Positions 1 through 64,000 of a stretch of 64,000 nucleotides of DNA are shown here, piece by piece. The stretch covers positions 62,001 through 126,000 of the forward strand of contig NZ_QGNJ01000006.1 of the NCBI RefSeq assembly GCF_003336875.1. The letters run 5' to 3'. Each line of letters starts with the position of its first letter. Position 1 is the stretch's first letter. A program made the position numbers and the translations under genes. The DNA comes from Oleisolibacter albus (GTDB lineage Bacteria; Pseudomonadota; Alphaproteobacteria; Azospirillales; Azospirillaceae). The notes under the pieces were generated by a model. It made no database searches and had not been told where the DNA came from. It saw only the letters and a list, made by a program, of their open reading frames with translations.

Positions 1-1145
1 AGCAGCAGGTCGTTGACGAAGACATGGGCCAGCTGCGGCTGATCGGTCAGGGCGGCGCCCGGTGCCAGATCCAGCCGCAGGGCGGTGGGACGCTTGCCCC
101 GCGGCAGCTGGGCATAGTCGAAGCGCAGCGCCCACTCGCCGCGGTCGACCACCTCCTGCACACCGGTGCCCAGCCCCAGGCGGGAGAAAGGGATCTCGTC
201 GGGGGTGGCGGGGCCGGGGGGCAGACTGGCCCGCGCCGTCGCCGTCGGACCACCGGCCAGCGGCGACCAGGGGCCGGTGAGATAACGGGCGGTCATGATG
301 TCGGCGGAGTCGGTCAGGGCGACGACCGGATCCGTGCCGATGCGCAGCAGCCGGGCGCTGCCGCTCGCCTCCGCCACGGCGAAGGTGGCCAGGGCGGATG
401 CGGGCGCCACGACGATCTCGGCCGGTGCCGCCGCCATGCCGGGCGTAAGGTCGGCGAGGCGGGTGAAGGCCACCTGGTGCCCCTGCCGGGTCAGTCCGGC
501 GGCCAGGGCCAGGGCGGCCTCATACTGGGCCCGGTTCAGCGGCGTGGTCGCAAGGCCGATGCGCACCCGCCGCGGCAGCACGGCCATGGCCGTCCGCAGG
601 CTGCTGACGTCGGCGGGATCGTAGCTGTAGCGCAGCTGCGTGTCCGGACGCAGGGTGACGAAGCCGCCGGGCAGGCGCTGGTCGGCGCAGCGGTCGTCGG
701 TCCAGGCGGCGCCATAATCCAGGCTGAGCTTGATGAAGTCGCCGCCATCGCTCCGCCGGGTCAGGTCGAAGGCCAGCGGGACCGCCCCGGCCCCGAGCAC
801 ACCGCTCCAGCGCGGGACGTCATCGATGCCGATGCGGGCCGCGGCACGGATGGGCGCCGGAATCTGCGTCTCCAGTCCCCCCTCCAGCCGGAAGCGGCGG
901 ATGCCGACACCGGCCGGGAGGGGGAAATAGATGTCGCGCCGGCCGGAAAAGCCGGTGAAGCTGAGACCGTCGGGAAAGCCGATCTCCGCCAGGGTGACCT
1001 GACGATCGACCAGATGCGGTGTCGCGGCTGCCACTGCCGTGGCCGCCGGCGGGGCCGGTTGGGCGGCAGCGGCAGGCCCGGCAGCGGCAGGCAGAGCGGC
1101 CGGGAGGGCGGCGGCCAGCAGGGCGGCCTGGAGCAGGGTCTTCAT
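1..1145 (-). CDS. BcsB-like cellulose synthase regulatory subunit family protein (partial, 5' part)
   Basis: The reading frame is open from an ATG at 1145 through the left edge, so about 381 N-terminal residues are visible and the C-terminus is missing. The protein starts with a long Ala/Leu-rich export signal (about residues 1-30). Beta-rich sequence with a DRC-x-DQR motif follows, resembling the periplasmic carbohydrate-binding/ferredoxin-like modules of BcsB. In that family the protein is anchored in the inner membrane and guides the nascent glucan through the periplasm beside the BcsA synthase. A glycoside hydrolase gene starts divergently 83 bp away, which fits a polysaccharide synthesis locus continuing to the left. 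The substrate is not shown; it could be a non-cellulosic glycan. The BcsB-like call is from motif reading. Confidence 0.65.
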   Translation of the reverse strand, partial: MKTLLQAALLAAALPAALPAAAGPAAAAQPAPPAATAVAAATPHLVDRQVTLAEIGFPDGLSFTGFSGRRDIYFPLPAGVGIRRFRLEGGLETQIPAPIRAAARIGIDDVPRWSGVLGAGAVPLAFDLTRRSDGGDFIKLSLDYGAAWTDDRCADQRLPGGFVTLRPDTQLRYSYDPADVSSLRTAMAVLPRRVRIGLATTPLNRAQYEAALALAAGLTRQGHQVAFTRLADLTPGMAAAPAEIVVAPASALATFAVAEASGSARLLRIGTDPVVALTDSADIMTARYLTGPWSPLAGGPTATARASLPPGPATPDEIPFSRLGLGTGVQEVVDRGEWALRFDYAQLPRGKRPTALRLDLAPGAALTDQPQLAHVFVNDLL

Positions 1146-1228
1146 CAACGGAGTCCTGTTTGGCGGAGCGACGGCGTATAAGCGGGCAGACGCTGGCGGG
1201 GATGGCAGGAGAGCGACGGGGAGTGGTG

Positions 1229-2308
1229 ATGAGGGGAATCGGATGCCGGAGCATCGGACGCCGGGTGGTGCTGGGCCTGCCGCTGGGCCTGTGGCCAGCG
1301 CTGGTCCGTCCGGCGGCGGCAGGGCAGGAGGCGTCCGGACCCGGCGGCCCCGTCCCGGCGGTCCGGTCCGGCTGGCGCGGGGTCAACCTGGTCCGCACAC
1401 CGCAGGCGCCGCTGGGCGGTGAGGCCTGCGGCCGCTCGCTGGCCCGGCTGAAGGCGCTGGGGGCGGATAGCCTGGCGCTGGTCTATTTCTTCTGGCAGGA
1501 GCGGCCGGACAGCGCCGCCGTCGGTCTGGGCAGTGACTATACGCTGGAGGAATTGCGGGCCGGCATCCGTCAGGCCCGGGCTCTGGGCTTCCGGGTGCTG
1601 CTGAAGCCCCATGTCTGGGTGCCGGGCACCTGGGCCGGCGCCATCGCCCCGACGCGGGAGGCCGATTGGCAGTCCTGGTTCGCCGGCTATGGCGCCGGGC
1701 TGGAGATTCTGGCTGCCCTGGCCGCAGGGGAGGGCGCCGAGGCCTTCGCCCTGGGGACGGAACTGCGCGGCACCAGCGCACGGCCCGAATGGACGGACCT
1801 GATCCGCCGCGTCCGCGCCCGTTTCTCCGGGACGCTGACCTATGTCGCCCATTGGGACGGCGAGGTCGAGCGCGTGCCGTTCTGGCCGCTGCTGGATGTG
1901 GCGGCGGTCAGCCTTTATCCGCCCTTGGGGCAGACGGCGGACGAACTGCCCGTCGCGGTCGGCCGTTGGGCCGACCGGCTGGTGGACTGGCGCCGGGCCG
2001 TGGGCAGGCCGCTGTGGGTGGGTGAACTCGGGCTGCGCTCGGCCCTGGGTGCCCAGGTCCGACCCTGGGAAAGTGCGGAGGAACGCGAGGCTGCCCCCGA
2101 TCCGACCGGGCAGGCGGCGGTGCTGGCGGCATGGCTGGCCGCCCTGGGCCAGCGGGGGTTCGGCGATGTGCTGGTCTGGCGCTGGTTCAGCGATCCGGCC
2201 CTGGGCGGCGCCGCGGACACGGATTTCACCGTGCAGGGCAAGCCGGCGGAAGCGGTGCTGCGCTGCGCCTTCGGTGGCGGCTGCGATCCGCACGGCGCGG
2301 TGCGCTGA
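1229..2308 (+). CDS. Exported TIM-barrel glycoside hydrolase (GH113-like)
   Basis: A 359-residue protein with an N-terminal signal peptide (about residues 1-35, Leu/Ala-rich after basic residues), then a TIM-barrel domain. Segments resemble GH113-type (mannanase-like) enzymes: a barrel strand with FALGTELRG carries the likely acid/base Glu, and WVGELGLRS near the end of the barrel carries the likely nucleophile Glu. The start at 1229 was chosen because a GGGGAG element precedes it by about 5 bases; an in-frame ATG at 1202 and GTG at 1223 are alternatives. It is divergent from the BcsB-like gene. Such hydrolases often trim or edit exopolysaccharide made by the neighbouring synthase, which is an inference here. 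The family placement is moderate and the glycan is unknown. Confidence 0.7.
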   Translation: MRGIGCRSIGRRVVLGLPLGLWPALVRPAAAGQEASGPGGPVPAVRSGWRGVNLVRTPQAPLGGEACGRSLARLKALGADSLALVYFFWQERPDSAAVGLGSDYTLEELRAGIRQARALGFRVLLKPHVWVPGTWAGAIAPTREADWQSWFAGYGAGLEILAALAAGEGAEAFALGTELRGTSARPEWTDLIRRVRARFSGTLTYVAHWDGEVERVPFWPLLDVAAVSLYPPLGQTADELPVAVGRWADRLVDWRRAVGRPLWVGELGLRSALGAQVRPWESAEEREAAPDPTGQAAVLAAWLAALGQRGFGDVLVWRWFSDPALGGAADTDFTVQGKPAEAVLRCAFGGGCDPHGAVR

Positions 2309-2360
2309 AACCCGGCCGGGGACCGGACCAGTTCCCGAGGACAGACAAGCGGGGACATGG

Positions 2361-2407
2361 GCCGCCCGGCGGTGCCCGGTCGCATGCAACCGGGCACCAT
2401 GGGCGGC
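2361..2407. repeat. Nested inverted repeat after the glycoside hydrolase gene
   Basis: Arms GGTGCCCGGT (2371-2380) and ACCGGGCACC (2389-2398) form a perfect 10-bp stem with an 8-base loop. An outer GCCGCCC/GGGCGGC pair (2361-2367/2401-2407) extends it. No T-run follows on either side, so it is not a classical intrinsic terminator. It may be an mRNA 3'-stabilising hairpin or a REP-like element. Confidence 0.5.
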
Positions 2408-2816
2408 GCGGATCCGGCATCCGGCGCACATGCTCCACATCTCATCTGTCCTGACCGAGATCAACTTACCTTGAAAGATAGAGGGCTTAATGGATTAAAA
2501 CTCATTTAATTCTGCATAGGCTTCATGCTGTCAAAGGGATGCGTTTGTATTCGGTTGTATTGGTTTTCATCGAAGCTTCGCCCTGTGGTGGTGCGCAGAA
2601 TAAACAGGTTAACATTCCGGTGCCTTCGTAAACGCTGCCGGACCTGTGGGGCAGTCTCATCCGGTGTGGCGCTACGAACGCCCGATCCGGCGAATGGCCG
2701 CTTGCAATCCGGTGCCGGCGGGGCCATGTCGGGCAGGGTCGTCGGTGGACGGACCAAACTGCCCGTCGCCGATGCCGCCCGGTTGTCCCTGCCCGTCGAT
2801 CCCGATCATTCCGCCG
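2408..2816. other. Intergenic region upstream of the TetR gene
   Basis: About 400 bases without a convincing gene. The part near 2460-2610 is AT-richer than its surroundings. TTGAAA (2471-2476) and ATTAAA (2494-2499), 17 bases apart, could be a sigma-70-type promoter reading right, but this is only a pattern match. The long frame continuing upstream of the TetR start lacks coding character. Confidence 0.3.
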
Positions 2817-3458
2817 ATGCCGCCGTCCGTCTCCATCGATGATCCTGCCCGCCCGGCCGAGGCTGCCACGCCGCGGGCCGCCGCCATGCGCCAGCGGCTG
2901 ATGCAGGCAGGGGCGGAGCTGTTGGGCGAGGTGGGCGTGGAGCGCATCTCCACCAACATGGTGGCGGCGCGGGCCGGCGTGTCGCCGCCCATCTTCTACA
3001 GGCACTTCAAGCACAAGTACGATCTGCTGGCCGCGCTGGGCGAGGCGCTGATGGAACGGCAGAATCTCATCCTGCATGACTGGCTGGAGGGCGCCGAGAG
3101 CTTCGAAGCGTTGATGGCGGGTCATTACCGCTTCCTGCTGGCCTCCATCGAGGTGACGGCGGCCATGTCCAACGCCGTCTGGATCATGCGGGCCCTGCGG
3201 GCCGTGCCGGCCCTGGCGGTCGTGCGGCTGGCCTCCCACGAGGAGGGCACCGGGCGCATCACCGCCGTGATGCGCCGGCTGCTGCCGGAGGCTGATCCCG
3301 CCGAACTGCGCCTGCGCGCCCGCATCGCCGTCGAGGCCGGCTACAGCGTCATCGAAATGGCACTGGAGGACCCGGGTCATGATGCGCCGGCCCTGTGCCG
3401 CAGCCTGACCGACATCTGGTCCGGCGGCCTGTTGCAGGGAGTGCGTTCCCATCCGTGA
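2817..3458 (+). CDS. TetR/AcrR family transcriptional regulator
   Basis: About 213 residues. A Pro-rich N-terminal tail is followed by a typical TetR helix-turn-helix (roughly residues 22-70), with the TNMVAARAGVS...FYRHFKHK pattern of recognition and YxHF-type helices. The rest is a helical ligand-binding domain. The start is uncertain: the frame is open further upstream, no good ribosome-binding site is seen, and 2817 was chosen for normal family length. It is the first gene of a co-directional block. Two tandem palindromes between it and the cytochrome gene (3546-3581) are likely its operator, so it probably represses the catabolic genes downstream and responds to their substrate. The ligand is unknown. 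Confidence 0.85.
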   Translation: MPPSVSIDDPARPAEAATPRAAAMRQRLMQAGAELLGEVGVERISTNMVAARAGVSPPIFYRHFKHKYDLLAALGEALMERQNLILHDWLEGAESFEALMAGHYRFLLASIEVTAAMSNAVWIMRALRAVPALAVVRLASHEEGTGRITAVMRRLLPEADPAELRLRARIAVEAGYSVIEMALEDPGHDAPALCRSLTDIWSGGLLQGVRSHP

Positions 3459-3545
3459 CCGGCCCGCGCCGGCCGGAGCCTCGATGCAAACGCATAACGA
3501 TTCAGTGGGTGCATGATCGAAAGGGTCTTGCGCGGCGTCTGGTGC

Positions 3546-3581
3546 TTAGTTATCACTAACTGCGATGTTAGTTATCGCTAA
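3546..3581. promoter_or_regulatory. Tandem palindromic operator, probably for the TetR regulator
   Basis: Two near-identical 14-bp imperfect palindromes: TTAGTTATCACTAA (3546-3559) and TTAGTTATCGCTAA (3568-3581). They start 22 bp apart, about two helical turns. Each has TTAGT/ACTAA-type arms around a 4-bp centre, the usual form of a TetR-family operator. They lie 46 bp upstream of the cytochrome c5 start and just after the tetR gene. Confidence 0.65.
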
Positions 3582-3626
3582 CGCACCTCTATTTCCACTC
3601 ATCGTTTCCACTTGGGTTGCCTGCCG

Positions 3627-4019
3627 ATGCCGCTGTTGCCACGGCTGTCGGGTGCATGGCTGCGCCCGTTGGCCCTGCCCGTTCTCGCCTGTCTCGCCCT
3701 TTGTGCCTGCGGTCCGGCCGAGGCCCCCAGGCCGACCCCGGAGGTCATCGCCGCGGTGCGTCCGGCCGACGCCCGGCTGGCGGAGATCTACGCCACCGCC
3801 TGTCATGCCTGCCACACCACGCCGGACAGCGGCGCCCCCCTGACCGCTGTGCCGGCCCAGTGGCGCGACCGTCTGGCCAAGGGCATGCCGGCGGTCCTGA
3901 CCAATGTGGTGCAGGGGTTGAACGGCATGCCGGCCGGCGGCCAGTGCTTCGCCTGCACCCCGGCCGACTATGAGGCCCTGATCCGCTTCATGAGCAGTCC
4001 CCCGTCCGCCTCGCCGTAA
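3627..4019 (+). CDS. Cytochrome c5-like lipoprotein
   Basis: A 130-residue protein with a hydrophobic leader (about residues 12-27) ending in a lipobox-like LCAC, so it is probably a lipoprotein anchored in the periplasm. A haem-binding CHACH (CxxCH, residues 59-63), a Met ligand in GMPAGG (about 101) and a following Cys pair (107/110) match the small cytochrome c5 family. It is a single-haem electron carrier. Next comes a Tat-type FAD oxidoreductase gene (67 bp gap), so the cytochrome is likely that enzyme's electron acceptor, as in periplasmic lactone or alcohol dehydrogenases; this is inference. The start is an ATG; the frame also opens at a TTG 15 bases upstream. Confidence 0.8.
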   Translation: MPLLPRLSGAWLRPLALPVLACLALCACGPAEAPRPTPEVIAAVRPADARLAEIYATACHACHTTPDSGAPLTAVPAQWRDRLAKGMPAVLTNVVQGLNGMPAGGQCFACTPADYEALIRFMSSPPSASP

Positions 4020-4085
4020 AGCGGCCCAACGCGCCTGTTTCCCGCCCCGTTTCCCGCCCCGCGTCCCAAGGAGACCACGACCGTC

Positions 4086-5489
4086 ATGCTGTCCCGGCGT
4101 TCCCTGTTCCTGCTGATGGGTGGTGCGGCGGCCCTGGCCGGCGCCGGTTACGGCGCGTCCCGCGTGGGCGAGCAGCCGGAGCCGCCGCTGCCGCCGGGCC
4201 AGGATAGGCAGGGGCGCCTGCTCTGGCGCAACTGGTCGGGCCTCCAGACTGCCTATCCCGCCACCCGTGCCGCCCCGGCGGATGAGGGCGAACTGGCCGA
4301 CATCCTGCGCCGGGCCGAGGGGCCGGTGCGGGCCGTGGGCTCCGGCCATTCCTTCATGCCGCTGGTGCCGACGCCGGGAACGCTGGTGACCCTGGACCGC
4401 ATGAGCGGTCTGGCCGGGCATGATCCGGCCACCGGCACCGCCACCGTCCGCGCCGGTACGCGGCTGGTGGAGCTGGGCACGGCCCTGGCCGGCATCGGGC
4501 AGGAGATGGCCAACCTGCCCGACATCAACAAGCAGTCCCTGGGCGGGGCCCTGGCCACCGCCACCCATGGCACCGGCGCCGCCCTGCCGGCCCTGCACGG
4601 CAATGTCACCGCCCTGCGTCTGGTGACCGCCGCCGGCGAGGTGCTGGATTGCGATGCCAGCCGCAATCCCGAATTGTTCGCCGCGGCCAAGGTGGGGCTG
4701 GGGGTGTTCGGCATCGTCACCCAGGCCACGCTGCGCAACGGACCGCTGCGGCGGGTGGAGCGCAATGTCTGGCTGCAGCCGCTGGAGCAGACCCTCGCCG
4801 AATGGCCGGCCTTGCGGGCGGCCCACCGCAATGTGGAATTCTATTATCTGCCCTTCACCGACATGACGGCCGTCATCACCCATGACGAGACCGATGCCCC
4901 GGCCACGCCACGCCCGCCGGCCCAGGACAACGAGGCGCTGCTGGATCTGAAGCGGCTGCGCGACTGGCTGGGCTGGTCGCCTGCCCTGCGCCGCCGCATG
5001 GCCAAGCTGGCCCTGTCGGGCCTGGAACCGGAGAAGGTGGTGGGGGAGAGCTGGCAACTGCTGTCCAACGAGCGCCCGGTGCGCTTCAACGAGATGGAAT
5101 ACCATCTGCCGCTGGAGGCACAGCCCCAGGCCCTGCGCGAGGTGGTGGCCGTCATCGAGACCAACCGTCCCGACGTGTTCTTCCCCATCGAGGCGCGCGT
5201 CATCGCGCCCGATGAAGCCTGGCTGTCGCCGTTCCAGGGACGCATGACCGGATCCATCGCCGTCCATGCCTATTACAAGGACAATTACGCCTTCCTGGCG
5301 GCGCTGGTGGAACCGATCCTGCGCCGACATGGCGGCCGGCCGCACTGGGGCAAGCTGAACAGCCTAGGCACAGCCGATTTCGCCGCTCTTTACCCCCGCT
5401 TTGCCGAGGCCAGCGCCCTGCGCCGGTCGCTGGATCCCGAGGGCCGGCTGCTGAACGACTATCTGCGCGGGATCTTCGCCCATGGCTGA
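4086..5489 (+). CDS. Exported FAD-linked oxidoreductase, D-arabinono-1,4-lactone oxidase family
   Basis: 467 residues. The N-terminus has a twin-arginine-like leader (SRRSLF followed by a Gly/Ala-rich hydrophobic stretch), suggesting Tat export with FAD bound. The FAD-binding VAO/PCMH fold follows, with the GSGHSF motif near residue 80 and LGGALATATHGTG around 155. The C-terminal half carries ALO-family signatures including FPIEARVIAP and the HWGK motif near residue 420. Family members oxidise aldono-lactones or sugar alcohols. AAGGAG lies about 10 bases before the ATG. The stop overlaps the start of the next gene by 8 bases, so the two are translationally coupled. With the adjacent cytochrome c5 it probably works as a periplasmic dehydrogenase. 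The substrate is unknown. Confidence 0.8.
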   Translation: MLSRRSLFLLMGGAAALAGAGYGASRVGEQPEPPLPPGQDRQGRLLWRNWSGLQTAYPATRAAPADEGELADILRRAEGPVRAVGSGHSFMPLVPTPGTLVTLDRMSGLAGHDPATGTATVRAGTRLVELGTALAGIGQEMANLPDINKQSLGGALATATHGTGAALPALHGNVTALRLVTAAGEVLDCDASRNPELFAAAKVGLGVFGIVTQATLRNGPLRRVERNVWLQPLEQTLAEWPALRAAHRNVEFYYLPFTDMTAVITHDETDAPATPRPPAQDNEALLDLKRLRDWLGWSPALRRRMAKLALSGLEPEKVVGESWQLLSNERPVRFNEMEYHLPLEAQPQALREVVAVIETNRPDVFFPIEARVIAPDEAWLSPFQGRMTGSIAVHAYYKDNYAFLAALVEPILRRHGGRPHWGKLNSLGTADFAALYPRFAEASALRRSLDPEGRLLNDYLRGIFAHG

Positions 5490-6705
5490 GGATCGGCCGG
5501 TCCATGACGCCTATTTTACCACCCTGGCGGCGGCGCTGGACCGGGCCGGGCTGGCGGAGCCGGTGCTGGTACTGGACCTGCCGCGCCTGGATGCCAATGC
5601 CGATGCGGTGGCCGGCATTCTGGCCGGCGGGCCGGCCGTGCGGCTGGTGGTGAAGTCGCTGCCCTGCGCCCCGTTGCTGCAACGACTGGCGCAGCGGCTG
5701 GACACACGCCGCTACATGGTGTTCAGCCGGGCCATGCTGCTGGACATGGCGGCGGTGGATGCCGGAGCCGACCTGCTGCTGGGCAAGCCGTTGCCCGTGG
5801 CGGCGGCGGCGGCCTATTACGATGCCGTCGGGGCGGAGGCGCCGTCGCCGCACTGGCTGGTGGATACGCCGGAGCGCCTGGACCAATACGCCGTGCTGGC
5901 CCGCACCTGCGGGCTGCGGCTGCGGGTGTCTATCGAGATCGATGTGGGGCTGGGGCGCGGCGGTGTCGGCGATCCCGCTGTCTTGGCCGCCATGCTGGAC
6001 CGGCTGCCGCCAGAGATCACGGTTACCGGACTGATGGGGTACGACCCGCATCTGGCCAAGCTGCCGGAAGCGCTGGGGCTGCGCCGCCGCGCCCTGGCCG
6101 ACAGCCGGGCGCGCTATGCCGTCCTGGCCTCGGTGCTGAAGGCACGGCTGCCGCCGGAGCGCTTTGCCGCCCTGACCCTGAACACGGCGGGCAGCCCGAC
6201 CTATGCCCTGCATGCGCCCTGCGGGGGCGGCGGACTGAGTACCCGGGCCGTGGCCAACGAGGTGGCCATCGGCTCGGCCTTCGTGAAGCCCGCCGATTTC
6301 GATCTCGATACGCTGGTCCGCCACCGGCCCGCCTGTTTCATCGCCACGCCGGTTCTGAAGGTTCAGGACCCGGCCGGGCTGCCGGGTCTGCCCGGGCTGG
6401 CGCCGCTGCTGGCGCGGCTGCGTCCGTCCACGGCGCGGGCCTGCTTCATCCATGGCGGCAACTGGCTGGCCGATCCGGTGTCGCCGCCGGCGCTGCGGCC
6501 AAGCCGCCTCTATGGCCGCTCCAGCAACCAGGAGCGCTGGGCCGGGCCGCGGCCGCGCCGCGGGGAGCGGGCCGTGCGGCCCGACGACTGGATCTTCCTG
6601 CGCCCGCGGCAGAGCGAGGCGCTTTTTTTGCAGTTCGGTTCCCTGGCCGTGTTCGACGGCCGGGCGATCAGTGGGCGTTGGCCGGTATTCCCGTCCTCCG
6701 CCTGA
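5482..6705 (+). CDS. PLP-dependent D-threonine aldolase / D-serine deaminase-like (DSD1 family) enzyme
   Basis: 407 residues, with an alanine-racemase-type (fold III) barrel at the N-terminal side. VLVLDLPRLDAN precedes VVKSLP, whose Lys58 is the expected PLP Schiff-base residue; the SIEIDVGLGRGG strand and a C-terminal beta domain follow. Family members cleave D-beta-hydroxy amino acids to glycine and an aldehyde, or deaminate D-amino acids; metal dependence is usual. The protein is cytosolic, with no leader. It overlaps the FAD oxidoreductase gene by 8 bases. An aldehyde dehydrogenase downstream would suit an aldolase product. The C-terminal metal ligands are not clearly recognisable as His/Cys of classic D-threonine aldolase, so the reaction remains open. 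Confidence 0.7.
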   Translation: MAEDRPVHDAYFTTLAAALDRAGLAEPVLVLDLPRLDANADAVAGILAGGPAVRLVVKSLPCAPLLQRLAQRLDTRRYMVFSRAMLLDMAAVDAGADLLLGKPLPVAAAAAYYDAVGAEAPSPHWLVDTPERLDQYAVLARTCGLRLRVSIEIDVGLGRGGVGDPAVLAAMLDRLPPEITVTGLMGYDPHLAKLPEALGLRRRALADSRARYAVLASVLKARLPPERFAALTLNTAGSPTYALHAPCGGGGLSTRAVANEVAIGSAFVKPADFDLDTLVRHRPACFIATPVLKVQDPAGLPGLPGLAPLLARLRPSTARACFIHGGNWLADPVSPPALRPSRLYGRSSNQERWAGPRPRRGERAVRPDDWIFLRPRQSEALFLQFGSLAVFDGRAISGRWPVFPSSA

Positions 6706-6796
6706 ACGGGCGCCGGCGGGACGGCGCACAACAAGAACAGGGCGCAAAGCCCTGCCGGCCCGCCAAGCGGGTCCGGGCTGAACAGGGGGTATGGCA

Positions 6797-9040
6797 ATGA
6801 CGAAGAGGACCGTGGGTGCCTATGGCTTGAAGTCTGTGCTGATGTGCGGGGTCATGCTGGCGGCCGTGCCGGCCGGTGCGCAGGAGGCCCTGGAGGAGAT
6901 CATCGTCACCGCCCAGAAACGGGCGCAGAACCTGCAGGAGGTGCCGGTCAGCGTCACCGCCCTGTCGGGCGAGACGTTGCTGAACGCCGGGGTCCAGGAC
7001 GTCATGGATCTGGGCAAGCTGGCGCCCGGCCTGCAGATCACCGCCACCGACGCCGCTGCCAATCCCAAGATCTTCATCCGCGGCGTCGGCCTCAGCGATT
7101 TCAACGCCAATGCCTCCGGCGCCGTCGGTATCTATGTGGACGGGGCCTATGTGGCGTCGCCGCTGGCGCAGATGGGACAGTTCTTCGACGTGGCCCAGGT
7201 GGAGGTGCTGCGCGGGCCGCAGGGCACCCTCTATGGCCGCAACACCACAGGCGGCGCCATCAACATCACCACGCGCCGGCCCGACTTCACGCCGTCGATC
7301 GAGGGGCGGGCGGAATATGGGCGCTATGACGCCCTGACCCTGGATGCCGCCGTGGGCGGCGGCGTGGTGGAGGACCGATTGGCGCTGCGTCTGGCAGGCA
7401 CGTTCCAGCGTGACGACGGGCCGACGCTGAACCGGGTCAGCGGCGACCATGTCAACGCCACTGACCGCTGGGCCCTGCGTGGCAGCGCCCTGTTTACACC
7501 TGGTGAGACGGTGGAGGTGCTGCTGCAGCTGCGCGGCGGACGCAGCACCGGCGATGCCATCCACACCCAGGCGCGGGCCCTGCAGCCGGCCGTCCCCGAG
7601 GCGGCGGGACCGGACGGGCTGTGCCGGCCGGAGCTGACGGCGTCCGGCCTGTGCACCGATGCGCTGGGCTATGCCGATACCGACGGCGATCCCTATGCTG
7701 GTGATTACAATCTCGAGGGCAAGGACAAGATCGATCTGGCCGGGGCGACGCTGAACCTGCGCTGGTCCGGCGATGCACTGACGCTTTATTCCATCACCGC
7801 CTTCGACTACGCCAAGCGCGACGACGAGGAGGATACCGACGCCAGCCCCAATAGCCTGCTGCACACCTGGTACGAGGCGACCCAGCGCGATTTCTCCCAG
7901 GAGTTCCGTGGCGAGGCGGAGTTCGGTGCGGTCAAGGCCGTGGCCGGTGTCTATTACCTGCACGATTACCTCGACACCGACAGCGGCTTCGACGTGCTGC
8001 GCGATCTGCGGCCGCTGTTCATCACGCCGGACAATCCGACCGGCCTATCGATCGAGAACAATGTCGCCCTGGTCGGCTATCCCTACCGTCAGACCACCGA
8101 CAGCTATGCCGCCTTCGGACAGGCGGACTGGCAGGCCACCGACCGGCTGACGCTGACCGCCGGCCTGCGCTATTCCCACGACAAGAAGGATTTCCGCTAC
8201 CGCAGCACGCTGGAGCGGGAGATCGAGCTGTTCGCGCTGGAGGACGACAAACCCTTCGGCAGCCTGTCCGGCCGTCTGGGGGCGCAGGTCGCGCTGACCG
8301 ACACGGCCATGGCCTATGCCAGCTATAATCGCGGCTACAAGAGCGGCGGCTTCTTCGGCGGCTATACCCGTGACCCGGCCGACCTCGCCCCCTACGAGGA
8401 CGAGGTGGTCGATGCCTATGAGATCGGCACCAAGACGGAATGGCTGGACGGCCGGCTGCGGCTGAACCTGTCGGGCTTCTATTACGATTACCAGGACCTG
8501 CAGGTATTCCAGCTGGTGGAACGGGCCGGCCTGCCGGTGCAGACCTTCGACAATGCCGCCAGCGCCCGCATCAAGGGCCTGGACTTCGAGCTGATGACGG
8601 TGCCGCTGAGCGGTCTGGAGCTGGGGCTGAGCGGCGAGTATCTGGACGCCACCTACCGCGATTACCGGTCGCAGGGGCAGGATCTGGAGGGCAACCGGCT
8701 GCCGTCGTCGCCGCGCTGGTCGCTGACCGGCAGCGCCCGCTACAGCTACCCCATCGACGGGTTCGGCGCGGTGGAGCTGGCCGCCAATGTCTCCTACCGC
8801 TCCAAGGTCTATTTCGACAGCAACAATGTCGATCGGCTGAGCCAGGGCAGCCTGTGGCTGGCCGACCTGACGCTGGGCTGGAGTTCCAGTGATGGCAGCC
8901 TTGGGGCCGGGCTGATGGTCAACAACCTGTTCGACAAGGATTACGTGGTCGACATCAACCCGCTGGAGAGCTTCGGGCTGGATGCGGTGGTGCCCGGCCG
9001 GCCGTGCCGGCTGAGCGGCTATGTGCGCTGGCAGTTCTGA
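6797..9040 (+). CDS. TonB-dependent outer-membrane receptor
   Basis: About 747 residues. A signal peptide ends near AGAQEA and is followed directly by the TonB box-like EEIIVTAQKR. A plug domain comes next, with IFIRGVGLSDF, VEVLRGPQGTLYGRNTTGGAIN and the usual barrel repeats. The C-terminus ends in Phe (RWQF), as expected for an outer-membrane beta-barrel. AGGGGG at 6784-6789 gives a 7-base spacing to the ATG at 6797; an in-frame ATG at 6791 is too close. It is of the type often used for carbohydrates or aromatic compounds rather than only siderophores, and its place inside a catabolic cassette argues for substrate import. The ligand cannot be read from sequence. Confidence 0.92.
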   Translation: MTKRTVGAYGLKSVLMCGVMLAAVPAGAQEALEEIIVTAQKRAQNLQEVPVSVTALSGETLLNAGVQDVMDLGKLAPGLQITATDAAANPKIFIRGVGLSDFNANASGAVGIYVDGAYVASPLAQMGQFFDVAQVEVLRGPQGTLYGRNTTGGAINITTRRPDFTPSIEGRAEYGRYDALTLDAAVGGGVVEDRLALRLAGTFQRDDGPTLNRVSGDHVNATDRWALRGSALFTPGETVEVLLQLRGGRSTGDAIHTQARALQPAVPEAAGPDGLCRPELTASGLCTDALGYADTDGDPYAGDYNLEGKDKIDLAGATLNLRWSGDALTLYSITAFDYAKRDDEEDTDASPNSLLHTWYEATQRDFSQEFRGEAEFGAVKAVAGVYYLHDYLDTDSGFDVLRDLRPLFITPDNPTGLSIENNVALVGYPYRQTTDSYAAFGQADWQATDRLTLTAGLRYSHDKKDFRYRSTLEREIELFALEDDKPFGSLSGRLGAQVALTDTAMAYASYNRGYKSGGFFGGYTRDPADLAPYEDEVVDAYEIGTKTEWLDGRLRLNLSGFYYDYQDLQVFQLVERAGLPVQTFDNAASARIKGLDFELMTVPLSGLELGLSGEYLDATYRDYRSQGQDLEGNRLPSSPRWSLTGSARYSYPIDGFGAVELAANVSYRSKVYFDSNNVDRLSQGSLWLADLTLGWSSSDGSLGAGLMVNNLFDKDYVVDINPLESFGLDAVVPGRPCRLSGYVRWQF

Positions 9041-9056
9041 CGGGGAGATGACGAGG

Positions 9057-10472
9057 ATGCCCGAATCCCTGGACCCGCCGCCGGAGACGGCGCTGGACTT
9101 CGCCTTCGCCCGGCTGAAGGCGGCGGCTGCCGCCGATCCCGATCCCGATGCCGGGCGGCGGCGCGGCTGGCTGGCCGCGCTGGATCGGCAGCTGGTGCGG
9201 CGGCAGGCCGAGATCGTGGCCGCTATCGACGCCGATTTCGGTGGCCGGCTGGCCCACGAGACGCTGTTCGCCGAGCTGTATGTCACGGTGGCGGCGCTGC
9301 GCCATGCCCGCCGGCATCTGGGACGCTGGATGAAGCGCAGGCGGCGGCCGGTGCCGCTGACGCTGCAGCCGGGCCGGGCCTGGGTCGAGCCGCAGCCGCT
9401 GGGCGTGGTCGGCGTCATCGCCCCCTGGAACTATCCGTTGCAGCTGGCCCTGTGCCCGTTGGCGGGCATCCTGGCAGCCGGCAACCGGGTGCTGCTGAAA
9501 CCGTCGGAGCTGACGCCGCGGACCACGGCGCTGGTGGCGGAGATCCTGGCGGCTTCCCTGCCGGCGGATGTGGCGGCGGTGGTGTCGGGCGGGCCGGAAC
9601 TGGGCGCCCGTTTCGCCGCCCTGCCGTTCGATCATCTGCTGTTCACCGGCTCCACCCGCGTCGGCCGCATGGTCATGCAGGCGGCGGCGGCCAACCTGAC
9701 CCCGGTGACGCTGGAGCTGGGCGGCAAGTCGCCGGCCCTGCTGCTGCCCGATGCCGATGTGGCGGCGGCGGCGGCCGACATCGCCTATGGCAAATTCACC
9801 AATGCCGGCCAGACCTGTGTGGCGCCGGACTATGTGCTGCTGCCGCGGCCGGCGCTGGAACCGTTCCTGGCGGCGCTGCGGACGGCAGTGGCGACCCACT
9901 TCCCGGTCAGCGACGGTGCTTCCGCCATGACCGTGCTGTTCGGCGACAGGGCGCGGGAGCGGGCGGCGGCGCTGTTGCGGGATGCGACGCAGGCGGGGGC
10001 GCGGGTGGAGATGCTGGCCCCGCCGCCGCCGGGGCAGGCGCTGGCCCCGGCGGCCATCGTCGATCCGCCGGCGGGCTGCGGGCTGCTGCGGGAGGAGATC
10101 TTCGCGCCGCTGCTGCCGGTGCTGACCTATGACGGGCCGGATGAGGCGCTGGCGCGTATCCGCGCCGGAGACCGCCCCCTGGCGCTGTACCTGTTCGGCC
10201 GCGACCGGACCGCCATCGACCGGGTGCTGCGCACCACGGCGGCCGGCGGCGTGTCGGTCAACGACACGCTGATCCATGTGGCGGTGGAGGATCTGCCCTT
10301 CGGCGGCATAGGTCCAAGCGGCATCGGCCGCTATCACGGCCGCGACGGGTTCGACAGCTTCAGCCATCTGAAGGCGGTGTTCCAGCGGGGCCGGCCCCGC
10401 ACCGACCGGCTGATCCGCCCGCCGCTGAACGGCCTGCACCGGCGCCTGCTGCGCCTTCTGTTGGGGGGCTGA
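9057..10472 (+). CDS. Aldehyde dehydrogenase, coniferyl-aldehyde-dehydrogenase-like
   Basis: 471 residues, the short class-3/CalB-like ALDH size. IAPWNYPLQL marks the NAD(P)-binding region. Glu220 in LELGGKSP and Cys254 in NAGQTCVAPDYV are the catalytic base and nucleophile. EIFAPLLPVL is the usual distal motif, and the C-terminus ends in a hydrophobic/basic tail as in membrane-associated family members. It oxidises an aldehyde to the acid with NAD(P). The start at 9057 has GGGAGA 8 bases upstream; 9048 is also in frame. It lies 16 bases after the TonB receptor, and its stop overlaps the start of the symporter gene (TGATG). It is the likely sink for an aldehyde produced in this cassette. Confidence 0.88.
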   Translation: MPESLDPPPETALDFAFARLKAAAAADPDPDAGRRRGWLAALDRQLVRRQAEIVAAIDADFGGRLAHETLFAELYVTVAALRHARRHLGRWMKRRRRPVPLTLQPGRAWVEPQPLGVVGVIAPWNYPLQLALCPLAGILAAGNRVLLKPSELTPRTTALVAEILAASLPADVAAVVSGGPELGARFAALPFDHLLFTGSTRVGRMVMQAAAANLTPVTLELGGKSPALLLPDADVAAAAADIAYGKFTNAGQTCVAPDYVLLPRPALEPFLAALRTAVATHFPVSDGASAMTVLFGDRARERAAALLRDATQAGARVEMLAPPPPGQALAPAAIVDPPAGCGLLREEIFAPLLPVLTYDGPDEALARIRAGDRPLALYLFGRDRTAIDRVLRTTAAGGVSVNDTLIHVAVEDLPFGGIGPSGIGRYHGRDGFDSFSHLKAVFQRGRPRTDRLIRPPLNGLHRRLLRLLLGG

Positions 10473-11881
10473 TGCCCATGACCGGTTCCGTTCCTCTCAG
10501 TCCCCCCGGTGTCGCGCAAGGTGCGGCCGGGCCGGACGCCCCGGTGGGGCATCTGCGGGCGCTGGCCTTCGGCACCGGTTCGGTGGCGGCGGCGACCTTC
10601 AATGTCACGCCGCAGCTCTGGCTGCTGTTCTTTCTGACCGAGACGCTGTCGGTGCCGGCGGCCTGGGCCGGGCTGGCCGTGCTGGTGCCCAAGGCCTGGG
10701 AATTCCTGTTCGATCCTGCCGTCGGCTGGCTGTCCGACCGTGCCCGTGCCCGCCATGGCGTGCGCTGGCCCTGGCTGCTGGCCGGCGCCGTGCTGTTTCC
10801 CGGCGCCTTCATGGCCCTGTTCGGGCCGCCGGTGTTCGCGGACTGGCGCTGGACCCTGGGCTGGGTCACCGGCGCCTTCCTGCTGGCCACCAGCGCCTAT
10901 TCCATTTTCGCCATCCCCTTCGTCGCCTTGCCGGGGGAGGTGTCGCGCGATCCGGCGGTGCGCACGCGGGTGGTGGCCTGGCGCATGGCCTTCGTCGGCG
11001 TCGGCGTGCTGATGGCCGGCGGGTTGGCCCCGGTGCTGGTGGAGCAGGGCGGTGGCGGCCGGGCCGGTTTCGCCCATATGGCGGGGGTGCTGAGCGTGGT
11101 CTGCACCCTGACCATGCTGCTGGCGGCAATGGCTGCCCGCGGCTTTCCCCGCCAGGCACCGGTCCATGGCGGCAGTGGGGGCGGCAGTGGGGACGGCAGC
11201 GGTGCGCCCGGTGACCGTGCCCTGGCGCTGCTGCTGGCCAACCGCGCCTATCGCTGGCTGTGGGGGGCCTATCTGCTGCAGATGGTGGCCATCGCCGTGA
11301 CCGCGGCCATGCTGCCCTATGCCGTGACCCATGTCATGGGCGCCCCGGCCGATCACGCGGCGCTGCTGTTCGTGGCCATGACCCTGGGCAGCATCTTCAC
11401 CATGCCGCTGTGGACCTGGGCGCGGCGGCGGATGGGAACGCTGCCCGCCTATGGGGCGGCGACGCTGCTGTGCGTGGCCGGGTCTGTGGCGCTGTACGAT
11501 GTGGTGCTGGCCAGCCTGCCGCTGGCCTGCCTGGCGGCGTTCCTGGCCGGGGTCGGGCAGGCCGGGCAGCAGCTGCTGCCTTTCGCCCTGCTGCCGGCGG
11601 TGACGGAGCGGAGCGGCGGTCCCCATGCCGATCCGCTGCGCCATGGCGGCCTGTTCGCCGGGGTCTGGGTGGCGGGGGAGAAGCTGGGACTGGCCCTGGG
11701 CGGGGCCCTGGCCGGGCTGTTGCTGGGGCTGGCCGGCTATGTGGAAGGGGGTCAGGGACAGGCGCCCGGCGTGGTGGCCTGGATCCCCGTGCTCTTCGCC
11801 CTGGTCCCGGCCGGCATCTTCCTGGTCAGCCTGCTGCCGTTGCGCCTGCTCGACCGGCTGGCGCCGGGGCTGGGGGACTGA
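10472..11881 (+). CDS. MFS transporter of the GPH (glycoside-pentoside-hexuronide:cation symporter) type
   Basis: 469 residues with about 12 hydrophobic helices. The N-terminal NVTPQLWLLFFLTE and the DPAVGWLSDRAR loop are the MFS_2/GPH signature. The protein should import a solute across the inner membrane with a cation. The ATG overlaps the aldehyde dehydrogenase stop (TGATG), and a run of G residues upstream may serve as ribosome-binding site; ATG 10478 is an alternative. A GPH transporter beside a lactone-oxidase-like enzyme points to a sugar-derived or glycoside substrate for the cassette. It is the last co-directional gene of the cassette. Confidence 0.85.
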   Translation: MPMTGSVPLSPPGVAQGAAGPDAPVGHLRALAFGTGSVAAATFNVTPQLWLLFFLTETLSVPAAWAGLAVLVPKAWEFLFDPAVGWLSDRARARHGVRWPWLLAGAVLFPGAFMALFGPPVFADWRWTLGWVTGAFLLATSAYSIFAIPFVALPGEVSRDPAVRTRVVAWRMAFVGVGVLMAGGLAPVLVEQGGGGRAGFAHMAGVLSVVCTLTMLLAAMAARGFPRQAPVHGGSGGGSGDGSGAPGDRALALLLANRAYRWLWGAYLLQMVAIAVTAAMLPYAVTHVMGAPADHAALLFVAMTLGSIFTMPLWTWARRRMGTLPAYGAATLLCVAGSVALYDVVLASLPLACLAAFLAGVGQAGQQLLPFALLPAVTERSGGPHADPLRHGGLFAGVWVAGEKLGLALGGALAGLLLGLAGYVEGGQGQAPGVVAWIPVLFALVPAGIFLVSLLPLRLLDRLAPGLGD

Positions 11882-11999
11882 AGGGAGGGGTATGGGGTTG
11901 CGGCGGGGCGGCGCTGCTGCCAGCATGGACCGGCCCGGGACCGGCGCGCCGACGGTGGTGAGCCGGCGCCCATGCCCCGAAGTCCGTGAGTCGAGTGCC

Positions 12000-12284
12000 A
12001 TGCTGATCCCGAAGAAATCCCCTGCTGCCAGACCCGCCCGTGATGCGGAGGGCGTGGCCCTGCGCGCTGTGGCCTTCCTGGCGGGGGACGAGGAACTGCT
12101 GGCCCGCTTCGTCACCCTGACCGGCTGCGGCCCGGACCAGCTGCGCGCCGGCCTGTCCGATCCGGCCTTCCTGGGCGGGGTCCTGGATTTCCTGCTGGGC
12201 GACGAACCCACCGCCGCCGCTTTCGCCGCCGCCGAGGATCTGTCGCCGGAGGATCTGGCGCGGATACGGTCCAGGTTGCCGTAA
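12000..12284 (+). CDS. DUF3572 family protein
   Basis: A 94-residue protein with the conserved alphaproteobacterial pattern: an RAVAFLAGDEELLARFVTLTG helix pair, LRAGLSDPAFLGGVLDFLLGDE, and a short acidic-basic C-terminus. Function is unknown. In many alphaproteobacteria it is a small single-copy gene near cell-cycle response regulators. The ATG at 12000 gives family-normal length, whereas the frame opens much further upstream inside the symporter gene. It is separated from that gene by about 118 bases and is probably a separate unit. Confidence 0.75.
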   Translation: MLIPKKSPAARPARDAEGVALRAVAFLAGDEELLARFVTLTGCGPDQLRAGLSDPAFLGGVLDFLLGDEPTAAAFAAAEDLSPEDLARIRSRLP

Positions 12285-12502
12285 GCGGGCGGAGGACGAC
12301 CGTTTCATTCTGGAGCGCTGCTCGACAGGCGCTCACCGTGGAGGCGTTTGGCTCCGCGTGCCGATCCGTTCGGGGCGTGCATCCGAGGCTGCCGCGGGTT
12401 GGACAATCCGCACGTGTCGGCGGCAGCCGGGCATTGCCCGCCGCCGCACCGAGGTCAACGCCTTTGCAGCCATTGGCCCGGAGCCTTACGGATGCGCGGG
12501 TT

Positions 12503-13081
12503 TCACTCGAACCAGGGACGGTAGATTTGTCGCGGCATCACATTCCGGTTGCGGGTCTTAATCGTCCGGGCGGGAACTCCACCAACGACTGTCCAAGCGT
12601 CCACATCCCTGGTGACAACGGCGCCCGCGGCAACGACGCATCCTTCGCCAAGAGTGACCCCCGGCAATATGGTGGCGCCGCTACAGATCCAGGCATAATC
12701 ACCGATGCTGACCGGCGCTGCCCGGTCGGCATGGTGCGGAGAGTCCGGATCATGTTCCAAGGTCCATATCCGGACTTCCGGTGCGATGTCCACATAATCG
12801 CCGATCGTGAGCCGGGCGCCCCTGCCGTCGAGCACCACGCCCGCATTGATCACCGACCTACTGCCGATCTGGATGCGAAAGCCGCGCAGGCGTGTCCTCA
12901 TGAGGATAGATGAGCCGGGTCCAACCTTGATAAAGAGCCGGTAAAAAAAAAGGCGAACAACGTGAAACGGGATACTGGCAACAAGGCTATTCAAAAATAA
13001 AATTACAAAATTTCTTGCAAATAGATAGGCCTGGCTCGTGGAGTGTCTTTCTCCATCTTTTGCTGATTTTCCTATCCACAT
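12503..13081 (-). CDS. Left-handed beta-helix O-acyltransferase (WcaF/maltose-acetyltransferase-like)
   Basis: 192 residues. A hydrophobic/basic N-terminal part is followed by hexapeptide repeats (IGSRSVINAGVVLDG, LTIGDYVDIAPEVRIW, VSIGDYAWICSGATILPGVTLGEGCVVAAGAVVTRDV), the left-handed parallel beta-helix of acetyl-CoA-dependent O-acetyltransferases. His in TLEHDPDSP is the likely catalytic residue. It probably acetylates a sugar of the exopolysaccharide. AAGGAA precedes the ATG by 6 bases. It follows the Wzz gene (69-base gap) in the leftward arm of the polysaccharide island. Confidence 0.85.
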   Translation of the reverse strand: MWIGKSAKDGERHSTSQAYLFARNFVILFLNSLVASIPFHVVRLFFYRLFIKVGPGSSILMRTRLRGFRIQIGSRSVINAGVVLDGRGARLTIGDYVDIAPEVRIWTLEHDPDSPHHADRAAPVSIGDYAWICSGATILPGVTLGEGCVVAAGAVVTRDVDAWTVVGGVPARTIKTRNRNVMPRQIYRPWFE

Positions 13082-13150
13082 TTTTATTTCCTTTTGTGCG
13101 TATCCCGTTGTGCATATCCGACGTGGGCAGGCTGTCCTGGTCGTTTCGCT

Positions 13151-14068
13151 CTATCGGTTCTTATGCGGGGTCAGAAGGATGAAAATAACGCCCAGAAAAA
13201 ATCCGGCCAAGATGCCAATAAGTACAGAAAGTGGGAGCGATTTATTCACTAACTTCGCTTCCCGCATCGGCTCCTGGATGAACTGAAGCGGAAAAGTCGT
13301 TGCGCTGCGGGCGATGCTCACCGCCCTATACTGGTCAGCCAGGGTGGAGATGATGGCGGACCGGCTGGATGTGATATCGACGCGCGAAATTTCCTGTTCA
13401 AGGAAGCGGATATACTGTTCTTTCTCGGAAATTATACGATTCCGCACCACTTCCGACAGTTCAATCACCATAATCCGGAGAAACTCTTCCGCAAACTGTG
13501 GATCGCTCGAACGCATGCTCAGCTGGAAAACAGAAGATTCTGACTGTCTCACCAGTGTAATGCTGCCATCAATGAAATTAGAGAGGTCATAATAATTAAC
13601 AGTCTCGCTTCTAGGAATGTTCAGCACGGCAGCAAGGGTGCTTTTAACGGCTTCCCCGACGCCATGTCGGGGTATCCATCGCTGGTTCTGTTCATCCCAC
13701 CTTTTGGCGAAGATTTTCCTTAAAAAGTTGTGCTTGCTTTCCAGCCGAAGGGCGAATGCTGGGGAGGTCATCAGCGACTTGAACTGGTCAACCTCGGTGG
13801 AGGTGGTCGGCCCGCGAAGGAGGGAAAAAGACGAAGTCGCCTGATTGGAGCGGATAGCGCTAACCGGGTCCGAATTTTCCACCATCAGGGCTGTGATCCG
13901 ATACTTTGGCGCCGACAAAGAAAGCTGAATAAGAGACAGGAGCAGTGCGCTTGCCATGGAAATAAGCAGAACCTTCCAACGCCGACGGATAATACGGGTC
14001 ATCTGGTCCAGAAGATCCCCTTGGCTATCAACCGATCCATCGTGATAACGGCTATCGTGTAGCGTCAA
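13151..14068 (-). CDS. Wzz/GNVR-type polysaccharide chain-length determinant protein
   Basis: 305 residues. Two transmembrane helices (about 30-52 and 280-300) flank a periplasmic helical domain, the layout of polysaccharide co-polymerases that set chain length. The N-terminal RRRWKVLLISM and the C-terminal SVLIGILAGFFLGVIFILL segments are typical. No C-terminal tyrosine-kinase domain is present, so it is a Wzz-type or split Wzc-type protein. The likely start is a TTG at 14068 with GGGAGA about 8 bases upstream; the next ATG (14002) would cut just before the first membrane helix. The gene lies between the glycosyltransferase and the acyltransferase on the same strand. Confidence 0.8.
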   Translation of the reverse strand: MTLHDSRYHDGSVDSQGDLLDQMTRIIRRRWKVLLISMASALLLSLIQLSLSAPKYRITALMVENSDPVSAIRSNQATSSFSLLRGPTTSTEVDQFKSLMTSPAFALRLESKHNFLRKIFAKRWDEQNQRWIPRHGVGEAVKSTLAAVLNIPRSETVNYYDLSNFIDGSITLVRQSESSVFQLSMRSSDPQFAEEFLRIMVIELSEVVRNRIISEKEQYIRFLEQEISRVDITSSRSAIISTLADQYRAVSIARSATTFPLQFIQEPMREAKLVNKSLPLSVLIGILAGFFLGVIFILLTPHKNR

Positions 14069-14178
14069 TTTATTTTCTCCCGTCAGAATATCCTGCTTAG
14101 CTTCAGGCTCTGCTATGGCGAAGGCATATTTTGTACGACCGGATTGTCCGAAAACCTAGCATAAGCCAGACAACCGGG

Positions 14179-15489
14179 CTACGAATTCCCATTGCCGCAT
14201 GCTCCGCCCTTGCCGAGCAGAATATCGACGAGTGTTTCTGCCCGATGAAATGAGGCATAGGCAGGCGCCCGTGCCTGCGCCTGCGCCTCAAGTTCTGGCA
14301 GTCGCCGAACCGCGTCGATCACGGCTGCCCCAAAGGACTTTTCCCCATCGAACAGCACGGCGCCCGCATTGCTGGCTTGGCTGCCAAGCCAGCAATGGGT
14401 CGGGACGACGATCGGCTTGGCGGCAGCGATGGCTTGCACCAAGACGCCGGAACTCCGCGCCCTATATGCCTCCGGGCGATAAGGCAGAAGCACGATGTCG
14501 GCGGCCAGCAACAGACTCTGAAACTCCGGCGAGGTCAGAGGCTGGTCCAACAGTTTTACGCTCGGAAATCCGGCCAAGCGCATCCGGGCGGCCGTCACTT
14601 CCGGTTCCTCATAGCCTTTCGGGGCTACGGACTGGAAAAGGGCGCAATGGGGAATGCCGGCATCTTCCAGCGCTTGTACGGCCGACGGCAGGAGATCGAA
14701 TCCTTTTTCTGCCCGCGGATTCCCGAGATAGACCAGCTTAAGGCCCGGTTCGGCGCGCCATTTCTGTAAACTGTCCAAATCCGGCTGTGGTTGCGGATAG
14801 GGAATGGGAAGAAGGTGGAAATCCACGGCCCCGGCTGCCGAAAGACGATAGTCGTCGCACAGTTCTTCCGTGTCGCAGTAGAAGCGGAAAGCCCTGAGGG
14901 TCGCGGGATCGGCTGCCATCCGGCGGAACAAGGCGGATATGCCGGGATAGCCGAGATCCGGCTGTTCCATTTCCGCCGCGTCTCGCCGGAGCACAATATG
15001 GAACTGTCCGGCCTGATAGGCCGGATTTGAGGCGACCGCCGACCAAACGATATGCAATTCGCACAGGCGGATCGTCGGAATGAAGACGTGAGTCTCCGGG
15101 CCGATGCCGACGCGGTCCAGGGCCGACTCAAATTCTTGCTGAAAGACGGCCATCTGGTCGGACCGCCGGGTCGGCGCCACTCCCTTGACCAGGCGATATA
15201 CCCTGCGCAGCGCCTGAGCCAGGGGCACTTGAAGCGTTGCCGGAAGATGGCCAAGAAGATCCCGGACCCATCGTTTGGTCGGGTTGGTCTGGTCCCAGGC
15301 CATAGAGAACCAGGGATAGAGGTGTGCTCCGGGGAACGAGACCGTTGCGGAATCGCAGTCCTTGTTGGAGAAGACGGTGATCGACGCGGCACGTGCGTGG
15401 ACGGCTTCGATCACGGAAAGATCATACTCGTAATAGTGACCGGACATTCCTCTAAGAGACTGATCCATCACAACAAAATTGACGACCAT
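14179..15489 (-). CDS. Glycosyltransferase, GT-B fold (family 4-like)
   Basis: 436 residues. The C-terminal half has the GT-B donor-binding pattern: LKLVYLGNPRAEKGFDLL (start of the second Rossmann domain), then LLAADIVLLPYRPEAYRARSSGVLVQAIAAAKPIVV, with the Glu/Ser-Gly nucleotide-sugar contacts of GT4. The N-terminal half is an acceptor-type domain with little recognisable detail. It should transfer a sugar to a lipid-linked glycan in the cytoplasm. GGGGACAGG lies just before the ATG. A short frame ends 15 bases upstream of the start. Confidence 0.78.
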   Translation of the reverse strand: MVVNFVVMDQSLRGMSGHYYEYDLSVIEAVHARAASITVFSNKDCDSATVSFPGAHLYPWFSMAWDQTNPTKRWVRDLLGHLPATLQVPLAQALRRVYRLVKGVAPTRRSDQMAVFQQEFESALDRVGIGPETHVFIPTIRLCELHIVWSAVASNPAYQAGQFHIVLRRDAAEMEQPDLGYPGISALFRRMAADPATLRAFRFYCDTEELCDDYRLSAAGAVDFHLLPIPYPQPQPDLDSLQKWRAEPGLKLVYLGNPRAEKGFDLLPSAVQALEDAGIPHCALFQSVAPKGYEEPEVTAARMRLAGFPSVKLLDQPLTSPEFQSLLLAADIVLLPYRPEAYRARSSGVLVQAIAAAKPIVVPTHCWLGSQASNAGAVLFDGEKSFGAAVIDAVRRLPELEAQAQARAPAYASFHRAETLVDILLGKGGACGNGNS

Positions 15490-15503
15490 AACCTGTCCCC
15501 GCC

Positions 15504-15692
15504 CTAAGGCTTCTGCAGTTCGCTATTGTCCGATACGCCGACAGATGCCGTAAACCACGAAGGCAGCCCCAGAGGCAATATCGCGGAACTGGCGCCGATC
15601 AACATTGCCTGGGCGCGCTCCGGTCCGTGCCGGGCAGGAATCGTCCACCGTAGCCCCACCTCCGTACCGACCACCTGCGCCATTGTAGCCAA
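15504..15692 (-). CDS. Possible small protein upstream of the glycosyltransferase gene
   Basis: A 62-residue frame ending 15 bases before the glycosyltransferase start, so spacing would allow one transcript. The product has one moderately hydrophobic stretch (AMLIGASSAILPLGLPSWF) and no recognised domain. No good ribosome-binding site is seen, and an opposite-strand frame of similar length exists. It may be a relic or not a gene. Confidence 0.25.
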   Translation of the reverse strand: MATMAQVVGTEVGLRWTIPARHGPERAQAMLIGASSAILPLGLPSWFTASVGVSDNSELQKP

Positions 15693-16265
15693 TTGTCGTG
15701 GGTTCTAACGTTCATCCGTCAAGTCCGCAATCGAAATTCCCGTCCTGCGGGGGCTTGCAGCCCGGTCTGCGGCGATGAACAGAACGGCTGCTTCTTTATG
15801 TGGGGGCGACTTCAGTGAGCTGTTGTCGTCAACAAATTTGTGAAGATTTGTTGAAACAAACAGGGATGGCCAAATTTGTCTTGCTTGCGCGGATTGCCGC
15901 CAAGTAGGTCGCAGACGAAACGCGGCGCGATTTTGTCACTCAGGAGAGGTGTGGGCTTGACCATGGCAGGGGCGCTTGCGATAAGAAATCGTCGTCCCCG
16001 ACGGGTACCTTCCGGGTTAATGATATGGATGCTTCGGGCAGGGGGACAACTTCCCTGGCGACGCCTCCCCGCTTGTTGCGTGCGATATTGAGGGGGTCAT
16101 GCGCAATTGAATGAACTGGAATTCCGCAAGAGAAATCTAAATTGTTGGATATTTCTCTTTTGGGAGCATAAGATCCCACTCCGTTAAATCAAATAGCCTG
16201 CTGTTGGGGCGATGCTGTGGCCCGCGGCGGCTGGGTGACGGGCCGACTATAGATGAGGCGACATT
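15693..16265. other. Divergent intergenic region between the two arms of the polysaccharide island
   Basis: About 570 bases with no convincing gene. It should hold the promoters of both arms. A perfect inverted repeat lies at 15830-15853. A 29-codon frame from ATG 16025 to 16114 and a 13-codon frame after 15860 were seen but have no recognisable homology. The stretch 16110-16200 is AT-richer and is the likely promoter side for the rightward arm. Confidence 0.4.
15830..15853. promoter_or_regulatory. Inverted repeat, possible operator in the divergent promoter region
   Basis: CAACAAAT (15830-15837) and ATTTGTTG (15846-15853) are perfect 8-base arms around an 8-base spacer, in otherwise GC-rich DNA. 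The centre-to-centre distance suits a dimeric DNA-binding protein. No T-run follows, so a terminator is unlikely. The binding protein is unknown. Confidence 0.35.
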
Positions 16266-17270
16266 GTGATCATTAGCCGAACCCCATTTCGCGTCTCTCT
16301 TTTTGGTGGTGGCACAGATCTTCCGCTTTGGTACCGCCGGCATGGTGGTGCGGTTCTCGGCATGGCGATCAACAAATATACCTACCTGACCCTCCGGCGG
16401 CTGCCTCCCTTTTTCGAACACAAGCACCGGATCGTCTATTCCCGCATCGAGCAGGTGCGCGAAAATTCCGAAATCGAGCATCCGGCCGTTCGGGCCGTGT
16501 TTGATGAGGTGGGGGTCAGCGAGGGGCTTGAGATTCATAATGACGCTGATCTTCCGGCGCGCTCGGGACTCGGGTCCAGTTCGGCCTTCACCGTCGGTCT
16601 GCTGAACGTCCTGGCGGCCCAGCGTGGTGTTCGCATGTCCAAGCAGCAGCTGGCCCTCGAAGCGATCCGCATCGAGCAGGACGTGATCGGCGAGGCCGTC
16701 GGATCGCAGGACCAGATCTGGGCCGCCTATGGAGGCTTCAATCGGATCGACTTCCAGGCGGACGGCTCCTTTGATGTTCGGCCGGTCGTCATGCCCTCGC
16801 AACGCATGGACGCTCTGCTCGGCTCGCTTATGCTGTTTTTCACCGGCTTCTCCCGGTTTGCGGCTCAGATCGAGCACAAGAAGATGGAGAATTTGGAGCA
16901 GAAGGAAAAACAGCTGCACGAGATCAGGGGATTGGTGGACGAGGCCGAGACCATCCTATGCCAGCCGGACCGTAGTCTGGACGAGTTGGGAGGGCTGTTG
17001 CATGAGGGCTGGATGCGCAAGCGGTCGCTGGCTGACGGGGTCAGCACGGGGAGCATCGACGAGATCTATGATGCCGCCCTGGGGGCCGGCGCCATTGGTG
17101 GCAAATTGCTGGGCGCTGGCGGCGGCGGTTTCATCCTGTTCTATGTTCCGCCGGAGAAACGCCAGTCGGTGCGCAAGCGCCTCTCCTCTCTGATCGAGGT
17201 CGATCTCGGCATCGATCGCACCGGCAGCACCATTGTGATGTATGAACCCAACGGCCTGCATCGCCGTTGA
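16266..17270 (+). CDS. GHMP-family sugar kinase (HddA-like D-glycero-D-manno-heptose 7-phosphate kinase)
   Basis: 334 residues. N-terminal ISRTPFRVSLFGGGTDLP, the ATP-binding ARSGLGSSSAFTVGLLNVL near residue 100, and C-terminal KLLGAGGGGFILFY are the three GHMP motifs in the form typical of HddA kinases. In known pathways HddA phosphorylates a heptose 7-phosphate at C1 before GDP activation; related enzymes act on fucose. The start is GTG with GAGG 7 bases upstream. It heads the rightward arm of the island and is 23 bases from the epimerase gene. GmhA, GmhB and HddC partners are not in this window, so the exact sugar is uncertain. Confidence 0.78.
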   Translation: MIISRTPFRVSLFGGGTDLPLWYRRHGGAVLGMAINKYTYLTLRRLPPFFEHKHRIVYSRIEQVRENSEIEHPAVRAVFDEVGVSEGLEIHNDADLPARSGLGSSSAFTVGLLNVLAAQRGVRMSKQQLALEAIRIEQDVIGEAVGSQDQIWAAYGGFNRIDFQADGSFDVRPVVMPSQRMDALLGSLMLFFTGFSRFAAQIEHKKMENLEQKEKQLHEIRGLVDEAETILCQPDRSLDELGGLLHEGWMRKRSLADGVSTGSIDEIYDAALGAGAIGGKLLGAGGGGFILFYVPPEKRQSVRKRLSSLIEVDLGIDRTGSTIVMYEPNGLHRR

Positions 17271-17293
17271 AGATCTGCAGGATTGGACACACC

Positions 17294-18244
17294 ATGACGA
17301 CCAAAGTGCTTGTAACTGGAGCCACCGGTTTCCTGGGGCGCCATGCGGTGCCGATCTTGCGCGCTGCCTATGGGCCGGATGCCGTGGTCGGTGTATCGTC
17401 GAAGGACTATAATCTGCTTGAACGCAGCCAGGTTCAAGCGATGTTCGACGATCATAAGCCGGAAGTGGTCGTGCATCTGGCCGCCTATTCAGGTGGAATC
17501 GGCATCAACCGGGCCAAGCCGGCCGATTTCTACTACATCAACACCATCCTGACCGCCCATGTGTTCGAAGCGGCCGCCCATCTCGGCGTGCGCAAGCTGC
17601 TGTATCCGTTCGGGGGTTGCTCCTACCCGGCGGATGCCACCAGCCCGATTGATGAAGGGCAGTTGTGGCGTGGATATCCGCAGCCGGACAGCGCCGGCTA
17701 TTCCACAGCAAAGATGATGGGGTTGGTGGCGGCCCGGTCCTATCGGACCCAGTACGGGCTGAACGCGACGACGATCATCCCCGGGAACATGTATGGCGAG
17801 CATGATAATTTCCGCAAGGAAGAGAGCCATGTGGTTCCGGCCATGGTGCGGCGCTATTACGAGGCCATGCTGGAGAACAAGCCGTTTGTGGAGATGTGGG
17901 GGACCGGCAAGGCGCTGCGCGATTTCGTCTATGCTGGTGATGTGGCCCGCACCCTGCCTTTCTTTATCGACAGTTTCGACGAGAGCGGCCCGGTGAACGT
18001 TTCCAGCGGAACCAGCACCTCCATTCGCGAACTGGCGGAAACCATCGCCAAGCTGGTCGGCTTCCAGGGAGAGATCCGCTGGGATGCAACGAAACCGGAA
18101 GGCCAGCTGGTCAAGCTTTTTTCAGCCGATAAGCTGCATGGGTTGGGTCTGTCCTGCGCTACGTCCCTGGAGGATGGACTGCGCTCGACCATCCAGTGGT
18201 TCAACGCTCATTACGCCACTGCCGGAGATGGATTGCGCCTATGA
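17294..18244 (+). CDS. GDP-L-fucose synthase-like NAD(P)-dependent epimerase/reductase
   Basis: 316 residues of the extended short-chain dehydrogenase family. The Rossmann motif VTGATGFLGRH is at the N-terminus. LAAYSGGIGINRAKPADF and FGGCSYP resemble GDP-fucose synthase, and YSTAKMMG gives the catalytic Tyr-xxx-Lys. It probably epimerises and/or reduces a nucleotide-activated sugar for the polysaccharide. The first true ATG is 17294; the frame opens at TTG 17267 but without benefit. Its stop overlaps the next start (ATGA), so the epimerase pair is translationally coupled. No GDP-mannose 4,6-dehydratase partner is seen here. Confidence 0.8.
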   Translation: MTTKVLVTGATGFLGRHAVPILRAAYGPDAVVGVSSKDYNLLERSQVQAMFDDHKPEVVVHLAAYSGGIGINRAKPADFYYINTILTAHVFEAAAHLGVRKLLYPFGGCSYPADATSPIDEGQLWRGYPQPDSAGYSTAKMMGLVAARSYRTQYGLNATTIIPGNMYGEHDNFRKEESHVVPAMVRRYYEAMLENKPFVEMWGTGKALRDFVYAGDVARTLPFFIDSFDESGPVNVSSGTSTSIRELAETIAKLVGFQGEIRWDATKPEGQLVKLFSADKLHGLGLSCATSLEDGLRSTIQWFNAHYATAGDGLRL

Positions 18245-19014
18245 TCTATCTGATTGGCGGTAATGGCTTCGTCGGCAGTGGATGGGCCCGGCTGTTCGAG
18301 CGCCTGGGGCTGGAATTCCGGGTGCTGACCCGGGAGAATTTCGACACGTTCCGCGGGACAACCTGCGACATCCTGGTCAATGCCAACGGCAACTCAAAGA
18401 AGTTCCTGTCCGACCGGGAGCCGATGACCGATTTCGACCAATCGGTCCGCAGTGTGGCTGACTCCCTGCATGGGATCAGGGCCCGGCGTTATGTGTTCCT
18501 TTCATCCGGCGATGTCTATCCCCGGCAGGACAGGCCCAATGTCACCGGCGAGGATCAGGAGATCGATCTGGCTGCGTCCAGCCGCTATGGTCGGCACAAG
18601 CGTCTGGCGGAAATGCTGGTGCAGGCGGAGCATCCGGACTGGGTGATCTTCCGCATGGGTGGCTTCGTCGGTCCGGGCCTGCGGAAGAACGCCATTTTCG
18701 ACATGCTGACGGGCGCACCGGTATGGCTGCATCCCGATTCCGAACTTCAGTTCATCGGAACCGATACGGCAGCCGAGATCGGCTGGTCCATCGTCCAGTC
18801 CGGTATCTCCCGAGAAGTTATCAATATGGGTGCATCGGGAACCGTGCGTCTGGGAGACGTGCATGCCCTGATTGGGTCATCCTCTCCATGGCGTGAGGGG
18901 GCATCTAAAGTGCGGTTCGAGCTCTCATTGTCGAAGTTGGCGAATTTGTCTCAAATCAAGGTGCCTGGAACCGAGATGGAAATTCGCGCTTTTCTTGAAA
19001 GAAAAACGCAATAA
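18241..19014 (+). CDS. NAD-dependent epimerase/dehydratase family protein (short)
   Basis: 257 residues. The Rossmann GGNGFVGSGWARLF is at the N-terminus, VFLSSGDVYP holds the Ser region, and YGRHKRLAE gives Tyr-xxx-Lys. It is shorter than most sugar epimerases (about 310-340), with a reduced C-terminal substrate domain. It may reduce or epimerise a nucleotide sugar made by the preceding enzymes. The start ATG overlaps the previous stop by 4 bases. Its last 100 bases already show the AT-rich base use of the following genes. Confidence 0.75.
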   Translation: MIYLIGGNGFVGSGWARLFERLGLEFRVLTRENFDTFRGTTCDILVNANGNSKKFLSDREPMTDFDQSVRSVADSLHGIRARRYVFLSSGDVYPRQDRPNVTGEDQEIDLAASSRYGRHKRLAEMLVQAEHPDWVIFRMGGFVGPGLRKNAIFDMLTGAPVWLHPDSELQFIGTDTAAEIGWSIVQSGISREVINMGASGTVRLGDVHALIGSSSPWREGASKVRFELSLSKLANLSQIKVPGTEMEIRAFLERKTQ

Positions 19015-19050
19015 AAACCAAAGCCATTCGTGAGCAGTTGGAGGGGTGAC

Positions 19051-19779
19051 ATGTCTAGGTCTGTCTATCAAAGGGCATCGAACAAAATTCGGGGTATTTT
19101 TAATAAAATTACTGGGGTGTCGAAAATAAATCTAGATGGAGTTGATATTTTAATTGATAGGTCTGTTATTTCCCCAGCTATCATTGACTCTATCTATTTT
19201 GGTTCCTACGAAAGTACGGAGAGAAATAGTGTTGTGCCACTGATAAGAACAGACGATCGAGTCCTTGAAATCGGTGCCGGTATTGGATATTTGGCATGCG
19301 CTATTGCGCGTAATGCAAAGCCGAAAATGCATAAGATTATTGAGGCGAATCCAAAGCTCATCCCAGTTATTCAAAAAAATCTGAGAGCAAACAATGTAGA
19401 AGTTGATGTAGTCAATGCCGTTCTTGGTGATTCGGAACGGAAGGTTGACTTCTACATAGGCAGAGATTTTTGGGATGCATCCCTCGTTAAGGCGCCGTAT
19501 CACACAGAATCTATACTGGTTGATATGATTGATGCGCGGAATTTCGTGCAGGATATCTCTCCTACTGTCCTGATCATGGACATCGAAGGCGGAGAAGCTC
19601 AGCTCCTCCCTTTGATTCCGCTTGATACTATACGTTTGGTTTGCATTGAGTTGCATCCAGATCAGATTGGATCCGGTTCTGTTACGAAGTTGATATCCTA
19701 TGTTATCGCAGCCGGGTTCGATGTCGACCTGGGTAGCTGCGAAGGAACTGTGATGCTTTTCAAGCGCCATAACTCGTGA
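19051..19779 (+). CDS. FkbM family methyltransferase
   Basis: 242 residues. SAM-binding VLEIGAGIGYLACAIARNA is near residue 73. IIEANPKLIPVIQKNL and the late VLIMDIEGGEAQLL followed by CIELHP are diagnostic of FkbM methyltransferases. It probably O-methylates a sugar in the polysaccharide. GAGGGG lies 5 bases before the ATG. Base composition is much more AT-rich than the flanking genes, as in the next two genes, which suggests recent acquisition. The next gene starts 17 bases later. Confidence 0.85.
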   Translation: MSRSVYQRASNKIRGIFNKITGVSKINLDGVDILIDRSVISPAIIDSIYFGSYESTERNSVVPLIRTDDRVLEIGAGIGYLACAIARNAKPKMHKIIEANPKLIPVIQKNLRANNVEVDVVNAVLGDSERKVDFYIGRDFWDASLVKAPYHTESILVDMIDARNFVQDISPTVLIMDIEGGEAQLLPLIPLDTIRLVCIELHPDQIGSGSVTKLISYVIAAGFDVDLGSCEGTVMLFKRHNS

Positions 19780-19796
19780 ATATTGGAGAGACGGCA

Positions 19797-20636
19797 ATGA
19801 CAACAGTCAGCGCTTTTGTTATTAGTTATAATGTTGAAGATTACATTGGCAATTGCCTTCAATCTTTGTCCTGGTGCGATGAAATCGTTGTCGTTGACGT
19901 CTCTAGTACAGACGGGTCTGCTGAAATAGCTCGCCAGTATACAGAAAAAGTTTTCGTGCGACCGTTTGCTCCTATTGTTGAGCTGACGCGAGAATTCGCC
20001 TATGAGCAGACGACAGGGGACTGGGTCATCACACTTGATGCCGATGAAATCGTCGATGCAGATATGATACTTTGGATTAAACAATTCATCCTTGAGGATA
20101 AATATGATGGGGCCGCTTTGCTCCGGAAAAATTATATTTTCGGTAAATGGTCTCCCTATACCAGATACTGGCCGGATAATGTTCTCCGCCTCTTCAGGCG
20201 AGGTAAGGTCAAATTTTTGCCCGTAATTCATACTAACCCCGTTATTGAATCGGGAAAAATATACAAACAAAAGAAAGACGACATTGGTCGCATTCATCAC
20301 TTCAACCAAGTTAATCTGTTCCAGTACATCGAGAAAATGAACAGATACACAGAAGTGGAATCTACCGGCGCAAAGCCGAAAAATCCACTTACAGTGCTAT
20401 TCTATGTTTTGTACATTTTTACAAAAGAGTATATCCGGAATCAGGCTTATAGAGAGGGAATGTATGGATTTTGTGTTCACGCAATCACGGCCGTCTATTA
20501 TTTAGTTCGTGAACTCAAGGTGTGGGAAGCCTCGAGAAACCTTGACGTTCCTGCGCATTACCAGAATGTTGCAGGCCAGATCATTTCTCATATAAAACAA
20601 AATCAAAAGAATGGGCGAGTTAAGAATAATGGATGA
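19797..20636 (+). CDS. Family 2 glycosyltransferase (WaaE/KdtX-like)
   Basis: 279 residues with a GT-A fold. SAFVISYNVEDYIGNCLQSL at the start, VVVDVSSTDGSAEIA, and the metal-binding DADEIVD (DxD region) are typical of the WaaE-like beta-1,4-glucosyltransferase subfamily. A hydrophobic segment (about residues 200-215) suggests membrane association. GGAGAG sits 6 bases before the ATG. The AT-rich base use matches its neighbours. It overlaps the flippase gene by 8 bases. Confidence 0.85.
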   Translation: MTTVSAFVISYNVEDYIGNCLQSLSWCDEIVVVDVSSTDGSAEIARQYTEKVFVRPFAPIVELTREFAYEQTTGDWVITLDADEIVDADMILWIKQFILEDKYDGAALLRKNYIFGKWSPYTRYWPDNVLRLFRRGKVKFLPVIHTNPVIESGKIYKQKKDDIGRIHHFNQVNLFQYIEKMNRYTEVESTGAKPKNPLTVLFYVLYIFTKEYIRNQAYREGMYGFCVHAITAVYYLVRELKVWEASRNLDVPAHYQNVAGQIISHIKQNQKNGRVKNNG

Positions 20637-22113
20637 AAAGCTTCAGAAAAAATCTGTCGTGGCTGCGGGTGCGATGGGGGCTCGCGTCGTTATAACGGGT
20701 GTTGTTCAGGTCTTATCTCTTTTGGTTCTGTCAAAATTCCTATCTCCCAGAGATTTCGGTGTTTCATCTATTGCTATTACAGCGATGACTTATTTTTCGA
20801 CATTTGGTGATCTTGGTCTTAACATTGGCATTGTCCGGTCTAGGGAAAAGATCGATGATCTTGCCCCTCTAGCCCTCACTCTTCAGATGATTGTTTGTTA
20901 TGGCCTGTTTTCTCTCTATTGGATGTTTATATTTGTTTTTTCGTTTGACGCTGATAATGCGGTAATTGAATCAATAAATCTTGCCACTTTTGTATTGCTC
21001 ATTCTTCCATTTAGAGGAATTTGGATCGCTCTTCTTGAGAGAGACCTTAAATATGGACGAGTTTCTTTTGCGGAGAGTTCGCAGGCGATTGTTGCGGGCG
21101 TTATTTCTTGTCTGGCAGCCTACTTTGGGGCAAAGCATTTGAGTATTGTTATCGGTCAGCTGTCCGGGTTCGTTGCGTGCGCCTTAATATTGTCTTTATT
21201 TAGGCCGTCTAAAATTTCTTTTTCTTTGAACATCGCTGAGCACAAGGCCTTTCTTAAGCTTGGCGGGGCATTCCAGTTGCAGATGTTGCTTAATCTTTCC
21301 AAAGAGCTCTGGCGCCCTATTGTTATTGGGGGAATACTAGGTGCGGAGGCGCTTGGGTATGTCGACTGGGCAAAGAAGCTCATACAGCAAATTGTCAGCA
21401 TAGGCTATCAGGTTGGAAGAATAATAGTTCCAACAATGTCCAGGCTTCAAAATGGCTCGTCTATGCGCGATCAAGGAGAAAAATTGGAAGTTTGGACACC
21501 ATCGCAAATGCTGTCTCAGTATATTCTATTTTCATCTATGATATTCTTTTCCGTCGTTTCAATAATATTGGCATATAGTCAAGAAATAATTTCAATTTTT
21601 TTTGGGCCAAAGTGGCTTCCCGCAGAGTATCTGATCATTATGTTTTGTTCAGATCTTATAAATGTTGCCATATCCTTGCCCCTGTACCAAGCATTGGTTT
21701 CCGTAATGTCGGCTAGGGTTGCGGTTAAAATTTCTGTTATCTTTCTTATCTCGGAGTGGGTCATTTCTGTTATCGCTCTCAAGTTTCTTGGGGTTCTGGG
21801 GGCGGGTGTGTCGTCAATCATTATTGGTGTATTTTTTCCGGTTCTTTATATATATCAATTGAAAATATCTGCCGGGTGGACGATAAATCCATATCGCCTT
21901 ATATGGAAGTATCTGCTGGTTTCCATATTTGTAGGAATTTCATGGAGAATATTTCATAATGAGGCGGGTGATTTATTCGGTTTGTTCGTTGGGTGTTTTG
22001 GCGTTTTTCTGGTGAATTCTACGCTGGTCATGCTTGTAGATTCTAAAATCAGGGAAATTTTCAAGGTAATTTTTGCTAATATTTTGAAATCTTTATATTT
22101 TCAAAGGGGGTAA
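20629..22113 (+). CDS. Wzx-like oligosaccharide flippase
   Basis: 494 residues with about 12-14 hydrophobic helices and the polysaccharide-biosynthesis transporter signature near the N-terminus (LSLLVLSKFLSPRDFGVSSIA). It should flip the lipid-linked repeat unit across the inner membrane for Wzz-controlled polymerisation. The ATG at 20629 overlaps the previous stop; a further ATG at 20611 is possible. Very AT-rich for this replicon. No Wzy polymerase was recognised in the window, so polymerisation must be encoded elsewhere or by a protein not recognised here. Confidence 0.85.
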   Translation: MDEKLQKKSVVAAGAMGARVVITGVVQVLSLLVLSKFLSPRDFGVSSIAITAMTYFSTFGDLGLNIGIVRSREKIDDLAPLALTLQMIVCYGLFSLYWMFIFVFSFDADNAVIESINLATFVLLILPFRGIWIALLERDLKYGRVSFAESSQAIVAGVISCLAAYFGAKHLSIVIGQLSGFVACALILSLFRPSKISFSLNIAEHKAFLKLGGAFQLQMLLNLSKELWRPIVIGGILGAEALGYVDWAKKLIQQIVSIGYQVGRIIVPTMSRLQNGSSMRDQGEKLEVWTPSQMLSQYILFSSMIFFSVVSIILAYSQEIISIFFGPKWLPAEYLIIMFCSDLINVAISLPLYQALVSVMSARVAVKISVIFLISEWVISVIALKFLGVLGAGVSSIIIGVFFPVLYIYQLKISAGWTINPYRLIWKYLLVSIFVGISWRIFHNEAGDLFGLFVGCFGVFLVNSTLVMLVDSKIREIFKVIFANILKSLYFQRG

Positions 22114-22127
22114 AATTTGCTTTTCAA

Positions 22128-22154
22128 GCATTAAATGTCAATGCCTGATTTTTT
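22128..22154 (+). terminator. Possible weak intrinsic terminator after the flippase gene
   Basis: GCATT (22128-22132) pairs with AATGC (22140-22144) and is followed within 4 bases by six T residues. The stem is only 5 bp, so the call is tentative. The next gene has its own GGAGGA ribosome-binding site. Confidence 0.3.
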
Positions 22155-22209
22155 GCATTTCTAGCGGGTTTTATCTGGCGTTTTGTGGTGCGGAATGGAG
22201 GAAATGCTG

Positions 22210-23379
22210 ATGCTTAATTTGAAAAAATTTCAAGAAGCTGCCGAGGTTCGTGATGAACTGAAGAGCTGGCTGCTGGATAAAGCCTTTCCCATCTGGTGGG
22301 AGCAGGGGGCCGACCATGCGCTGGGGGGGTTCCATGAGAAGATCGACCAGAGCGGACAGGCCGTGAACCTGCTGCGCCGTGGACGGGTGCAGCCGCGGCA
22401 GATCTATTCTTTCGCCATTGCCAAGGAAATGGGGTGGACCGGGCCGGCGCTGCAGGCGGTTCGGCATGGACTGGACTTCCTCCTGACCTATTATCCGCTG
22501 CCCGCGGGCGGTTACCGGACCCTTGTGGCACCGGGAGGAGCGCCTGCGGATGATTTCATTTCCTTGTATGATCAGGCCTTCATCCTGTTCGCCCTGGCTT
22601 CGGCCCACCGTGTCCTGGGCCGGGAGGCGGGCTTGGAGGCACGAGCCGTGGAACTGCGCGACTGGCTGCGGAGCAGTCGGGCGCATCCCCGCGCCGGCTT
22701 TGAGGAGACAGCACCTCCCACTCTGCCGCTCAAGTCGAATCCGCACATGCATCTGTTCGAAGCCAGTTTGGCCTGGGTGGAGGCCGGGGGGGATGGACAC
22801 TGGCAGACCATGGCGGATGAGATCGCCGAATTGGCACTGACCCGCTTCATCGATCCAAGAACCGGTGTCCTGCGGGAATATTTCGATGCTGACTGGAAGC
22901 CCATTCCCGGTGACGAAGGCCGCCTGTTCGAACCGGGACACCAGTTCGAATGGGCTTGGCTCTTGCTGCGCTGGGGGCAGGCCAAAGGCCGGCAGGATGC
23001 GATGGATGCGGCTTTCCGGCTGATCGCCATTGGGGAGACCCATGGTATCGACCCGGTTCGTGGGGTGGCCTTCAATAGCCTGTTCGACGATTTCACCGTC
23101 CATGATTTCCAGGCTCGTCTCTGGCCACAGACCGAGCGGATCAAAGCCGGCGTACTGGCTGCAAGCCTGACCGGCAACGCCGATTATTGGCGGATGGCGT
23201 CGGCGGGCGCCCGTGGTTTGATGAAATATTTCAGCAATGCGGTGCCGGGGATCTGGTGGGATCGGCTGAATCCCGATAACAGCTTCGTGGCTGAGGCGGC
23301 GCCGGCAACCAGCCTTTATCACATCGTTTGCGCGGCCCACGAGTTGGACGTCTGGATCGAGAAAGCGATCAGGCCATAG
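22210..23379 (+). CDS. AGE family epimerase/isomerase (N-acylglucosamine 2-epimerase-like)
   Basis: 389 residues. The (alpha/alpha)6-barrel pattern is recognisable: GGFHEKIDQSG near the N-terminus, RGRVQPRQIYSFA, NPHMHLFEASLAW, and EPGHQFEWAWLL with the catalytic His, then a last-quarter His in TSLYHIV. Members isomerise mannose/fructose, epimerise N-acetylglucosamine, or act on mannose 6-phosphate. GGAGGA at 22197-22202 lies 7 bases before ATG 22210, which decides the start among three in-frame ATGs. GC content returns to the genomic level here. It probably supplies a hexose precursor for the polysaccharide. Substrate specificity cannot be read. Confidence 0.85.
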   Translation: MLNLKKFQEAAEVRDELKSWLLDKAFPIWWEQGADHALGGFHEKIDQSGQAVNLLRRGRVQPRQIYSFAIAKEMGWTGPALQAVRHGLDFLLTYYPLPAGGYRTLVAPGGAPADDFISLYDQAFILFALASAHRVLGREAGLEARAVELRDWLRSSRAHPRAGFEETAPPTLPLKSNPHMHLFEASLAWVEAGGDGHWQTMADEIAELALTRFIDPRTGVLREYFDADWKPIPGDEGRLFEPGHQFEWAWLLLRWGQAKGRQDAMDAAFRLIAIGETHGIDPVRGVAFNSLFDDFTVHDFQARLWPQTERIKAGVLAASLTGNADYWRMASAGARGLMKYFSNAVPGIWWDRLNPDNSFVAEAAPATSLYHIVCAAHELDVWIEKAIRP

Positions 23380-23385
23380 CCCATC

Positions 23386-23652
23386 CTAATTTATCGATGC
23401 TGTAGGGGGCGGCCGCCCGCGGCGCAAGGGAGGGGGCGTCTGGTGCGCCGTCAGGCCATAGTAGCCCCGGTAGGCCTTGCCCCAGCGGTCACGGAAGCTG
23501 GTGTGGTAGAAGTTGCGGCTGATTTCCCGGTGTGCCGTGGACCGGTGCCGGCCGAGCGCCCGCGCGATCAGCGGGACCGGCATCTTGGCCTCCAGCATCT
23601 CCCCAATCCGGCGCCGCTCGCACAAGGTGATGTGGGAGTAGTGGGTTCCCAT
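23386..23652 (-). pseudogene. IS30-family transposase, N-terminal remnant
   Basis: 88 residues matching the N-terminal helix-turn-helix of IS30 transposases: HYSHITLCERRRIGEML, then ALGRHRSTAHREISRNFYH and KAYRGYYGLTAHQ. The frame stops at 23386. The DDE catalytic domain (about 250 residues) is absent, and the adjacent DNA to the left is the AGE gene. So this is a truncated, non-functional copy. It marks the right edge of the polysaccharide island. Confidence 0.8.
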
Positions 23653-23689
23653 GCATACCTCCATCGCTCAACCCATTGAAAAGAAATGA

Positions 23690-23714
23690 AAGTCGCACTT
23701 CAAGTTTGAATCCA
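23690..23714 (-). mobile_element. Candidate IS30 terminal inverted repeat region
   Basis: Upstream of the transposase remnant lies an AT-rich stretch (reading leftward: GGATTCAAACTTGAAGTGCG...) in the expected position of the IS left end, about 40-60 bases before the transposase start. No second end was found, consistent with a truncated element. The boundary is approximate. Confidence 0.35.
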
Positions 23715-24071
23715 CCCTCTTTATTCAGTTTTATGCGATAAGCATAATTATGAGAAATAATCGGTGACCGCCGCCTTGCCGATTCCAAATGGTTGCCGTC
23801 AGATTCCGGTAAGCCGGGGAATATCTGGTCTCATCGGAACCGAACCTGCCCGGACCAAGCATGGACGCGCCCATCCTATCCCTCGGTCTAGATGGTCAAG
23901 TGCTGGAGGCTGGGGGACACTGCGCATCGCTCCCCCCGACTTTCGTCGTGTGTCGGGCCGGAGTGCAGCGAGGTCTCCCATGGTCCGCCCCGTCTTGACG
24001 CCGGTCCGATCCCGTTCCGCCGACCGCTGCCGCCGTCCGGCCAGCGCCGTCCGGCCGTGCTGAGCCGGGCC

Positions 24072-25829
24072 ATGGACCATTATTCCTCCCTTGTACCGCC
24101 GCTGGCTTCAGACGGACCGGCGGCCTGGCTCTACGACCCTGAAGCCCGCCGCATGCTCTGGGCCAATTCCGCCGCGTTGCGGCTGTGGGGCGTGTCCAGC
24201 CCGGCGGCGCTGCCGGCGCGTCGGGATCTGGCCGACAGCGTGCAGATGCGCCTGCACCAGCTTGCCGGCCCGGATGACGAACTGGTGGAGACCTGGACCG
24301 TGGCCGGTGCCACCGGACTCCGCCGTCTGCGGGTGCGGTCGCGCCTGCAGGCGCTGCCGGACGGGCGGCGGGCTTTGCTGCATGATCTGCTGCCGGCTGG
24401 TAACCTACCGGACCCGCCCGCGCCCGGTGCGCACGAGGCGGCCCGAGCGGTCGATGTCGTTCCCGCGTGTGCCGCTGCTCCGGATCCGGCCGGGACGTCC
24501 AAGGCGCGGGGGCCTGCCGACGCCCCCCCGCCCATGACCGCCGTGGCTCAGGCGATTGCTCTGGCCCTGTCCGGGCTGGCCGATCTGGCTACCGGGCCTG
24601 ATCCGCTGCAGACGCCATCCGCTGCTCCCCCGGCCCCGTTCGCCCCCGCCGATCTGGCCGGCCCGCTGCGCACCCTGCTGCATCTGCTGGATGGTGACGA
24701 CACTGCGGCCATGAAGCGCGGCGCGGACGGGGCCGAGGATCAGCCGGTGCGCGATCTGGTGGCCGATCTGGTGCGGCTGCTGGCCCCGGCCGCCCGGCGC
24801 CAGGGGGGCCGTCTGGTGCTGGAGGTGGGCAGCGGTGTGCCGCACCGGCTTGCGGTCAAGGCCGGCCCGCTGCGGCATCTGCTGCTGGTGCTGCTGTCCG
24901 CCCTGCTGCGCCAGGGGGGACGTGGTGCCGCCCTGCGCCTGGAGTATGAAGACGGGTTGCGGCTGACCATTCCGGGGCGGCCACCGCCCCTGCCGCGCGA
25001 GCTGGAGGCATTGCAGGCCGCGGCCGGGGCCACGGTCGAGGTCCTGCCCGACCGCATCGTCCTGCGCCTCAGTCCCGCCGATCCTCCATCCGGGTCATCC
25101 GCCGTGGCCGATGCTGCGGCGGCTCGACTTGCCGCACCGCCGGTCCGGCACCGGCAGGTACGGGTGCTGGTGGTCGATGACAATCCGGTCAACCGGCTGC
25201 TGCTGGCCACCCGGCTGCAGAAGGCCGGTCACACGGTGGAGACGGCGGACAGCGGCGAGGCGGCCCTCGCCGCCACCGCCGCCACCGGTTTCGACATCGT
25301 CTTCATGGATCTGCGCATGCCGGGCATGGACGGGCTCGAGGCGTCGCGGCAGATCCGTCAGCGCCCGGGTGGCGGCGCCCTGCGCATCGTCGGGGTCAGT
25401 GCCGACGGCTATCCCGGCCCGGACGGGGGCTGGTGCAGGGACGGCATGGATGCCTTCCTGGTCAAGCCTGTCTCGGCAGAGGATGTGGCCGCCCAGGTCG
25501 CTCTGGCCCTGGACCGGGACGCGGCGTGTCTGGACGCGGACGCCGTGGCCGCGCTGCGGGAGGCGCTGGGGCCGGATCAGCTGACGACGCTGATGGGCCT
25601 GTTGGCGGGTATGATCCGGCGCGAACTGCCATTCATCCGCCAGGCCGTGGCCGAGCGGCACCCGCCCGCCCTGCATTCCCTGCGCGGCGCCGCCGCCAAT
25701 CTCGGTGCGCTGCGTTTCGCCACGGCGCTGCGTGCCCTTGGGGAAGCCGATCCCGACAGCCGCCCCGGCCTGCTCTGCCGTCTCGACTGCGAGGCCGAAC
25801 GTCTGCTGCGGAGCCTGGAGCCCGGTTGA
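24072..25829 (+). CDS. Degenerate sensor kinase-like protein with REC and HPt domains
   Basis: 585 residues. A PAS-like N-terminus (about 1-110) is followed by a Pro/Ala-rich linker and a region resembling an ATPase domain (about 225-335) that lacks a HisKA phospho-histidine, a normal N-box and the glycine boxes. A receiver domain (about 362-482) is intact: VVDDN acidic pocket, Asp413 in FMDLRMPGMDG, Ser in GVSAD, Lys in FLVKP. A C-terminal HPt domain has His535 in LHSLRGAAANLG. It thus looks like a phosphorelay intermediate without its own kinase activity. The full hybrid kinase about 1 kb downstream on the other strand is a possible phosphate donor. The ATG at 24072 is a conservative start; the frame is open upstream. 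Confidence 0.75.
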   Translation: MDHYSSLVPPLASDGPAAWLYDPEARRMLWANSAALRLWGVSSPAALPARRDLADSVQMRLHQLAGPDDELVETWTVAGATGLRRLRVRSRLQALPDGRRALLHDLLPAGNLPDPPAPGAHEAARAVDVVPACAAAPDPAGTSKARGPADAPPPMTAVAQAIALALSGLADLATGPDPLQTPSAAPPAPFAPADLAGPLRTLLHLLDGDDTAAMKRGADGAEDQPVRDLVADLVRLLAPAARRQGGRLVLEVGSGVPHRLAVKAGPLRHLLLVLLSALLRQGGRGAALRLEYEDGLRLTIPGRPPPLPRELEALQAAAGATVEVLPDRIVLRLSPADPPSGSSAVADAAAARLAAPPVRHRQVRVLVVDDNPVNRLLLATRLQKAGHTVETADSGEAALAATAATGFDIVFMDLRMPGMDGLEASRQIRQRPGGGALRIVGVSADGYPGPDGGWCRDGMDAFLVKPVSAEDVAAQVALALDRDAACLDADAVAALREALGPDQLTTLMGLLAGMIRRELPFIRQAVAERHPPALHSLRGAAANLGALRFATALRALGEADPDSRPGLLCRLDCEAERLLRSLEPG

Positions 25830-25847
25830 CGAGGCCGACCCCGGCCG

Positions 25848-26252
25848 TCAGCGCAGGGCGTTGGTGATCAGGTAGGCGGCGAAATCGGCTGGCTTCGGCT
25901 TGCCGACCTTGCGCTCGTCCTCGCCCGCCAGGGCACGGGCCAGCAGCATATGCCGCTGCACCGCCTGTTCGGTGAGCTTGAACAGACCCGCCTCGCCCTT
26001 GATGCGGGGATAGTAGGTGGGATCCACGGTCTTTTCCCGCTTGCCCAGCCGCTCCAGCACCTCGGCTTCAGTCGCGTCGCCGGCATCCTGGCTTTTGAGG
26101 ATGGTCCAGTCCGTCAGCCCGGCGAAGCCGGCGGCGGCCAGATCGGCCGGATCGGATTCCGTGATCCCGACCTTGAACAGGAACTTTCCCAGACCGACAT
26201 CGGCGCCCCAGTCGGACAGGGTTGCGCTGCGCGCGACGAAAATGGTTGCCAT
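25848..26252 (-). CDS. Conserved hypothetical protein
   Basis: 134 residues. The N-terminal pattern MATIFVARSATLSDWGADVG...FKVGITES vaguely resembles the beta-hairpin of GIY-YIG/T5orf172-type domains (KVGIT), but no catalytic set can be confirmed. The C-terminal part has PTYYPRIKGE and KPADFAAYLITNAL. GAGG lies about 9 bases before the ATG. It converges with the REC-HPt gene, 18 bases between stops. Function unknown. Confidence 0.65.
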   Translation of the reverse strand: MATIFVARSATLSDWGADVGLGKFLFKVGITESDPADLAAAGFAGLTDWTILKSQDAGDATEAEVLERLGKREKTVDPTYYPRIKGEAGLFKLTEQAVQRHMLLARALAGEDERKVGKPKPADFAAYLITNALR

Positions 26253-26380
26253 CGCTCAAGTCCTCATCGCCGCCACACTGCGGCCTGCGTCCGGCATAGC
26301 CCGCGGCGCGGCCGGCGGCAATGGCGGATCGCAATCCTGATCGGCAGGCCGGGCCGGCGATGGGGGATGGACGGCGCCGG

Positions 26381-26680
26381 TCAGAACATGTCAGGGCCGT
26401 GGCTGGCCAGTTCGCGCTCGGCCCGGCGGTCGGCCAACAGCCGCAACCGCGCGAAGGCAGCGGCCTGTTCGGGGGAGCCCGGCGCCGCAGCATCCAGCCG
26501 ATGCATGGCCTCGACCGACAGCACCTCCTCCACCTCCTCCATGCTCAGCAACCGGGCCTGCCGCAGCCGGGCGGCACGCTCACGCTCCACGGCGCGGCAG
26601 GCGATGGCCGCTTCGCGGAACGGTTCGGGAAGGGCGGCAATCCCGTGGGACATCTTCATGGCCATGGTGGAACCATCCAT
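26381..26680 (-). CDS. Hypothetical protein, helical
   Basis: 99 residues, rich in Ala, Arg and Glu, probably all helical, with no recognised domain. Several in-frame Met codons near the N-terminus (26680, 26665) make the start uncertain. It lies between the hybrid kinase gene and the previous hypothetical, all on the same strand. It may be a cytoplasmic accessory protein; nothing more can be supported. Confidence 0.5.
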   Translation of the reverse strand: MDGSTMAMKMSHGIAALPEPFREAAIACRAVERERAARLRQARLLSMEEVEEVLSVEAMHRLDAAAPGSPEQAAAFARLRLLADRRAERELASHGPDMF

Positions 26681-26764
26681 GTCGCATCCAGCAGACTGTC
26701 CTATCTACGCAGCTGTCCCCTCCTCTATTCCATGCCATCGCAACCGATCTGACCACTGCTGTGT

Positions 26765-29700
26765 TCAGGCGGTCGGCACGGGCGCCGGATGCGTGCGCCG
26801 CCAGTGCCGGATCAGATCCTGGGCCTGGGTGCCCAGGCGCAGCATGGTATCCAGATCGGCGGCCGGAACGCGCCGGACCCCGCCGGTGCGGGCAGCCGCA
26901 TGCATGCGCTCCAGCACGGCCGCCAGATCCCCCAGTCCGAAATTGGCGACGGCACCGGTAACCTCATGCAGAAGCCGGCAGAATTCCTCGGTATCCTGGG
27001 CCTTCCAGCAGCCGACCAGCCGGGGCAGTTGCCGGTCGATCTGGGTTGCCAGTTGATCGAGCAGCCCGTCCAGCGCCGTGGTGCCCAATGCCGTCTCCAG
27101 CGACTCCAGGGCTGTGGTTTCCGGCACAGCCACGCTCTCGTCCCCGGCTGGCTCTACCGTTCCGACGAAGCCGGCGATGACCTGATGCAGATAGCCCCAG
27201 TCCACCGGCTTGGTGACATAGCCATTCATGGATTCACGCAGGTAGCGTTCCCGCGATTCCGGCAGGGCATCGGCGGTCAGCGCCACGATCGGCACCCGGC
27301 CAGCCGGTTCCGGCAGCGCCCGGATGGCCCGGCTGGCGGTGATGCCGTCCATCACCGGCATCTGCATGTCCATCAGCACCAGATCGACCGGTTGTTCCCG
27401 CATCCTGGCCAGAGCCTGTTCTCCGTCCGTCACGGTGATGACCGTATGGCCCTGCCGGCGCAGCATGGCCGCGATCAGGGCCAGATTGGCCTCGTTGTCC
27501 TCGGCCAGCAGGATGCGGCTGGGCTTGGCCCGCAATGCCGCCGGCCGCAGCAAGGGCGTGGCGGCCGGCGGCTGCCCGGCGGCGATGGTGATGGAGAAGC
27601 GGAAACAGGCGCCCTGATCCGGTTCCGAGGTGACGGTGATGCAGCCGCCCATGGCCTGGACCAGACTCTGGGAGATCGACAGACCCAGTCCGGTGCCGCC
27701 GAAGCGGCGGGTGGTGGAGATGTCGCCCTGCAGGAAGGGGGCGAACAGCTGTTTCTGCTGCTCCTGCGACATGCCGATGCCGGTATCCGTCACCTGAATG
27801 TCGAGCTGCACGCGCCCATCGGTCACCGGCTGGCCGGACAGGACCAGATCGACACGCCCTGCCTCGGTGAACTTGATCGCATTGCTCAGCAGATTGAACA
27901 GCACCTGCCGCAGCCGGGTCGGGTCCAGGCGGACATAGCGGGGGGAACCCGGCGTCAGCGACACCTCCAGCACCAGACCCTTTTCCGAGGCCTTGGGCGC
28001 GAACAGGCTGCGCACATCCTCCGCCAGCAGCGCCAGATCGGTGTCGACCACCTCCAGCTCCAGCTTGCCGGCCTGGATCTTCGAGAAGTTCAGCAGATCG
28101 TCCAGCAGCGACAGCAAGGCGCGCGCCGAGGAGCGCAGCGTGCGGACGAAGGCCCCCTGCTCCGGGTCCAGCCGGGTTTCGGCCAACAGGTCGGCCAGCC
28201 CGATCACGGCCGTCATCGGCGTGCGGATCTCATGGCTCATGATGGCCAGGAAGCGGTCCTTGATCTGGGCCGCCTCCTCTGCCGCCAGCTTGGCCTCCTG
28301 CAGGATCATCTCGCGCTGGCGGTCCGTGGTGACCTCGTTGGCCGTGATGAACAGCCGGACCGGCGCGCCGGTCTCGTCGCGCAAGGGGAACAGCCGGCTG
28401 CTCCAGATACGGGCACTGGCACCGCTGCCGCTGCTGCATTCAAAGGTCAGGGGGGCGTCCTGGTCCAGGCAGGCGGCGAGGATGTCCGGGCTTGGAGCAA
28501 AGGCCGCCTTGCCGAACATTGCCGCAACGGGCCGGCCCGTGGCGGTGCCGGGTGGCCAGCCCAGAAGATCCTCCGCGGCCCGGTTGGCCAGTTCCACCAT
28601 GGTGGGGGTGTGCCCCTCCACCGCAATGACCAGCACCGGATCGGGCGAGGTGTCGAAGGAAACGGCCAGGATTCGCTCGCGGGCGAACGCATCGGCATAG
28701 CTGCTGCGCAGCTGCTGCTCCCGTGTCTGCAACTGCTCGGCCATGGCGTTGAAGCTGTCGGCCAGTTCCGCGATTTCCCACCCGGCACGGGGGCCGGACA
28801 CGCGGGCCCCGAGGTCGCCGGCCATCAGCCGCCGGGCGGTCTGGGTCAACGCCGTCACCGGCTGCAGCACGGCGCTACGGGCATAGGCCAGGCCCATGCC
28901 GCCGGCCAGCAGCAGCGACAGAAGAATGATCAGGCTGGACCCGAGCACGCTGTCATAGACGCCTTCCAGCACCTCGTCCTTGCGGAATCCCACGGCAACG
29001 CTGAGGCCGACATCATCCACATCGGCAAAGGACAGCAGATAGGTACGGCCATCGGCCAGTTGGGCCGTGAGGCTGCCTTCGTGATCATTCGGTCGGGAGC
29101 TGTTCAGGGTGAGCTGCGGCCCTCCCGCTTCCGGCAGCAGCCGGTCGGGGTAGCCGGTGACCAGATTGCCGGCCCGGTCCAGCACCAGGACGGCGGCATC
29201 GATCCGGCTGGCGAGAGTCGATGCCGAGCGGTCGACCCAGTCGAGATCCAGGGTGCCGTACAGCACCCGGATTTCCCCAGGGCCAGCGGGCAGCGGCAGA
29301 TAAACCGGGATCTGATGCCGTTCCCCGCCCGGTGTTACCGTGCCGACGGTGGGATGGCGTTCCGCCAGCGCCTCCCGCATGGCAAGGGTCATGGATGAGT
29401 CCGGCGCCAGCGGCGGTGGCTGGTCCATCGACGCACAGATGACCCGTCCATCGGCTGTGGCAATGCCGGCATCGATGATCTCCGGCAGGATCGCCTGGAT
29501 GCGCTCCAGAGTCGGCAGGCATTGGGCATCCGTGCCGGCCTGCGGTCCGGACGCGACGGCTTCCAGAAGGCGGAAGACCGACGCCAGAGACCGGGTCTGT
29601 TCCGCCACCAGCAGATCGGCAAAGGTACGGGCATCGTCGCGGTGATGCTCCAACTCCTGCCGGGCCTCCATCAGATTCAAACCGATGATGACCAGCGTCA

Positions 29701-29791
29701 GTGGCAGGACGGCGATGCTCAACAGCGACAGCAGCCGGGCGCGCAGCCCGGTGCTGACCCCCCGCCCCTGTGACGCCGCGTCACGTCGCAT
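26765..29791 (-). CDS. Membrane-bound hybrid sensor histidine kinase (HAMP-PAS-HisKA-HATPase-REC-HPt)
   Basis: 1008 residues. The layout is: a first membrane helix (about 18-40), a periplasmic sensor of about 240 residues, a second helix (about 283-305), HAMP, and a PAS domain (about 370-490). HisKA follows with MSHEIRTPMTAV (His520), then HATPase with NAIKFTEAG and DTGIGMS, GGTGLGLSIS. A receiver has AEDNEAN and Asp in LMDMQMPVMDG, and an HPt has His in LLHEVTGAVANFG. All catalytic residues of a tripartite phosphorelay kinase are present. GGAGG 6 bases before the ATG fixes the start at 29791. It is divergent from the fimbrial chaperone gene, so control of adhesion is a reasonable guess only. 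Confidence 0.92.
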   Translation of the reverse strand: MRRDAASQGRGVSTGLRARLLSLLSIAVLPLTLVIIGLNLMEARQELEHHRDDARTFADLLVAEQTRSLASVFRLLEAVASGPQAGTDAQCLPTLERIQAILPEIIDAGIATADGRVICASMDQPPPLAPDSSMTLAMREALAERHPTVGTVTPGGERHQIPVYLPLPAGPGEIRVLYGTLDLDWVDRSASTLASRIDAAVLVLDRAGNLVTGYPDRLLPEAGGPQLTLNSSRPNDHEGSLTAQLADGRTYLLSFADVDDVGLSVAVGFRKDEVLEGVYDSVLGSSLIILLSLLLAGGMGLAYARSAVLQPVTALTQTARRLMAGDLGARVSGPRAGWEIAELADSFNAMAEQLQTREQQLRSSYADAFARERILAVSFDTSPDPVLVIAVEGHTPTMVELANRAAEDLLGWPPGTATGRPVAAMFGKAAFAPSPDILAACLDQDAPLTFECSSGSGASARIWSSRLFPLRDETGAPVRLFITANEVTTDRQREMILQEAKLAAEEAAQIKDRFLAIMSHEIRTPMTAVIGLADLLAETRLDPEQGAFVRTLRSSARALLSLLDDLLNFSKIQAGKLELEVVDTDLALLAEDVRSLFAPKASEKGLVLEVSLTPGSPRYVRLDPTRLRQVLFNLLSNAIKFTEAGRVDLVLSGQPVTDGRVQLDIQVTDTGIGMSQEQQKQLFAPFLQGDISTTRRFGGTGLGLSISQSLVQAMGGCITVTSEPDQGACFRFSITIAAGQPPAATPLLRPAALRAKPSRILLAEDNEANLALIAAMLRRQGHTVITVTDGEQALARMREQPVDLVLMDMQMPVMDGITASRAIRALPEPAGRVPIVALTADALPESRERYLRESMNGYVTKPVDWGYLHQVIAGFVGTVEPAGDESVAVPETTALESLETALGTTALDGLLDQLATQIDRQLPRLVGCWKAQDTEEFCRLLHEVTGAVANFGLGDLAAVLERMHAAARTGGVRRVPAADLDTMLRLGTQAQDLIRHWRRTHPAPVPTA

Positions 29792-30130
29792 GGCCCGCCT
29801 CCATGCCCATGTCCCCCTGTCCTCGCTGACACGCCGCCAAACGACGGTGCGCCATGCGGGACCTGTGCAAAGCCCGACACTTATGACTATTGGCAAGGAT
29901 ACTTATCCGACGCAAGTCATACCCGCAGCGGACCAAAACGGTCGCACGGGATTTTCTGTCCATGCTGGCGCGGGTCGCCGGTCAGGGCGCAGGATTATCC
30001 GTTCGGGTGGGGTTCGCGGGTGATTTCCGCGCCCTGTCGCGCTAAGGTCGGCGCAAACGGAGGGGGTGGGTTCGGGATCGGACCGCGGTCCCCCGCCGCA
30101 CCGTCCTGTCCCCGCTGAGGCATTCCGTCC
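29792..30130. other. Divergent promoter region between the hybrid kinase and the fimbrial chaperone
   Basis: About 340 bases without a gene. It must carry the start regions of both genes. No clear operator, repeat or terminator was recognised; the segment around 29870-29930 is the least GC-rich. Confidence 0.4.
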
Positions 30131-30871
30131 ATGGTTCTGCGTTTCCGCCTGTTCCGGTCCCTGGCGGCCCTGGCTTTCTGTCTGCTGTTCGCGCCGGCCG
30201 CCCAGGCGTTCCGGCTGGCCCCCATCGAGATGGAGTTCGATCCGGCCGGGCGTGGCGCCACCCAGATCTTCCGCCTGGAAAACGAGAACAAGGAGCCGGC
30301 CGCCGTCGAGATCCGCATCCTGGCCCGTGCCCAGGACCGGGAGGGCGAGGATGTGCTGACGCCGGCGGACGATGATTGGGTGGTCTTTCCCGAGCAGATC
30401 ATCCTGGAGCCCGGGCAGACCCAGTCCGTGCGGGTGCAGTGGATCGGCAACGGCAATCCGCCGCGTGAGCAGGCGTATCGGCTGATCGCCGAGCAACTGC
30501 CGGTCGAGTTGGGCCAGGCCCCCACGTCCGGTGGCCAGGTGCGGCTGCTGGTCCGCTATGTGGCGTCGCTCTATGTGCGCCCGGCCGGCGTATCCCCGGC
30601 CCTGACGGTGACGGGCGCCCAGCACGTAGCAGGGCCGCAGGGCAAACAGCAGCTGGAGCTGGTGGTTCAGAATGCGGGCAGTGCCCGCCAGATGCTGCTG
30701 AACCCGACCCTGGCGCTGACGGCGGGTGGACGCAGCCTGACCCTGACCGGCCCTCAGCTGGAGGGGCTGGCCGGAGAGAACATCCTGGCCGGGACCACGC
30801 GGCGCTTCCTGCTGCCCTGGCCCGCCGGTCTGGCGGTCGGCCCCGTGACGGCAGACCTTCGCCTGCCGTGA
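30131..30871 (+). CDS. Periplasmic fimbrial chaperone (PapD-like, archaic/Csu type)
   Basis: 246 residues. A signal peptide (about 1-26, ending AAQA) precedes an immunoglobulin-like domain with FRLAPIEMEFDP, IFRLENENKEPAAVEIRI, and the conserved VFPEQIILEPGQTQSVRV, then a second Ig-like domain. It should bind pilus subunits in the periplasm by donor-strand complementation and deliver them to the usher. Its stop overlaps the usher GTG start (4 bases), so they are coupled. With SCPU-type subunits nearby, the archaic (Csu-like) class is the best match. Confidence 0.85.
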   Translation: MVLRFRLFRSLAALAFCLLFAPAAQAFRLAPIEMEFDPAGRGATQIFRLENENKEPAAVEIRILARAQDREGEDVLTPADDDWVVFPEQIILEPGQTQSVRVQWIGNGNPPREQAYRLIAEQLPVELGQAPTSGGQVRLLVRYVASLYVRPAGVSPALTVTGAQHVAGPQGKQQLELVVQNAGSARQMLLNPTLALTAGGRSLTLTGPQLEGLAGENILAGTTRRFLLPWPAGLAVGPVTADLRLP

Positions 30872-33396
30872 GCAGGACCGCGTCAGACGGCCCGGAACGG
30901 CGGCGGCGTTTCGGGCTGTGGCTGACCTTTCTGCTGCTGCTGGTCATTCCGGTGGTGCTGGCGGCCATGCCGGCCGCCGCGGACGGGACGGCGCAGCCGG
31001 ACACGCCTGCCAGGCCGGACCTGTTCAATAAAGTGTTCGGCCGCCCGTCGGCGCAAAAGGCCCGCCAGCTCGATCTGCCGGTCCAGGTGGATGGACGGGA
31101 GATCGGGCTGGTGCCGGCCCGTATCGCCGGCAGCGAAACCCTGGTCGATGTGGCCGCCCTGGTGCGCCTCCTCGAACCGCTGGCGCAGCCCGACGGGTTG
31201 GCCCCGTTGCGTGGCGTTGCCGGCGCGGATGGCTATGGCAGCCTGCATGCGGCGCCGCCGGGCGGCATTGCCGTGCGTGTGGACCCTGGCGAGCTGGTGG
31301 TGGTGGTGACGATCCCCCCGGCCCTGCATCAGCGTCAGACGCTGCGCGTGGCCGACTGGGCTGGTGCCGCCCACGGCTATCAGGTGCTGCCGCCGGCGGC
31401 GCTGTCGGCCTATATGAACATGCGGGCGTCGCTGGACCGGGTCGAAGGGGGCGGCAGGCAGGGCGAGACCGGTGATCTGTCCTCCGTGTTCGAGCCGGCC
31501 CTGGCCTGGAACGGTGTGGTGGCGGAGAGTGAGATCTTTTACCGCGAGGACGGAGCCCGGCGCTGGTCGCGCGGGGCCACGCGCCTGGTCCGCGATTTCC
31601 CCGACAGCAGCGTGCGCGTTCAGGCCGGCGATGTGGTGACGCCGGTGGTAGGACCGCAGGTCGGGCAGTCGCTGGGCGGCCTCTCCATCGCCCGCAACTT
31701 CAGCCTGCAGCCCTATCGGGTGGTGCAGCCGGCGGGCCAGCGCGATTTCATCCTGGATCAGTCCTCGGTGGTGGAGGTGCTGGTCAACGGCCGCCCGACC
31801 CGGACCTTCCGCCTGGAACCGGGTCCTTACAATCTCAGCAACTTCCCCGGCGTGTTCGGCACCAACGACGTCCGCATCCGCATCACCGACAGTTTCGGCC
31901 GTGAGCAGACCATCGAGTTCCCGTTCTTCTTCGACAGCCAGCTGCTGGCCGACGGCGTGCATGAATTCGCCTATACCGCCGGCGTCCCGTCGCAGGTCAG
32001 CGATGATGTCTACCATTACGAACGCCAGCAGCCCGCTTTTTCCGGCTATCATCGCCTGGGACTGAGCGATCGGCTGACTGTCGGCCTGGGCGTGCAGGCA
32101 GACCGGCGGCAGCATCTGCTGTCGGGGGAGGCCATGCTGGCCACGTCGTTCGGCACCTTTGCCCTGGAGCCGGCCGGCAGCGACGGCCATGGCCGCGCCG
32201 CCACCCTGCGCTTCCGCGACTACCGCACCGGCGAGGATCTGTGGGAGAACCGCACGGTCTCGCTCCAGCTGTCCTGGCAGAATGCCGACTATCGCAGTTT
32301 CGGCAGCCCGGACACTGCCGACCCGACGCGGTGGGACGCCGCCGCCCGCATCAGCCAGCCTCTGAGCGAGGATCTGACCGTGGCGCTGGGCGGGCGCTGG
32401 CGCCGTTTCCGCGGCGGCGGGGCGGACGCTTATTCCACCGATCTCACGCTGCGCCAGCGCCTGGGCACAACCGGCAGCCTGGACCTGACCCTGTCCCGGC
32501 AGCGGGAGGAGGATGGGCGACGCGACAGCGGCCTGTACCTGTCGCTGCGCTTCACCTTCGATGAGGGGCGCCATACCGTCGGTGCCACCCTGGATACCGC
32601 GGCCCGTCAACGCGAACTGGACTGGCGCTACCAGTCCCTGGAGCCGGTGGATGCCTGGACCCTGGGCGTGGACGCCACCCAACAGGCCGGCAGTGGTGAC
32701 AGCGTGCAGGGGCTGGCCAGCTACACCCACCAGCGGTTCGAAGCCAGCGTGCGGCACGATGTGGTGTCCCGTGCCCTGGGGCCGGGCAGCGGCACGGAGA
32801 ACCGCACCCAGGTCAATCTGGCCTCCGCGCTGGCTTTCGCCGACGGTCATGGCGGTATCACCCGGCCCATCAGCAACAGCTTCGCCATCGTGGTTCCGCA
32901 CGCGCGCCTGCGCGATCGCGTGGTCGGCGTCGATCCGGTCAATGACCTGTATCTGGCCGAAAGCGATGCGCTGGGGCCGCCCATCGTGCCGAACATCGCC
33001 CCCTATCTGGTCCGGCCGCTGCTGCTGGATGTGCCGGATGCCCCGGCCAGCTATGATCTGGGCGATGACCGGCCGGCGGTGCAGCCGGGCTACCGCACCG
33101 GCACGCTGGTCCCCATCGGCACCGATGCAACGGCGTCAGTGGACGGCATGCTGCTGCTGCCCGATGGCGCCGCCGCCGCCCTGTATTCCGGCCAGCTGCG
33201 GCCGCTGGACCGGCCGGATACCAAGCAGATCCCCTTCTTCACCAACCGCAAGGGGCGGTTCCGCGTTGATGGTGTGCGGCCCGGTCGCTGGGAACTGGTG
33301 CTGACCGGGGTCGAGGCCCGCCCCCTGCCGGTTACGGTTCCACCCGAGGCCGAGGGTGTCATTGCCCTGGGGACGCTGCCCCTGGCGGCGCCGTGA
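30868..33396 (+). CDS. Outer-membrane fimbrial usher
   Basis: 842 residues. An N-terminal hydrophobic leader after a basic tail is followed by an N-domain with DLPVQVDGREIGLVPARI, a plug/barrel region with FSLQPYRVVQPAGQRDFILDQSSVVEVLVNGRPTRTFRLEPGPYNLSNFPGVFGTNDVRI (the usher middle-domain signature; only its key motif is relevant), and many barrel strands. The C-terminal part includes GRFRVDGVRPG, a domain typical of ushers. It forms the secretion pore for pilus subunits. It starts with GTG overlapping the chaperone stop. Its last 38 bases overlap the 3' end of the amidase gene on the other strand. Confidence 0.85.
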   Translation: MSRTASDGPERRRRFGLWLTFLLLLVIPVVLAAMPAAADGTAQPDTPARPDLFNKVFGRPSAQKARQLDLPVQVDGREIGLVPARIAGSETLVDVAALVRLLEPLAQPDGLAPLRGVAGADGYGSLHAAPPGGIAVRVDPGELVVVVTIPPALHQRQTLRVADWAGAAHGYQVLPPAALSAYMNMRASLDRVEGGGRQGETGDLSSVFEPALAWNGVVAESEIFYREDGARRWSRGATRLVRDFPDSSVRVQAGDVVTPVVGPQVGQSLGGLSIARNFSLQPYRVVQPAGQRDFILDQSSVVEVLVNGRPTRTFRLEPGPYNLSNFPGVFGTNDVRIRITDSFGREQTIEFPFFFDSQLLADGVHEFAYTAGVPSQVSDDVYHYERQQPAFSGYHRLGLSDRLTVGLGVQADRRQHLLSGEAMLATSFGTFALEPAGSDGHGRAATLRFRDYRTGEDLWENRTVSLQLSWQNADYRSFGSPDTADPTRWDAAARISQPLSEDLTVALGGRWRRFRGGGADAYSTDLTLRQRLGTTGSLDLTLSRQREEDGRRDSGLYLSLRFTFDEGRHTVGATLDTAARQRELDWRYQSLEPVDAWTLGVDATQQAGSGDSVQGLASYTHQRFEASVRHDVVSRALGPGSGTENRTQVNLASALAFADGHGGITRPISNSFAIVVPHARLRDRVVGVDPVNDLYLAESDALGPPIVPNIAPYLVRPLLLDVPDAPASYDLGDDRPAVQPGYRTGTLVPIGTDATASVDGMLLLPDGAAAALYSGQLRPLDRPDTKQIPFFTNRKGRFRVDGVRPGRWELVLTGVEARPLPVTVPPEAEGVIALGTLPLAAP

Positions 33397-34720
33397 CGGC
33401 CGCGGTGGCCAGCGCGTCGAGATCGGGCCGGCGGCGGTGCCAGTCGGTGGTCTGCTGATAGGCCTGTCCCACGCCCAGGACGCGATTCTCGTGCCCCGGC
33501 AGGGCCACGATCTGCAGCGACAGGGGCAGGCCGGCGGGTGTGAAGCCCATGGGAAGGGCCAGGGCCGGCAGGTTCAGCCAATTGGCCATGCGGGTGAAGC
33601 GGCTGAACGGCAGCGCCGATTCGTCGGCCTCCGCCAGCGTGGGCGCCGGGACCGGGACGGTCGGGGTCAGCAGCGCCTCCACCTCCTGCAGCCAGGCATG
33701 GAACCGGCCCTGGTCGCCGGCGCGGGCCGCATGCAGGCGGGACAGGGCCTGATCGTCGATGACGGCGCCGGCCTGAAGCCGGGACAGCACGCCAGGGTCC
33801 ATCTCTCCGCCCCGCTGCTCGACCCGCCTCTGCCAGCAGCGCCAGCCCTCCGCCGCCAGCAGGGCGCCGGTCGGCTCCACCAGGGCCGCCGGGTCCAGGG
33901 GCGGACGCACCTCCACCAGCCGCGCTCCCAGCCGCTCCAGCCGGGACACCGTCTGCAGATAGGCTTCGCCCACCGGATCGCTGACCGCCGACAGGGCAGA
34001 ATCGGCCAGCACGGCCAGCCTCTTGCCGGCGATTCCCGCTGCCGCCCGCAGGCTCGCCGCGGCGTCGAAGGGCGGCAGGTCCCCCGTCCGGGACAGACAG
34101 GCCAGCATGTGGGCCGCGTCGGCCACGCTCCAGGCCAGGGGACCGGCGGTATCCAGGCTGGGACTCAGGGGCAGGCAGCCGGCCAGCGCGACCCGGCCCC
34201 AGGTCGGCTTCAGACCGGTCAGGCCGTTGAGGGCGGAGGGGATGCGGATGGAGCCGCCGCTGTCGCTGCCCAGCCCCAGATCGGCCAGACCGGCGGCCAC
34301 GGCCACGGCTGTGCCGGCGCTGGACCCGCCGGGCACCCGCACCGCCGCCGCATCCCAGGGATTGCGCGGTGTCCGGGTGGCGCGGTTGATCCCCCAGCTG
34401 CCCAGCGCCAGTTCCACCGTTTCCGCCTTGCCCACCGGGATCAGGCCGGCATCCAGCAAGGCGTCGACCGCGGGCGCCGTGCGCGCCGCCTCCTCGATCA
34501 CCGGGGTGCGGGCACCGCCACCGGTGGGGGTGCCACGCAGGTCGAACAGATCCTTGATGGCCAGCAGACGGCCAGCCAGCGGTCCCGGACTGGGGGTCCG
34601 CTCCTGCGCCCAGGCAGCCTGCCGTGCCAACTCCGGTGTCGGCAGGCGGAACGCATGGAGCAGCGGGTTCAGGCGGGCGATCCGGTCCAGGGCTGCTTCC
34701 ACGTGGGTCTGGTCGGTCAT
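33359..34720 (-). CDS. Amidase signature family enzyme
   Basis: 453 residues. LAIKDLFD gives the catalytic Lys, and VPGGSSAGTAVAVAAG...GSDSGGSIRIPSA gives the cis-Ser and Ser nucleophile, so the Ser-Ser-Lys triad is complete. Substrates of the family range widely (amides, carbamates, aryl acylamides) and are not predictable here. GGAG precedes the ATG at 34720 by about 6 bases; the frame runs open further upstream but without a ribosome-binding site. It sits between the usher and the fimbrial subunit genes on the opposite strand and overlaps the usher gene tail to tail, so it appears to be an insertion into the fimbrial locus. Confidence 0.88.
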   Translation of the reverse strand: MTDQTHVEAALDRIARLNPLLHAFRLPTPELARQAAWAQERTPSPGPLAGRLLAIKDLFDLRGTPTGGGARTPVIEEAARTAPAVDALLDAGLIPVGKAETVELALGSWGINRATRTPRNPWDAAAVRVPGGSSAGTAVAVAAGLADLGLGSDSGGSIRIPSALNGLTGLKPTWGRVALAGCLPLSPSLDTAGPLAWSVADAAHMLACLSRTGDLPPFDAAASLRAAAGIAGKRLAVLADSALSAVSDPVGEAYLQTVSRLERLGARLVEVRPPLDPAALVEPTGALLAAEGWRCWQRRVEQRGGEMDPGVLSRLQAGAVIDDQALSRLHAARAGDQGRFHAWLQEVEALLTPTVPVPAPTLAEADESALPFSRFTRMANWLNLPALALPMGFTPAGLPLSLQIVALPGHENRVLGVGQAYQQTTDWHRRRPDLDALATAAVTAPPGAASPGQ

Positions 34721-34928
34721 GGGGGCTCCATTGCGGTTGCGGGTTGTCCGGGACGCGGCCACCCCGGCCTGACGGGGCCGGGAGGAAAGACCGGTTCTCT
34801 TATCCCGATGGACCGTCGCCCGCCAGCGGCGGTCTACGGTGGAAGGGAATACCCTTTCTGTGAGACTTCCGGCCCTGGCCTGCATGACCAGGGCTTTTTT
34901 CCGCCCCGGATGGGATTATGCTAGGCCC

Positions 34929-35837
34929 ATGCACCACACCGTCCGCCTTTCCCTCCTGATCGCATTGCTGCTGCTTCTGCTTTCTCCGGGCGGATCAGCC
35001 CAGGCGACCACCTGCCGTGTCCAGGTGGGGGACATCACCCGCATCGAACCGGCCCGCACCTATGATCCGTTCGGGGACGCGCTGCCGGAATATCACCGGT
35101 TCAGCGTCCGCTTCCTTGGTGGCCTGCCTTGCCGCATCGTCGTCGGCATCGACCAGGGGCGCAACGGTGACCGCGTCATGGTCCAGGGCCGGGACCGGCT
35201 GGAGTACCAGCTCTACAAGGATGCCGCCCTGACCCAGCCGGTTACCGACCTGTTCGGATCGGAGAACGGACTGTTCGCGACGGTGCTCGACGCCCGCGAG
35301 GATACGGCCGAATTCCAGTTCTTCAGCCGGGTCACGCCCGGACAGATGGCCGGACAGGGGACCTACACCGACCAGGTCCGCATCAGTGTCTACCAGTCCT
35401 TTCTCGGCATTCTGCTCGGGCCTATCGCCGTCCTCCCGGTCAGCGTGCGGACCCGGGTCAAGCCGGTGGTCCAGGCCTCGGTGGTCCTGGACGGGGTGAA
35501 GCGCGACCTGCGCGGCATGGCCGGCACGCTGGATCTGGGCGACCTGACCCAACGCGGCAGCGGCCAGTTCGATCTGGAGGTTCTCGGCAATGGGGCGTAT
35601 GATCTGGCCCTGGAGTCCGAAAACAGGGGCCAGTTGATCGCCCCCGGTGTGGCCACAGGAATCCCGTACCAGCTGACGGTGGACGGGTACATGGTCAATC
35701 CGGGCAGCAAGGCGGTTCTGCGGCTTGATGGGCTCGGCCTCCAGCGGCATCAGGTGCTGGTGTCGGCTGGTGGGGTGGAGCGGGCCCTGGCTGGGACCTA
35801 CCGCGACAATCTGATCCTTACGGTCACCGCCCGCTGA
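34929..35837 (+). CDS. Spore-coat-U-domain fimbrial tip/adhesin-like protein
   Basis: 302 residues: a signal peptide (about 1-27) and two beta-sandwich domains resembling spore coat U (SCPU) domains, as in CsuE-type tip adhesins. The first domain contains Cys in TTCRVQVGD and GLPCRIVVG; the second (from about 180) lacks Cys and ends in a RDNLILTVTAR-type strand, the SCPU C-terminal motif. With the chaperone and usher upstream it would be secreted to the cell surface. The ATG at 34929 gives the cleanest signal peptide; the frame opens earlier at 34839. Confidence 0.7.
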   Translation: MHHTVRLSLLIALLLLLLSPGGSAQATTCRVQVGDITRIEPARTYDPFGDALPEYHRFSVRFLGGLPCRIVVGIDQGRNGDRVMVQGRDRLEYQLYKDAALTQPVTDLFGSENGLFATVLDAREDTAEFQFFSRVTPGQMAGQGTYTDQVRISVYQSFLGILLGPIAVLPVSVRTRVKPVVQASVVLDGVKRDLRGMAGTLDLGDLTQRGSGQFDLEVLGNGAYDLALESENRGQLIAPGVATGIPYQLTVDGYMVNPGSKAVLRLDGLGLQRHQVLVSAGGVERALAGTYRDNLILTVTAR

Positions 35838-35923
35838 TGCCATATGGTTCCCGTCGCCGCTGGCGTCCGCAAAGCGGGGTCGCGGACGGGGAATGAGGCA
35901 GCCCAAAACGGGCGGAAGGGGGC

Positions 35924-36397
35924 ATGATGCGTCTTGTGCGGTTCGTCGTCTGTGCCGGGCTGGCTGCCTGTGCCTCCCTCGGTCTGGTGCTGGCGGCCGA
36001 TGCCGGTTCCGACCGCAGTTCCATCACCCTGCGCGGCGTGGTGCCGCCCGTCTGCACCGTCAGCGTCAGTGCCAGCAATGCCAGTGTCGATCTGATCCGC
36101 GGCCAGTCCCAGGTCGGGGTGGCCACGGTTGAGGAACAGTGCAACGCTGCCGGCGGCTATGTGGTCAGTGTGACCTCGAAGAATGGCGGCCAGTTGCTGC
36201 GGGCCGATGGCGGTGGCGTGGGCTACAGCCTGCGCTACGGCGATGCCAGTGTCGGCCAGAACGGCAGCCTGTCGGCGGAACGGACGGCCACCGGCGATGT
36301 CCGCCGCTCAACCCTTGCCGTGTCGGTTCCGGCCAATCCCGAAGCGACGGCCGGCGATTACGAAGACATCGTCACCATCAGCATCCAGGCGCGATGA
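35924..36397 (+). CDS. SCPU-type fimbrial subunit (pilin-like)
   Basis: 157 residues. A signal peptide (about 1-25) is followed by one SCPU-like domain: VVPPVCTVSVSASNAS, a second Cys in VEEQCNAAGGY, and the terminal GDYEDIVTISIQAR strand. The single-domain form fits a donor-strand pilin of an archaic chaperone-usher pilus. GGAAGGGGG lies directly before ATGATG. It follows the tip-like gene by 86 bases on the same strand. Confidence 0.75.
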   Translation: MMRLVRFVVCAGLAACASLGLVLAADAGSDRSSITLRGVVPPVCTVSVSASNASVDLIRGQSQVGVATVEEQCNAAGGYVVSVTSKNGGQLLRADGGGVGYSLRYGDASVGQNGSLSAERTATGDVRRSTLAVSVPANPEATAGDYEDIVTISIQAR

Positions 36398-36468
36398 TCG
36401 CCATTTTTTCAGAAAAATCAGCAAGTTATAGTATTCTTCCAAGATAAAAAGTTAGCTGCCCGGGCGGA

Positions 36469-36681
36469 TCATGGCGCCGGCTTGACCGATACCAGACGCG
36501 GTCGGGCCATGGTGCCGATGCTGCGCCGTTCGTCGCGCAGAGTGTCGATCAGATCGTTGAGGCTTTCGCGGGTAAAGCCGCTTTCCCGGTCCTGGGCCTC
36601 CCGTGCCACGGCGATGAACTGATCCAGCAGACGGGCCTGGACGAAGGCGGCCTCCAGAAGGCTCGGCGGGAGACGGCGCAT
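36469..36681 (-). CDS. Small hypothetical protein
   Basis: 70 residues, helical, with LLEAAFVQARLLDQFIAVARE and a basic C-terminus (TMARPRLVSVKPAP). No recognised domain. AAGGAAG lies about 9 bases before the ATG at 36681; a longer start at 36750 is possible. It converges with the pilin gene. Confidence 0.5.
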   Translation of the reverse strand: MRRLPPSLLEAAFVQARLLDQFIAVAREAQDRESGFTRESLNDLIDTLRDERRSIGTMARPRLVSVKPAP

Positions 36682-36836
36682 GGCGGGCACTTCCTTCTGA
36701 TGCAACAAGGGGGCGACCAGGGCCGCCCTGCCGGCAGTAAGCACCTGCATGCTTAACGGGTCCTGAACAAACGCCGGTTCCGCTTCGGCGCGGTGGTCTT
36801 ACCTCTTTCTCCCCGTTCCGTGCTCGTCCGCATCCA

Positions 36837-39035
36837 TCAGTCGTCCGGCCGCCGGTGCCGGCCGGTACGATGGTCTGGCTGCAATTCCAGCAGATGCAGG
36901 GAGCGGCCGGGGATCTCCAGCACGCCGCCGATGGCCGTCTCCGCTTGCTCTTCCAGGTCGGGGGCGCTGGTATCCAGCAGACGGTGCCAGCCCGTGCCGC
37001 CATTGACCTCGGGCAGGGTGAAGGGCACCACATCATGGTAGGAGTTCACGATCAGCAGCAGCGTGGTATAGCCCGCCGGCTTGCGCAGGCCTGTGGACTG
37101 CACCCGCCCGTCCATCAGCATGCCGAGGCAGCGGGCATTGGGGTCCTGCCACTGTTCCGGTGCCTTCTCCACGCCCGCCGGCGTGATCCAGGTGACATCC
37201 TTGCTGTCCAGGCCGGTATCGGTATAGCCGGTCAGGAAGCGGCGGCGGCGCAGGGTCGGATAGGTCTGACGCAGGCCGATGACCCGACGGACGAAGGTCG
37301 TCAGCGCTTCGCCCTCGGCGGTGATGCTGTCCCAGTCGATCCAGCCGATCTCATTATCCTGGCAATAGGCGTTGTTGTTGCCGTTCTGGCTGCGGCCGAA
37401 CTCGTCGCCGGCCAGGATCATCGGTGTGCCCTGGGACAGCAACAGCGTGGCCAGCAGGTTGCGCTTCTGCCGTTCGCGCAGTTCCTTGATCTCGGCATCG
37501 TCCGTGGGACCCTCGACGCCATGGTTCCAGGACAGGTTATGCGAGTGGCCGTCGCGGTTGTCCTCGCCATTGGCCTCGTTGTGCTTGTCATTATAGGAAA
37601 CAAGGTCGTGCAGGGTGAAGCCGTCGTGGGCGGTGACGAAGTTCACGCTGGCCCACGGCTTGCGGCCGCGCTGGTTGAAGACGCTGCCTGAGGCCGTCAG
37701 CCGGTCGGCCAGATCCGGCAGTTTGCCCTCGTCGCCCTTCCAGAAGCTGCGCACCGTGTCACGGTAGCGGTCGTTCCATTCGGCCCAGCCCGGCGGGAAG
37801 CCACCGACCTGATAGCCGCCGGGGCCGATGTCCCACGGCTCGGCGATGAGCTTGACCCGGGACAGCACGGGGTCCTGGCGGCAACTGTCGAGGAAGCCGC
37901 CGCCCTGGTCGAAGCCATGGGGCTCGCGCCCCAGAATGGTGGCCAGGTCGAAGCGGAACCCATCCACATGCATTTCCGTCACCCAGTAGCGCAGACTGTC
38001 CATCACCATCTGCAACACGCGGGGATGGCTGAGGTTCAGGGTGTTCCCGGTGCCAGTGTCATTGATATAGTAGCGGGGCTGGTCCGGCAGCAGCCGGTAG
38101 TAGCTGGCATTGTCGATGCCCTTGAAGGACAGCGTCGGCCCCATCTCGTTGCCTTCGGCCGTGTGGTTGTAGACCACATCCAGGATCACCTCGATCCCGG
38201 CCTCGTGGAAATGGGCGATCATCTCCTTGAACTCGGTGATGACCGGGCCAGCCACATAGCGTGGATCGGGGGCAAAAAAGCCGATCGAGTTGTAACCCCA
38301 ATAGTTTCGCAGGCCTTTTTCAACCAGATACCGATCATCGACAAAGGCGTGGATCGGGAGCAGTTCCACCGCTGTGATGCCCAGTGAGCGGATATAGTCC
38401 ACGATCTCCTTCTGCATCATGCCGGCGAAGGTGCCGCGCAGATGCGGCGGTACCGCCGGATGGCGCATGGTGTAGCCGCGCACATGGGTCTCATAGACGA
38501 TGGTGCGGTCCCAGGGAATGGCGGGCGGACGGTCGCGGCCCCAGGTGAAGGCTGGGTCCACCACCCGGCATTTCGGCATGGCCGGGGCGCTGTCACGGCG
38601 ATCCAGCGTCAGATCGGCACGAGGCGAACCCACCCGGTAGCCGAACAGGGCATCGGACCATTTCAGCGGGCCGACCAGGGCCTTGGCATAGGGGTCCAGC
38701 AGCAGCTTGTGCGGGTTGAAACGGTGGCCGGCCTGCGGCTCGAACGGGCCGTGGACCCGGTAGCCATAGACGGTGCCCGGCCGGGCGTCGGGCAGGTATC
38801 CATGCCAGACTTCATCGGTATATTCAGGAAGATCAATACGTTCTAGCTCTCTCTTCCCTTCCTGATCGAATAGGCACAGCTCCACCCGTGTGGCATGGGC
38901 CGAAAACAGCGCGAAGTTCACGCCCAGGCCGTCCCAGGTCGCCCCCAGGGGAAATGGCAGCCCCTCCTCGATCCGCGATCGGCGAATGCCGGCCGCCATC
39001 GGCTTGCCCTGACCCATCGCCACCTGATCCCGCAT
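36837..39035 (-). CDS. glgX: Glycogen debranching enzyme GlgX
   Basis: 732 residues. A CBM48-like N-terminal domain (PFPLGATWDGLGVNFALFSAHATRVELCLF) precedes a GH13 barrel with DGFRFDLA (catalytic Asp), LIAEPWDIG (catalytic Glu) and TAHDGFTLHDL (third Asp region). The C-terminal beta domain is complete. The enzyme cleaves alpha-1,6 branches of glycogen after phosphorylase trimming. GGAGGAGAG sits just before the ATG. No other glycogen genes are adjacent. Confidence 0.95.
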   Translation of the reverse strand: MRDQVAMGQGKPMAAGIRRSRIEEGLPFPLGATWDGLGVNFALFSAHATRVELCLFDQEGKRELERIDLPEYTDEVWHGYLPDARPGTVYGYRVHGPFEPQAGHRFNPHKLLLDPYAKALVGPLKWSDALFGYRVGSPRADLTLDRRDSAPAMPKCRVVDPAFTWGRDRPPAIPWDRTIVYETHVRGYTMRHPAVPPHLRGTFAGMMQKEIVDYIRSLGITAVELLPIHAFVDDRYLVEKGLRNYWGYNSIGFFAPDPRYVAGPVITEFKEMIAHFHEAGIEVILDVVYNHTAEGNEMGPTLSFKGIDNASYYRLLPDQPRYYINDTGTGNTLNLSHPRVLQMVMDSLRYWVTEMHVDGFRFDLATILGREPHGFDQGGGFLDSCRQDPVLSRVKLIAEPWDIGPGGYQVGGFPPGWAEWNDRYRDTVRSFWKGDEGKLPDLADRLTASGSVFNQRGRKPWASVNFVTAHDGFTLHDLVSYNDKHNEANGEDNRDGHSHNLSWNHGVEGPTDDAEIKELRERQKRNLLATLLLSQGTPMILAGDEFGRSQNGNNNAYCQDNEIGWIDWDSITAEGEALTTFVRRVIGLRQTYPTLRRRRFLTGYTDTGLDSKDVTWITPAGVEKAPEQWQDPNARCLGMLMDGRVQSTGLRKPAGYTTLLLIVNSYHDVVPFTLPEVNGGTGWHRLLDTSAPDLEEQAETAIGGVLEIPGRSLHLLELQPDHRTGRHRRPDD

Positions 39036-39232
39036 GATCTCTCCTCCGTCCCACAGTGGGTTGTAAACGCGCCAGCAGCACGGGCGGGCAGGCCGGCCGC
39101 GGAGAATTCATCGCGGACCCGGGCGCATCCGTGCGGGAATGATCCGCGCAGAAGGGGGCGCCGCGGCGCAATCGGTTAGCGGATTGCCGTGCCTCCTTGC
39201 GGGCGGGAAAGGGCGCCCCATGGTCACTGGGC

Positions 39233-40219
39233 ATGAATATCCCGTCCGCGCCCCGCCGCCCCCTGACCGTCCTGTTGGCCGCTCCCCGAGGCAGTTGTGC
39301 CGGGGTCGAGCGCGCCATCGCCATTGTCGAGGAGGCGCTGCGGCGGTACGGGCCGCCGGTCTATGTCCGGCATGAGATTGTGCATAACCGCTACGTGGTC
39401 GACAGGCTGAAGCGGCAGGGTGCTGTCTTCGTCGACGAGCTGGATGCGGTGCCGGACGGTCGTCCGGTGGTGTTCTCCGCCCACGGCGTGGCAGAGACGG
39501 TGCGGCAGGAGGCGGGGCGGCGGCGTTTGCCTGTGGTCGATGCCACCTGCCCGCTGGTGGCCAAGGTCCACCGCGCCGTGGACCGCCATGTGCGCGCCGG
39601 CCGGCCGGTGGTGCTGATCGGCCATGACGGCCATGCCGAGGTGGTGGGCACGCTGGGGCAGGCCCCGCCCGGCGCCGTGCATCTGGTGGAATCCCCGGCG
39701 GATGTGGACCGGCTGACGCTGCCGGCCGACCGGACCATCGCCTATGCCACCCAGACCACGCTGGCGGTGGAAGAGACGGCGGCCGTGGTGACACGGTTGC
39801 AGCAGCGCTTTCCGCTGCTGACCGGCCCGGCCCGCGACGATATCTGCTACGCCACCAGCAACCGGCAGGCCGCGGTCAAGGCCATCGCGCCGCGGGTGGA
39901 TCTGCTGCTGGTCGTCGGGGCGCCCAACAGCTCCAACAGCAACCGGCTGGTGGAGGTGGCGCGGACAACCGGGGCCGGCGATGCCCGCCTGATCGAGCGG
40001 GCACACGACCTGCCCTGGGACCGGCTGGAGACGATCGCCAGCCTGGGACTGACGGCCGGCGCGTCGGCCCCGGAGTTGCTGGTGCAGGAGGTGCTGGACG
40101 CCCTGCGGCTGCGCTTCACCCTGGATGTCCGGACCGTCCGGTTGGCCGAGGAGACGCAGAGCTTCCGCCTGCCCCGGTTCCCGCCCCTGTTCGCCGCCCC
40201 CGACCAGGCGGCCGAATAA
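39233..40219 (+). CDS. ispH: 4-Hydroxy-3-methylbut-2-enyl diphosphate reductase (IspH)
   Basis: 328 residues. The three [4Fe-4S] Cys ligands are seen in RGSCAGVERAI (Cys22), DATCPLVAKVH, and DDICYATSNRQ; the VFSAHGV and APNSSNSNRL motifs are also intact. It makes IPP and DMAPP, the last step of the MEP pathway. The ATG at 39233 gives family length. It converges with the carotenoid operon, which uses isoprenoid precursors; being next to it may reflect shared supply. It may be an extra copy of a housekeeping ispH. Confidence 0.93.
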   Translation: MNIPSAPRRPLTVLLAAPRGSCAGVERAIAIVEEALRRYGPPVYVRHEIVHNRYVVDRLKRQGAVFVDELDAVPDGRPVVFSAHGVAETVRQEAGRRRLPVVDATCPLVAKVHRAVDRHVRAGRPVVLIGHDGHAEVVGTLGQAPPGAVHLVESPADVDRLTLPADRTIAYATQTTLAVEETAAVVTRLQQRFPLLTGPARDDICYATSNRQAAVKAIAPRVDLLLVVGAPNSSNSNRLVEVARTTGAGDARLIERAHDLPWDRLETIASLGLTAGASAPELLVQEVLDALRLRFTLDVRTVRLAEETQSFRLPRFPPLFAAPDQAAE

Positions 40220-40506
40220 GGCCAAGCGCAGGAGCATTTGCCCCGGATTGCGGTGGCCGCCCATAAGCTGCGAGTTCGCAGGGCGGGTGTTTGCGCTGCG
40301 ATAATGCAGGGTGGTGGCGAGGGGGCGCTGGAAGTCTGGGATTTTTGTCTGCATCCGAAGCTGTGGCACGGGGTTTCGGTGACATGAGGGGGGCTTTCGG
40401 GCCGGCAGAGCACCGACTTATTATCTAAGAAAATAGATTGAAGAAGAACAATAAGACATTGAAAATCCATTATATGGAGATTGTGGATCCCCAGCCCCCG
40501 CCGCGG

Positions 40507-41634
40507 TCAGCCGGCCTGGGGATAGCTGCGTCCGCGCCAGCGGGCGGGTTGGCCACGGCGATGGTCCCGCAAGGCCTGAAATTGCAGCCACAGCATCAAG
40601 GCCACGCCCGCCGGGTGCAGCAGGCTCCCCGGCCAGCGCTGACGGAAGCGGAGCGTCAGCAGCAGGCGGAACAGCAGCGAGGCCCCCGCCGCCAGCGCGG
40701 CAAGCTCCAGGGCCGCGTCGGCACCGGCCAGGGTGGCGGCCGGCAGCAGCAGCCAGGGCAGCACATGCCCGCCCCCCAGCAGCAGGGTCCAGAGCGGAAG
40801 CCCCCAGGGGGTGGCCATGCCCTCGGTGGCGTTCTTGGTCAAGCCCGCCCTCACCTCCCCCCAGCCACGATACATGCGGCAGCGGGCCAGTGCGGTGGCG
40901 TCGAACAGGTCGGTACGCAGGCCGGCGCGGCGGAATGCCCGCGGCAGCATCACCCCGTCATGCAGCGAGGTGCGGATGGCACCATGCCCGCCCGCCTGCC
41001 GGTAGGCGTCGGCCCGGACCAGCATCAGCTGGCCGCAGCCGGCGGCGAAGGCCGGTGCCCGGAACAGCCGCATGCAGGCCATGGGCAGATAGCCCAGCAG
41101 CAGAACATGCATCTGCGGGATCAGCAGCTGTTCGGCCAGGGTGCCGGTGATCTGGCGGGGAAAGCCGCTGGCCAGGGCCATCCCCGGCCGGCGCAGCAGA
41201 AACACGGCGGCCCGGGCGGCCCCGTCCGCTTCCAGCCGTACATCGGCGTCCTGGAACAGCAGCAGCGGAAAGCGGGCCTGGGCGGCCAGCACGGCGCAGG
41301 CATGCTGCTTCCCGGACCAGCCCTCGGGCAGCGGCGGCGCCGCCAGCAGACGAACACGCGGGTCGAAAGCCGCCAGTTCCTCGACAATGGCGGCGGTGCG
41401 GTCACTGGACTGGTCGTCTAGCACCAGCACCTCGATGCGGAGGCCGCGGCTGGCCAGGGCGGCGCGCACGGCGTCGCCGATGCTGGATTCCTCGTTGCGG
41501 GCCGGGATCAGGATGGACAGGGCCGTGTCCGCCGGCGACAGGTCCCGGGGTGTGCGGAACAGGCAGAGATTCCACAGGCCGAGCAGCAGCGGCAGCAGCG
41601 CCAAGCCCAGACAGATCCAGCCCAGGACGGTCAC
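40507..41634 (-). CDS. Membrane family-2 glycosyltransferase, carotenoid glycosyltransferase-like
   Basis: 375 residues. One N-terminal helix, a GT-A domain with LSILIPARNEESSIG, VLVLDDQSSDRTA and FQDADVRLE (DxD), then several C-terminal helices. It resembles the CrtQ/CruC-type enzymes that glucosylate carotenoid carboxyl or hydroxyl ends at the inner membrane. The GTG start overlaps the acyltransferase stop by 4 bases, so it is the last gene of a tight four-gene operon with two desaturase-type enzymes. Confidence 0.75.
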   Translation of the reverse strand: MTVLGWICLGLALLPLLLGLWNLCLFRTPRDLSPADTALSILIPARNEESSIGDAVRAALASRGLRIEVLVLDDQSSDRTAAIVEELAAFDPRVRLLAAPPLPEGWSGKQHACAVLAAQARFPLLLFQDADVRLEADGAARAAVFLLRRPGMALASGFPRQITGTLAEQLLIPQMHVLLLGYLPMACMRLFRAPAFAAGCGQLMLVRADAYRQAGGHGAIRTSLHDGVMLPRAFRRAGLRTDLFDATALARCRMYRGWGEVRAGLTKNATEGMATPWGLPLWTLLLGGGHVLPWLLLPAATLAGADAALELAALAAGASLLFRLLLTLRFRQRWPGSLLHPAGVALMLWLQFQALRDHRRGQPARWRGRSYPQAG

Positions 41635-42437
41635 CGCCGCCCCTCGCCCGCCATGGCGCCGTGTTCGGCCGCGAACGGCTCGCCCCGTCTCCAGGCCCGC
41701 AGGCGCCGCCAGACATCATAGACACCGCCGACCCCGGCCCGCCCCCGCAGCAGCCGGATGAAGGCGCCGGGATCACGGGCCTGGGCCGCCAGGGCCAGCG
41801 CGTCCAGGGTGGTCTCCAGCCGTTGTTCCAGCAGCCGGTGCAGCGCTGCCGGACTGGTCCCGTCCATCAGGGCCGTATCGATGGGGGCACCGAAGCGGCA
41901 GAGCGCCTCCGGGGTCTTCTCGCTCCAGAACGGGTATTCGATGGCCAGCGGCAGGGCGATGACACGCGGCAGCCGCACCAGCAGATGGGCGATGCCCGGT
42001 CGCAGGCACAGCGGCCGCCGCCGCGGATCGGTGAAGGCGCCCTCCCCCGTCACCCACAGCATGGTGTCCGGCCGTTCCAGCAGTTGCTGCCCGACTTTCA
42101 GGAAGGCCACGGCTCCCGCCGCGGTGCCCGGCGCCACCGGGAACAGGCCGATGCGGCGCATGAAGCCGTATTGGCGCAGCGCCTCCGCATCCATGGGGCC
42201 GAAGCTGCGGCGGCCCGGATAGAACCGCGTGGCCAGCAGGATCAGCAGGGCCGCGTCCCACCAGGACGGATGGTTGCAATAGACCAGCACCGGCACCCCG
42301 GCCGGCAGCTCGGGCAGGCCCGGGCGGGCCACGCGCACGGCATGGAAGCGGGCGGCCATCTGCCGGGCCATGACGCGGCCAAAGAACCGCACCAGGGCGG
42401 GCGAATGCAGGCGCTGCGGGTCGGGCAGCCCCTCCAT
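41631..42437 (-). CDS. PlsC-like acyltransferase, probably acting on a carotenoid glycoside
   Basis: 268 residues with the 1-acylglycerol-phosphate acyltransferase fold: NHPSWWDAAL carries the HxxxxD catalytic motif, and WVTGEGAFTDPR resembles the substrate-binding block (usually EGTR-like). In carotenoid operons such enzymes esterify the sugar with a fatty acid. It begins 1 base after the desaturase stop and overlaps the glycosyltransferase start, supporting co-translation. A role in general phospholipid synthesis is less likely in this context. Confidence 0.72.
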   Translation of the reverse strand: MEGLPDPQRLHSPALVRFFGRVMARQMAARFHAVRVARPGLPELPAGVPVLVYCNHPSWWDAALLILLATRFYPGRRSFGPMDAEALRQYGFMRRIGLFPVAPGTAAGAVAFLKVGQQLLERPDTMLWVTGEGAFTDPRRRPLCLRPGIAHLLVRLPRVIALPLAIEYPFWSEKTPEALCRFGAPIDTALMDGTSPAALHRLLEQRLETTLDALALAAQARDPGAFIRLLRGRAGVGGVYDVWRRLRAWRRGEPFAAEHGAMAGEGRR

Positions 42438-42438
42438 C

Positions 42439-44013
42439 TCAGGCCACTCCCGCCCGGCGCTGGCCGCCGCGGTCCTGGTCCAGGCTGTCGGCGGCGATCC
42501 AGCCCGACATCAGCGCCATGGGCATGCCGGGACCGGGATGGGCGCTGCCGCCGGCCAGATACAGCCCGCCCACATCGCGCCGGCGGTTGCCGGGCTTGAA
42601 GGCGCCGAGGAAGCGGCCATGACTGGCCAGCCCGTAGATGGCCCCGTTCAGGACGCGGTAGCGGTCATGGATGTCCTGGGGCGTCAGCACGCGTTCGACG
42701 CGGATGCGGTCCTCCAGATCGGTCAGCCCGGCCGTGCGCTTCAGCTTGTCGAACACCACCCGGCGATAGGCCGGCAGCATGGCCGCCCAGTCATGGTGCG
42801 GGCGCAGCCAGGGCGTATGCACCAGCACATACAGCGCCTCGCCGCCCGGCGGGGCCACGCCCGGTTCCGTGCGGGCCGGGGCCGCCAGATAGCAGCTGGG
42901 GTCCGGGGCCGGTTCGCCCTTGTGATAGATCCAGTCGAACTCCTCCTCGGCATCGCGGGAGAAGACGAAATCATGGTGGGCCAGATGGTCATAGGCCCGG
43001 TCGAGGCCGAGATAGAAGACCACGCCGGAGCAGGCCGGCTCCACCGCCCGCCTGCCGCCCACGGCATCCGCATGGGCGCCGCCCAGCAGGTCGCGGTAGG
43101 TGCGGACGCTGTCCATGTTGGAGACCACGGCCGACAGGGCGATGGCCTCCCCCCGCTCGGTTTCCACGCCGACCACATGGCCGTTGCGCTCGACGATGCG
43201 GCGGATGCCGCAGCCGGTGCGGATCTCCACGCCCAGATCGCGGGCCAGATGGTCCAGCGCCGCCGGCACGGCGCGGGTGCCGCCCCTGGGATACCAGACG
43301 CCGTCCTGCGTCTGCATATGGGCGATGGCGCAGAGCACGGCCGGGGCGCTGAACGGGCTGGAGCCCACATACTGCACGAAATGGTCCAGCATCTGCGCCA
43401 CCCGCTTTTCCGGCACATGGGTGCGCACGGTGCCGGCCACGGTGTGGCCCATGCGCAGGGCCATGACATCCGACAGCGTCTTCAGGTCCAGGCTCTGGCG
43501 CAGATTCAGCGTGTCGCCAAGATCCTCCACCGATTTCCAGAAGAAGAAGCGGTCGGAGATGCTGTGCAGCCGCTCCGACAGGGCCAGGAAGCGGGCATAG
43601 CCATCCCCGCTTCCGGGGGCGAAGCGGTCGAGTGTGGCGGCCATGGCCTGCGGGTTCTCCTGCAGGTCCAGCACGCTGCCGTCATCGAAGAAGCAGCGCC
43701 ATTGCGGATCCAGCCGGACCAGATCCAGGGCCGCATCCAGGTCGCGTCCCGCTTCGGCGAAGATGCGCCGCAGCACCCGCGGCACCGTCAGGATGGTCGG
43801 CCCCATGTCGAAACGGTATCCGGCCTCCTCCAGCAGGGCCGCCTTGCCGCCGACCCAGCCATTGGCCTCGAACAGCACCACCCGGTGGCCGCGGGCCGCC
43901 AGGGTGCAGGCGGCGGCCAGCCCGCCCAGACCACCGCCGATGATGCCGATGCGGTCGTCCGCACCGGAAGGGGAATTGCCTGCCACGATCGGATGCCTCC
44001 TGCCCTGCGCCAT
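42439..44013 (-). CDS. Carotenoid desaturase/oxygenase-type FAD oxidoreductase (CrtN/CrtP/CrtI family)
   Basis: 524 residues. IGIIGGGLGGLAAACTLAARGHRVVLFEAN is the FAD-binding dinucleotide fold (only the GGGLGG core matters), followed by FDMGPTILTVP and the C-terminal LYLAGGSAHPGPGMPMALMSG signature of phytoene-desaturase-type enzymes. Members dehydrogenate or terminally oxidise carotenes. It follows the second desaturase gene by 46 bases. Whether it is the C30/C40 desaturase or the terminal oxidase cannot be decided by eye. Confidence 0.8.
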   Translation of the reverse strand: MAQGRRHPIVAGNSPSGADDRIGIIGGGLGGLAAACTLAARGHRVVLFEANGWVGGKAALLEEAGYRFDMGPTILTVPRVLRRIFAEAGRDLDAALDLVRLDPQWRCFFDDGSVLDLQENPQAMAATLDRFAPGSGDGYARFLALSERLHSISDRFFFWKSVEDLGDTLNLRQSLDLKTLSDVMALRMGHTVAGTVRTHVPEKRVAQMLDHFVQYVGSSPFSAPAVLCAIAHMQTQDGVWYPRGGTRAVPAALDHLARDLGVEIRTGCGIRRIVERNGHVVGVETERGEAIALSAVVSNMDSVRTYRDLLGGAHADAVGGRRAVEPACSGVVFYLGLDRAYDHLAHHDFVFSRDAEEEFDWIYHKGEPAPDPSCYLAAPARTEPGVAPPGGEALYVLVHTPWLRPHHDWAAMLPAYRRVVFDKLKRTAGLTDLEDRIRVERVLTPQDIHDRYRVLNGAIYGLASHGRFLGAFKPGNRRRDVGGLYLAGGSAHPGPGMPMALMSGWIAADSLDQDRGGQRRAGVA

Positions 44014-44059
44014 GTGCCGCCTGCCGCATCAACAGCGGCGGCGGCCGTTCGGCTGTTGC

Positions 44060-45715
44060 CTATTCCGCCGCCTGTTGCTCCGCCTCGACCTCGGCGCCGA
44101 AGCGGGGTTCGGCCAAGGCGGGGAAGCGCAGGCCGAGATCATCCGCCGCCAGCCGGGCGGTGATGCGGGCACCCTCGAAGATCACCGGCAGGCCGCTGCC
44201 GGGATGGGTGCCGCCCCCCACCAGATAGACGCCGTCCACATCCTCGAACCTGTTGTGCGGCCGCCGGTGCAGCATCTGGTCCAGCCCGTGCGCCAGGTTG
44301 AAGGTGGCACCGCGGAAGACGGCGAGGTCGTCGGCCCAGCCCCGAGGAGTCATGATCTGCTCGAAGCGGATGCGGCGCTCCAGGTCGCCAAGGCCCAGCA
44401 GCCGCAGCCGGTCCAGCGCCAGGGCGCGGAAGCGCGCCGTCTCCCGCGGCCAGTCGATGCCGCCGGCCAGATTGCCCACGGGCAGCAGCACATAGAGCGT
44501 GCTGTGGCCCGGCGGGGCCAGGGTGGGATCGGTGATGCCGGCATTCTGCACATAGAGCGACGGCGCCGACGGCGGCGCCCGGCCCTGCTCGATCTCGTCC
44601 AGATTGCGGGCATAGTCGCGGGCCAGCAGGATGGTGTGGTGGTCCAGGTCCACCCGCCCCTCGATGCCGAGATAGAGCATGAAGGTGGAGCAGGAGAAGG
44701 ATTTGCCGTCGATGCGCTCATCCCGCCAGCGGCGGCGCAGATGGTTCGGCACCAGCCGGCGCATGGACTGGGCGAAATCGGCATTGATGATTACGGCATC
44801 GGCAGCATAGTGCCCGGCGGCTGTGCGCACGGCCGTGGCTCGGCGGCCGGTGAACAGCACCTCTTCCACCGGCTCGTTCAGTCGGATGCGCACCCCCAGG
44901 TCCCGCGCCACCCGGGCCATGGCGTCGAGCACGGCGGAGCAGCCGCCGCCGGGGTGCCAGACACCATGCTCATGCTCCAGGAAAGACAGGATGGTGAACA
45001 GGCTGGGACAGCGGAAGGGCGACATGCCCAGATATTTGCTCTGGAAGCTGAAGGCCAGGCGGATGCGCGGGTCCTGGAAATGCCGGGCCAGATCGCGGTC
45101 GACACTGGCCCAGGGCCGCAGCTGCGCCAGCGCCCGCAACACCGGCGGCGACAGCAGGTCGCGCAGGCCGTTGAAGGGGCGTTCCAGCACCGGGCGGAAG
45201 CTGGCCAGCTTGCCCCGGTTGTCGGCCAGGTACTGGGGGAGATTGCCGGCATCCGCCGGCGCCAGCCGGGCGATTTCCGCCGCCAGCCGCTGCGGATCGG
45301 CCCAGACCCGCAGATCCTGATCATCTTCGAAGACCAGACGGTACAGCGGGTCGAGGCGCGTGAGGGTGACATGGCGGTGCAGGTCGCTGCCGCAGGCCTG
45401 GAAAATCTCTTCGATGATGCGGGGATAGAGGAAGAAGGTAGGGCCGAGGTCGAAGCGGAAACCCTGCTGCTCGATCCGGCCGGTCCGCCCCCCGATCCGG
45501 TCGCGGCGTTCCAGCAGCGTCACGTCGGCGCCGCTACGGGCCAGCAGCATGGCTGCGGCCAGCCCGCCGGGTCCGGCCCCGACCACCACCGCCCGGCGTC
45601 CTTCCCCACGCTGCCGTCTGTCGGTCCGCCGGTCCGGGGACCGGTAGTCCGGAGCCGGGGGGGCCGGGGTCTGCTGCCCGTCCGGTTGATGCCGCTCAGG
45701 CCACTCGCGCGCCAT
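44060..45715 (-). CDS. Second carotenoid desaturase-type FAD oxidoreductase (CrtN/CrtI family)
   Basis: 551 residues with a long Pro/Arg-rich N-terminal extension (about 40 residues) before VVVGAGPGGLAAAMLLARSG. FDLGPTFFLYP and VYLVGGGTHPGSGLPVIFEGARI are the family signatures. The first gene of the operon. AGGAT lies about 9 bases before the ATG at 45715; the frame is open to 45931, but an ATG at 45781 has a weaker context. The two paralogues probably act in sequence: desaturation, then end-group oxidation, before glycosylation and acylation. Confidence 0.8.
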   Translation of the reverse strand: MAREWPERHQPDGQQTPAPPAPDYRSPDRRTDRRQRGEGRRAVVVGAGPGGLAAAMLLARSGADVTLLERRDRIGGRTGRIEQQGFRFDLGPTFFLYPRIIEEIFQACGSDLHRHVTLTRLDPLYRLVFEDDQDLRVWADPQRLAAEIARLAPADAGNLPQYLADNRGKLASFRPVLERPFNGLRDLLSPPVLRALAQLRPWASVDRDLARHFQDPRIRLAFSFQSKYLGMSPFRCPSLFTILSFLEHEHGVWHPGGGCSAVLDAMARVARDLGVRIRLNEPVEEVLFTGRRATAVRTAAGHYAADAVIINADFAQSMRRLVPNHLRRRWRDERIDGKSFSCSTFMLYLGIEGRVDLDHHTILLARDYARNLDEIEQGRAPPSAPSLYVQNAGITDPTLAPPGHSTLYVLLPVGNLAGGIDWPRETARFRALALDRLRLLGLGDLERRIRFEQIMTPRGWADDLAVFRGATFNLAHGLDQMLHRRPHNRFEDVDGVYLVGGGTHPGSGLPVIFEGARITARLAADDLGLRFPALAEPRFGAEVEAEQQAAE

Positions 45716-46026
45716 CTCCACCGATCCTGCTGTTCCATGCGGTTCCGACAGGGAGCTTGGGCCGGTTCGGGCGGCCACCATCCCCCGAACAGTCGGGGTG
45801 ACGGGCGCGACAGGGGACGGTATAGCGGGATCAGGGTACCCCCGGCAGGGCCGGAGGCTGGGGTTCTTGACCAGTGTCGGTTTCGAGGTGTCGGGGTTGG
45901 TTAGTCGCTGTGGACAGAGAACAGACATCATCGCCTACGCGTAGGCGATGATGTCGCTTTTTCCGATCAATGAAATCCCTGACACCCACCCTGAATCCAC
46001 AAAGCCTCCAGCATCAAGGAGTATTC
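45716..46026. other. Intergenic region between the carotenoid operon and the pccR-like gene
   Basis: About 310 bases without a gene. It contains the promoter side of the carotenoid operon (reading left) and the 3' end of the regulator transcript. Its main feature is the perfect 32-bp palindrome at 45924-45955. Confidence 0.45.
45924..45955. repeat. Perfect 32-bp palindrome without loop
   Basis: GACATCATCGCCTACG (45924-45939) is the exact reverse complement of the next 16 bases (45940-45955). It lies 209 bases upstream of the first carotenoid gene and 71 bases past the stop of the regulator gene. Five T residues follow on the + side (45958-45962), which would suit a terminator only for rightward transcription, where no gene is seen. 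As cruciform or dimer-binding site it may be an operator, or a terminator-like hairpin for the leftward regulator transcript. Confidence 0.6.
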
Positions 46027-47463
46027 TTAACGGCGGACCACGCTGTAGGGAACCTGCCGCCGTTCACGACCATCCACCATCAACCGCCGCCCCACCGGCG
46101 GGAAGGCGCGGTGGCGACAATCTTCACGGTCGCAGATACGGCAGCTGGAGCCGATGGGCACTGCTGTGTTCATGTCCTTGAGGTCGAGGCCGGCGGCATA
46201 GACCAGCTGGTCGGCATAGCTGATCTCACAGCCCAGCCCGACGGCGGCCTCCCGCGGGCGGGACAGGTACCCTCCCCCGCTGGCGGTGATTGTGCGGGCG
46301 ATGCAGAGATAGGTGACACCGTCCGGCGTCTGGGCCAGCTGCACCAGGATGCGTCCCGGCTGAGCGAAGGCCTGATGCACGTTCCACAACGGGCAGGCTC
46401 CGCCGAAACGGGCGAACTGGAAACGGGTGGCACTGCTGCGCTTCGACATGTTCCCGGCCATGTCGACCTTGACGAAATAGAAGGGCACACCCGGCAGGCC
46501 CGGCCGTTGCATGGTACTGAGCCGGTGGCAGACCTGCTCGAAACTGGTGTGGAACTGCGATTGCAGTTGTTCGATGTCGTAACGCAGGCGCTTGGCCTCG
46601 GCCAGGAACAGGCGATAGGGCAGGATCAGGGCGCCGGCGAAGTAATTGGCCAGCCCCCGCCGCAGCAGGGCCCGCGCCTCGGCGCTGCCAAGTCCCGACC
46701 GCTCCACCTCGCGGGCAATGGCCTCACCCTGGTCGAGCAGGGCGATCTGATGGGCCAGATAGAAGGCCCGGCTTTCCCGTGGGGCCGTGTCGGCCACAGA
46801 GAGCATGCCCATGGCCGCATCGAAGCGCCACAGCACGCCCTGCTGGGCCAGGGTCCCTTCCGTCTCCACCGTGACGCCATGGCGGGCCTGAAGATAGCGC
46901 GTGAGATCCTCCAGCATGCCGGCCGGTGAGAAACGCTCACGCGTGAACAGCATTTCTGCTGCAATATCAAGCTGTTCGAAGTGGTTTCTTCTATCTTGAA
47001 AGAAATCCCGCACCTCATCATAGGGAAACTGGGCCGCCTCCCCGGTTCCAGGCCCCGTGCCCAGATCGCCCACCGCCTCGCGCAGGCCACGATACTCTTC
47101 ATCCAGCGCCTGATAAGCACGGTACAGAGCCATGAAATGACTGGCCATCATGGGCGAGGCCCGCACCATGTCGCGGATGGCGGCGGCGGATGTTCCGGCT
47201 TCGGCGAACAGCGGATCGCCCAGCACCTCGCGCAGCTCGGTGGCCAGACGCAGATCCTGCTCATCGGCGAAATGGGTTGGCTCAACACCGAAATAGCTCG
47301 ATAGACGGATGACGGCAGCGGCGCTCAACGGGCGCTGGTTGTTCTCAATCTGATTGAGATAGCTGGATGACAGGGCGATGGCCTGGGCCAGCGCCGCCTG
47401 ACTCAACCCCTGGGCTTCGCGCAGACGGCGAACCCGTTCCCCGGCATAGATCTTTCCGCTCAT
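46027..47463 (-). CDS. PccR-like short-chain fatty acyl-CoA regulator (ScfR family)
   Basis: 478 residues. An XRE-type helix-turn-helix (about residues 8-62, VRRLREAQGLSQAALAQAI) is followed by the long ScfR domain, with a Cys-rich C-terminal motif CRICDREDC. PccR of Rhodobacter sphaeroides, a ScfR protein, activates the propionyl-CoA carboxylase gene and senses pathway status via acyl-CoA. Here the gene is divergent from pccB, with TTTGCAAA-type sites between them (47511-47603), so the same role is very likely. Both activation of pcc and self-regulation are possible. Confidence 0.88.
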   Translation of the reverse strand: MSGKIYAGERVRRLREAQGLSQAALAQAIALSSSYLNQIENNQRPLSAAAVIRLSSYFGVEPTHFADEQDLRLATELREVLGDPLFAEAGTSAAAIRDMVRASPMMASHFMALYRAYQALDEEYRGLREAVGDLGTGPGTGEAAQFPYDEVRDFFQDRRNHFEQLDIAAEMLFTRERFSPAGMLEDLTRYLQARHGVTVETEGTLAQQGVLWRFDAAMGMLSVADTAPRESRAFYLAHQIALLDQGEAIAREVERSGLGSAEARALLRRGLANYFAGALILPYRLFLAEAKRLRYDIEQLQSQFHTSFEQVCHRLSTMQRPGLPGVPFYFVKVDMAGNMSKRSSATRFQFARFGGACPLWNVHQAFAQPGRILVQLAQTPDGVTYLCIARTITASGGGYLSRPREAAVGLGCEISYADQLVYAAGLDLKDMNTAVPIGSSCRICDREDCRHRAFPPVGRRLMVDGRERRQVPYSVVRR

Positions 47464-47510
47464 CGGTGCCGCTCCGCGTCAGCAGACGGTGCTTTGTCAT
47501 CATAGCACAA

Positions 47511-47603
47511 TTTGCAAAATTCGCCGATTTGCAGGCGAAGTGTTGCAAGCCTTCACATGCTTAGAGGTTGCCAGGAGAAGCGGCTATTTGCAAACATTGC
47601 AGA
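47511..47603. promoter_or_regulatory. TTTGCAAA-type sites, probable PccR binding region
   Basis: Two perfect 8-bp palindromes TTTGCAAA (47511-47518 and 47587-47594) plus related TTGCA cores at 47528-47535 (TTTGCAGG), 47542-47549 (GTTGCAAG) and 47596-47603 (ATTGCAGA). The R. sphaeroides PccR motif is reported as two TTTGCAAA units 4 bases apart; the spacings here differ. The cluster lies between the divergent regulator and pccB starts. Confidence 0.6.
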
Positions 47604-47672
47604 CCGGCCAACGATGTGCAGACGCCATCGTTTCCCACGGACCGGAAAACAAGCTTGAGTGGAGGAACGCCC

Positions 47673-49208
47673 GTGACCGCTGCCGTGATCGCCAAACTGG
47701 AGCAGATGCGCGCCGCTGCCCGCCTGGGTGGAGGAGACAAGCGGATCGCGGCGCAGCACGGCAAGGGCAAGCTGACGGCGCGCGAACGCATCGAGGTCCT
47801 GCTGGACGACGGCTCGTTCGAGGAATGGGACATGTTCGTGGAGCACCGCTGCGCGGACTTCGGCATGGGCGAACAGACCGTGCCCGGTGACGGTGTCGTC
47901 ACCGGGCACGGTACCATCAACGGCCGGCTGGTCTTCGTCTTCAGCCAGGACTTCACGGTGTTCGGCGGGTCCCTGTCCGAGGCCCATGCCGAGAAGATCT
48001 GCAAGATCATGGATCAGGCCATGAAGGTCGGGGCGCCGGTCATCGGGCTGAACGACAGCGGCGGCGCCCGCATCCAGGAGGGCGTGGCCAGCCTGGGCGG
48101 CTATGCTGAGGTGTTCCAGCGCAATGTGCTGGCTTCGGGCGTGGTGCCGCAGATCAGCCTGATCATGGGTCCCTGCGCCGGCGGCGCGGTCTACAGCCCG
48201 GCCATGACCGACTTCATCTTCATGGTGAAGGACAGCTCCTACATGTTCGTCACCGGCCCCGACGTGGTGAAGACGGTGACGCATGAGGTGGTGACGGCGG
48301 AGGAACTGGGCGGCGCCGTGACCCACACCCACAAGTCGGGCGTGGCCGATCTGGCGCTGGAGAACGATATCGAGGCTCTGCTGCGCACGCGGCAATTCTT
48401 CGACTATCTGCCGCTGTCCAACCGGCAGTCGCCGCCGGTCCGCCCCTCCCCCGACCCGGCCGACCGCCAGGATTTCAGCCTGGACACGCTGGTACCGGCC
48501 AATCCCAACAAGCCCTACGACATGAAGGAACTGATCCTGAAGGTCGTGGACGAGGGCGAGTTCTTCGAGCTGCAGCCGGACTACGCCAAGAACATTATCA
48601 CCGGCTTCGGCCGCATGCAGGGCTCCACCGTGGGCTTCGTCGCCAACCAGCCCATGGTGCTGGCGGGCTGCCTGGACATCCAGAGCGCGATCAAGGCGGC
48701 GCGCTTCGTGCGCTTCTGCGACGCCTTCAACATCCCCATCGTCACCTTCGTCGACGTGCCGGGCTTCCTGCCGGGCACGGCACAGGAATATGGCGGCATC
48801 ATCAAGCACGGGGCCAAGCTGCTGTTCGCCTATGCCGAGGCCACGGTGCCCAAGGTCACCGTCATCACCCGCAAGGCCTATGGCGGTGCCTATGACGTCA
48901 TGGCGTCGAAGCATCTGCGCGGCGACCTCAACTATGCCTGGCCCTCGGCGGAGATCGCCGTCATGGGGCCAAAGGGCGCGGTGGAGATCATCTTCCGCCA
49001 GGATCTGGGCGACCCGGCCAAGATCGACGCCCGTACCGAGGAATACCGGCAGAAGTTCGCCAATCCTTTCATCGCGGCCCATCGCGGCTTCATCGACGAT
49101 GTCATCATGCCCCACGGCACGCGCCGCAGGCTGTGCCGGGCGCTGGCCATGCTGAAGACCAAGTCGCTCGAGAACCCCTGGAAGAAGCACGACAATCTTC
49201 CGCTCTGA
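47673..49208 (+). CDS. pccB: Propionyl-CoA carboxylase beta subunit (carboxyltransferase)
   Basis: 511 residues, the normal family size. Carboxyltransferase motifs are clear: [13 protein letters not shown] and [16 protein letters not shown] in the N-half, and [25 protein letters not shown] with [11 protein letters not shown] in the C-half. With PccA it carboxylates propionyl-CoA to methylmalonyl-CoA. The start is a GTG at 47673, decided by GGAGGAA 7 bases upstream; the frame is open to 47568. It is the first gene of the operon driven from the PccR-site region. Confidence 0.95.
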
Positions 49209-49301
49209 CCGGCGGGCGCGCCGGCCTTTGCGGCCATCTGTTCCGCCTGAAGAAGAAGAAGGCCGCCGGACCGCGGCACCGGGATGAGAGGACCCAAGTC
49301 G

Positions 49302-51299
49302 ATGTTTTCCAAGATCCTGATTGCGAACCGTGGCGAGATCGCGTGCCGGGTGATCAAGACCGCCCGGCGCCTGGGCATCCGCACGGTGGCGGTCTATTCC
49401 GAGGCGGATGCCGGGGCGCTGCATGTGGAGATGGCGGACGAGGCCGTCTGCATCGGCCCGGCCCCTAGCGCCCAGAGCTATCTGCAAGCCGACCGCATCA
49501 TCGAAGCCTGCCTGAAGACCGGCGCCCAGGCGGTGCATCCCGGCTACGGCTTCCTGTCGGAGAAGGCGTCCTTCTGCGAGAAGTTGAAGGCAGCGGGCAT
49601 CAGCTTCATCGGCCCCGACGTCCACGCCATCGGCGCCATGGGCGACAAGATCGAGTCGAAGAAGCTGGCCAAGGCGGCCGGCGTGTCCACAGTTCCGGGC
49701 TATCTCGGCGTCATCCGGGATGATGAGGAGGCGGTACGCATCGCCCGCGACATCGGCTATCCCGTGATGATCAAGGCTTCGGCCGGCGGCGGCGGCAAGG
49801 GCATGCGCGTGGCCTGGGACGATGCCCAGGTGCGCGATGGCTTCCGCAGCGCCAGCAACGAGGCGCGCTCCAGCTTCGCCGACGACCGCGTGTTCATCGA
49901 GAAGTACATCACCGAGCCGCGGCATATCGAGATCCAGGTTCTGGCCGACGGCCACGGCAATGCCCTGTATCTGGGCGAGCGTGAATGCTCGATCCAGCGC
50001 CGACACCAGAAGGTCATTGAGGAGGCGCCCAGCCCCTTCCTCGACGAACACACCCGCCGCGCCATGGGCGAACAGGCCGTGGCCCTGGCCAAGGCGGTGC
50101 AGTACCGCAGCGCCGGCACGGTGGAATTCATCGTCGACAAGGATCGGAACTTCTACTTCCTGGAGATGAACACCCGTCTGCAGGTGGAACATCCGGTGAC
50201 GGAAATGATCACCGGACTGGATCTGGTGGAACTGATGATCCGGGGGGCCGCCGGCGAGGCGCTGCCGATCCGTCAGGCTGATGTGAAGCTGAACGGCTGG
50301 GCGCTGGAAGCCCGCATCTATGCCGAAGAGCCGACCCGCGGCTTCCTGCCCAGCATTGGTCGTGTGACCCGCTACCGCCCGCCGGCCGAGGGCCGCCGTC
50401 CGGACGGCACCATCGTCCGCGTCGATACCGGCGTGGTCGAGGGCGGCGAGATCAGCATGTTCTACGACCCCATGATCGCCAAGCTGATCACCTGGGGCCC
50501 TGAGCGCGCCAGCGCCACCCGTGCCATGGGTGCCGCCCTCGATGCCTTCGAGATCCGCGGCGTCGGCCACAACATCGCCTTCCTGGCGGCGCTGATGGAG
50601 AAGGAGCGTTTCCGCGACGGCCGGCTGACCACCAATTTCATCGCCGAGGAATTCCCCGACGGCTTCCACGGACTGACACCGACGGAATCCGTGCGCCAGC
50701 GGCTGCTGGCCGTGGCGCTGGTGGCGCAGCGGCGCGCGGCGGAGCGCGACGGCATGGTGTCCGGCCAGATGGCCTTCCGCCAGCCCTCCAGCGAGGCCCT
50801 GGTGGCGCGGCTTGACCGGGTCAACCACCCGGCAGTGGTCCATTGGGACGGCAACGGCTGGGCCGTTGAACTGGACGGCCGGCATCTGGATGTGCGCAGT
50901 GACTGGGAATTGGGCCGGACACTGTGGACGGGCAGCGTCGGCGGCGTGCCGCTGGCGGTGCAGATCGAACGGCGCGGCACCGGCTGGGTGCTGATCCATG
51001 CCGGTGCAACCCTGGTCGTGCAGGTGCTGACGCCGCGGGCGGCGGAACTGGCCGACCTGATGCCGGTGAAACAGCCGCCCGATCTGTCAAAATTCCTGCT
51101 GAGCCCGATGCCGGGCCTGCTGGTGTCGGTGTCGGTCGCCCCCGGCGACACGGTGGAGGCGGGCCAGGAACTGGCCGTGGTGGAGGCGATGAAGATGGAG
51201 AACATCCTGCGCGCCGATTCCGGCGGCACCGTCAAGGCCGTGCGGGCCGAGAAGGGCGCCTCGCTGGCCGTCGATCAGATCATCATCGAGTTCGCCTGA
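49302..51299 (+). CDS. pccA: Propionyl-CoA carboxylase alpha subunit (biotin carboxylase + biotin carrier)
   Basis: 665 residues. Biotin carboxylase N-domain begins KILIANRGEIACRVIKTA; the ATP-grasp has KASAGGGGKGM and FLEMNTRLQVEHPVTE. The PCC-type BT domain follows, and the C-terminal carrier has AVVEAMKMENIL with the biotinylated Lys. It charges biotin with CO2 and passes it to PccB. It begins 93 bases after pccB. Its stop overlaps the start of the Myb-like gene (TGATG), so that gene is translationally coupled. Confidence 0.96.
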   Translation: MFSKILIANRGEIACRVIKTARRLGIRTVAVYSEADAGALHVEMADEAVCIGPAPSAQSYLQADRIIEACLKTGAQAVHPGYGFLSEKASFCEKLKAAGISFIGPDVHAIGAMGDKIESKKLAKAAGVSTVPGYLGVIRDDEEAVRIARDIGYPVMIKASAGGGGKGMRVAWDDAQVRDGFRSASNEARSSFADDRVFIEKYITEPRHIEIQVLADGHGNALYLGERECSIQRRHQKVIEEAPSPFLDEHTRRAMGEQAVALAKAVQYRSAGTVEFIVDKDRNFYFLEMNTRLQVEHPVTEMITGLDLVELMIRGAAGEALPIRQADVKLNGWALEARIYAEEPTRGFLPSIGRVTRYRPPAEGRRPDGTIVRVDTGVVEGGEISMFYDPMIAKLITWGPERASATRAMGAALDAFEIRGVGHNIAFLAALMEKERFRDGRLTTNFIAEEFPDGFHGLTPTESVRQRLLAVALVAQRRAAERDGMVSGQMAFRQPSSEALVARLDRVNHPAVVHWDGNGWAVELDGRHLDVRSDWELGRTLWTGSVGGVPLAVQIERRGTGWVLIHAGATLVVQVLTPRAAELADLMPVKQPPDLSKFLLSPMPGLLVSVSVAPGDTVEAGQELAVVEAMKMENILRADSGGTVKAVRAEKGASLAVDQIIIEFA

Positions 51300-52291
51300 T
51301 GCTGGGGACGCTCGATCATCAGGGTACCGAGGTCCGGCCCCCCCGCCGCCCCCTGCGCGGCACGGCGCGGGAGGTGGTGGCCGACTGCCTGCTGGCCGGG
51401 GACAGTGCCGCCACGGCCGCGGCCCGCGCCGGCGTTTCGCTGGGCTTCGTCTATGCCGTGCGCCGCGGCCTGGCCGAGGCCGGCCGCCTGCCCGAAGTCA
51501 ATCTGCGCATCAAGAGTCCGGTCTGGAGCGAAGAGGATTGCCGGCGGCTGCTGGATCTGGTCCGGGCCGGCCTGTCCCAGGCCGAGATCGCCGACCGTCT
51601 GGGCCGCACCCGCGCCGCCGTGGATATCCGGCTGCGCCGGCTGGCGGTGCAGGCCGGCCAGTTCCGCCCGGCCCGTCCAGCGTCCATCCAGGGACGCTGG
51701 CAGCCGGAGGAGGACCGGCTGCTGCGCGACGCCGCAGCCGAGGGCGGGTTCGAGGCGGCGCGCGCCGCCCTGCCCCACCGCAGTGCCGATGCCGTGCGTA
51801 CCCGTCTGGGCATGCTGGGCCTGTCCACCGGCACGCGGCGGAAAGAGGCGACGTCGCTCCCGCGCAGCCGGCGACGCCAGGGCTGGACGCCGGCGGAAGT
51901 GCGCCTGCTGGCCAGCCTGTGCCGCGACGCCGGCTCGTGGGAAGCCGTTGGGCTGCGGCTGGGCCGCACGCGGCACAGCGTCAAGAGTCTGGCCTGGCGC
52001 TTTGGCATCCGGCTGGGCGAAGGGCTGGTGCGGCGCAATCCCGGCACGCCCGATCTGGTCTGGGCCAACAGCTTGCCCCTGACCGCTACCGAGGCCCGCG
52101 CCTTCCTGATGCGGCGCGACTACAGCGTGACCGCGGTCCGCGACGGTGTCTGGCTGGTGGACGGACGCCGCAGGCTGGATGATGATGCCCTGCTGTCCTT
52201 GGCCCAGGCCCGGGCTTTCCTGTTGATGTCCACGGGGAGCAACGCCGGCGTTGTCCCCGCCCGCAGCTTCAAGACGGACGCCGAACCATGA
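51299..52291 (+). CDS. Myb/SANT-like repeat protein of unknown function inside the propionyl-CoA operon
   Basis: 330 residues. An N-terminal helix-turn-helix-like segment (about 24-60, [22 protein letters not shown]) is followed by three tandem Trp-anchored helical repeats resembling Myb/SANT domains: about 73-117 (PVWSEED...[18 protein letters not shown]), 132-174 ([11 protein letters not shown]) and 194-236 ([11 protein letters not shown]...[14 protein letters not shown]). A C-terminal domain has a beta-hairpin-like [11 protein letters not shown]. The repeats suggest DNA binding. The start overlaps the pccA stop (TGATG) and its stop overlaps the mutase start (ATGA), so it is translationally tied to both. 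It may be a local regulator. It has no known counterpart in the standard pathway. Confidence 0.7.
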
Positions 52292-54444
52292 CCGACTTTG
52301 CCAAGAAGACGCTGGCCGACTGGGAAGCGCTCGCCCGCAAGGATGTCGGCGCCGACGCCCGGCTGGAGGATCTGACCCGCACCACGGCGGAAGGCCTGTC
52401 GGTCAAGCCGCTCTACACCGCCGAAGACCTGGAAGGCCTGGAAACCACCGGCACCCTGCCGGGTTTTGCACCCTTCACCCGTGGCCCCCGCGCTACCATG
52501 TACGCGGTGAAGCCCTGGACCATCCGCCAGTATGCCGGTTTCTCCACGGCGGAGGAGAGCAACCGCTTCTATCGCGCCAACCTCGCCGCCGGCCAGATGG
52601 GCCTGTCGGTGGCCTTCGATCTGGCCACCCATCGCGGCTATGACAGCGACCATCCCCGCGTGGTGGGCGATGTCGGCAAGGCCGGCGTGGCGATTGACTC
52701 GGTGGAGGATATGAAAATCCTGTTCGACGGCATCCCGCTGGATAAGATGTCCGTCTCCATGACCATGAACGGGGCCGTGCTGCCCATCCTGGCCATGTAT
52801 ATCGTGGCCGGTGAGGAACAGGGTGTGCCGACGGAAAAGCTCTCCGGCACCATTCAGAATGACATTCTGAAGGAGTTCATGGTCCGCAACACCTATATCT
52901 ATCCGCCCGAACCCAGTATGCGGATCATCGCCGATATTATCGAATACACGGCGAACCACATGCCCAAGTTCAACTCCATCTCCATTTCCGGCTATCACAT
53001 GCAGGAAGCCGGGGCCACGGCGGTGCAGGAACTGGCCTTCACCCTGGCCGATGGGCTGGAATATGTCCGCGCCGCCCTGGCCAAGGGCCTGAACGTGGAC
53101 AAGTTCGCCCCGCGCCTGTCCTTCTTCTTCGCCATCGGCATGGATTTCTTCATGGAGGTGGCGAAGCTGCGTGCGGCCCGCCTGCTCTGGGCCAAGCTGA
53201 TGGACAAGCATTTCCAGCCCAAGGACGCCCGCTCGCTGGCGCTGCGCACCCATTGCCAGACCTCGGGCGTGTCGCTCACCGAGCAAGACCCCTACAACAA
53301 CGTCATCCGCACGACGATCGAGGCGATGGCCGCCATCATGGGCGGCACCCAGTCCCTGCACACCAACAGCTTTGACGAGGCTTTGGGCCTGCCTACGCCG
53401 TTTTCCGCCCGCATCGCCCGCAACACCCAGTTGATCATCGCGGAAGAAACCCGCATCCCCCATGTGGTGGACCCGCTGGGTGGCTCCTACTATGTCGAGC
53501 ATCTGACGGCGTCGCTGGCCGAAGCGGCAGAAAAGCTGATTACCCAAGTGGAGGAAATGGGCGGCATGACCAAGGCCGTGGAAAGCGGCCTGCCCAAGCT
53601 GATGATCGAGGAAGCCGCCGCCCGCCGTCAGGCCCGCATCGACCGGGGCGAGGAAGTCATTGTCGGCGTCAATAAGTACCGCCCGCAGAACCCGGAAAAG
53701 GTCGATGTGCTGGACATCGACAACACCGCCGTGCGCGAAGCCCAGGTCGCCCTGCTGCACCGCATCCGCGCCACCCGCGACGAGGCCAAGGTCCGCGAAA
53801 CCCTGGCAGCCCTGACCCAGGCCGCCGCCGACAAATCCGGCAACCTGCTGGCCCTGGCCGTGGACGCCGCCCGCGCCCGCGCCACCGTGGGGGAGATTTC
53901 CGACGCCATGGAAGAGGTTTTCACCCGTCACCGCGCCGTCATCCGCTCCGTCTCCGGCGTCTATGGCGCGGCCTATGAGGGCGATGCCGGCTTCCAGCAG
54001 ATCCAGAAGGACGTGGCCGCCTTTGCCGAGACCGAAGGCCGCCGCCCCCGCATGCTGGTGGTGAAGATGGGCCAGGACGGCCATGACCGCGGCGCCAAGG
54101 TCATCGCCACCGCCTTCGCCGATATCGGCTTCGACGTGGATGTCGGCGCCCTGTTCCAGACCCCGGATGAGGCGGCGCGACAGGCCATTGAAAACGACGT
54201 GCATGTCATCGGCGTCTCCAGTCTGGCCGCCGGCCACAAGACCCTGGTGCCGCAACTGGTCCAGGCCCTGCGCGAGCAGGGCGCCGGCGATATCCTGGTG
54301 GTCTGCGGCGGCGTCATCCCGCCCCAGGATTACGACTTCCTGCTGAAGGCCGGGGCCTCGGCGATCTACGGTCCGGGCACCAACATCCCCAAGGCAGCGG
54401 CCGAAATCCTGGCCCTGCTGGAGAAGCAGCGGCTGGCCGCCTGA
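52288..54444 (+). CDS. Methylmalonyl-CoA mutase, single-chain
   Basis: 718 residues. The catalytic barrel has RGPRATMY near residue 70, [13 protein letters not shown] and the radical-enzyme [16 protein letters not shown]. The C-terminal cobalamin-binding domain has [13 protein letters not shown] (DxHxxG) and [11 protein letters not shown]. It converts (R)-methylmalonyl-CoA to succinyl-CoA with adenosylcobalamin. The ATG overlaps the Myb-like protein stop. Methylmalonyl-CoA epimerase and the MeaB chaperone are not in the window. Gene names mcm, scpA and bhbA are all used for this enzyme, so no symbol is given. Confidence 0.95.
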
Positions 54445-54530
54445 TCCGAAGCGGCCTGTCGGCGGTCATTGGGGCCGGTCATGGTTGCAGATCCCGGCGG
54501 TGGGGCACGCCGCCCGGAGACGGGCGTGCA

Positions 54531-55517
54531 TCAGCGCACGCCCACATCGGGAGCGCCGTAGGGGCTGTGCCGTGGCCGGGTGACACCATATTCGATCTCA
54601 AGCATCAACCGGGGCTGGGTGGTCACAAGGGTGCCGCGGTGCAGTCCGAACGGGTCCTCGGCAAAGCCGAAGCCGGCGGGTCCCGTGAGGGTCAGAATGT
54701 CGGCGGGGGAATAGGCGGCATGAACCGCAGCCTCCGCCTGCCCCTTGAACAGGGAAACCTGCCAGCGCAGCGGGCGATTGCGATGGCTGCCGCGGATGAA
54801 CTGATGCGGGCCGGCCCCCAGGCCGGTCTCGTTGATATAAAAGAACACTTTCAGCGCCCGCCAGTCGTCGAGATCGAAATGGAACATCTGGGCGAAGCCG
54901 TTGCGACGGATTTCCGGCTGGTGGGTGCTGACAAAGCTCCACCACAGCCTGACCCGCCGCAGATTCGGCGTGTTGACCGACAGGTAGGACGCGGCCAGGT
55001 TCCGCAACGCCGGATCGGCAGCGAGGCTGCGGATTTCCGGGGAAGACCCGACCTGATGCAGATAGTCCCCGATGACATAGGGTTGAGCCGGTCGGCAGAA
55101 CTCCGGCGCGGTCACGTCGTGGATCGGCTGGTCCGGCTTGCCATCGCCGAAACAGGGGGTCTGGAGCGCAAAGGTCCGGATCGCGGCGACCCTGTCCTCC
55201 GGCAGCCGCAGGCCGGTGATGATCCCATCCCGGACCAGAGTCGCCGCGGCTTCGCCGGGCACGAGCGCGGGAAAGGCCGTTCTGGCCGGCCCCCGGCCGG
55301 CGGTGGGCCGCAACGGTCGGGCCAGTCCCAGCCAGCGGCGATGCAGATGCCGGACAGCGACCAGCCGCCCGACCAGGAACAGGGGAATCCAACCCGGCTC
55401 CCGGACGGCCCGGCGGAGATGGGCGCCGGCACGGCGGCGCAGCCGTAACAGCATCCCCCTGCTGCCGGCGGCCGGTCCCGCTCCGATTTCGACTGCTGCC
55501 GCACCATCCGGCCCCAT
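54531..55517 (-). CDS. PhyH-like Fe(II)/2-oxoglutarate dioxygenase family protein
   Basis: 328 residues. MFHFDLDDW supplies the HxD pair and PFGLHRGTLV the distal His, the 2-His-1-carboxylate iron triad; Arg in GLHRG may bind 2-oxoglutarate. An N-terminal basic region of about 60 residues has no recognised fold. GAGG lies about 8 bases before the ATG at 55517; the frame starts at 55562. It converges with the mutase gene, 86 bases between stops. The substrate is unknown; a link to propionyl-CoA or branched-chain fatty acid metabolism would be a guess. Confidence 0.65.
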   Translation of the reverse strand: MGPDGAAAVEIGAGPAAGSRGMLLRLRRRAGAHLRRAVREPGWIPLFLVGRLVAVRHLHRRWLGLARPLRPTAGRGPARTAFPALVPGEAAATLVRDGIITGLRLPEDRVAAIRTFALQTPCFGDGKPDQPIHDVTAPEFCRPAQPYVIGDYLHQVGSSPEIRSLAADPALRNLAASYLSVNTPNLRRVRLWWSFVSTHQPEIRRNGFAQMFHFDLDDWRALKVFFYINETGLGAGPHQFIRGSHRNRPLRWQVSLFKGQAEAAVHAAYSPADILTLTGPAGFGFAEDPFGLHRGTLVTTQPRLMLEIEYGVTRPRHSPYGAPDVGVR

Positions 55518-55722
55518 CCGCCTCACCTCGCAATCTGGCACCGGCGCCATAACGACCGGCAACCCAAGGTGACGTGGTTTCTACGTCTGGCGGTGATCCT
55601 CATTTGAGGTAGGGGCTACGACCTTGGCACGATAGGCAGAGCAAACCGCCCGCAGCGCCGCTGCCCTTATCCCGCCCCCAAGATGGAAACGAAAGGAAAG
55701 CCTGTGTCCGCCATATGGAAAC

Positions 55723-55748
55723 AAAAAAGGCCGCACGAGGCGGCCTTT
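55723..55748 (-). terminator. Strong intrinsic terminator, leftward
   Basis: AAAGGCCGC (55726-55734) and GCGGCCTTT (55740-55748) form a perfect 9-bp stem with a 5-base loop. On the minus strand it is followed by a run of six T (complement of 55723-55728). No clear protein gene lies directly upstream on that strand, so a small RNA may end here. Confidence 0.75.
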
Positions 55749-55764
55749 GGAGTCTAGGGAGGAA

Positions 55765-55778
55765 ACGCCCGAAGGCGT
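55765..55778 (-). ncRNA. Candidate small RNA 3' hairpin with UUCG tetraloop
   Basis: On the minus strand ACGCC-UUCG-GGCGU forms a 5-bp stem with the very stable UUCG loop, 16 bases before the terminator stem. The UUCG loop appears only when read leftward, the same direction as the terminator. Extent and start of any RNA are unknown. Confidence 0.3.
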
Positions 55779-56142
55779 CTGTCCATGAGGACAAGGCTGA
55801 TGCTGCAACCGCGAAGGACACAAGTCAAGGTCAGCAATGTCGCGCCCCCTGCGGCGGTGACGCGGGTCGGCTGGCCCGCCGCTCCCGCCGGATACTGACG
55901 TAGACAAGGCCGGATATCCTGTATTTGCAAGAGATTAAGCTCATTCCCGCGGCGCTTGCATCCGCCGCGAAGAGGAGGGAGCGGTGTGGGCTTCTGCGTC
56001 AATCTGCCCCTTCCTTCCCTACAGACGCGCGGGCGGAAACAGCCCATATGTATAGACAGGAACGGCCCGTCCCTCAGCACAAAGCTCCGGGAGCAGAGAC
56101 CGCTTCAGTGGCCGAGACCATCGGCCCGGATTGGAGGAAATC

Positions 56143-56310
56143 ATGCTGCCCCATGTGCGTGAATCATCTCACACGCTGCCGCTGCCCCGTACCCAACCGC
56201 TGCGTGACCGCTTTACCCACGCCCTGTTCAACGGCACCGGCATGTTCGACACGGTCGGCACCCCGGCGGTCGCCCTGTTCTTCACCGTTTGTCTGATTGC
56301 GATGGTGTGA
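56143..56310 (+). CDS. Small protein with C-terminal membrane segment
   Basis: 55 residues, too short for most gene finders but preceded by a near-ideal GGAGGAAATC ribosome-binding site. The N-terminal 35 residues are polar; the last 20 (TPAVALFFTVCLIAMV region) form a hydrophobic helix reaching the C-terminus, as in a tail-anchored membrane peptide. No family was recognised. Its last 29 bases overlap the 3' end of the opposite-strand 89-residue gene. Confidence 0.55.
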   Translation: MLPHVRESSHTLPLPRTQPLRDRFTHALFNGTGMFDTVGTPAVALFFTVCLIAMV

Positions 56311-56551
56311 TCGGGCGATCCGGTTTCCCGTCGGGAGCCATGTCCTGATCGCTGCTTCCACCCTGGGTCACCGCCCCGCTGCTGTTGGTAACGTCCGGTG
56401 ATCCGCGCCGGTCCTGGGACAGGGCCGCTTCGACCTTGTCCCGGGCACTGGATGCCCGCCCGGATGGCGTTCCGGCCGCGGTCTTCCCGCCGCCCCGATC
56501 AGCCCCGGTCTCCGTGGCCCGCGCCGTATCGTCCGGTGTTTCCCCGTTCAT
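56282..56551 (-). CDS. Hypothetical low-complexity protein
   Basis: 89 residues rich in Gly, Ser, Asp, Thr and Arg, probably disordered, without hydrophobic core or known domain. GGAG lies about 6 bases before the ATG. It overlaps the small membrane protein gene tail to tail. It may be a real small hydrophilic protein or a chance frame in GC-rich DNA. Confidence 0.4.
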   Translation of the reverse strand: MNGETPDDTARATETGADRGGGKTAAGTPSGRASSARDKVEAALSQDRRGSPDVTNSSGAVTQGGSSDQDMAPDGKPDRPITPSQSDKR

Positions 56552-56620
56552 GAATGCGCTCCCTGCGTGATGGTGCAGACTGTCTGGCCAACAGGGAAGT
56601 ACGGTCAGCGTTCCCCAACC

Positions 56621-57133
56621 TCACTCCTCCCCCAGGGGCTCATCGCCTGGATCATCGGCGGCCTCACCCGGATCCGGCGTTTGCATGGCGGCCGGTCGGG
56701 GCGTCCCGGCACGCCAGGGCGGCTCCGGCTGCTCCAGCCAATGGTCGGCCTTCTCGTCATAGCCGGAGCGGCGGTCACGGCTGGCCCGGCGCCACGCCGT
56801 TTCCAGCGACCAGAAGCGACCCATCTCTTCCTTCAACGGGATCAGCGGTCCCAGATCCTCCGGTTTGACAATACCGAATTCCAGCATGCGCCGGATCAGC
56901 AGGCGCACGGCGCGGGAGCGGGACGGGGGCGTCAGATCGGCCGGTTCGCTGCGACCGCAGGGGCGGCGGCGGTAATCGTCGATGGCCAGCGCATCCAGCA
57001 CCGCGATCTCGATATCATTGAGATGGACCACCACAGCGGTGCCGATACGCCCGCCGCGATCCTGCAGATTGCGCTGGCGCCAACGCCGCTGCCGCTCGCG
57101 CTTGCTGATCCGGGCGCGTTCCGCCTTGTCCAT
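56621..57133 (-). CDS. Hypothetical protein with basic N-terminus
   Basis: 170 residues. The first 30 residues are strongly basic (KRERQRRWRQRN). A middle part with VVVHLNDIEIAVLDALAIDDY and SRAVRLLIRRMLEFGIV looks like a small helical fold of the ribbon-helix-helix or CopG type, but this is not certain. The C-terminal 50 residues are Pro/Asp/Glu-rich. GGAGGAG precedes the ATG at 57133. It lies after the sucD terminator on the same strand, so it has its own promoter. A DNA-binding role is possible. Confidence 0.6.
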   Translation of the reverse strand: MDKAERARISKRERQRRWRQRNLQDRGGRIGTAVVVHLNDIEIAVLDALAIDDYRRRPCGRSEPADLTPPSRSRAVRLLIRRMLEFGIVKPEDLGPLIPLKEEMGRFWSLETAWRRASRDRRSGYDEKADHWLEQPEPPWRAGTPRPAAMQTPDPGEAADDPGDEPLGEE

Positions 57134-57272
57134 GAAAACTCCTCCACCGCCGCCTGGCAGGGGGCGACAGTAGCGGCTTCCCGGCACGCTCGACAACGGT
57201 GAGAAATCCATGCGCAGTTTACACACAGCGACTTGAACGGCGCTCCTCACAGCCACGTTGAACACAGGCATG

Positions 57273-57301
57273 AAAAAGGCCGCCCGGCGGAGCGGGCGGC
57301 C
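57273..57301 (-). terminator. Intrinsic terminator of the sucCD transcript
   Basis: GGCCGCCCG (57278-57286) pairs with CGGGCGGCC (57293-57301) across a 6-base loop. Read leftward it is followed by five T (complement of 57273-57277). It lies 43 bases after the sucD stop. Confidence 0.8.
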
Positions 57302-57343
57302 CTTCACATTCCAGCAAAACCGTGCCGGCAAGAACCGGGCGGA

Positions 57344-58216
57344 TCAGCCCAGCGCCTTGACCATGGTCGAGCCCAGGCTGGCCGGGCTTTCCGAGACATG
57401 GATGCCGGCGGCGCGCATGGCCTCCACCTTGAACTCGGCGGTATCGTTGCCACCGGAGATCACGGCACCGGCATGGCCCATGCGGCGGCCCGGCGGGGCG
57501 GTGCGGCCGGCGATGAAGCCGACGACGGGCTTCTTCAGACCGGACGCCTTGATGAACTCCGCACCCTTGACCTCGGCATCACCACCGATCTCACCGATCA
57601 TGATGATGCCTTCGGTCTCCGGATCCTCGGCGAACATCTGCAGGGCATCGACGAAGTTGGTGCCGTTGACCGGGTCACCGCCGATACCGATGCAGGTGGT
57701 CTGGCCCAGACCGGCGGCCGTGGTCTGCGCCACCGCCTCATAGGTCAGGGTGCCGGAGCGCGACACGATGCCGATCTTGCCACGCTTGTGGATGTGGCCC
57801 GGCATGATGCCGATCTTGCACTCGTCCGGGGTGATGACACCCGGGCAGTTCGGACCGACCAGACGGGTGGCGCTGCCCTGCAGGGCCCGCTTCACCTTCA
57901 CCATGTCCAGCACCGGAATACCCTCGGTGATGCAGACCACCAGCGGGATCTCGGCATCGATGGCTTCCAGGATGGCATCGGCCGCGAAGGGCGGCGGGAC
58001 ATAGATCACGGAGGCGTTGGCGCCGGTCCTGGCGACGGCATCGGCCACGGTGTCGAACACCGGCAGGTCCAGATGCGTGCTGCCGCCCTTACCGGGCGTC
58101 ACGCCACCGACCATCTTGGTGCCGTAGGCAATGGCCTGTTCGGAGTGGAAGGTGCCCTGGGCGCCGGTGAAGCCCTGGCAGATGACCTTGGTGTTCTTGT
58201 TGACGAGAACGGCCAT
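57344..58216 (-). CDS. sucD: Succinyl-CoA synthetase alpha subunit
   Basis: 290 residues, full length. CoA-binding [15 protein letters not shown] near the N-terminus, [11 protein letters not shown], and the phospho-His loop [14 protein letters not shown] are intact. With SucC it interconverts succinyl-CoA and succinate with ADP/GDP phosphorylation in the TCA cycle. It begins 1 base after the sucC stop. Succinyl-CoA made by the nearby methylmalonyl-CoA mutase feeds directly into this step. Confidence 0.97.
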
Positions 58217-58217
58217 G

Positions 58218-59414
<1,197 letters not shown>

Positions 59415-60168
59415 TGGTCCGCCGTCTAGCTCTGGATGGGAGACGGTCCGGCCGCGGCTCGCGCCATGATCCTGCGATCACAACCGCCGCTCCGCGTCCG
59501 CACGCCGGGGAAGGCCCCCCTCGCGGCGCGCACTGTAGCATCCCGTTGATGCGGATCAACCATCCTGAACGCAGGCGCAACAAGGCCAAGCTATACCGCT
59601 ATGATAGGCCCGCACCGGCAGCGGAGCGGGAGACTACCGCAAGCACGCGGGTTTCAGGGCGCGGCACACCGTCGCTGGCTGATCGTCTCTGCAGAAACGG
59701 AAAGGCAGCCACGCCCCCAACGGGACGGGCCGCCTTGTTCCGCACCGCACCCGGCGTCCGGACTGGGGAACAGGCCGGCACCTTCTGCCGCAAGATCGGA
59801 GGAAAGCGAAGCGACAGGTCGAAAAGCGTCCCCACTGCGCGTCGCTTCGGACCGGACATGCCCGCTGCCACCCGGACACACAGAAAGGGGTCAACCCGCC
59901 ACGACCGACAACGCGCATTACCCCGAAGGGACAAAAGCTATGGAGAACTCAACACGGGACCATTCAGACGCACCCAACCCCGCATTCCGGATATCCATAA
60001 GATATATCAAAACAAATATTTGGTTTCATTCAAATTACTTTCACAGCACTCGGTCGGGGCGGGTCTTTTCAGCATAGAATGTGGCAGTTTGCGACATAGC
60101 TGCGTCGTGTTGTAATCATCACCGGCGCAGCCGGTGTCCCGGGCGACGTTCTGACCGAAGGATCTGCA
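59415..60168. other. Intergenic region between sucC and galE
   Basis: About 750 bases with no convincing gene; short frames on both strands (59599-59934 and others) have no coding character. An AT-rich stretch at 59990-60050 is the likely promoter zone of galE. A CACCGGC/GCCGGTG hairpin with a 3-base loop lies at 60120-60136, 33 bases before the galE start. Confidence 0.4.
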
Positions 60169-61194
60169 ATGAGCGAACGCAAGACCATCCTCGTGACCGG
60201 CGGAGCCGGCTATGTCGGCAGCCACGCTGTTGCCGAACTGCGCTCCAGGGGCCACGACGTGGTGGTGATCGACAACCTGTCCCAGGGGCATCGGGCCGCC
60301 GTACCGGCCGAGGTGGAACTGGTGGTGGCCGACCTGCGCGACCGTGCGGCCCTGGACAGCATCTTCGCCCGCCATCGAGTCGACGCCGTGATGCATTTCG
60401 CCGCCCGGTCGCTGGTCGGCGAGTCCATGCGTCAACCGGATCTGTACCTGGGCGAAAATGTGGAGGCCGCCCGCACGCTGATCAACGCCACCGTGGCCGC
60501 CGGCGTGCGCAAGCTGGTGGCGTCCTCCACCGCCAACCTGTTCGGAACGCCGGACCGTACGCCCATCGACGAGGAGACGCCGATTGATCCGGGCAGTCCC
60601 TATGGGGAGAGCAAATACATCATGGAGCGCATGCTGGTTTGGGCCGAGCGCTGCCATGGCCTGCGTTCCGCCTGTCTGCGCTATTTCAACGCCGCCGGCG
60701 CCCATGTGGACGGTCATCTGGGCGAGGACCATGATCCGGAAACCCATCTGATCCCGCTGGTGCTGGATGCCGCGGCCGGCCGCCGCAGCCATATCGAGAT
60801 TTTCGGCGCCGACTATCCGACGCCGGATGGGACATGCATCCGCGATTATGTGCATGTCACAGATCTGGCCGACGCGCACATCCGCGTGCTGGATGTGCTG
60901 GACACGCGCTCCGTCCGGTACAATCTTGGTACGGGCAAGGGGTACAGCGTGCGGGAGGTGATCGCCGCTGCCGAACGTGTTACCGGCCGCACCGTCCCGG
61001 TGCGGATGGGAGCGCGCCGGGGGGGTGATCCTGCCGTTCTGGTTGCCTCCAGCGCCCGGATCGAGACGGAGTTGGGGTGGCGTCCGCGGTTCCAGGACCT
61101 GGAGACCATCATTGCGACGGCCTGGGCATGGCGGGCCAGGAATCCGACCGGTTATGGCGAGACCACCGCCTCGACCGGCCAAGAAGCGAACTGA
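60169..61194 (+). CDS. galE: UDP-glucose 4-epimerase
   Basis: 341 residues. VTGGAGYVGSHAVAEL is the NAD-binding motif, VMHFAA and SSTANLFG hold the Ser/Thr region, and YGESKYIME gives Tyr-xxx-Lys. CLRYFNAAGA and CIRDYVHVTDLA are the usual GalE signatures. It interconverts UDP-glucose and UDP-galactose and can supply UDP-galactose for surface glycans. It is the first gene of a rightward run. Confidence 0.92.
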   Translation: MSERKTILVTGGAGYVGSHAVAELRSRGHDVVVIDNLSQGHRAAVPAEVELVVADLRDRAALDSIFARHRVDAVMHFAARSLVGESMRQPDLYLGENVEAARTLINATVAAGVRKLVASSTANLFGTPDRTPIDEETPIDPGSPYGESKYIMERMLVWAERCHGLRSACLRYFNAAGAHVDGHLGEDHDPETHLIPLVLDAAAGRRSHIEIFGADYPTPDGTCIRDYVHVTDLADAHIRVLDVLDTRSVRYNLGTGKGYSVREVIAAAERVTGRTVPVRMGARRGGDPAVLVASSARIETELGWRPRFQDLETIIATAWAWRARNPTGYGETTASTGQEAN

Positions 61195-61220
61195 GCGGGG
61201 CAGTACGGAGAAAGGCCGGG

Positions 61221-61757
61221 ATGATGATCCGACTGACACGACCGGGTGAGGCACGAGCGACGGCGGAAGCCCAGAGCGATACGCCGGTCAGCACCGTAGC
61301 CGTCTATCATGACGTCGCCCGTGTCATCGACCATATGCAGCGCCGACTGCATGATGTGGTGCGGGTGGAATTGGGCCGTATCGGTGTGGACGACATCAGC
61401 CCGATGCAGGTGCTGATGTTGCTGAACATCGACGGCGACGAGCTGTCGGTCCGCGACCTGATGGAGCGGGGCTATTATCTCGGCTCCAATGCCAGCTACA
61501 ATCTGAAGCATCTGGTGGAGCGCGGCTATGTCGACCGCGCCGCCAGCCAGCGCGACCGCCGCGCCGCGCGGCTGAAGCTTTCGGAGAAGGGCCAGTGGCT
61601 CTGCGCCGAGATCACCAAGCTGGAGGAGCGGCAGGCCGGCTCCCTCTGTCGCGAACCGGAGGATGCCCGCGATCTCGAGACCACGTTCCGCACCCTGCGC
61701 CGGCTGGAGCGTCTGTGGGGCGACATCATCCGCTATGACGGGCGCGGTCGGGACTAA
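61221..61757 (+). CDS. MarR-type winged-helix regulator, LdtR-like
   Basis: 178 residues. The winged-helix pattern ISPMQVLMLLNIDGDELSVRDLMERGYYLGSNASYNLKHLVERGYV with SQRDRRAARLKLSEKG (wing) matches the alphaproteobacterial LdtR group of MarR regulators; only short motifs are diagnostic. LdtR in related bacteria controls an L,D-transpeptidase gene and stress tolerance. GGAGAAAGG precedes the start at 61221; the longer frame to 61077 is inside galE. The next gene follows 9 bases later. Confidence 0.75.
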   Translation: MMIRLTRPGEARATAEAQSDTPVSTVAVYHDVARVIDHMQRRLHDVVRVELGRIGVDDISPMQVLMLLNIDGDELSVRDLMERGYYLGSNASYNLKHLVERGYVDRAASQRDRRAARLKLSEKGQWLCAEITKLEERQAGSLCREPEDARDLETTFRTLRRLERLWGDIIRYDGRGRD

Positions 61758-61766
61758 GCCGCCGCC

Positions 61767-62933
61767 ATGGGGACCAGCGCTTCCCGGCCGACGAAACCCC
61801 GCCTGACCAGCGCCGACGTGGATCGGCTGCTGACCCGGCCCGGCGCGTCGAGCCGGATCGAGACCATCGTCAATCTGGTCGGGGAATTGGATCAGGACGC
61901 GCTGACGGAGGATGAGCGCAGGCTTGCCCTGGATGTGCTCCGCACCTTCGCCGCCGACGCCGAAACCGAGGTGCGGGCCGCCGTGGCCTGGCAGATCCAC
62001 AACAGCCCGGCCATGACCGCCGACTTGGCCGAACAGCTGGTGCGCGACGTGGCCCGCGTCGCCGTGCCGATCCTGCGCCATGCCGACCGGCTGCCGGACT
62101 CGCTGCTGCTGGAAATCGTGGCCGAACGCGATCCGCAGAAGCAGCTGGCCATCGCCAGTCGCCGCAGCGTGTCGGAAGCGGTGTCCGCCGCCCTGGTCGA
62201 GAACGGCAACGTCATCACCGTGGTGCATCTGCTGCGCAACCGCGGCGCCCGGGTGACGGAGAAGACCCTGGCCCGGGCCGCCGACCGCTTCGGCCAAGTC
62301 CCCGCCGTGGCCGATGCCGCCGCCGCCCGGCCAGAGATCACACTGGCGGTGGTGGAGAAGCTGATCGCCTTCGTCTCGGAAGAGGTGCGGCAACGGCTGG
62401 TGGCGCGTCACGGGCTGGAGGCCGGACTGGCCCGGCGGCTGGCCGAGCGTGGGCGCGAAGCGGCCACCATGCGCCTGCTCCAGCCCCTGCTGATCCGGCC
62501 GAACGACGCCGAGATGATGGCCCGCCATCTGCACCGGCAGGGGCGGCTGACATCCCATATGTTGTTCCGTGCGTTGTGCGGCGGCGATCTGGACCTGTTC
62601 GTGGCCGGCATGGCCGCCAAGGCCGACATCACCATGGACAGCGCCCGGATCCTGGCCTGGGATGACGGGGTGCTGGGGCTGCGTTGCCTGCTGGATGCCG
62701 CCGGTATTCCCGCCCGCCTGGGGCGGGCCTTCCGGACGGCGCAGAAGGTGGCGCTGGAAACCGGACTGCTGACCGGGTCGTGCAGCCGCGAGGCCTATCA
62801 GGCCACCGTGCTAGACGAACTTCTGCGCACCGTCGCCACCGCCGATGACCCCGAGGTGGACGAGATGGTGATGCAGGCCTGCGATCAGCCCGGCCTGGAC
62901 CCGACCGCCGAACTGATGCCCGTCGGCACCTGA
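61767..62933 (+). CDS. DUF2336 domain-containing protein
   Basis: 388 residues, all-alpha with HEAT-like character: repeated segments such as VRAAVAWQIHNSPAMTADLAEQLVRD, DSLLLEIVAERDPQKQLAIASR and KLIAFVSEEVRQRLVARH. This is the pattern of DUF2336 proteins, common in Rhodospirillales and related groups. Function unknown. It is 9 bases after the LdtR-like gene and probably co-transcribed. Confidence 0.75.
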   Translation: MGTSASRPTKPRLTSADVDRLLTRPGASSRIETIVNLVGELDQDALTEDERRLALDVLRTFAADAETEVRAAVAWQIHNSPAMTADLAEQLVRDVARVAVPILRHADRLPDSLLLEIVAERDPQKQLAIASRRSVSEAVSAALVENGNVITVVHLLRNRGARVTEKTLARAADRFGQVPAVADAAAARPEITLAVVEKLIAFVSEEVRQRLVARHGLEAGLARRLAERGREAATMRLLQPLLIRPNDAEMMARHLHRQGRLTSHMLFRALCGGDLDLFVAGMAAKADITMDSARILAWDDGVLGLRCLLDAAGIPARLGRAFRTAQKVALETGLLTGSCSREAYQATVLDELLRTVATADDPEVDEMVMQACDQPGLDPTAELMPVGT

Positions 62934-63059
62934 CCATCCCGCACGGCCCACCGGCACAGCAGCGGGCGCCAGTTCAGTGGCACCAGACAATGGGTCAGCG
63001 CGCCATCCGCTTTGGCTTCATGGCGAAGCCAAACCAGATGGTTCTTGATCGGCGATCGA

Positions 63060-63254
63060 TCAGGCGTGCAGCCGCCGTCCGCTGGCACCCGCCTTCATCC
63101 AGCCGTCCAGCCAGGCGGCGGAGCAGTCCGGTTCCTCGGTGAAGGGGTTGTCCAGGGCGGTTTCCCCGCGGGCATGGGCGGCCATGCCCATGACATGCGC
63201 CATCAGCGCGAAGCCGGTCAGTTCGTGGCGCTCGGCAACAGCGATGGTCTGCAT
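63060..63254 (-). CDS. Ribosome modulation factor-like small protein
   Basis: 64 residues. The C-terminal half has the spaced residues of the Rmf family: an AHARGE helix, NPF, then SAAWLDGWMKAG (W-x-x-GW-x-x-A). Rmf dimerises ribosomes into inactive 100S particles in stationary phase in gammaproteobacteria; alphaproteobacterial relatives are short and poorly studied. The start at 63254 is the only Met giving the full helix. No ribosome-binding site stands out. Confidence 0.6.
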   Translation of the reverse strand: MQTIAVAERHELTGFALMAHVMGMAAHARGETALDNPFTEEPDCSAAWLDGWMKAGASGRRLHA

Positions 63255-63365
63255 GGCGTGGTTCCTCTCCCGTCAGGTGAGGGTCACGATATGATTCGGC
63301 CAGTTAACAATCTCTGATCTGGATCAATCACCGACCGGTAAATGCGCCGATCGCTGAAAAGCGAA

Positions 63366-63389
63366 GCGCCCGGTCAAGCGACCGGGCGC
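63366..63389 (-). terminator. Terminator hairpin after the phosphatase gene
   Basis: GCGCCCGGTC (63366-63375) and GACCGGGCGC (63380-63389) form a perfect 10-bp stem with a 4-base AAGC loop. Read leftward it is followed by TTCGCTTTTC, a partial T-run. It is 55 bases past the stop of the phosphatase gene. Confidence 0.7.
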
Positions 63390-63443
63390 CGCCAGCGCGG
63401 ACGGACGGCCCGCGCTGGACTATCGGTGCCGGGCCTACTGCGG

Positions 63444-64000
63444 TCAGACGCCCACGGCGCCGCCGCCCTGCTTGGTGATGGCCACCACCGAGGGGCGCGG
63501 CGGGATGCGCTCGTCGAAGTCGGGCCAGCGGGTGCCCGGATCCTCGAACTTGGCGCGCCCGCCGGACTTGGTGAAGTCCTGCACGCCGTCCACGCCGGGG
63601 TGCTGCACCGCCACGAACAGGGTGCCATCGTCGGGCGTGAAGATCGGCCCGCACATCTCCGCGCCCACCGGCACGCGGAAGAACAGGCGGCCGGTGCCAC
63701 GCATCGGTCCCTGCGTCTCCAGCGCCCAGATGCCATCGGCGGACCCGCTGGCGCGCTTCCAGTCATTGCCCTGGTCGGTGGCGATCCACAGACGGCCCTG
63801 GTGATCGACGGCGCAGTTGTCCGGGCAGCTGAACCAGCCATTGGCCGTGGTGGCCTCGTTGAAGCTGGCGCCGGTCTTGGGATCGGCCGGGTTGCCGGCC
63901 TTGACCAGGATGTTCCAGGTGAAGCGGTCGGCGGTATGGTCGCCATCGGGCGGCATCATCTCGACGATGTGACCCCAGATGTTGGCGCCGCGCGGATTGG
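63444..64000 (-). CDS. PhoX/DUF839-family alkaline phosphatase (partial, C-terminal part)
   Basis: The frame continues beyond the right edge; about 185 C-terminal residues are visible. PRGANIWGHIVEM, FSCPDNCAVDHQGRLWIATDQGND and LFVAVQHPG are typical of the DUF839/PhoX beta-propeller. PhoX enzymes are Tat-exported, Ca2+/Fe-dependent phosphatases. The C-terminus is complete and followed by a terminator hairpin. The N-terminal leader is outside the window. Confidence 0.85.
   Translation of the reverse strand, partial: NPRGANIWGHIVEMMPPDGDHTADRFTWNILVKAGNPADPKTGASFNEATTANGWFSCPDNCAVDHQGRLWIATDQGNDWKRASGSADGIWALETQGPMRGTGRLFFRVPVGAEMCGPIFTPDDGTLFVAVQHPGVDGVQDFTKSGGRAKFEDPGTRWPDFDERIPPRPSVVAITKQGGGAVGV

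Follow-up and report, generated by a model that had tools for sequence, protein, structure and literature searches.

The gene cassette and its core

What is the substrate of a cassette of seven genes in Oleisolibacter albus that places a putatively exported FAD enzyme between a cytochrome c and a PLP enzyme? A sequence-only reading of the window (the whole stretch of 64,000 nucleotides that was analysed) had described seven co-directional, partly overlapping genes, and their coordinates and Pfam matches verified this at positions 2817-11881, all on the + strand (Table 1). The PLP gene overlaps the ALO-like gene by 8 bases, the aldehyde dehydrogenase (ALDH) gene the receptor gene by 20 bases and the GPH gene the ALDH gene by 1 base. 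A GH113 gene is found at 1043-2308, just 5' of the cassette.

Table 1. Features of the cassette, in window coordinates
Feature	Position	Strand	Evidence
TetR-family regulator, candidate cassette repressor	2817..3458	+	TetR_N 4.5e-13, TetR_C_15 6.4e-06 (protein scanned from 2703, i.e. 38 residues before the ATG at 2817)
Candidate TetR operators, twin palindromes	3546..3581	.	TTAGTTATCACTAA 3546-3559, TTAGTTATCGCTAA 3568-3581
SphB-like mono-haem cytochrome c	3612 (TTG) or 3627 (ATG)..4019	+	Cytochrome_CBB3 3.1e-11
SphC-like FAD oxidoreductase	4086..5489	+	ALO + FAD_binding_4, TIGR01679
SphD-like fold-III PLP enzyme	5482..6705	+	Ala_racemase_N; no leader seen
TonB-dependent outer-membrane receptor	6791..9040	+	Plug + TonB barrel
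Aldehyde dehydrogenase, related to ALDH3-type enzymes	9021..10472	+	Aldedh 1.4e-82
GPH/MFS_2 symporter	10472..11881	+	MFS_2 9.9e-67

The cassette had been taken as uncharacterised, with no single known pathway that combines its enzymes. For the three core genes this has to be given up, because the domains published for the sphBCD operon of Pseudomonas aeruginosa (PA5328-PA5326), namely a cbb3-type cytochrome oxidase subunit III, a D-arabinono-1,4-lactone oxidase and an alanine racemase N-terminal domain (PMC5150637), are the ones that Pfam finds in the cassette. In both loci the genes for the cytochrome c, the ALO-type FAD enzyme and the PLP enzyme are co-directional and in the same order, with identities of 40% (SphB), 40% (SphC) and 44% (SphD). 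The P. aeruginosa genes adjoin a transporter gene and sphR. Outside the core the two systems differ: the porin SphA of P. aeruginosa has a TonB receptor as its counterpart, and the cassette adds the ALDH and the GPH symporter, besides the overlap of its PLP and FAD genes. According to PMC11893366, Pseudomonas needs sphB and sphC to deplete sphingosine and to grow fully in its presence, and the SphC of P. aeruginosa is Tat-exported. A further parallel is found in Ruegeria pomeroyi DSS-3 (SPO_RS19890-SPO_RS19870), with the same tightly spaced TetR-cytochrome-ALO-DSD1 order, but there a DUF819 gene comes next and not the receptor, ALDH and symporter.

On these grounds we see an even chance that the cassette is a sphBCD-type operon oxidising sphingoid bases, with added genes for uptake and for follow-up steps. 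The likely substrate is sphingosine, sphinganine, phytosphingosine or a compound close to them; by the sphBCD match, such a long-chain amino diol is likelier than the amino-sugar or aldonolactone-like compound suggested before.

A candidate route

We infer the following route. The amphiphile, or something that carries it, would pass the outer membrane by way of the TonB receptor. In the periplasm the putatively Tat-exported SphC would oxidise the C1 alcohol of the sphingoid base and hand the electrons on to SphB, the cytochrome. Oxidation of C1 all the way to the carboxylate would turn the (2S,3R) amino diol into a (2R,3R) 2-amino-3-hydroxy acid with its geometry unchanged. Such an acid is a D-amino acid, and this would explain the pairing with a D-specific PLP enzyme. 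SphD could then split the D-configured beta-hydroxy amino acid into glycine and a fatty aldehyde, and the ALDH would convert the latter to a fatty acid. The gene set agrees with the scheme of the sequence-only reading, in which an exported FAD enzyme next to a cytochrome c works with an ALDH and a PLP enzyme resembling aldolases, and its beta-hydroxy-D-amino acid intermediate is still the best inference. Cleavage to glycine and fatty aldehyde was already proposed in 2014; the stereochemical argument, unlike that proposal, originates in the present analysis. Our search of the literature for a bacterial sphingosine route by an aldolase gave, among the papers listed, nothing beyond the sphBCD papers. 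The cassette supplies candidate later steps, the ALDH and a carrier, for the pathway after SphBC.

Conservation of the cassette and of the SphC-SphD pair

The PLP gene was found in four of the 10 other congeners searched, and all four (L101-L104) have the seven genes in unchanged order, with the TetR gene immediately 5' of the cytochrome gene. Five Nitrospirillum stretches (L021, L022, L105-L107) keep the cytochrome, ALO, PLP, TonB and ALDH genes in identical order, without the GPH gene. In L105 the TetR gene is close by, in L021, L106 and L107 it is kilobases off, and the L022 stretch has none. The PLP enzymes of these relatives are 60-69% identical to that of the cassette. Conservation at this level excludes a chance grouping of the seven genes.

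Outside Pseudomonas, too, SphC and SphD occur as a pair in many Alpha-, Beta- and Gammaproteobacteria. SphC is directly 5' of the SphD ORF in 71/79 named loci (two of them, L099 and L100, are contigs of one genome and both are counted; L079, with no PLP ORF, is outside the 79). Among the remaining eight, one has an ALO 1.1 kb off and seven have none in the stretch read. In a sample of 190 class genomes, SphD was present in 10 and SphC in all 10 (Fisher 3.3e-12), the two adjoining in nine. Distances between SphC proteins follow those between SphD proteins (r 0.78 over 65 of the 71 paired rows, the six from the class sample being excluded; the highest of 2000 permutations gave 0.17). Conserved co-occurrence of the ALO-like and DSD1-like genes, the check that the earlier reading had set for itself, is strong, and the lack of such linkage that was to refute that reading did not occur. 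In Actinomycetota the SphD profile matched at 1e-10 in 19/198 genomes, the best, apart from the MAG on which the search was centred, reaching 90 bits versus 533.

Linkage of this kind bears on the possibility that the operon only detoxifies, SphBC turning periplasmic sphingoid bases harmless while SphD, receptor, ALDH and symporter belong to another or optional step. According to PMC11893366, sphD is dispensable in P. aeruginosa and the sphingosine product is not established. The dispensable sphD also counts against the route given above, as do the sphBC-only strains of that work, with little or no effect, and its lack of proof that SphBC act on sphingosine directly. In favour of detoxification, 8/18 class genomes with a TIGR01679 match are without SphD. 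Against this, SphD never occurred without SphC in the class sample, 57 of the 71 adjoining pairs overlap (with longest-ORF starts), and the seven genes are kept together in the four congeners. We consider pure detoxification unlikely.

The added genes are less constant over the whole group: within 6 kb of the named SphD loci, a match to the cassette's receptor was present in 10/79, to its ALDH in 4/79 and to its GPH protein in 0/79. The low ALDH and GPH counts speak against the extended operon reading. A common downstream partner was looked for and rejected. Of 83 downstream ORFs picked, eight were omitted for a longer ORF on the opposite strand, including the DUF819 gene of Ruegeria, and the 75 scanned gave TonB 6, SDR 5, ALDH 2, DUF819 2 and acyl-CoA dehydrogenase 2 among the 25 of 58 families listed.

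Ceramidase, control and the position of SphC

We asked for PF04734 ceramidases and obtained no match in this genome, while 3/10 SphD genomes have one versus 3/180 of the others in the class sample (p 0.002). The family was also present in 17/50 genomes of named loci, a sample chosen by hand from 80 loci that includes Gamma- and Betaproteobacteria, the 190-genome background being without these.

In place of an AraC-type sphR gene, the locus has a TetR gene with conserved palindromes. This is a difference of control and not of the enzymes. When the window was scanned with up to one mismatch, only TTAGTTATCACTAA and TTAGTTATCGCTAA matched the palindrome, but at least two such matches appeared in 19/100 shuffles, so that the palindromes are not significant from the window alone. 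In the relatives read, 9/9 have at least one exact copy where the cytochrome gene begins; two congeners (L103, L104) have one exact copy each, and in L105 one of two palindromes is inside the longest cytochrome ORF. The TetR protein may repress the operon through these palindromes.

A quick, preliminary SphC tree with midpoint root places the P. aeruginosa SphC apart from that of the window, across a starred branch. The P. aeruginosa side holds 8/11 unpaired ALOs, the unpaired ones occur on both sides, and the paired state needs five changes. The 83 rows of this tree are 61 of the 71 adjoining named pairs (truncated and near-duplicate ones were omitted), the window, three plasmid loci, six class-sample pairs, one split pair and the 11 unpaired class ALOs read (G084, G151 and two G219 fragments were excluded).

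These data could fit an operon recruited in this lineage from a sphBCD-like ancestor for another amphiphilic amino polyol. The missing ceramidase match, TetR in the place of SphR, the TonB receptor in that of SphA, and the apparent separation in the tree would all agree with it, whereas the core gene order, the SphD identity to a sphingosine-linked enzyme and the association with ceramidase across the group speak for sphingoid bases; we judge this recruitment quite unlikely.

The active sites of SphB, SphC and SphD

The SphB-like cytochrome has a CxxCH motif, a methionine, a second CxxC and a hydrophobic leader, and C64, C67, H68, M106, C112 and C115 are invariant (4/4). By eye, the leader ends in LCAC, a weak lipobox.

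The SphC-like protein scored 559.9 bits with TIGR01679 (bact_FAD_ox), above the cut-off of 292.25, and has, by eye, a twin-arginine leader, SRRSLFL followed by a hydrophobic stretch. H88 (in GSGHSF), R371 and K423 are kept in 82/82 rows, paired and unpaired. The closest solved relative, after an unnamed FAD-binding protein, is xylitol (alditol) oxidase (2vfr), an enzyme that acts on a terminal alcohol. With it and with the aldonolactone oxidoreductases (GalDH structures) SphC has in common the FAD domain, GSGHSF and PHWGK, but differs by its putative export leader and by its cytochrome and PLP partner genes. At SphC position 145, the 71 paired proteins have Pro (57), Gly (8), Ala (4) or Ser (2), and P. 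aeruginosa has Ala. A change of Ala113 to Gly in GalDH lets oxygen in (PMC11099136); equivalence of the two positions comes from sequence alignment alone and an oxygen-gate reading was dropped, with no conclusion drawn.

SphD has the fold-III alanine-racemase-like barrel with its PLP lysine. The AlphaFold2 model (mean pLDDT 94) superimposes over residues 17-407 on D-threonine aldolase (Z 34). Aldolases gave Z values of 34.2 to 33.0, D-threo-3-hydroxyaspartate dehydratase 33.2 and racemases about 25; aldolases and the dehydratase are tied by fold, as they differ by under 1. Residue counts were made over 43 aligned rows picked from the named loci, with P. aeruginosa outside them. K58, R159 and Y187 are kept in 43/43 and in the P. 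aeruginosa row, and align with the PLP lysine Lys59, Arg157 and the stacking Tyr187 of D-threonine aldolase. Arg157 binds the substrate carboxylate, and its conservation in SphD suggests that the substrate is an acid and not an alcohol. Unlike the D-threonine and beta-hydroxyaspartate aldolases (4v15, 7yqa, 6qkb), whose fold it shares over the whole length, SphD has Gln377 and Glu379 in 43/43 where the metal ligands His347 and Asp349 would be, and Lys (26), Ala (7), Ser (5) or others for the base His193. Aldolase chemistry is not assured, since neither the ligands nor the base are kept. The metal-binding domain PF14031, which has a His-x-Asp or His-x-Cys site, was matched in 0/9 SphD members (E up to 5, HMMER filters dropping most weak matches). 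The former label of a DSD1/D-threonine aldolase relative thus stands for the fold, while its metal-binding domain was not detected.

These replacements favour a pathway with no carbon-carbon cut, in which SphC makes a 3-keto base from the C3 hydroxyl or SphD is a dehydratase, deaminase or epimerase, and the model fits the hydroxyaspartate dehydratase as well as the aldolases. The terminal-alcohol chemistry of 2vfr, the carboxylate-binding R159 and the operon ALDH, suggestive of an aldehyde, argue in the opposite direction and make it very unlikely. A further extension of the sphBCD-type reading is tentative, and we would not yet favour it. In this version the cassette would convert a sphingoid base completely to glycine and a fatty acid without any phosphate step, in parallel with the route through sphingosine-1-phosphate lyase. 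SphD would then be a new class of enzyme, an aldolase specific for D-configured 2-amino-3-hydroxy fatty acids that uses the invariant Gln-x-Glu where D-threonine aldolases have their metal site. The active site of SphD is unusual and the pathway could be tested with few pure proteins.

Aldehyde dehydrogenase and symporter

The closest PDB relative of the ALDH is a steroid aldehyde dehydrogenase (9nxl, 6.6e-109), and fatty aldehyde (4qgk, 5.4e-80) and benzaldehyde (5ucd, 1e-79) dehydrogenases are alike in their scores. Its top NCBIfam model, MdlD, gave 295 bits, under the cut-off of 550, and assigns no particular aldehyde.

The GPH protein of the cassette (P0007) scored higher with MFSD2A (72 bits) than with MelB (49). 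A lipid (MFSD2-like) symporter was considered and dropped, because a second GPH protein in the genome (P0008) also scores higher with the MFSD2A-containing symporter family (86 bits) than with MelB (55). As evidence the gene is neutral. The lactone, sugar-alcohol or amino-sugar pathway of the sequence-only reading takes its strength from the ALO and GPH family names, sugar-related in other members, and is highly improbable, given that TIGR01679 also includes the sphingosine-linked SphC group and that no kinase, lactonase or glycosidase is found inside 2817-11881.

In favour of the sphBCD-type reading, one ALO gene without a SphD partner (L141) adjoins a canonical PF14031 gene.

The cassette and its relation to sphBCD

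The seven co-directional genes that the sequence-only reading had described in this genome of 4.69 Mb were borne out. With 560 bits the FAD enzyme is above the cut-off of NCBIfam TIGR01679 (292), and its N-terminus, judged by eye, is a twin-arginine leader; no leader was seen in the sequence of the PLP enzyme. A tblastn search of plasmids with the PLP enzyme as query matched four records. In the record of Ruegeria pomeroyi the PLP gene comes after TetR, cytochrome c and ALO-type genes, as in the window. In that of P. aeruginosa it follows a cytochrome c5 and an ALO-type gene and adjoins a transporter and sphR, which identifies the locus as sphBCD. In the available portions of Okino and Ito (PMC5150637) the SphBCD proteins are assigned to the same Pfam families that we found in the window, and their genes are induced 18 to 45-fold by sphingomyelin. 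The available portions of DiGianivittorio et al. (PMC11893366) report that growth with sphingosine depends on sphB and sphC, not on sphD, and that sphingosine builds up without sphBC; there, direct action of SphBC remains unproven, the product of its reaction is not established and sph orthology is judged difficult to assess. We are confident that the core of the cassette is a sphBCD-type operon, and the earlier statement that no known pathway combines these enzymes is not supported, since sphBCD matches this core. The whole route proposed for sphingoid bases (oxidation of C1 by SphC, cleavage by SphD to glycine and a fatty aldehyde, and conversion of the latter to a fatty acid by the aldehyde dehydrogenase) seems to us about evenly balanced between holding and failing as stated.

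Conservation of the SphC-SphD pair

The ALO-like and DSD1-like genes, whose co-occurrence had been proposed as a check, proved to be conserved together both in the named loci and in the genomes of the class. The SphD (PLP enzyme) profile retrieved at least 331 relatives, of which the best 80 were taken as named loci, 79 of them with a detectable PLP ORF. Within these best 80 of at least 331, an ALO-type gene lies directly upstream on the same strand in 71 of the 79, the two ORFs overlap in 57 of the 71 adjacent pairs (with longest-ORF starts), most commonly by 8 bases as in the window (19/71), and the window cytochrome found a match in 50 of the 79. Seven SphD loci (L028, L036, L057, L071, L072, L094 and L095) had no ALO match in the stretch examined. 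In a locus of Yoonia (L020) some 5 kb separate the SphD gene from the ALO gene, which is on the other strand, and an AMP-binding enzyme adjoins SphD.

Among 190 genomes drawn from the class, the PLP enzyme was present in 10 and TIGR01679 in 18 (17 of them above the cut-off), and all 10 of the former were among the latter (Fisher 3.3e-12). The genes were adjacent in nine of these ten; in the exception, genome G132, the ALO adjoins a canonical PF14031 aldolase-like gene. Besides, the protein distances of SphC and SphD were correlated (r 0.78 over 65 pairs; maximum of 2000 permutations, 0.17).

Chemistry of SphC and SphD

Three SphC residues, His88 (in GSGHSF), R371 and K423, were kept in all 82 rows of the alignment. 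According to the available part of PMC11099136, aldonolactone enzymes use an Arg-Lys pair to stabilise the alkoxide of their substrate, and from our reading of the motif alignments R371 and K423 would be that same pair. If C1 of (2S,3R)-sphingosine were oxidised to a carboxylate, the C2 descriptor would become R by the CIP rules with no bond moved, and the product would then be a D-amino acid of the D-allo-threonine type. The suggestion of a beta-hydroxy-D-amino acid made from the sequence was a good one.

The predicted model of SphD (pLDDT 94) matched D-threonine aldolases along its full length, with Z 34 and an rmsd of 2.5-2.6. Beta-hydroxyaspartate aldolase (Z 33.4) and D-threo-3-hydroxyaspartate dehydratase (33.2) tied with them; scores were lower for chicken D-serine dehydratase, at 31.6, and for alanine racemases, at 27 or below. 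On this model SphD is a member of the D-3-hydroxy-amino-acid aldolase/dehydratase group, and because aldolase and dehydratase scores tie, the fold does not pick the reaction. Lys58 (PLP), Arg159 and Tyr187 are invariant (43/43) and align with Lys59, Arg157 and Tyr187 of D-threonine aldolase, whose Arg157 binds the carboxylate of the substrate. However, the metal ligands His347 and Asp349 of that enzyme are replaced by Gln377 and Glu379, also invariant in 43/43, and its base His193 by a variable residue. At the metal site the residues were matched by profile alignment to the L141 protein, which has the canonical His-Cys-Asp motif, rather than by a residue-level structural alignment; counting from the C-terminus in the structural match gives the same result. 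As neither the metal ligands nor the base are kept, SphD cannot, on these alignments, be classified as a D-threonine aldolase. Conjecturally, the base might be Glu379 or His190 (the latter in 41/43).

Ceramidases

The ceramidase family PF04734 was found in 3/10 class genomes with SphD (one of the three being weak, and two being from one genus) versus 3/180 of the others (p 0.002), and in 17/50 genomes of the named loci, from the best 80 of at least 331. This co-occurrence is an independent link of SphD to sphingolipids. The window's genome gave no PF04734 match; in this organism either free base would have to be taken up, or another enzyme would have to release the substrate.

The extended operon

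The full seven-gene set recurs in L101-L104, every PLP-positive congener (4 of 10 congeners). The Nitrospirillum loci are without GPH and mostly without an adjacent TetR. Near SphD in the 79 named loci (from the best 80 of at least 331; the counts take in L021 of Nitrospirillum and, for TonB and ALDH, also L022) there were 10 TonB, 16 TetR and no GPH matches, and outside the window's family ALDH was matched in two more, L085 and L093. Like the window, 9/9 relatives examined carry the palindrome TTAGYNNNNRCTAA where their cytochrome gene begins, mostly paired; elsewhere among 177 loci, the same places excluded, a single match appears in L079 and L098 only. The palindrome is kept in L021, L106 and L107 (Nitrospirillum), in which the TetR gene lies kilobases away.

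Unpaired ALO genes and other arrangements

Inspection by eye showed no clear leader in nine of the 11 unpaired class ALOs examined, L141 among them; several of the starts are uncertain. The other two (L139, L145) had a leader and a cytochrome, and resemble sphBC-only strains. The arrangement in L141 (see table) is the same enzyme pair made from different parts. Export of the PLP enzyme in some species is a possibility raised by the Eleftheria terrae SphD (see table).

Surroundings of the cassette and doubtful labels

The genes that follow the cassette probably form a surface-polysaccharide cluster, perhaps laterally acquired.

Features of the window and of two related loci
Feature	Location	Observation
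GH113-family glycoside hydrolase gene	window 1043-2308	upstream of TetR gene, same strand
Seven-gene cassette	window 2817-11881	co-directional
Genes scanned, including hexapeptide transferase, weak glycosyltransferase match, GHMP kinase, epimerase, polysaccharide biosynthesis membrane protein	window 12000-24000	
G+C drop	window 20-22 kb	from about 0.70 to 0.41
ALO-type gene and PF14031 gene (D-serine-dehydratase/D-threonine-aldolase type, His-Cys-Asp motif)	L141:5192-7614	no leader seen in the ALO, which follows the PF14031 gene by 8 bases
SphD of Eleftheria terrae	L018:7902-9194	starts with arginine-rich hydrophobic stretch

SphC is almost identical in two MAGs (L038 and L035), one labelled 'Acidobacteria' and the other Hyphomonas. 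The 'Acidobacteria' contig is possibly mis-binned, so that this label is unfit for judging taxonomic spread, and the Acidimicrobiales label of another MAG (L063) deserves equal doubt.
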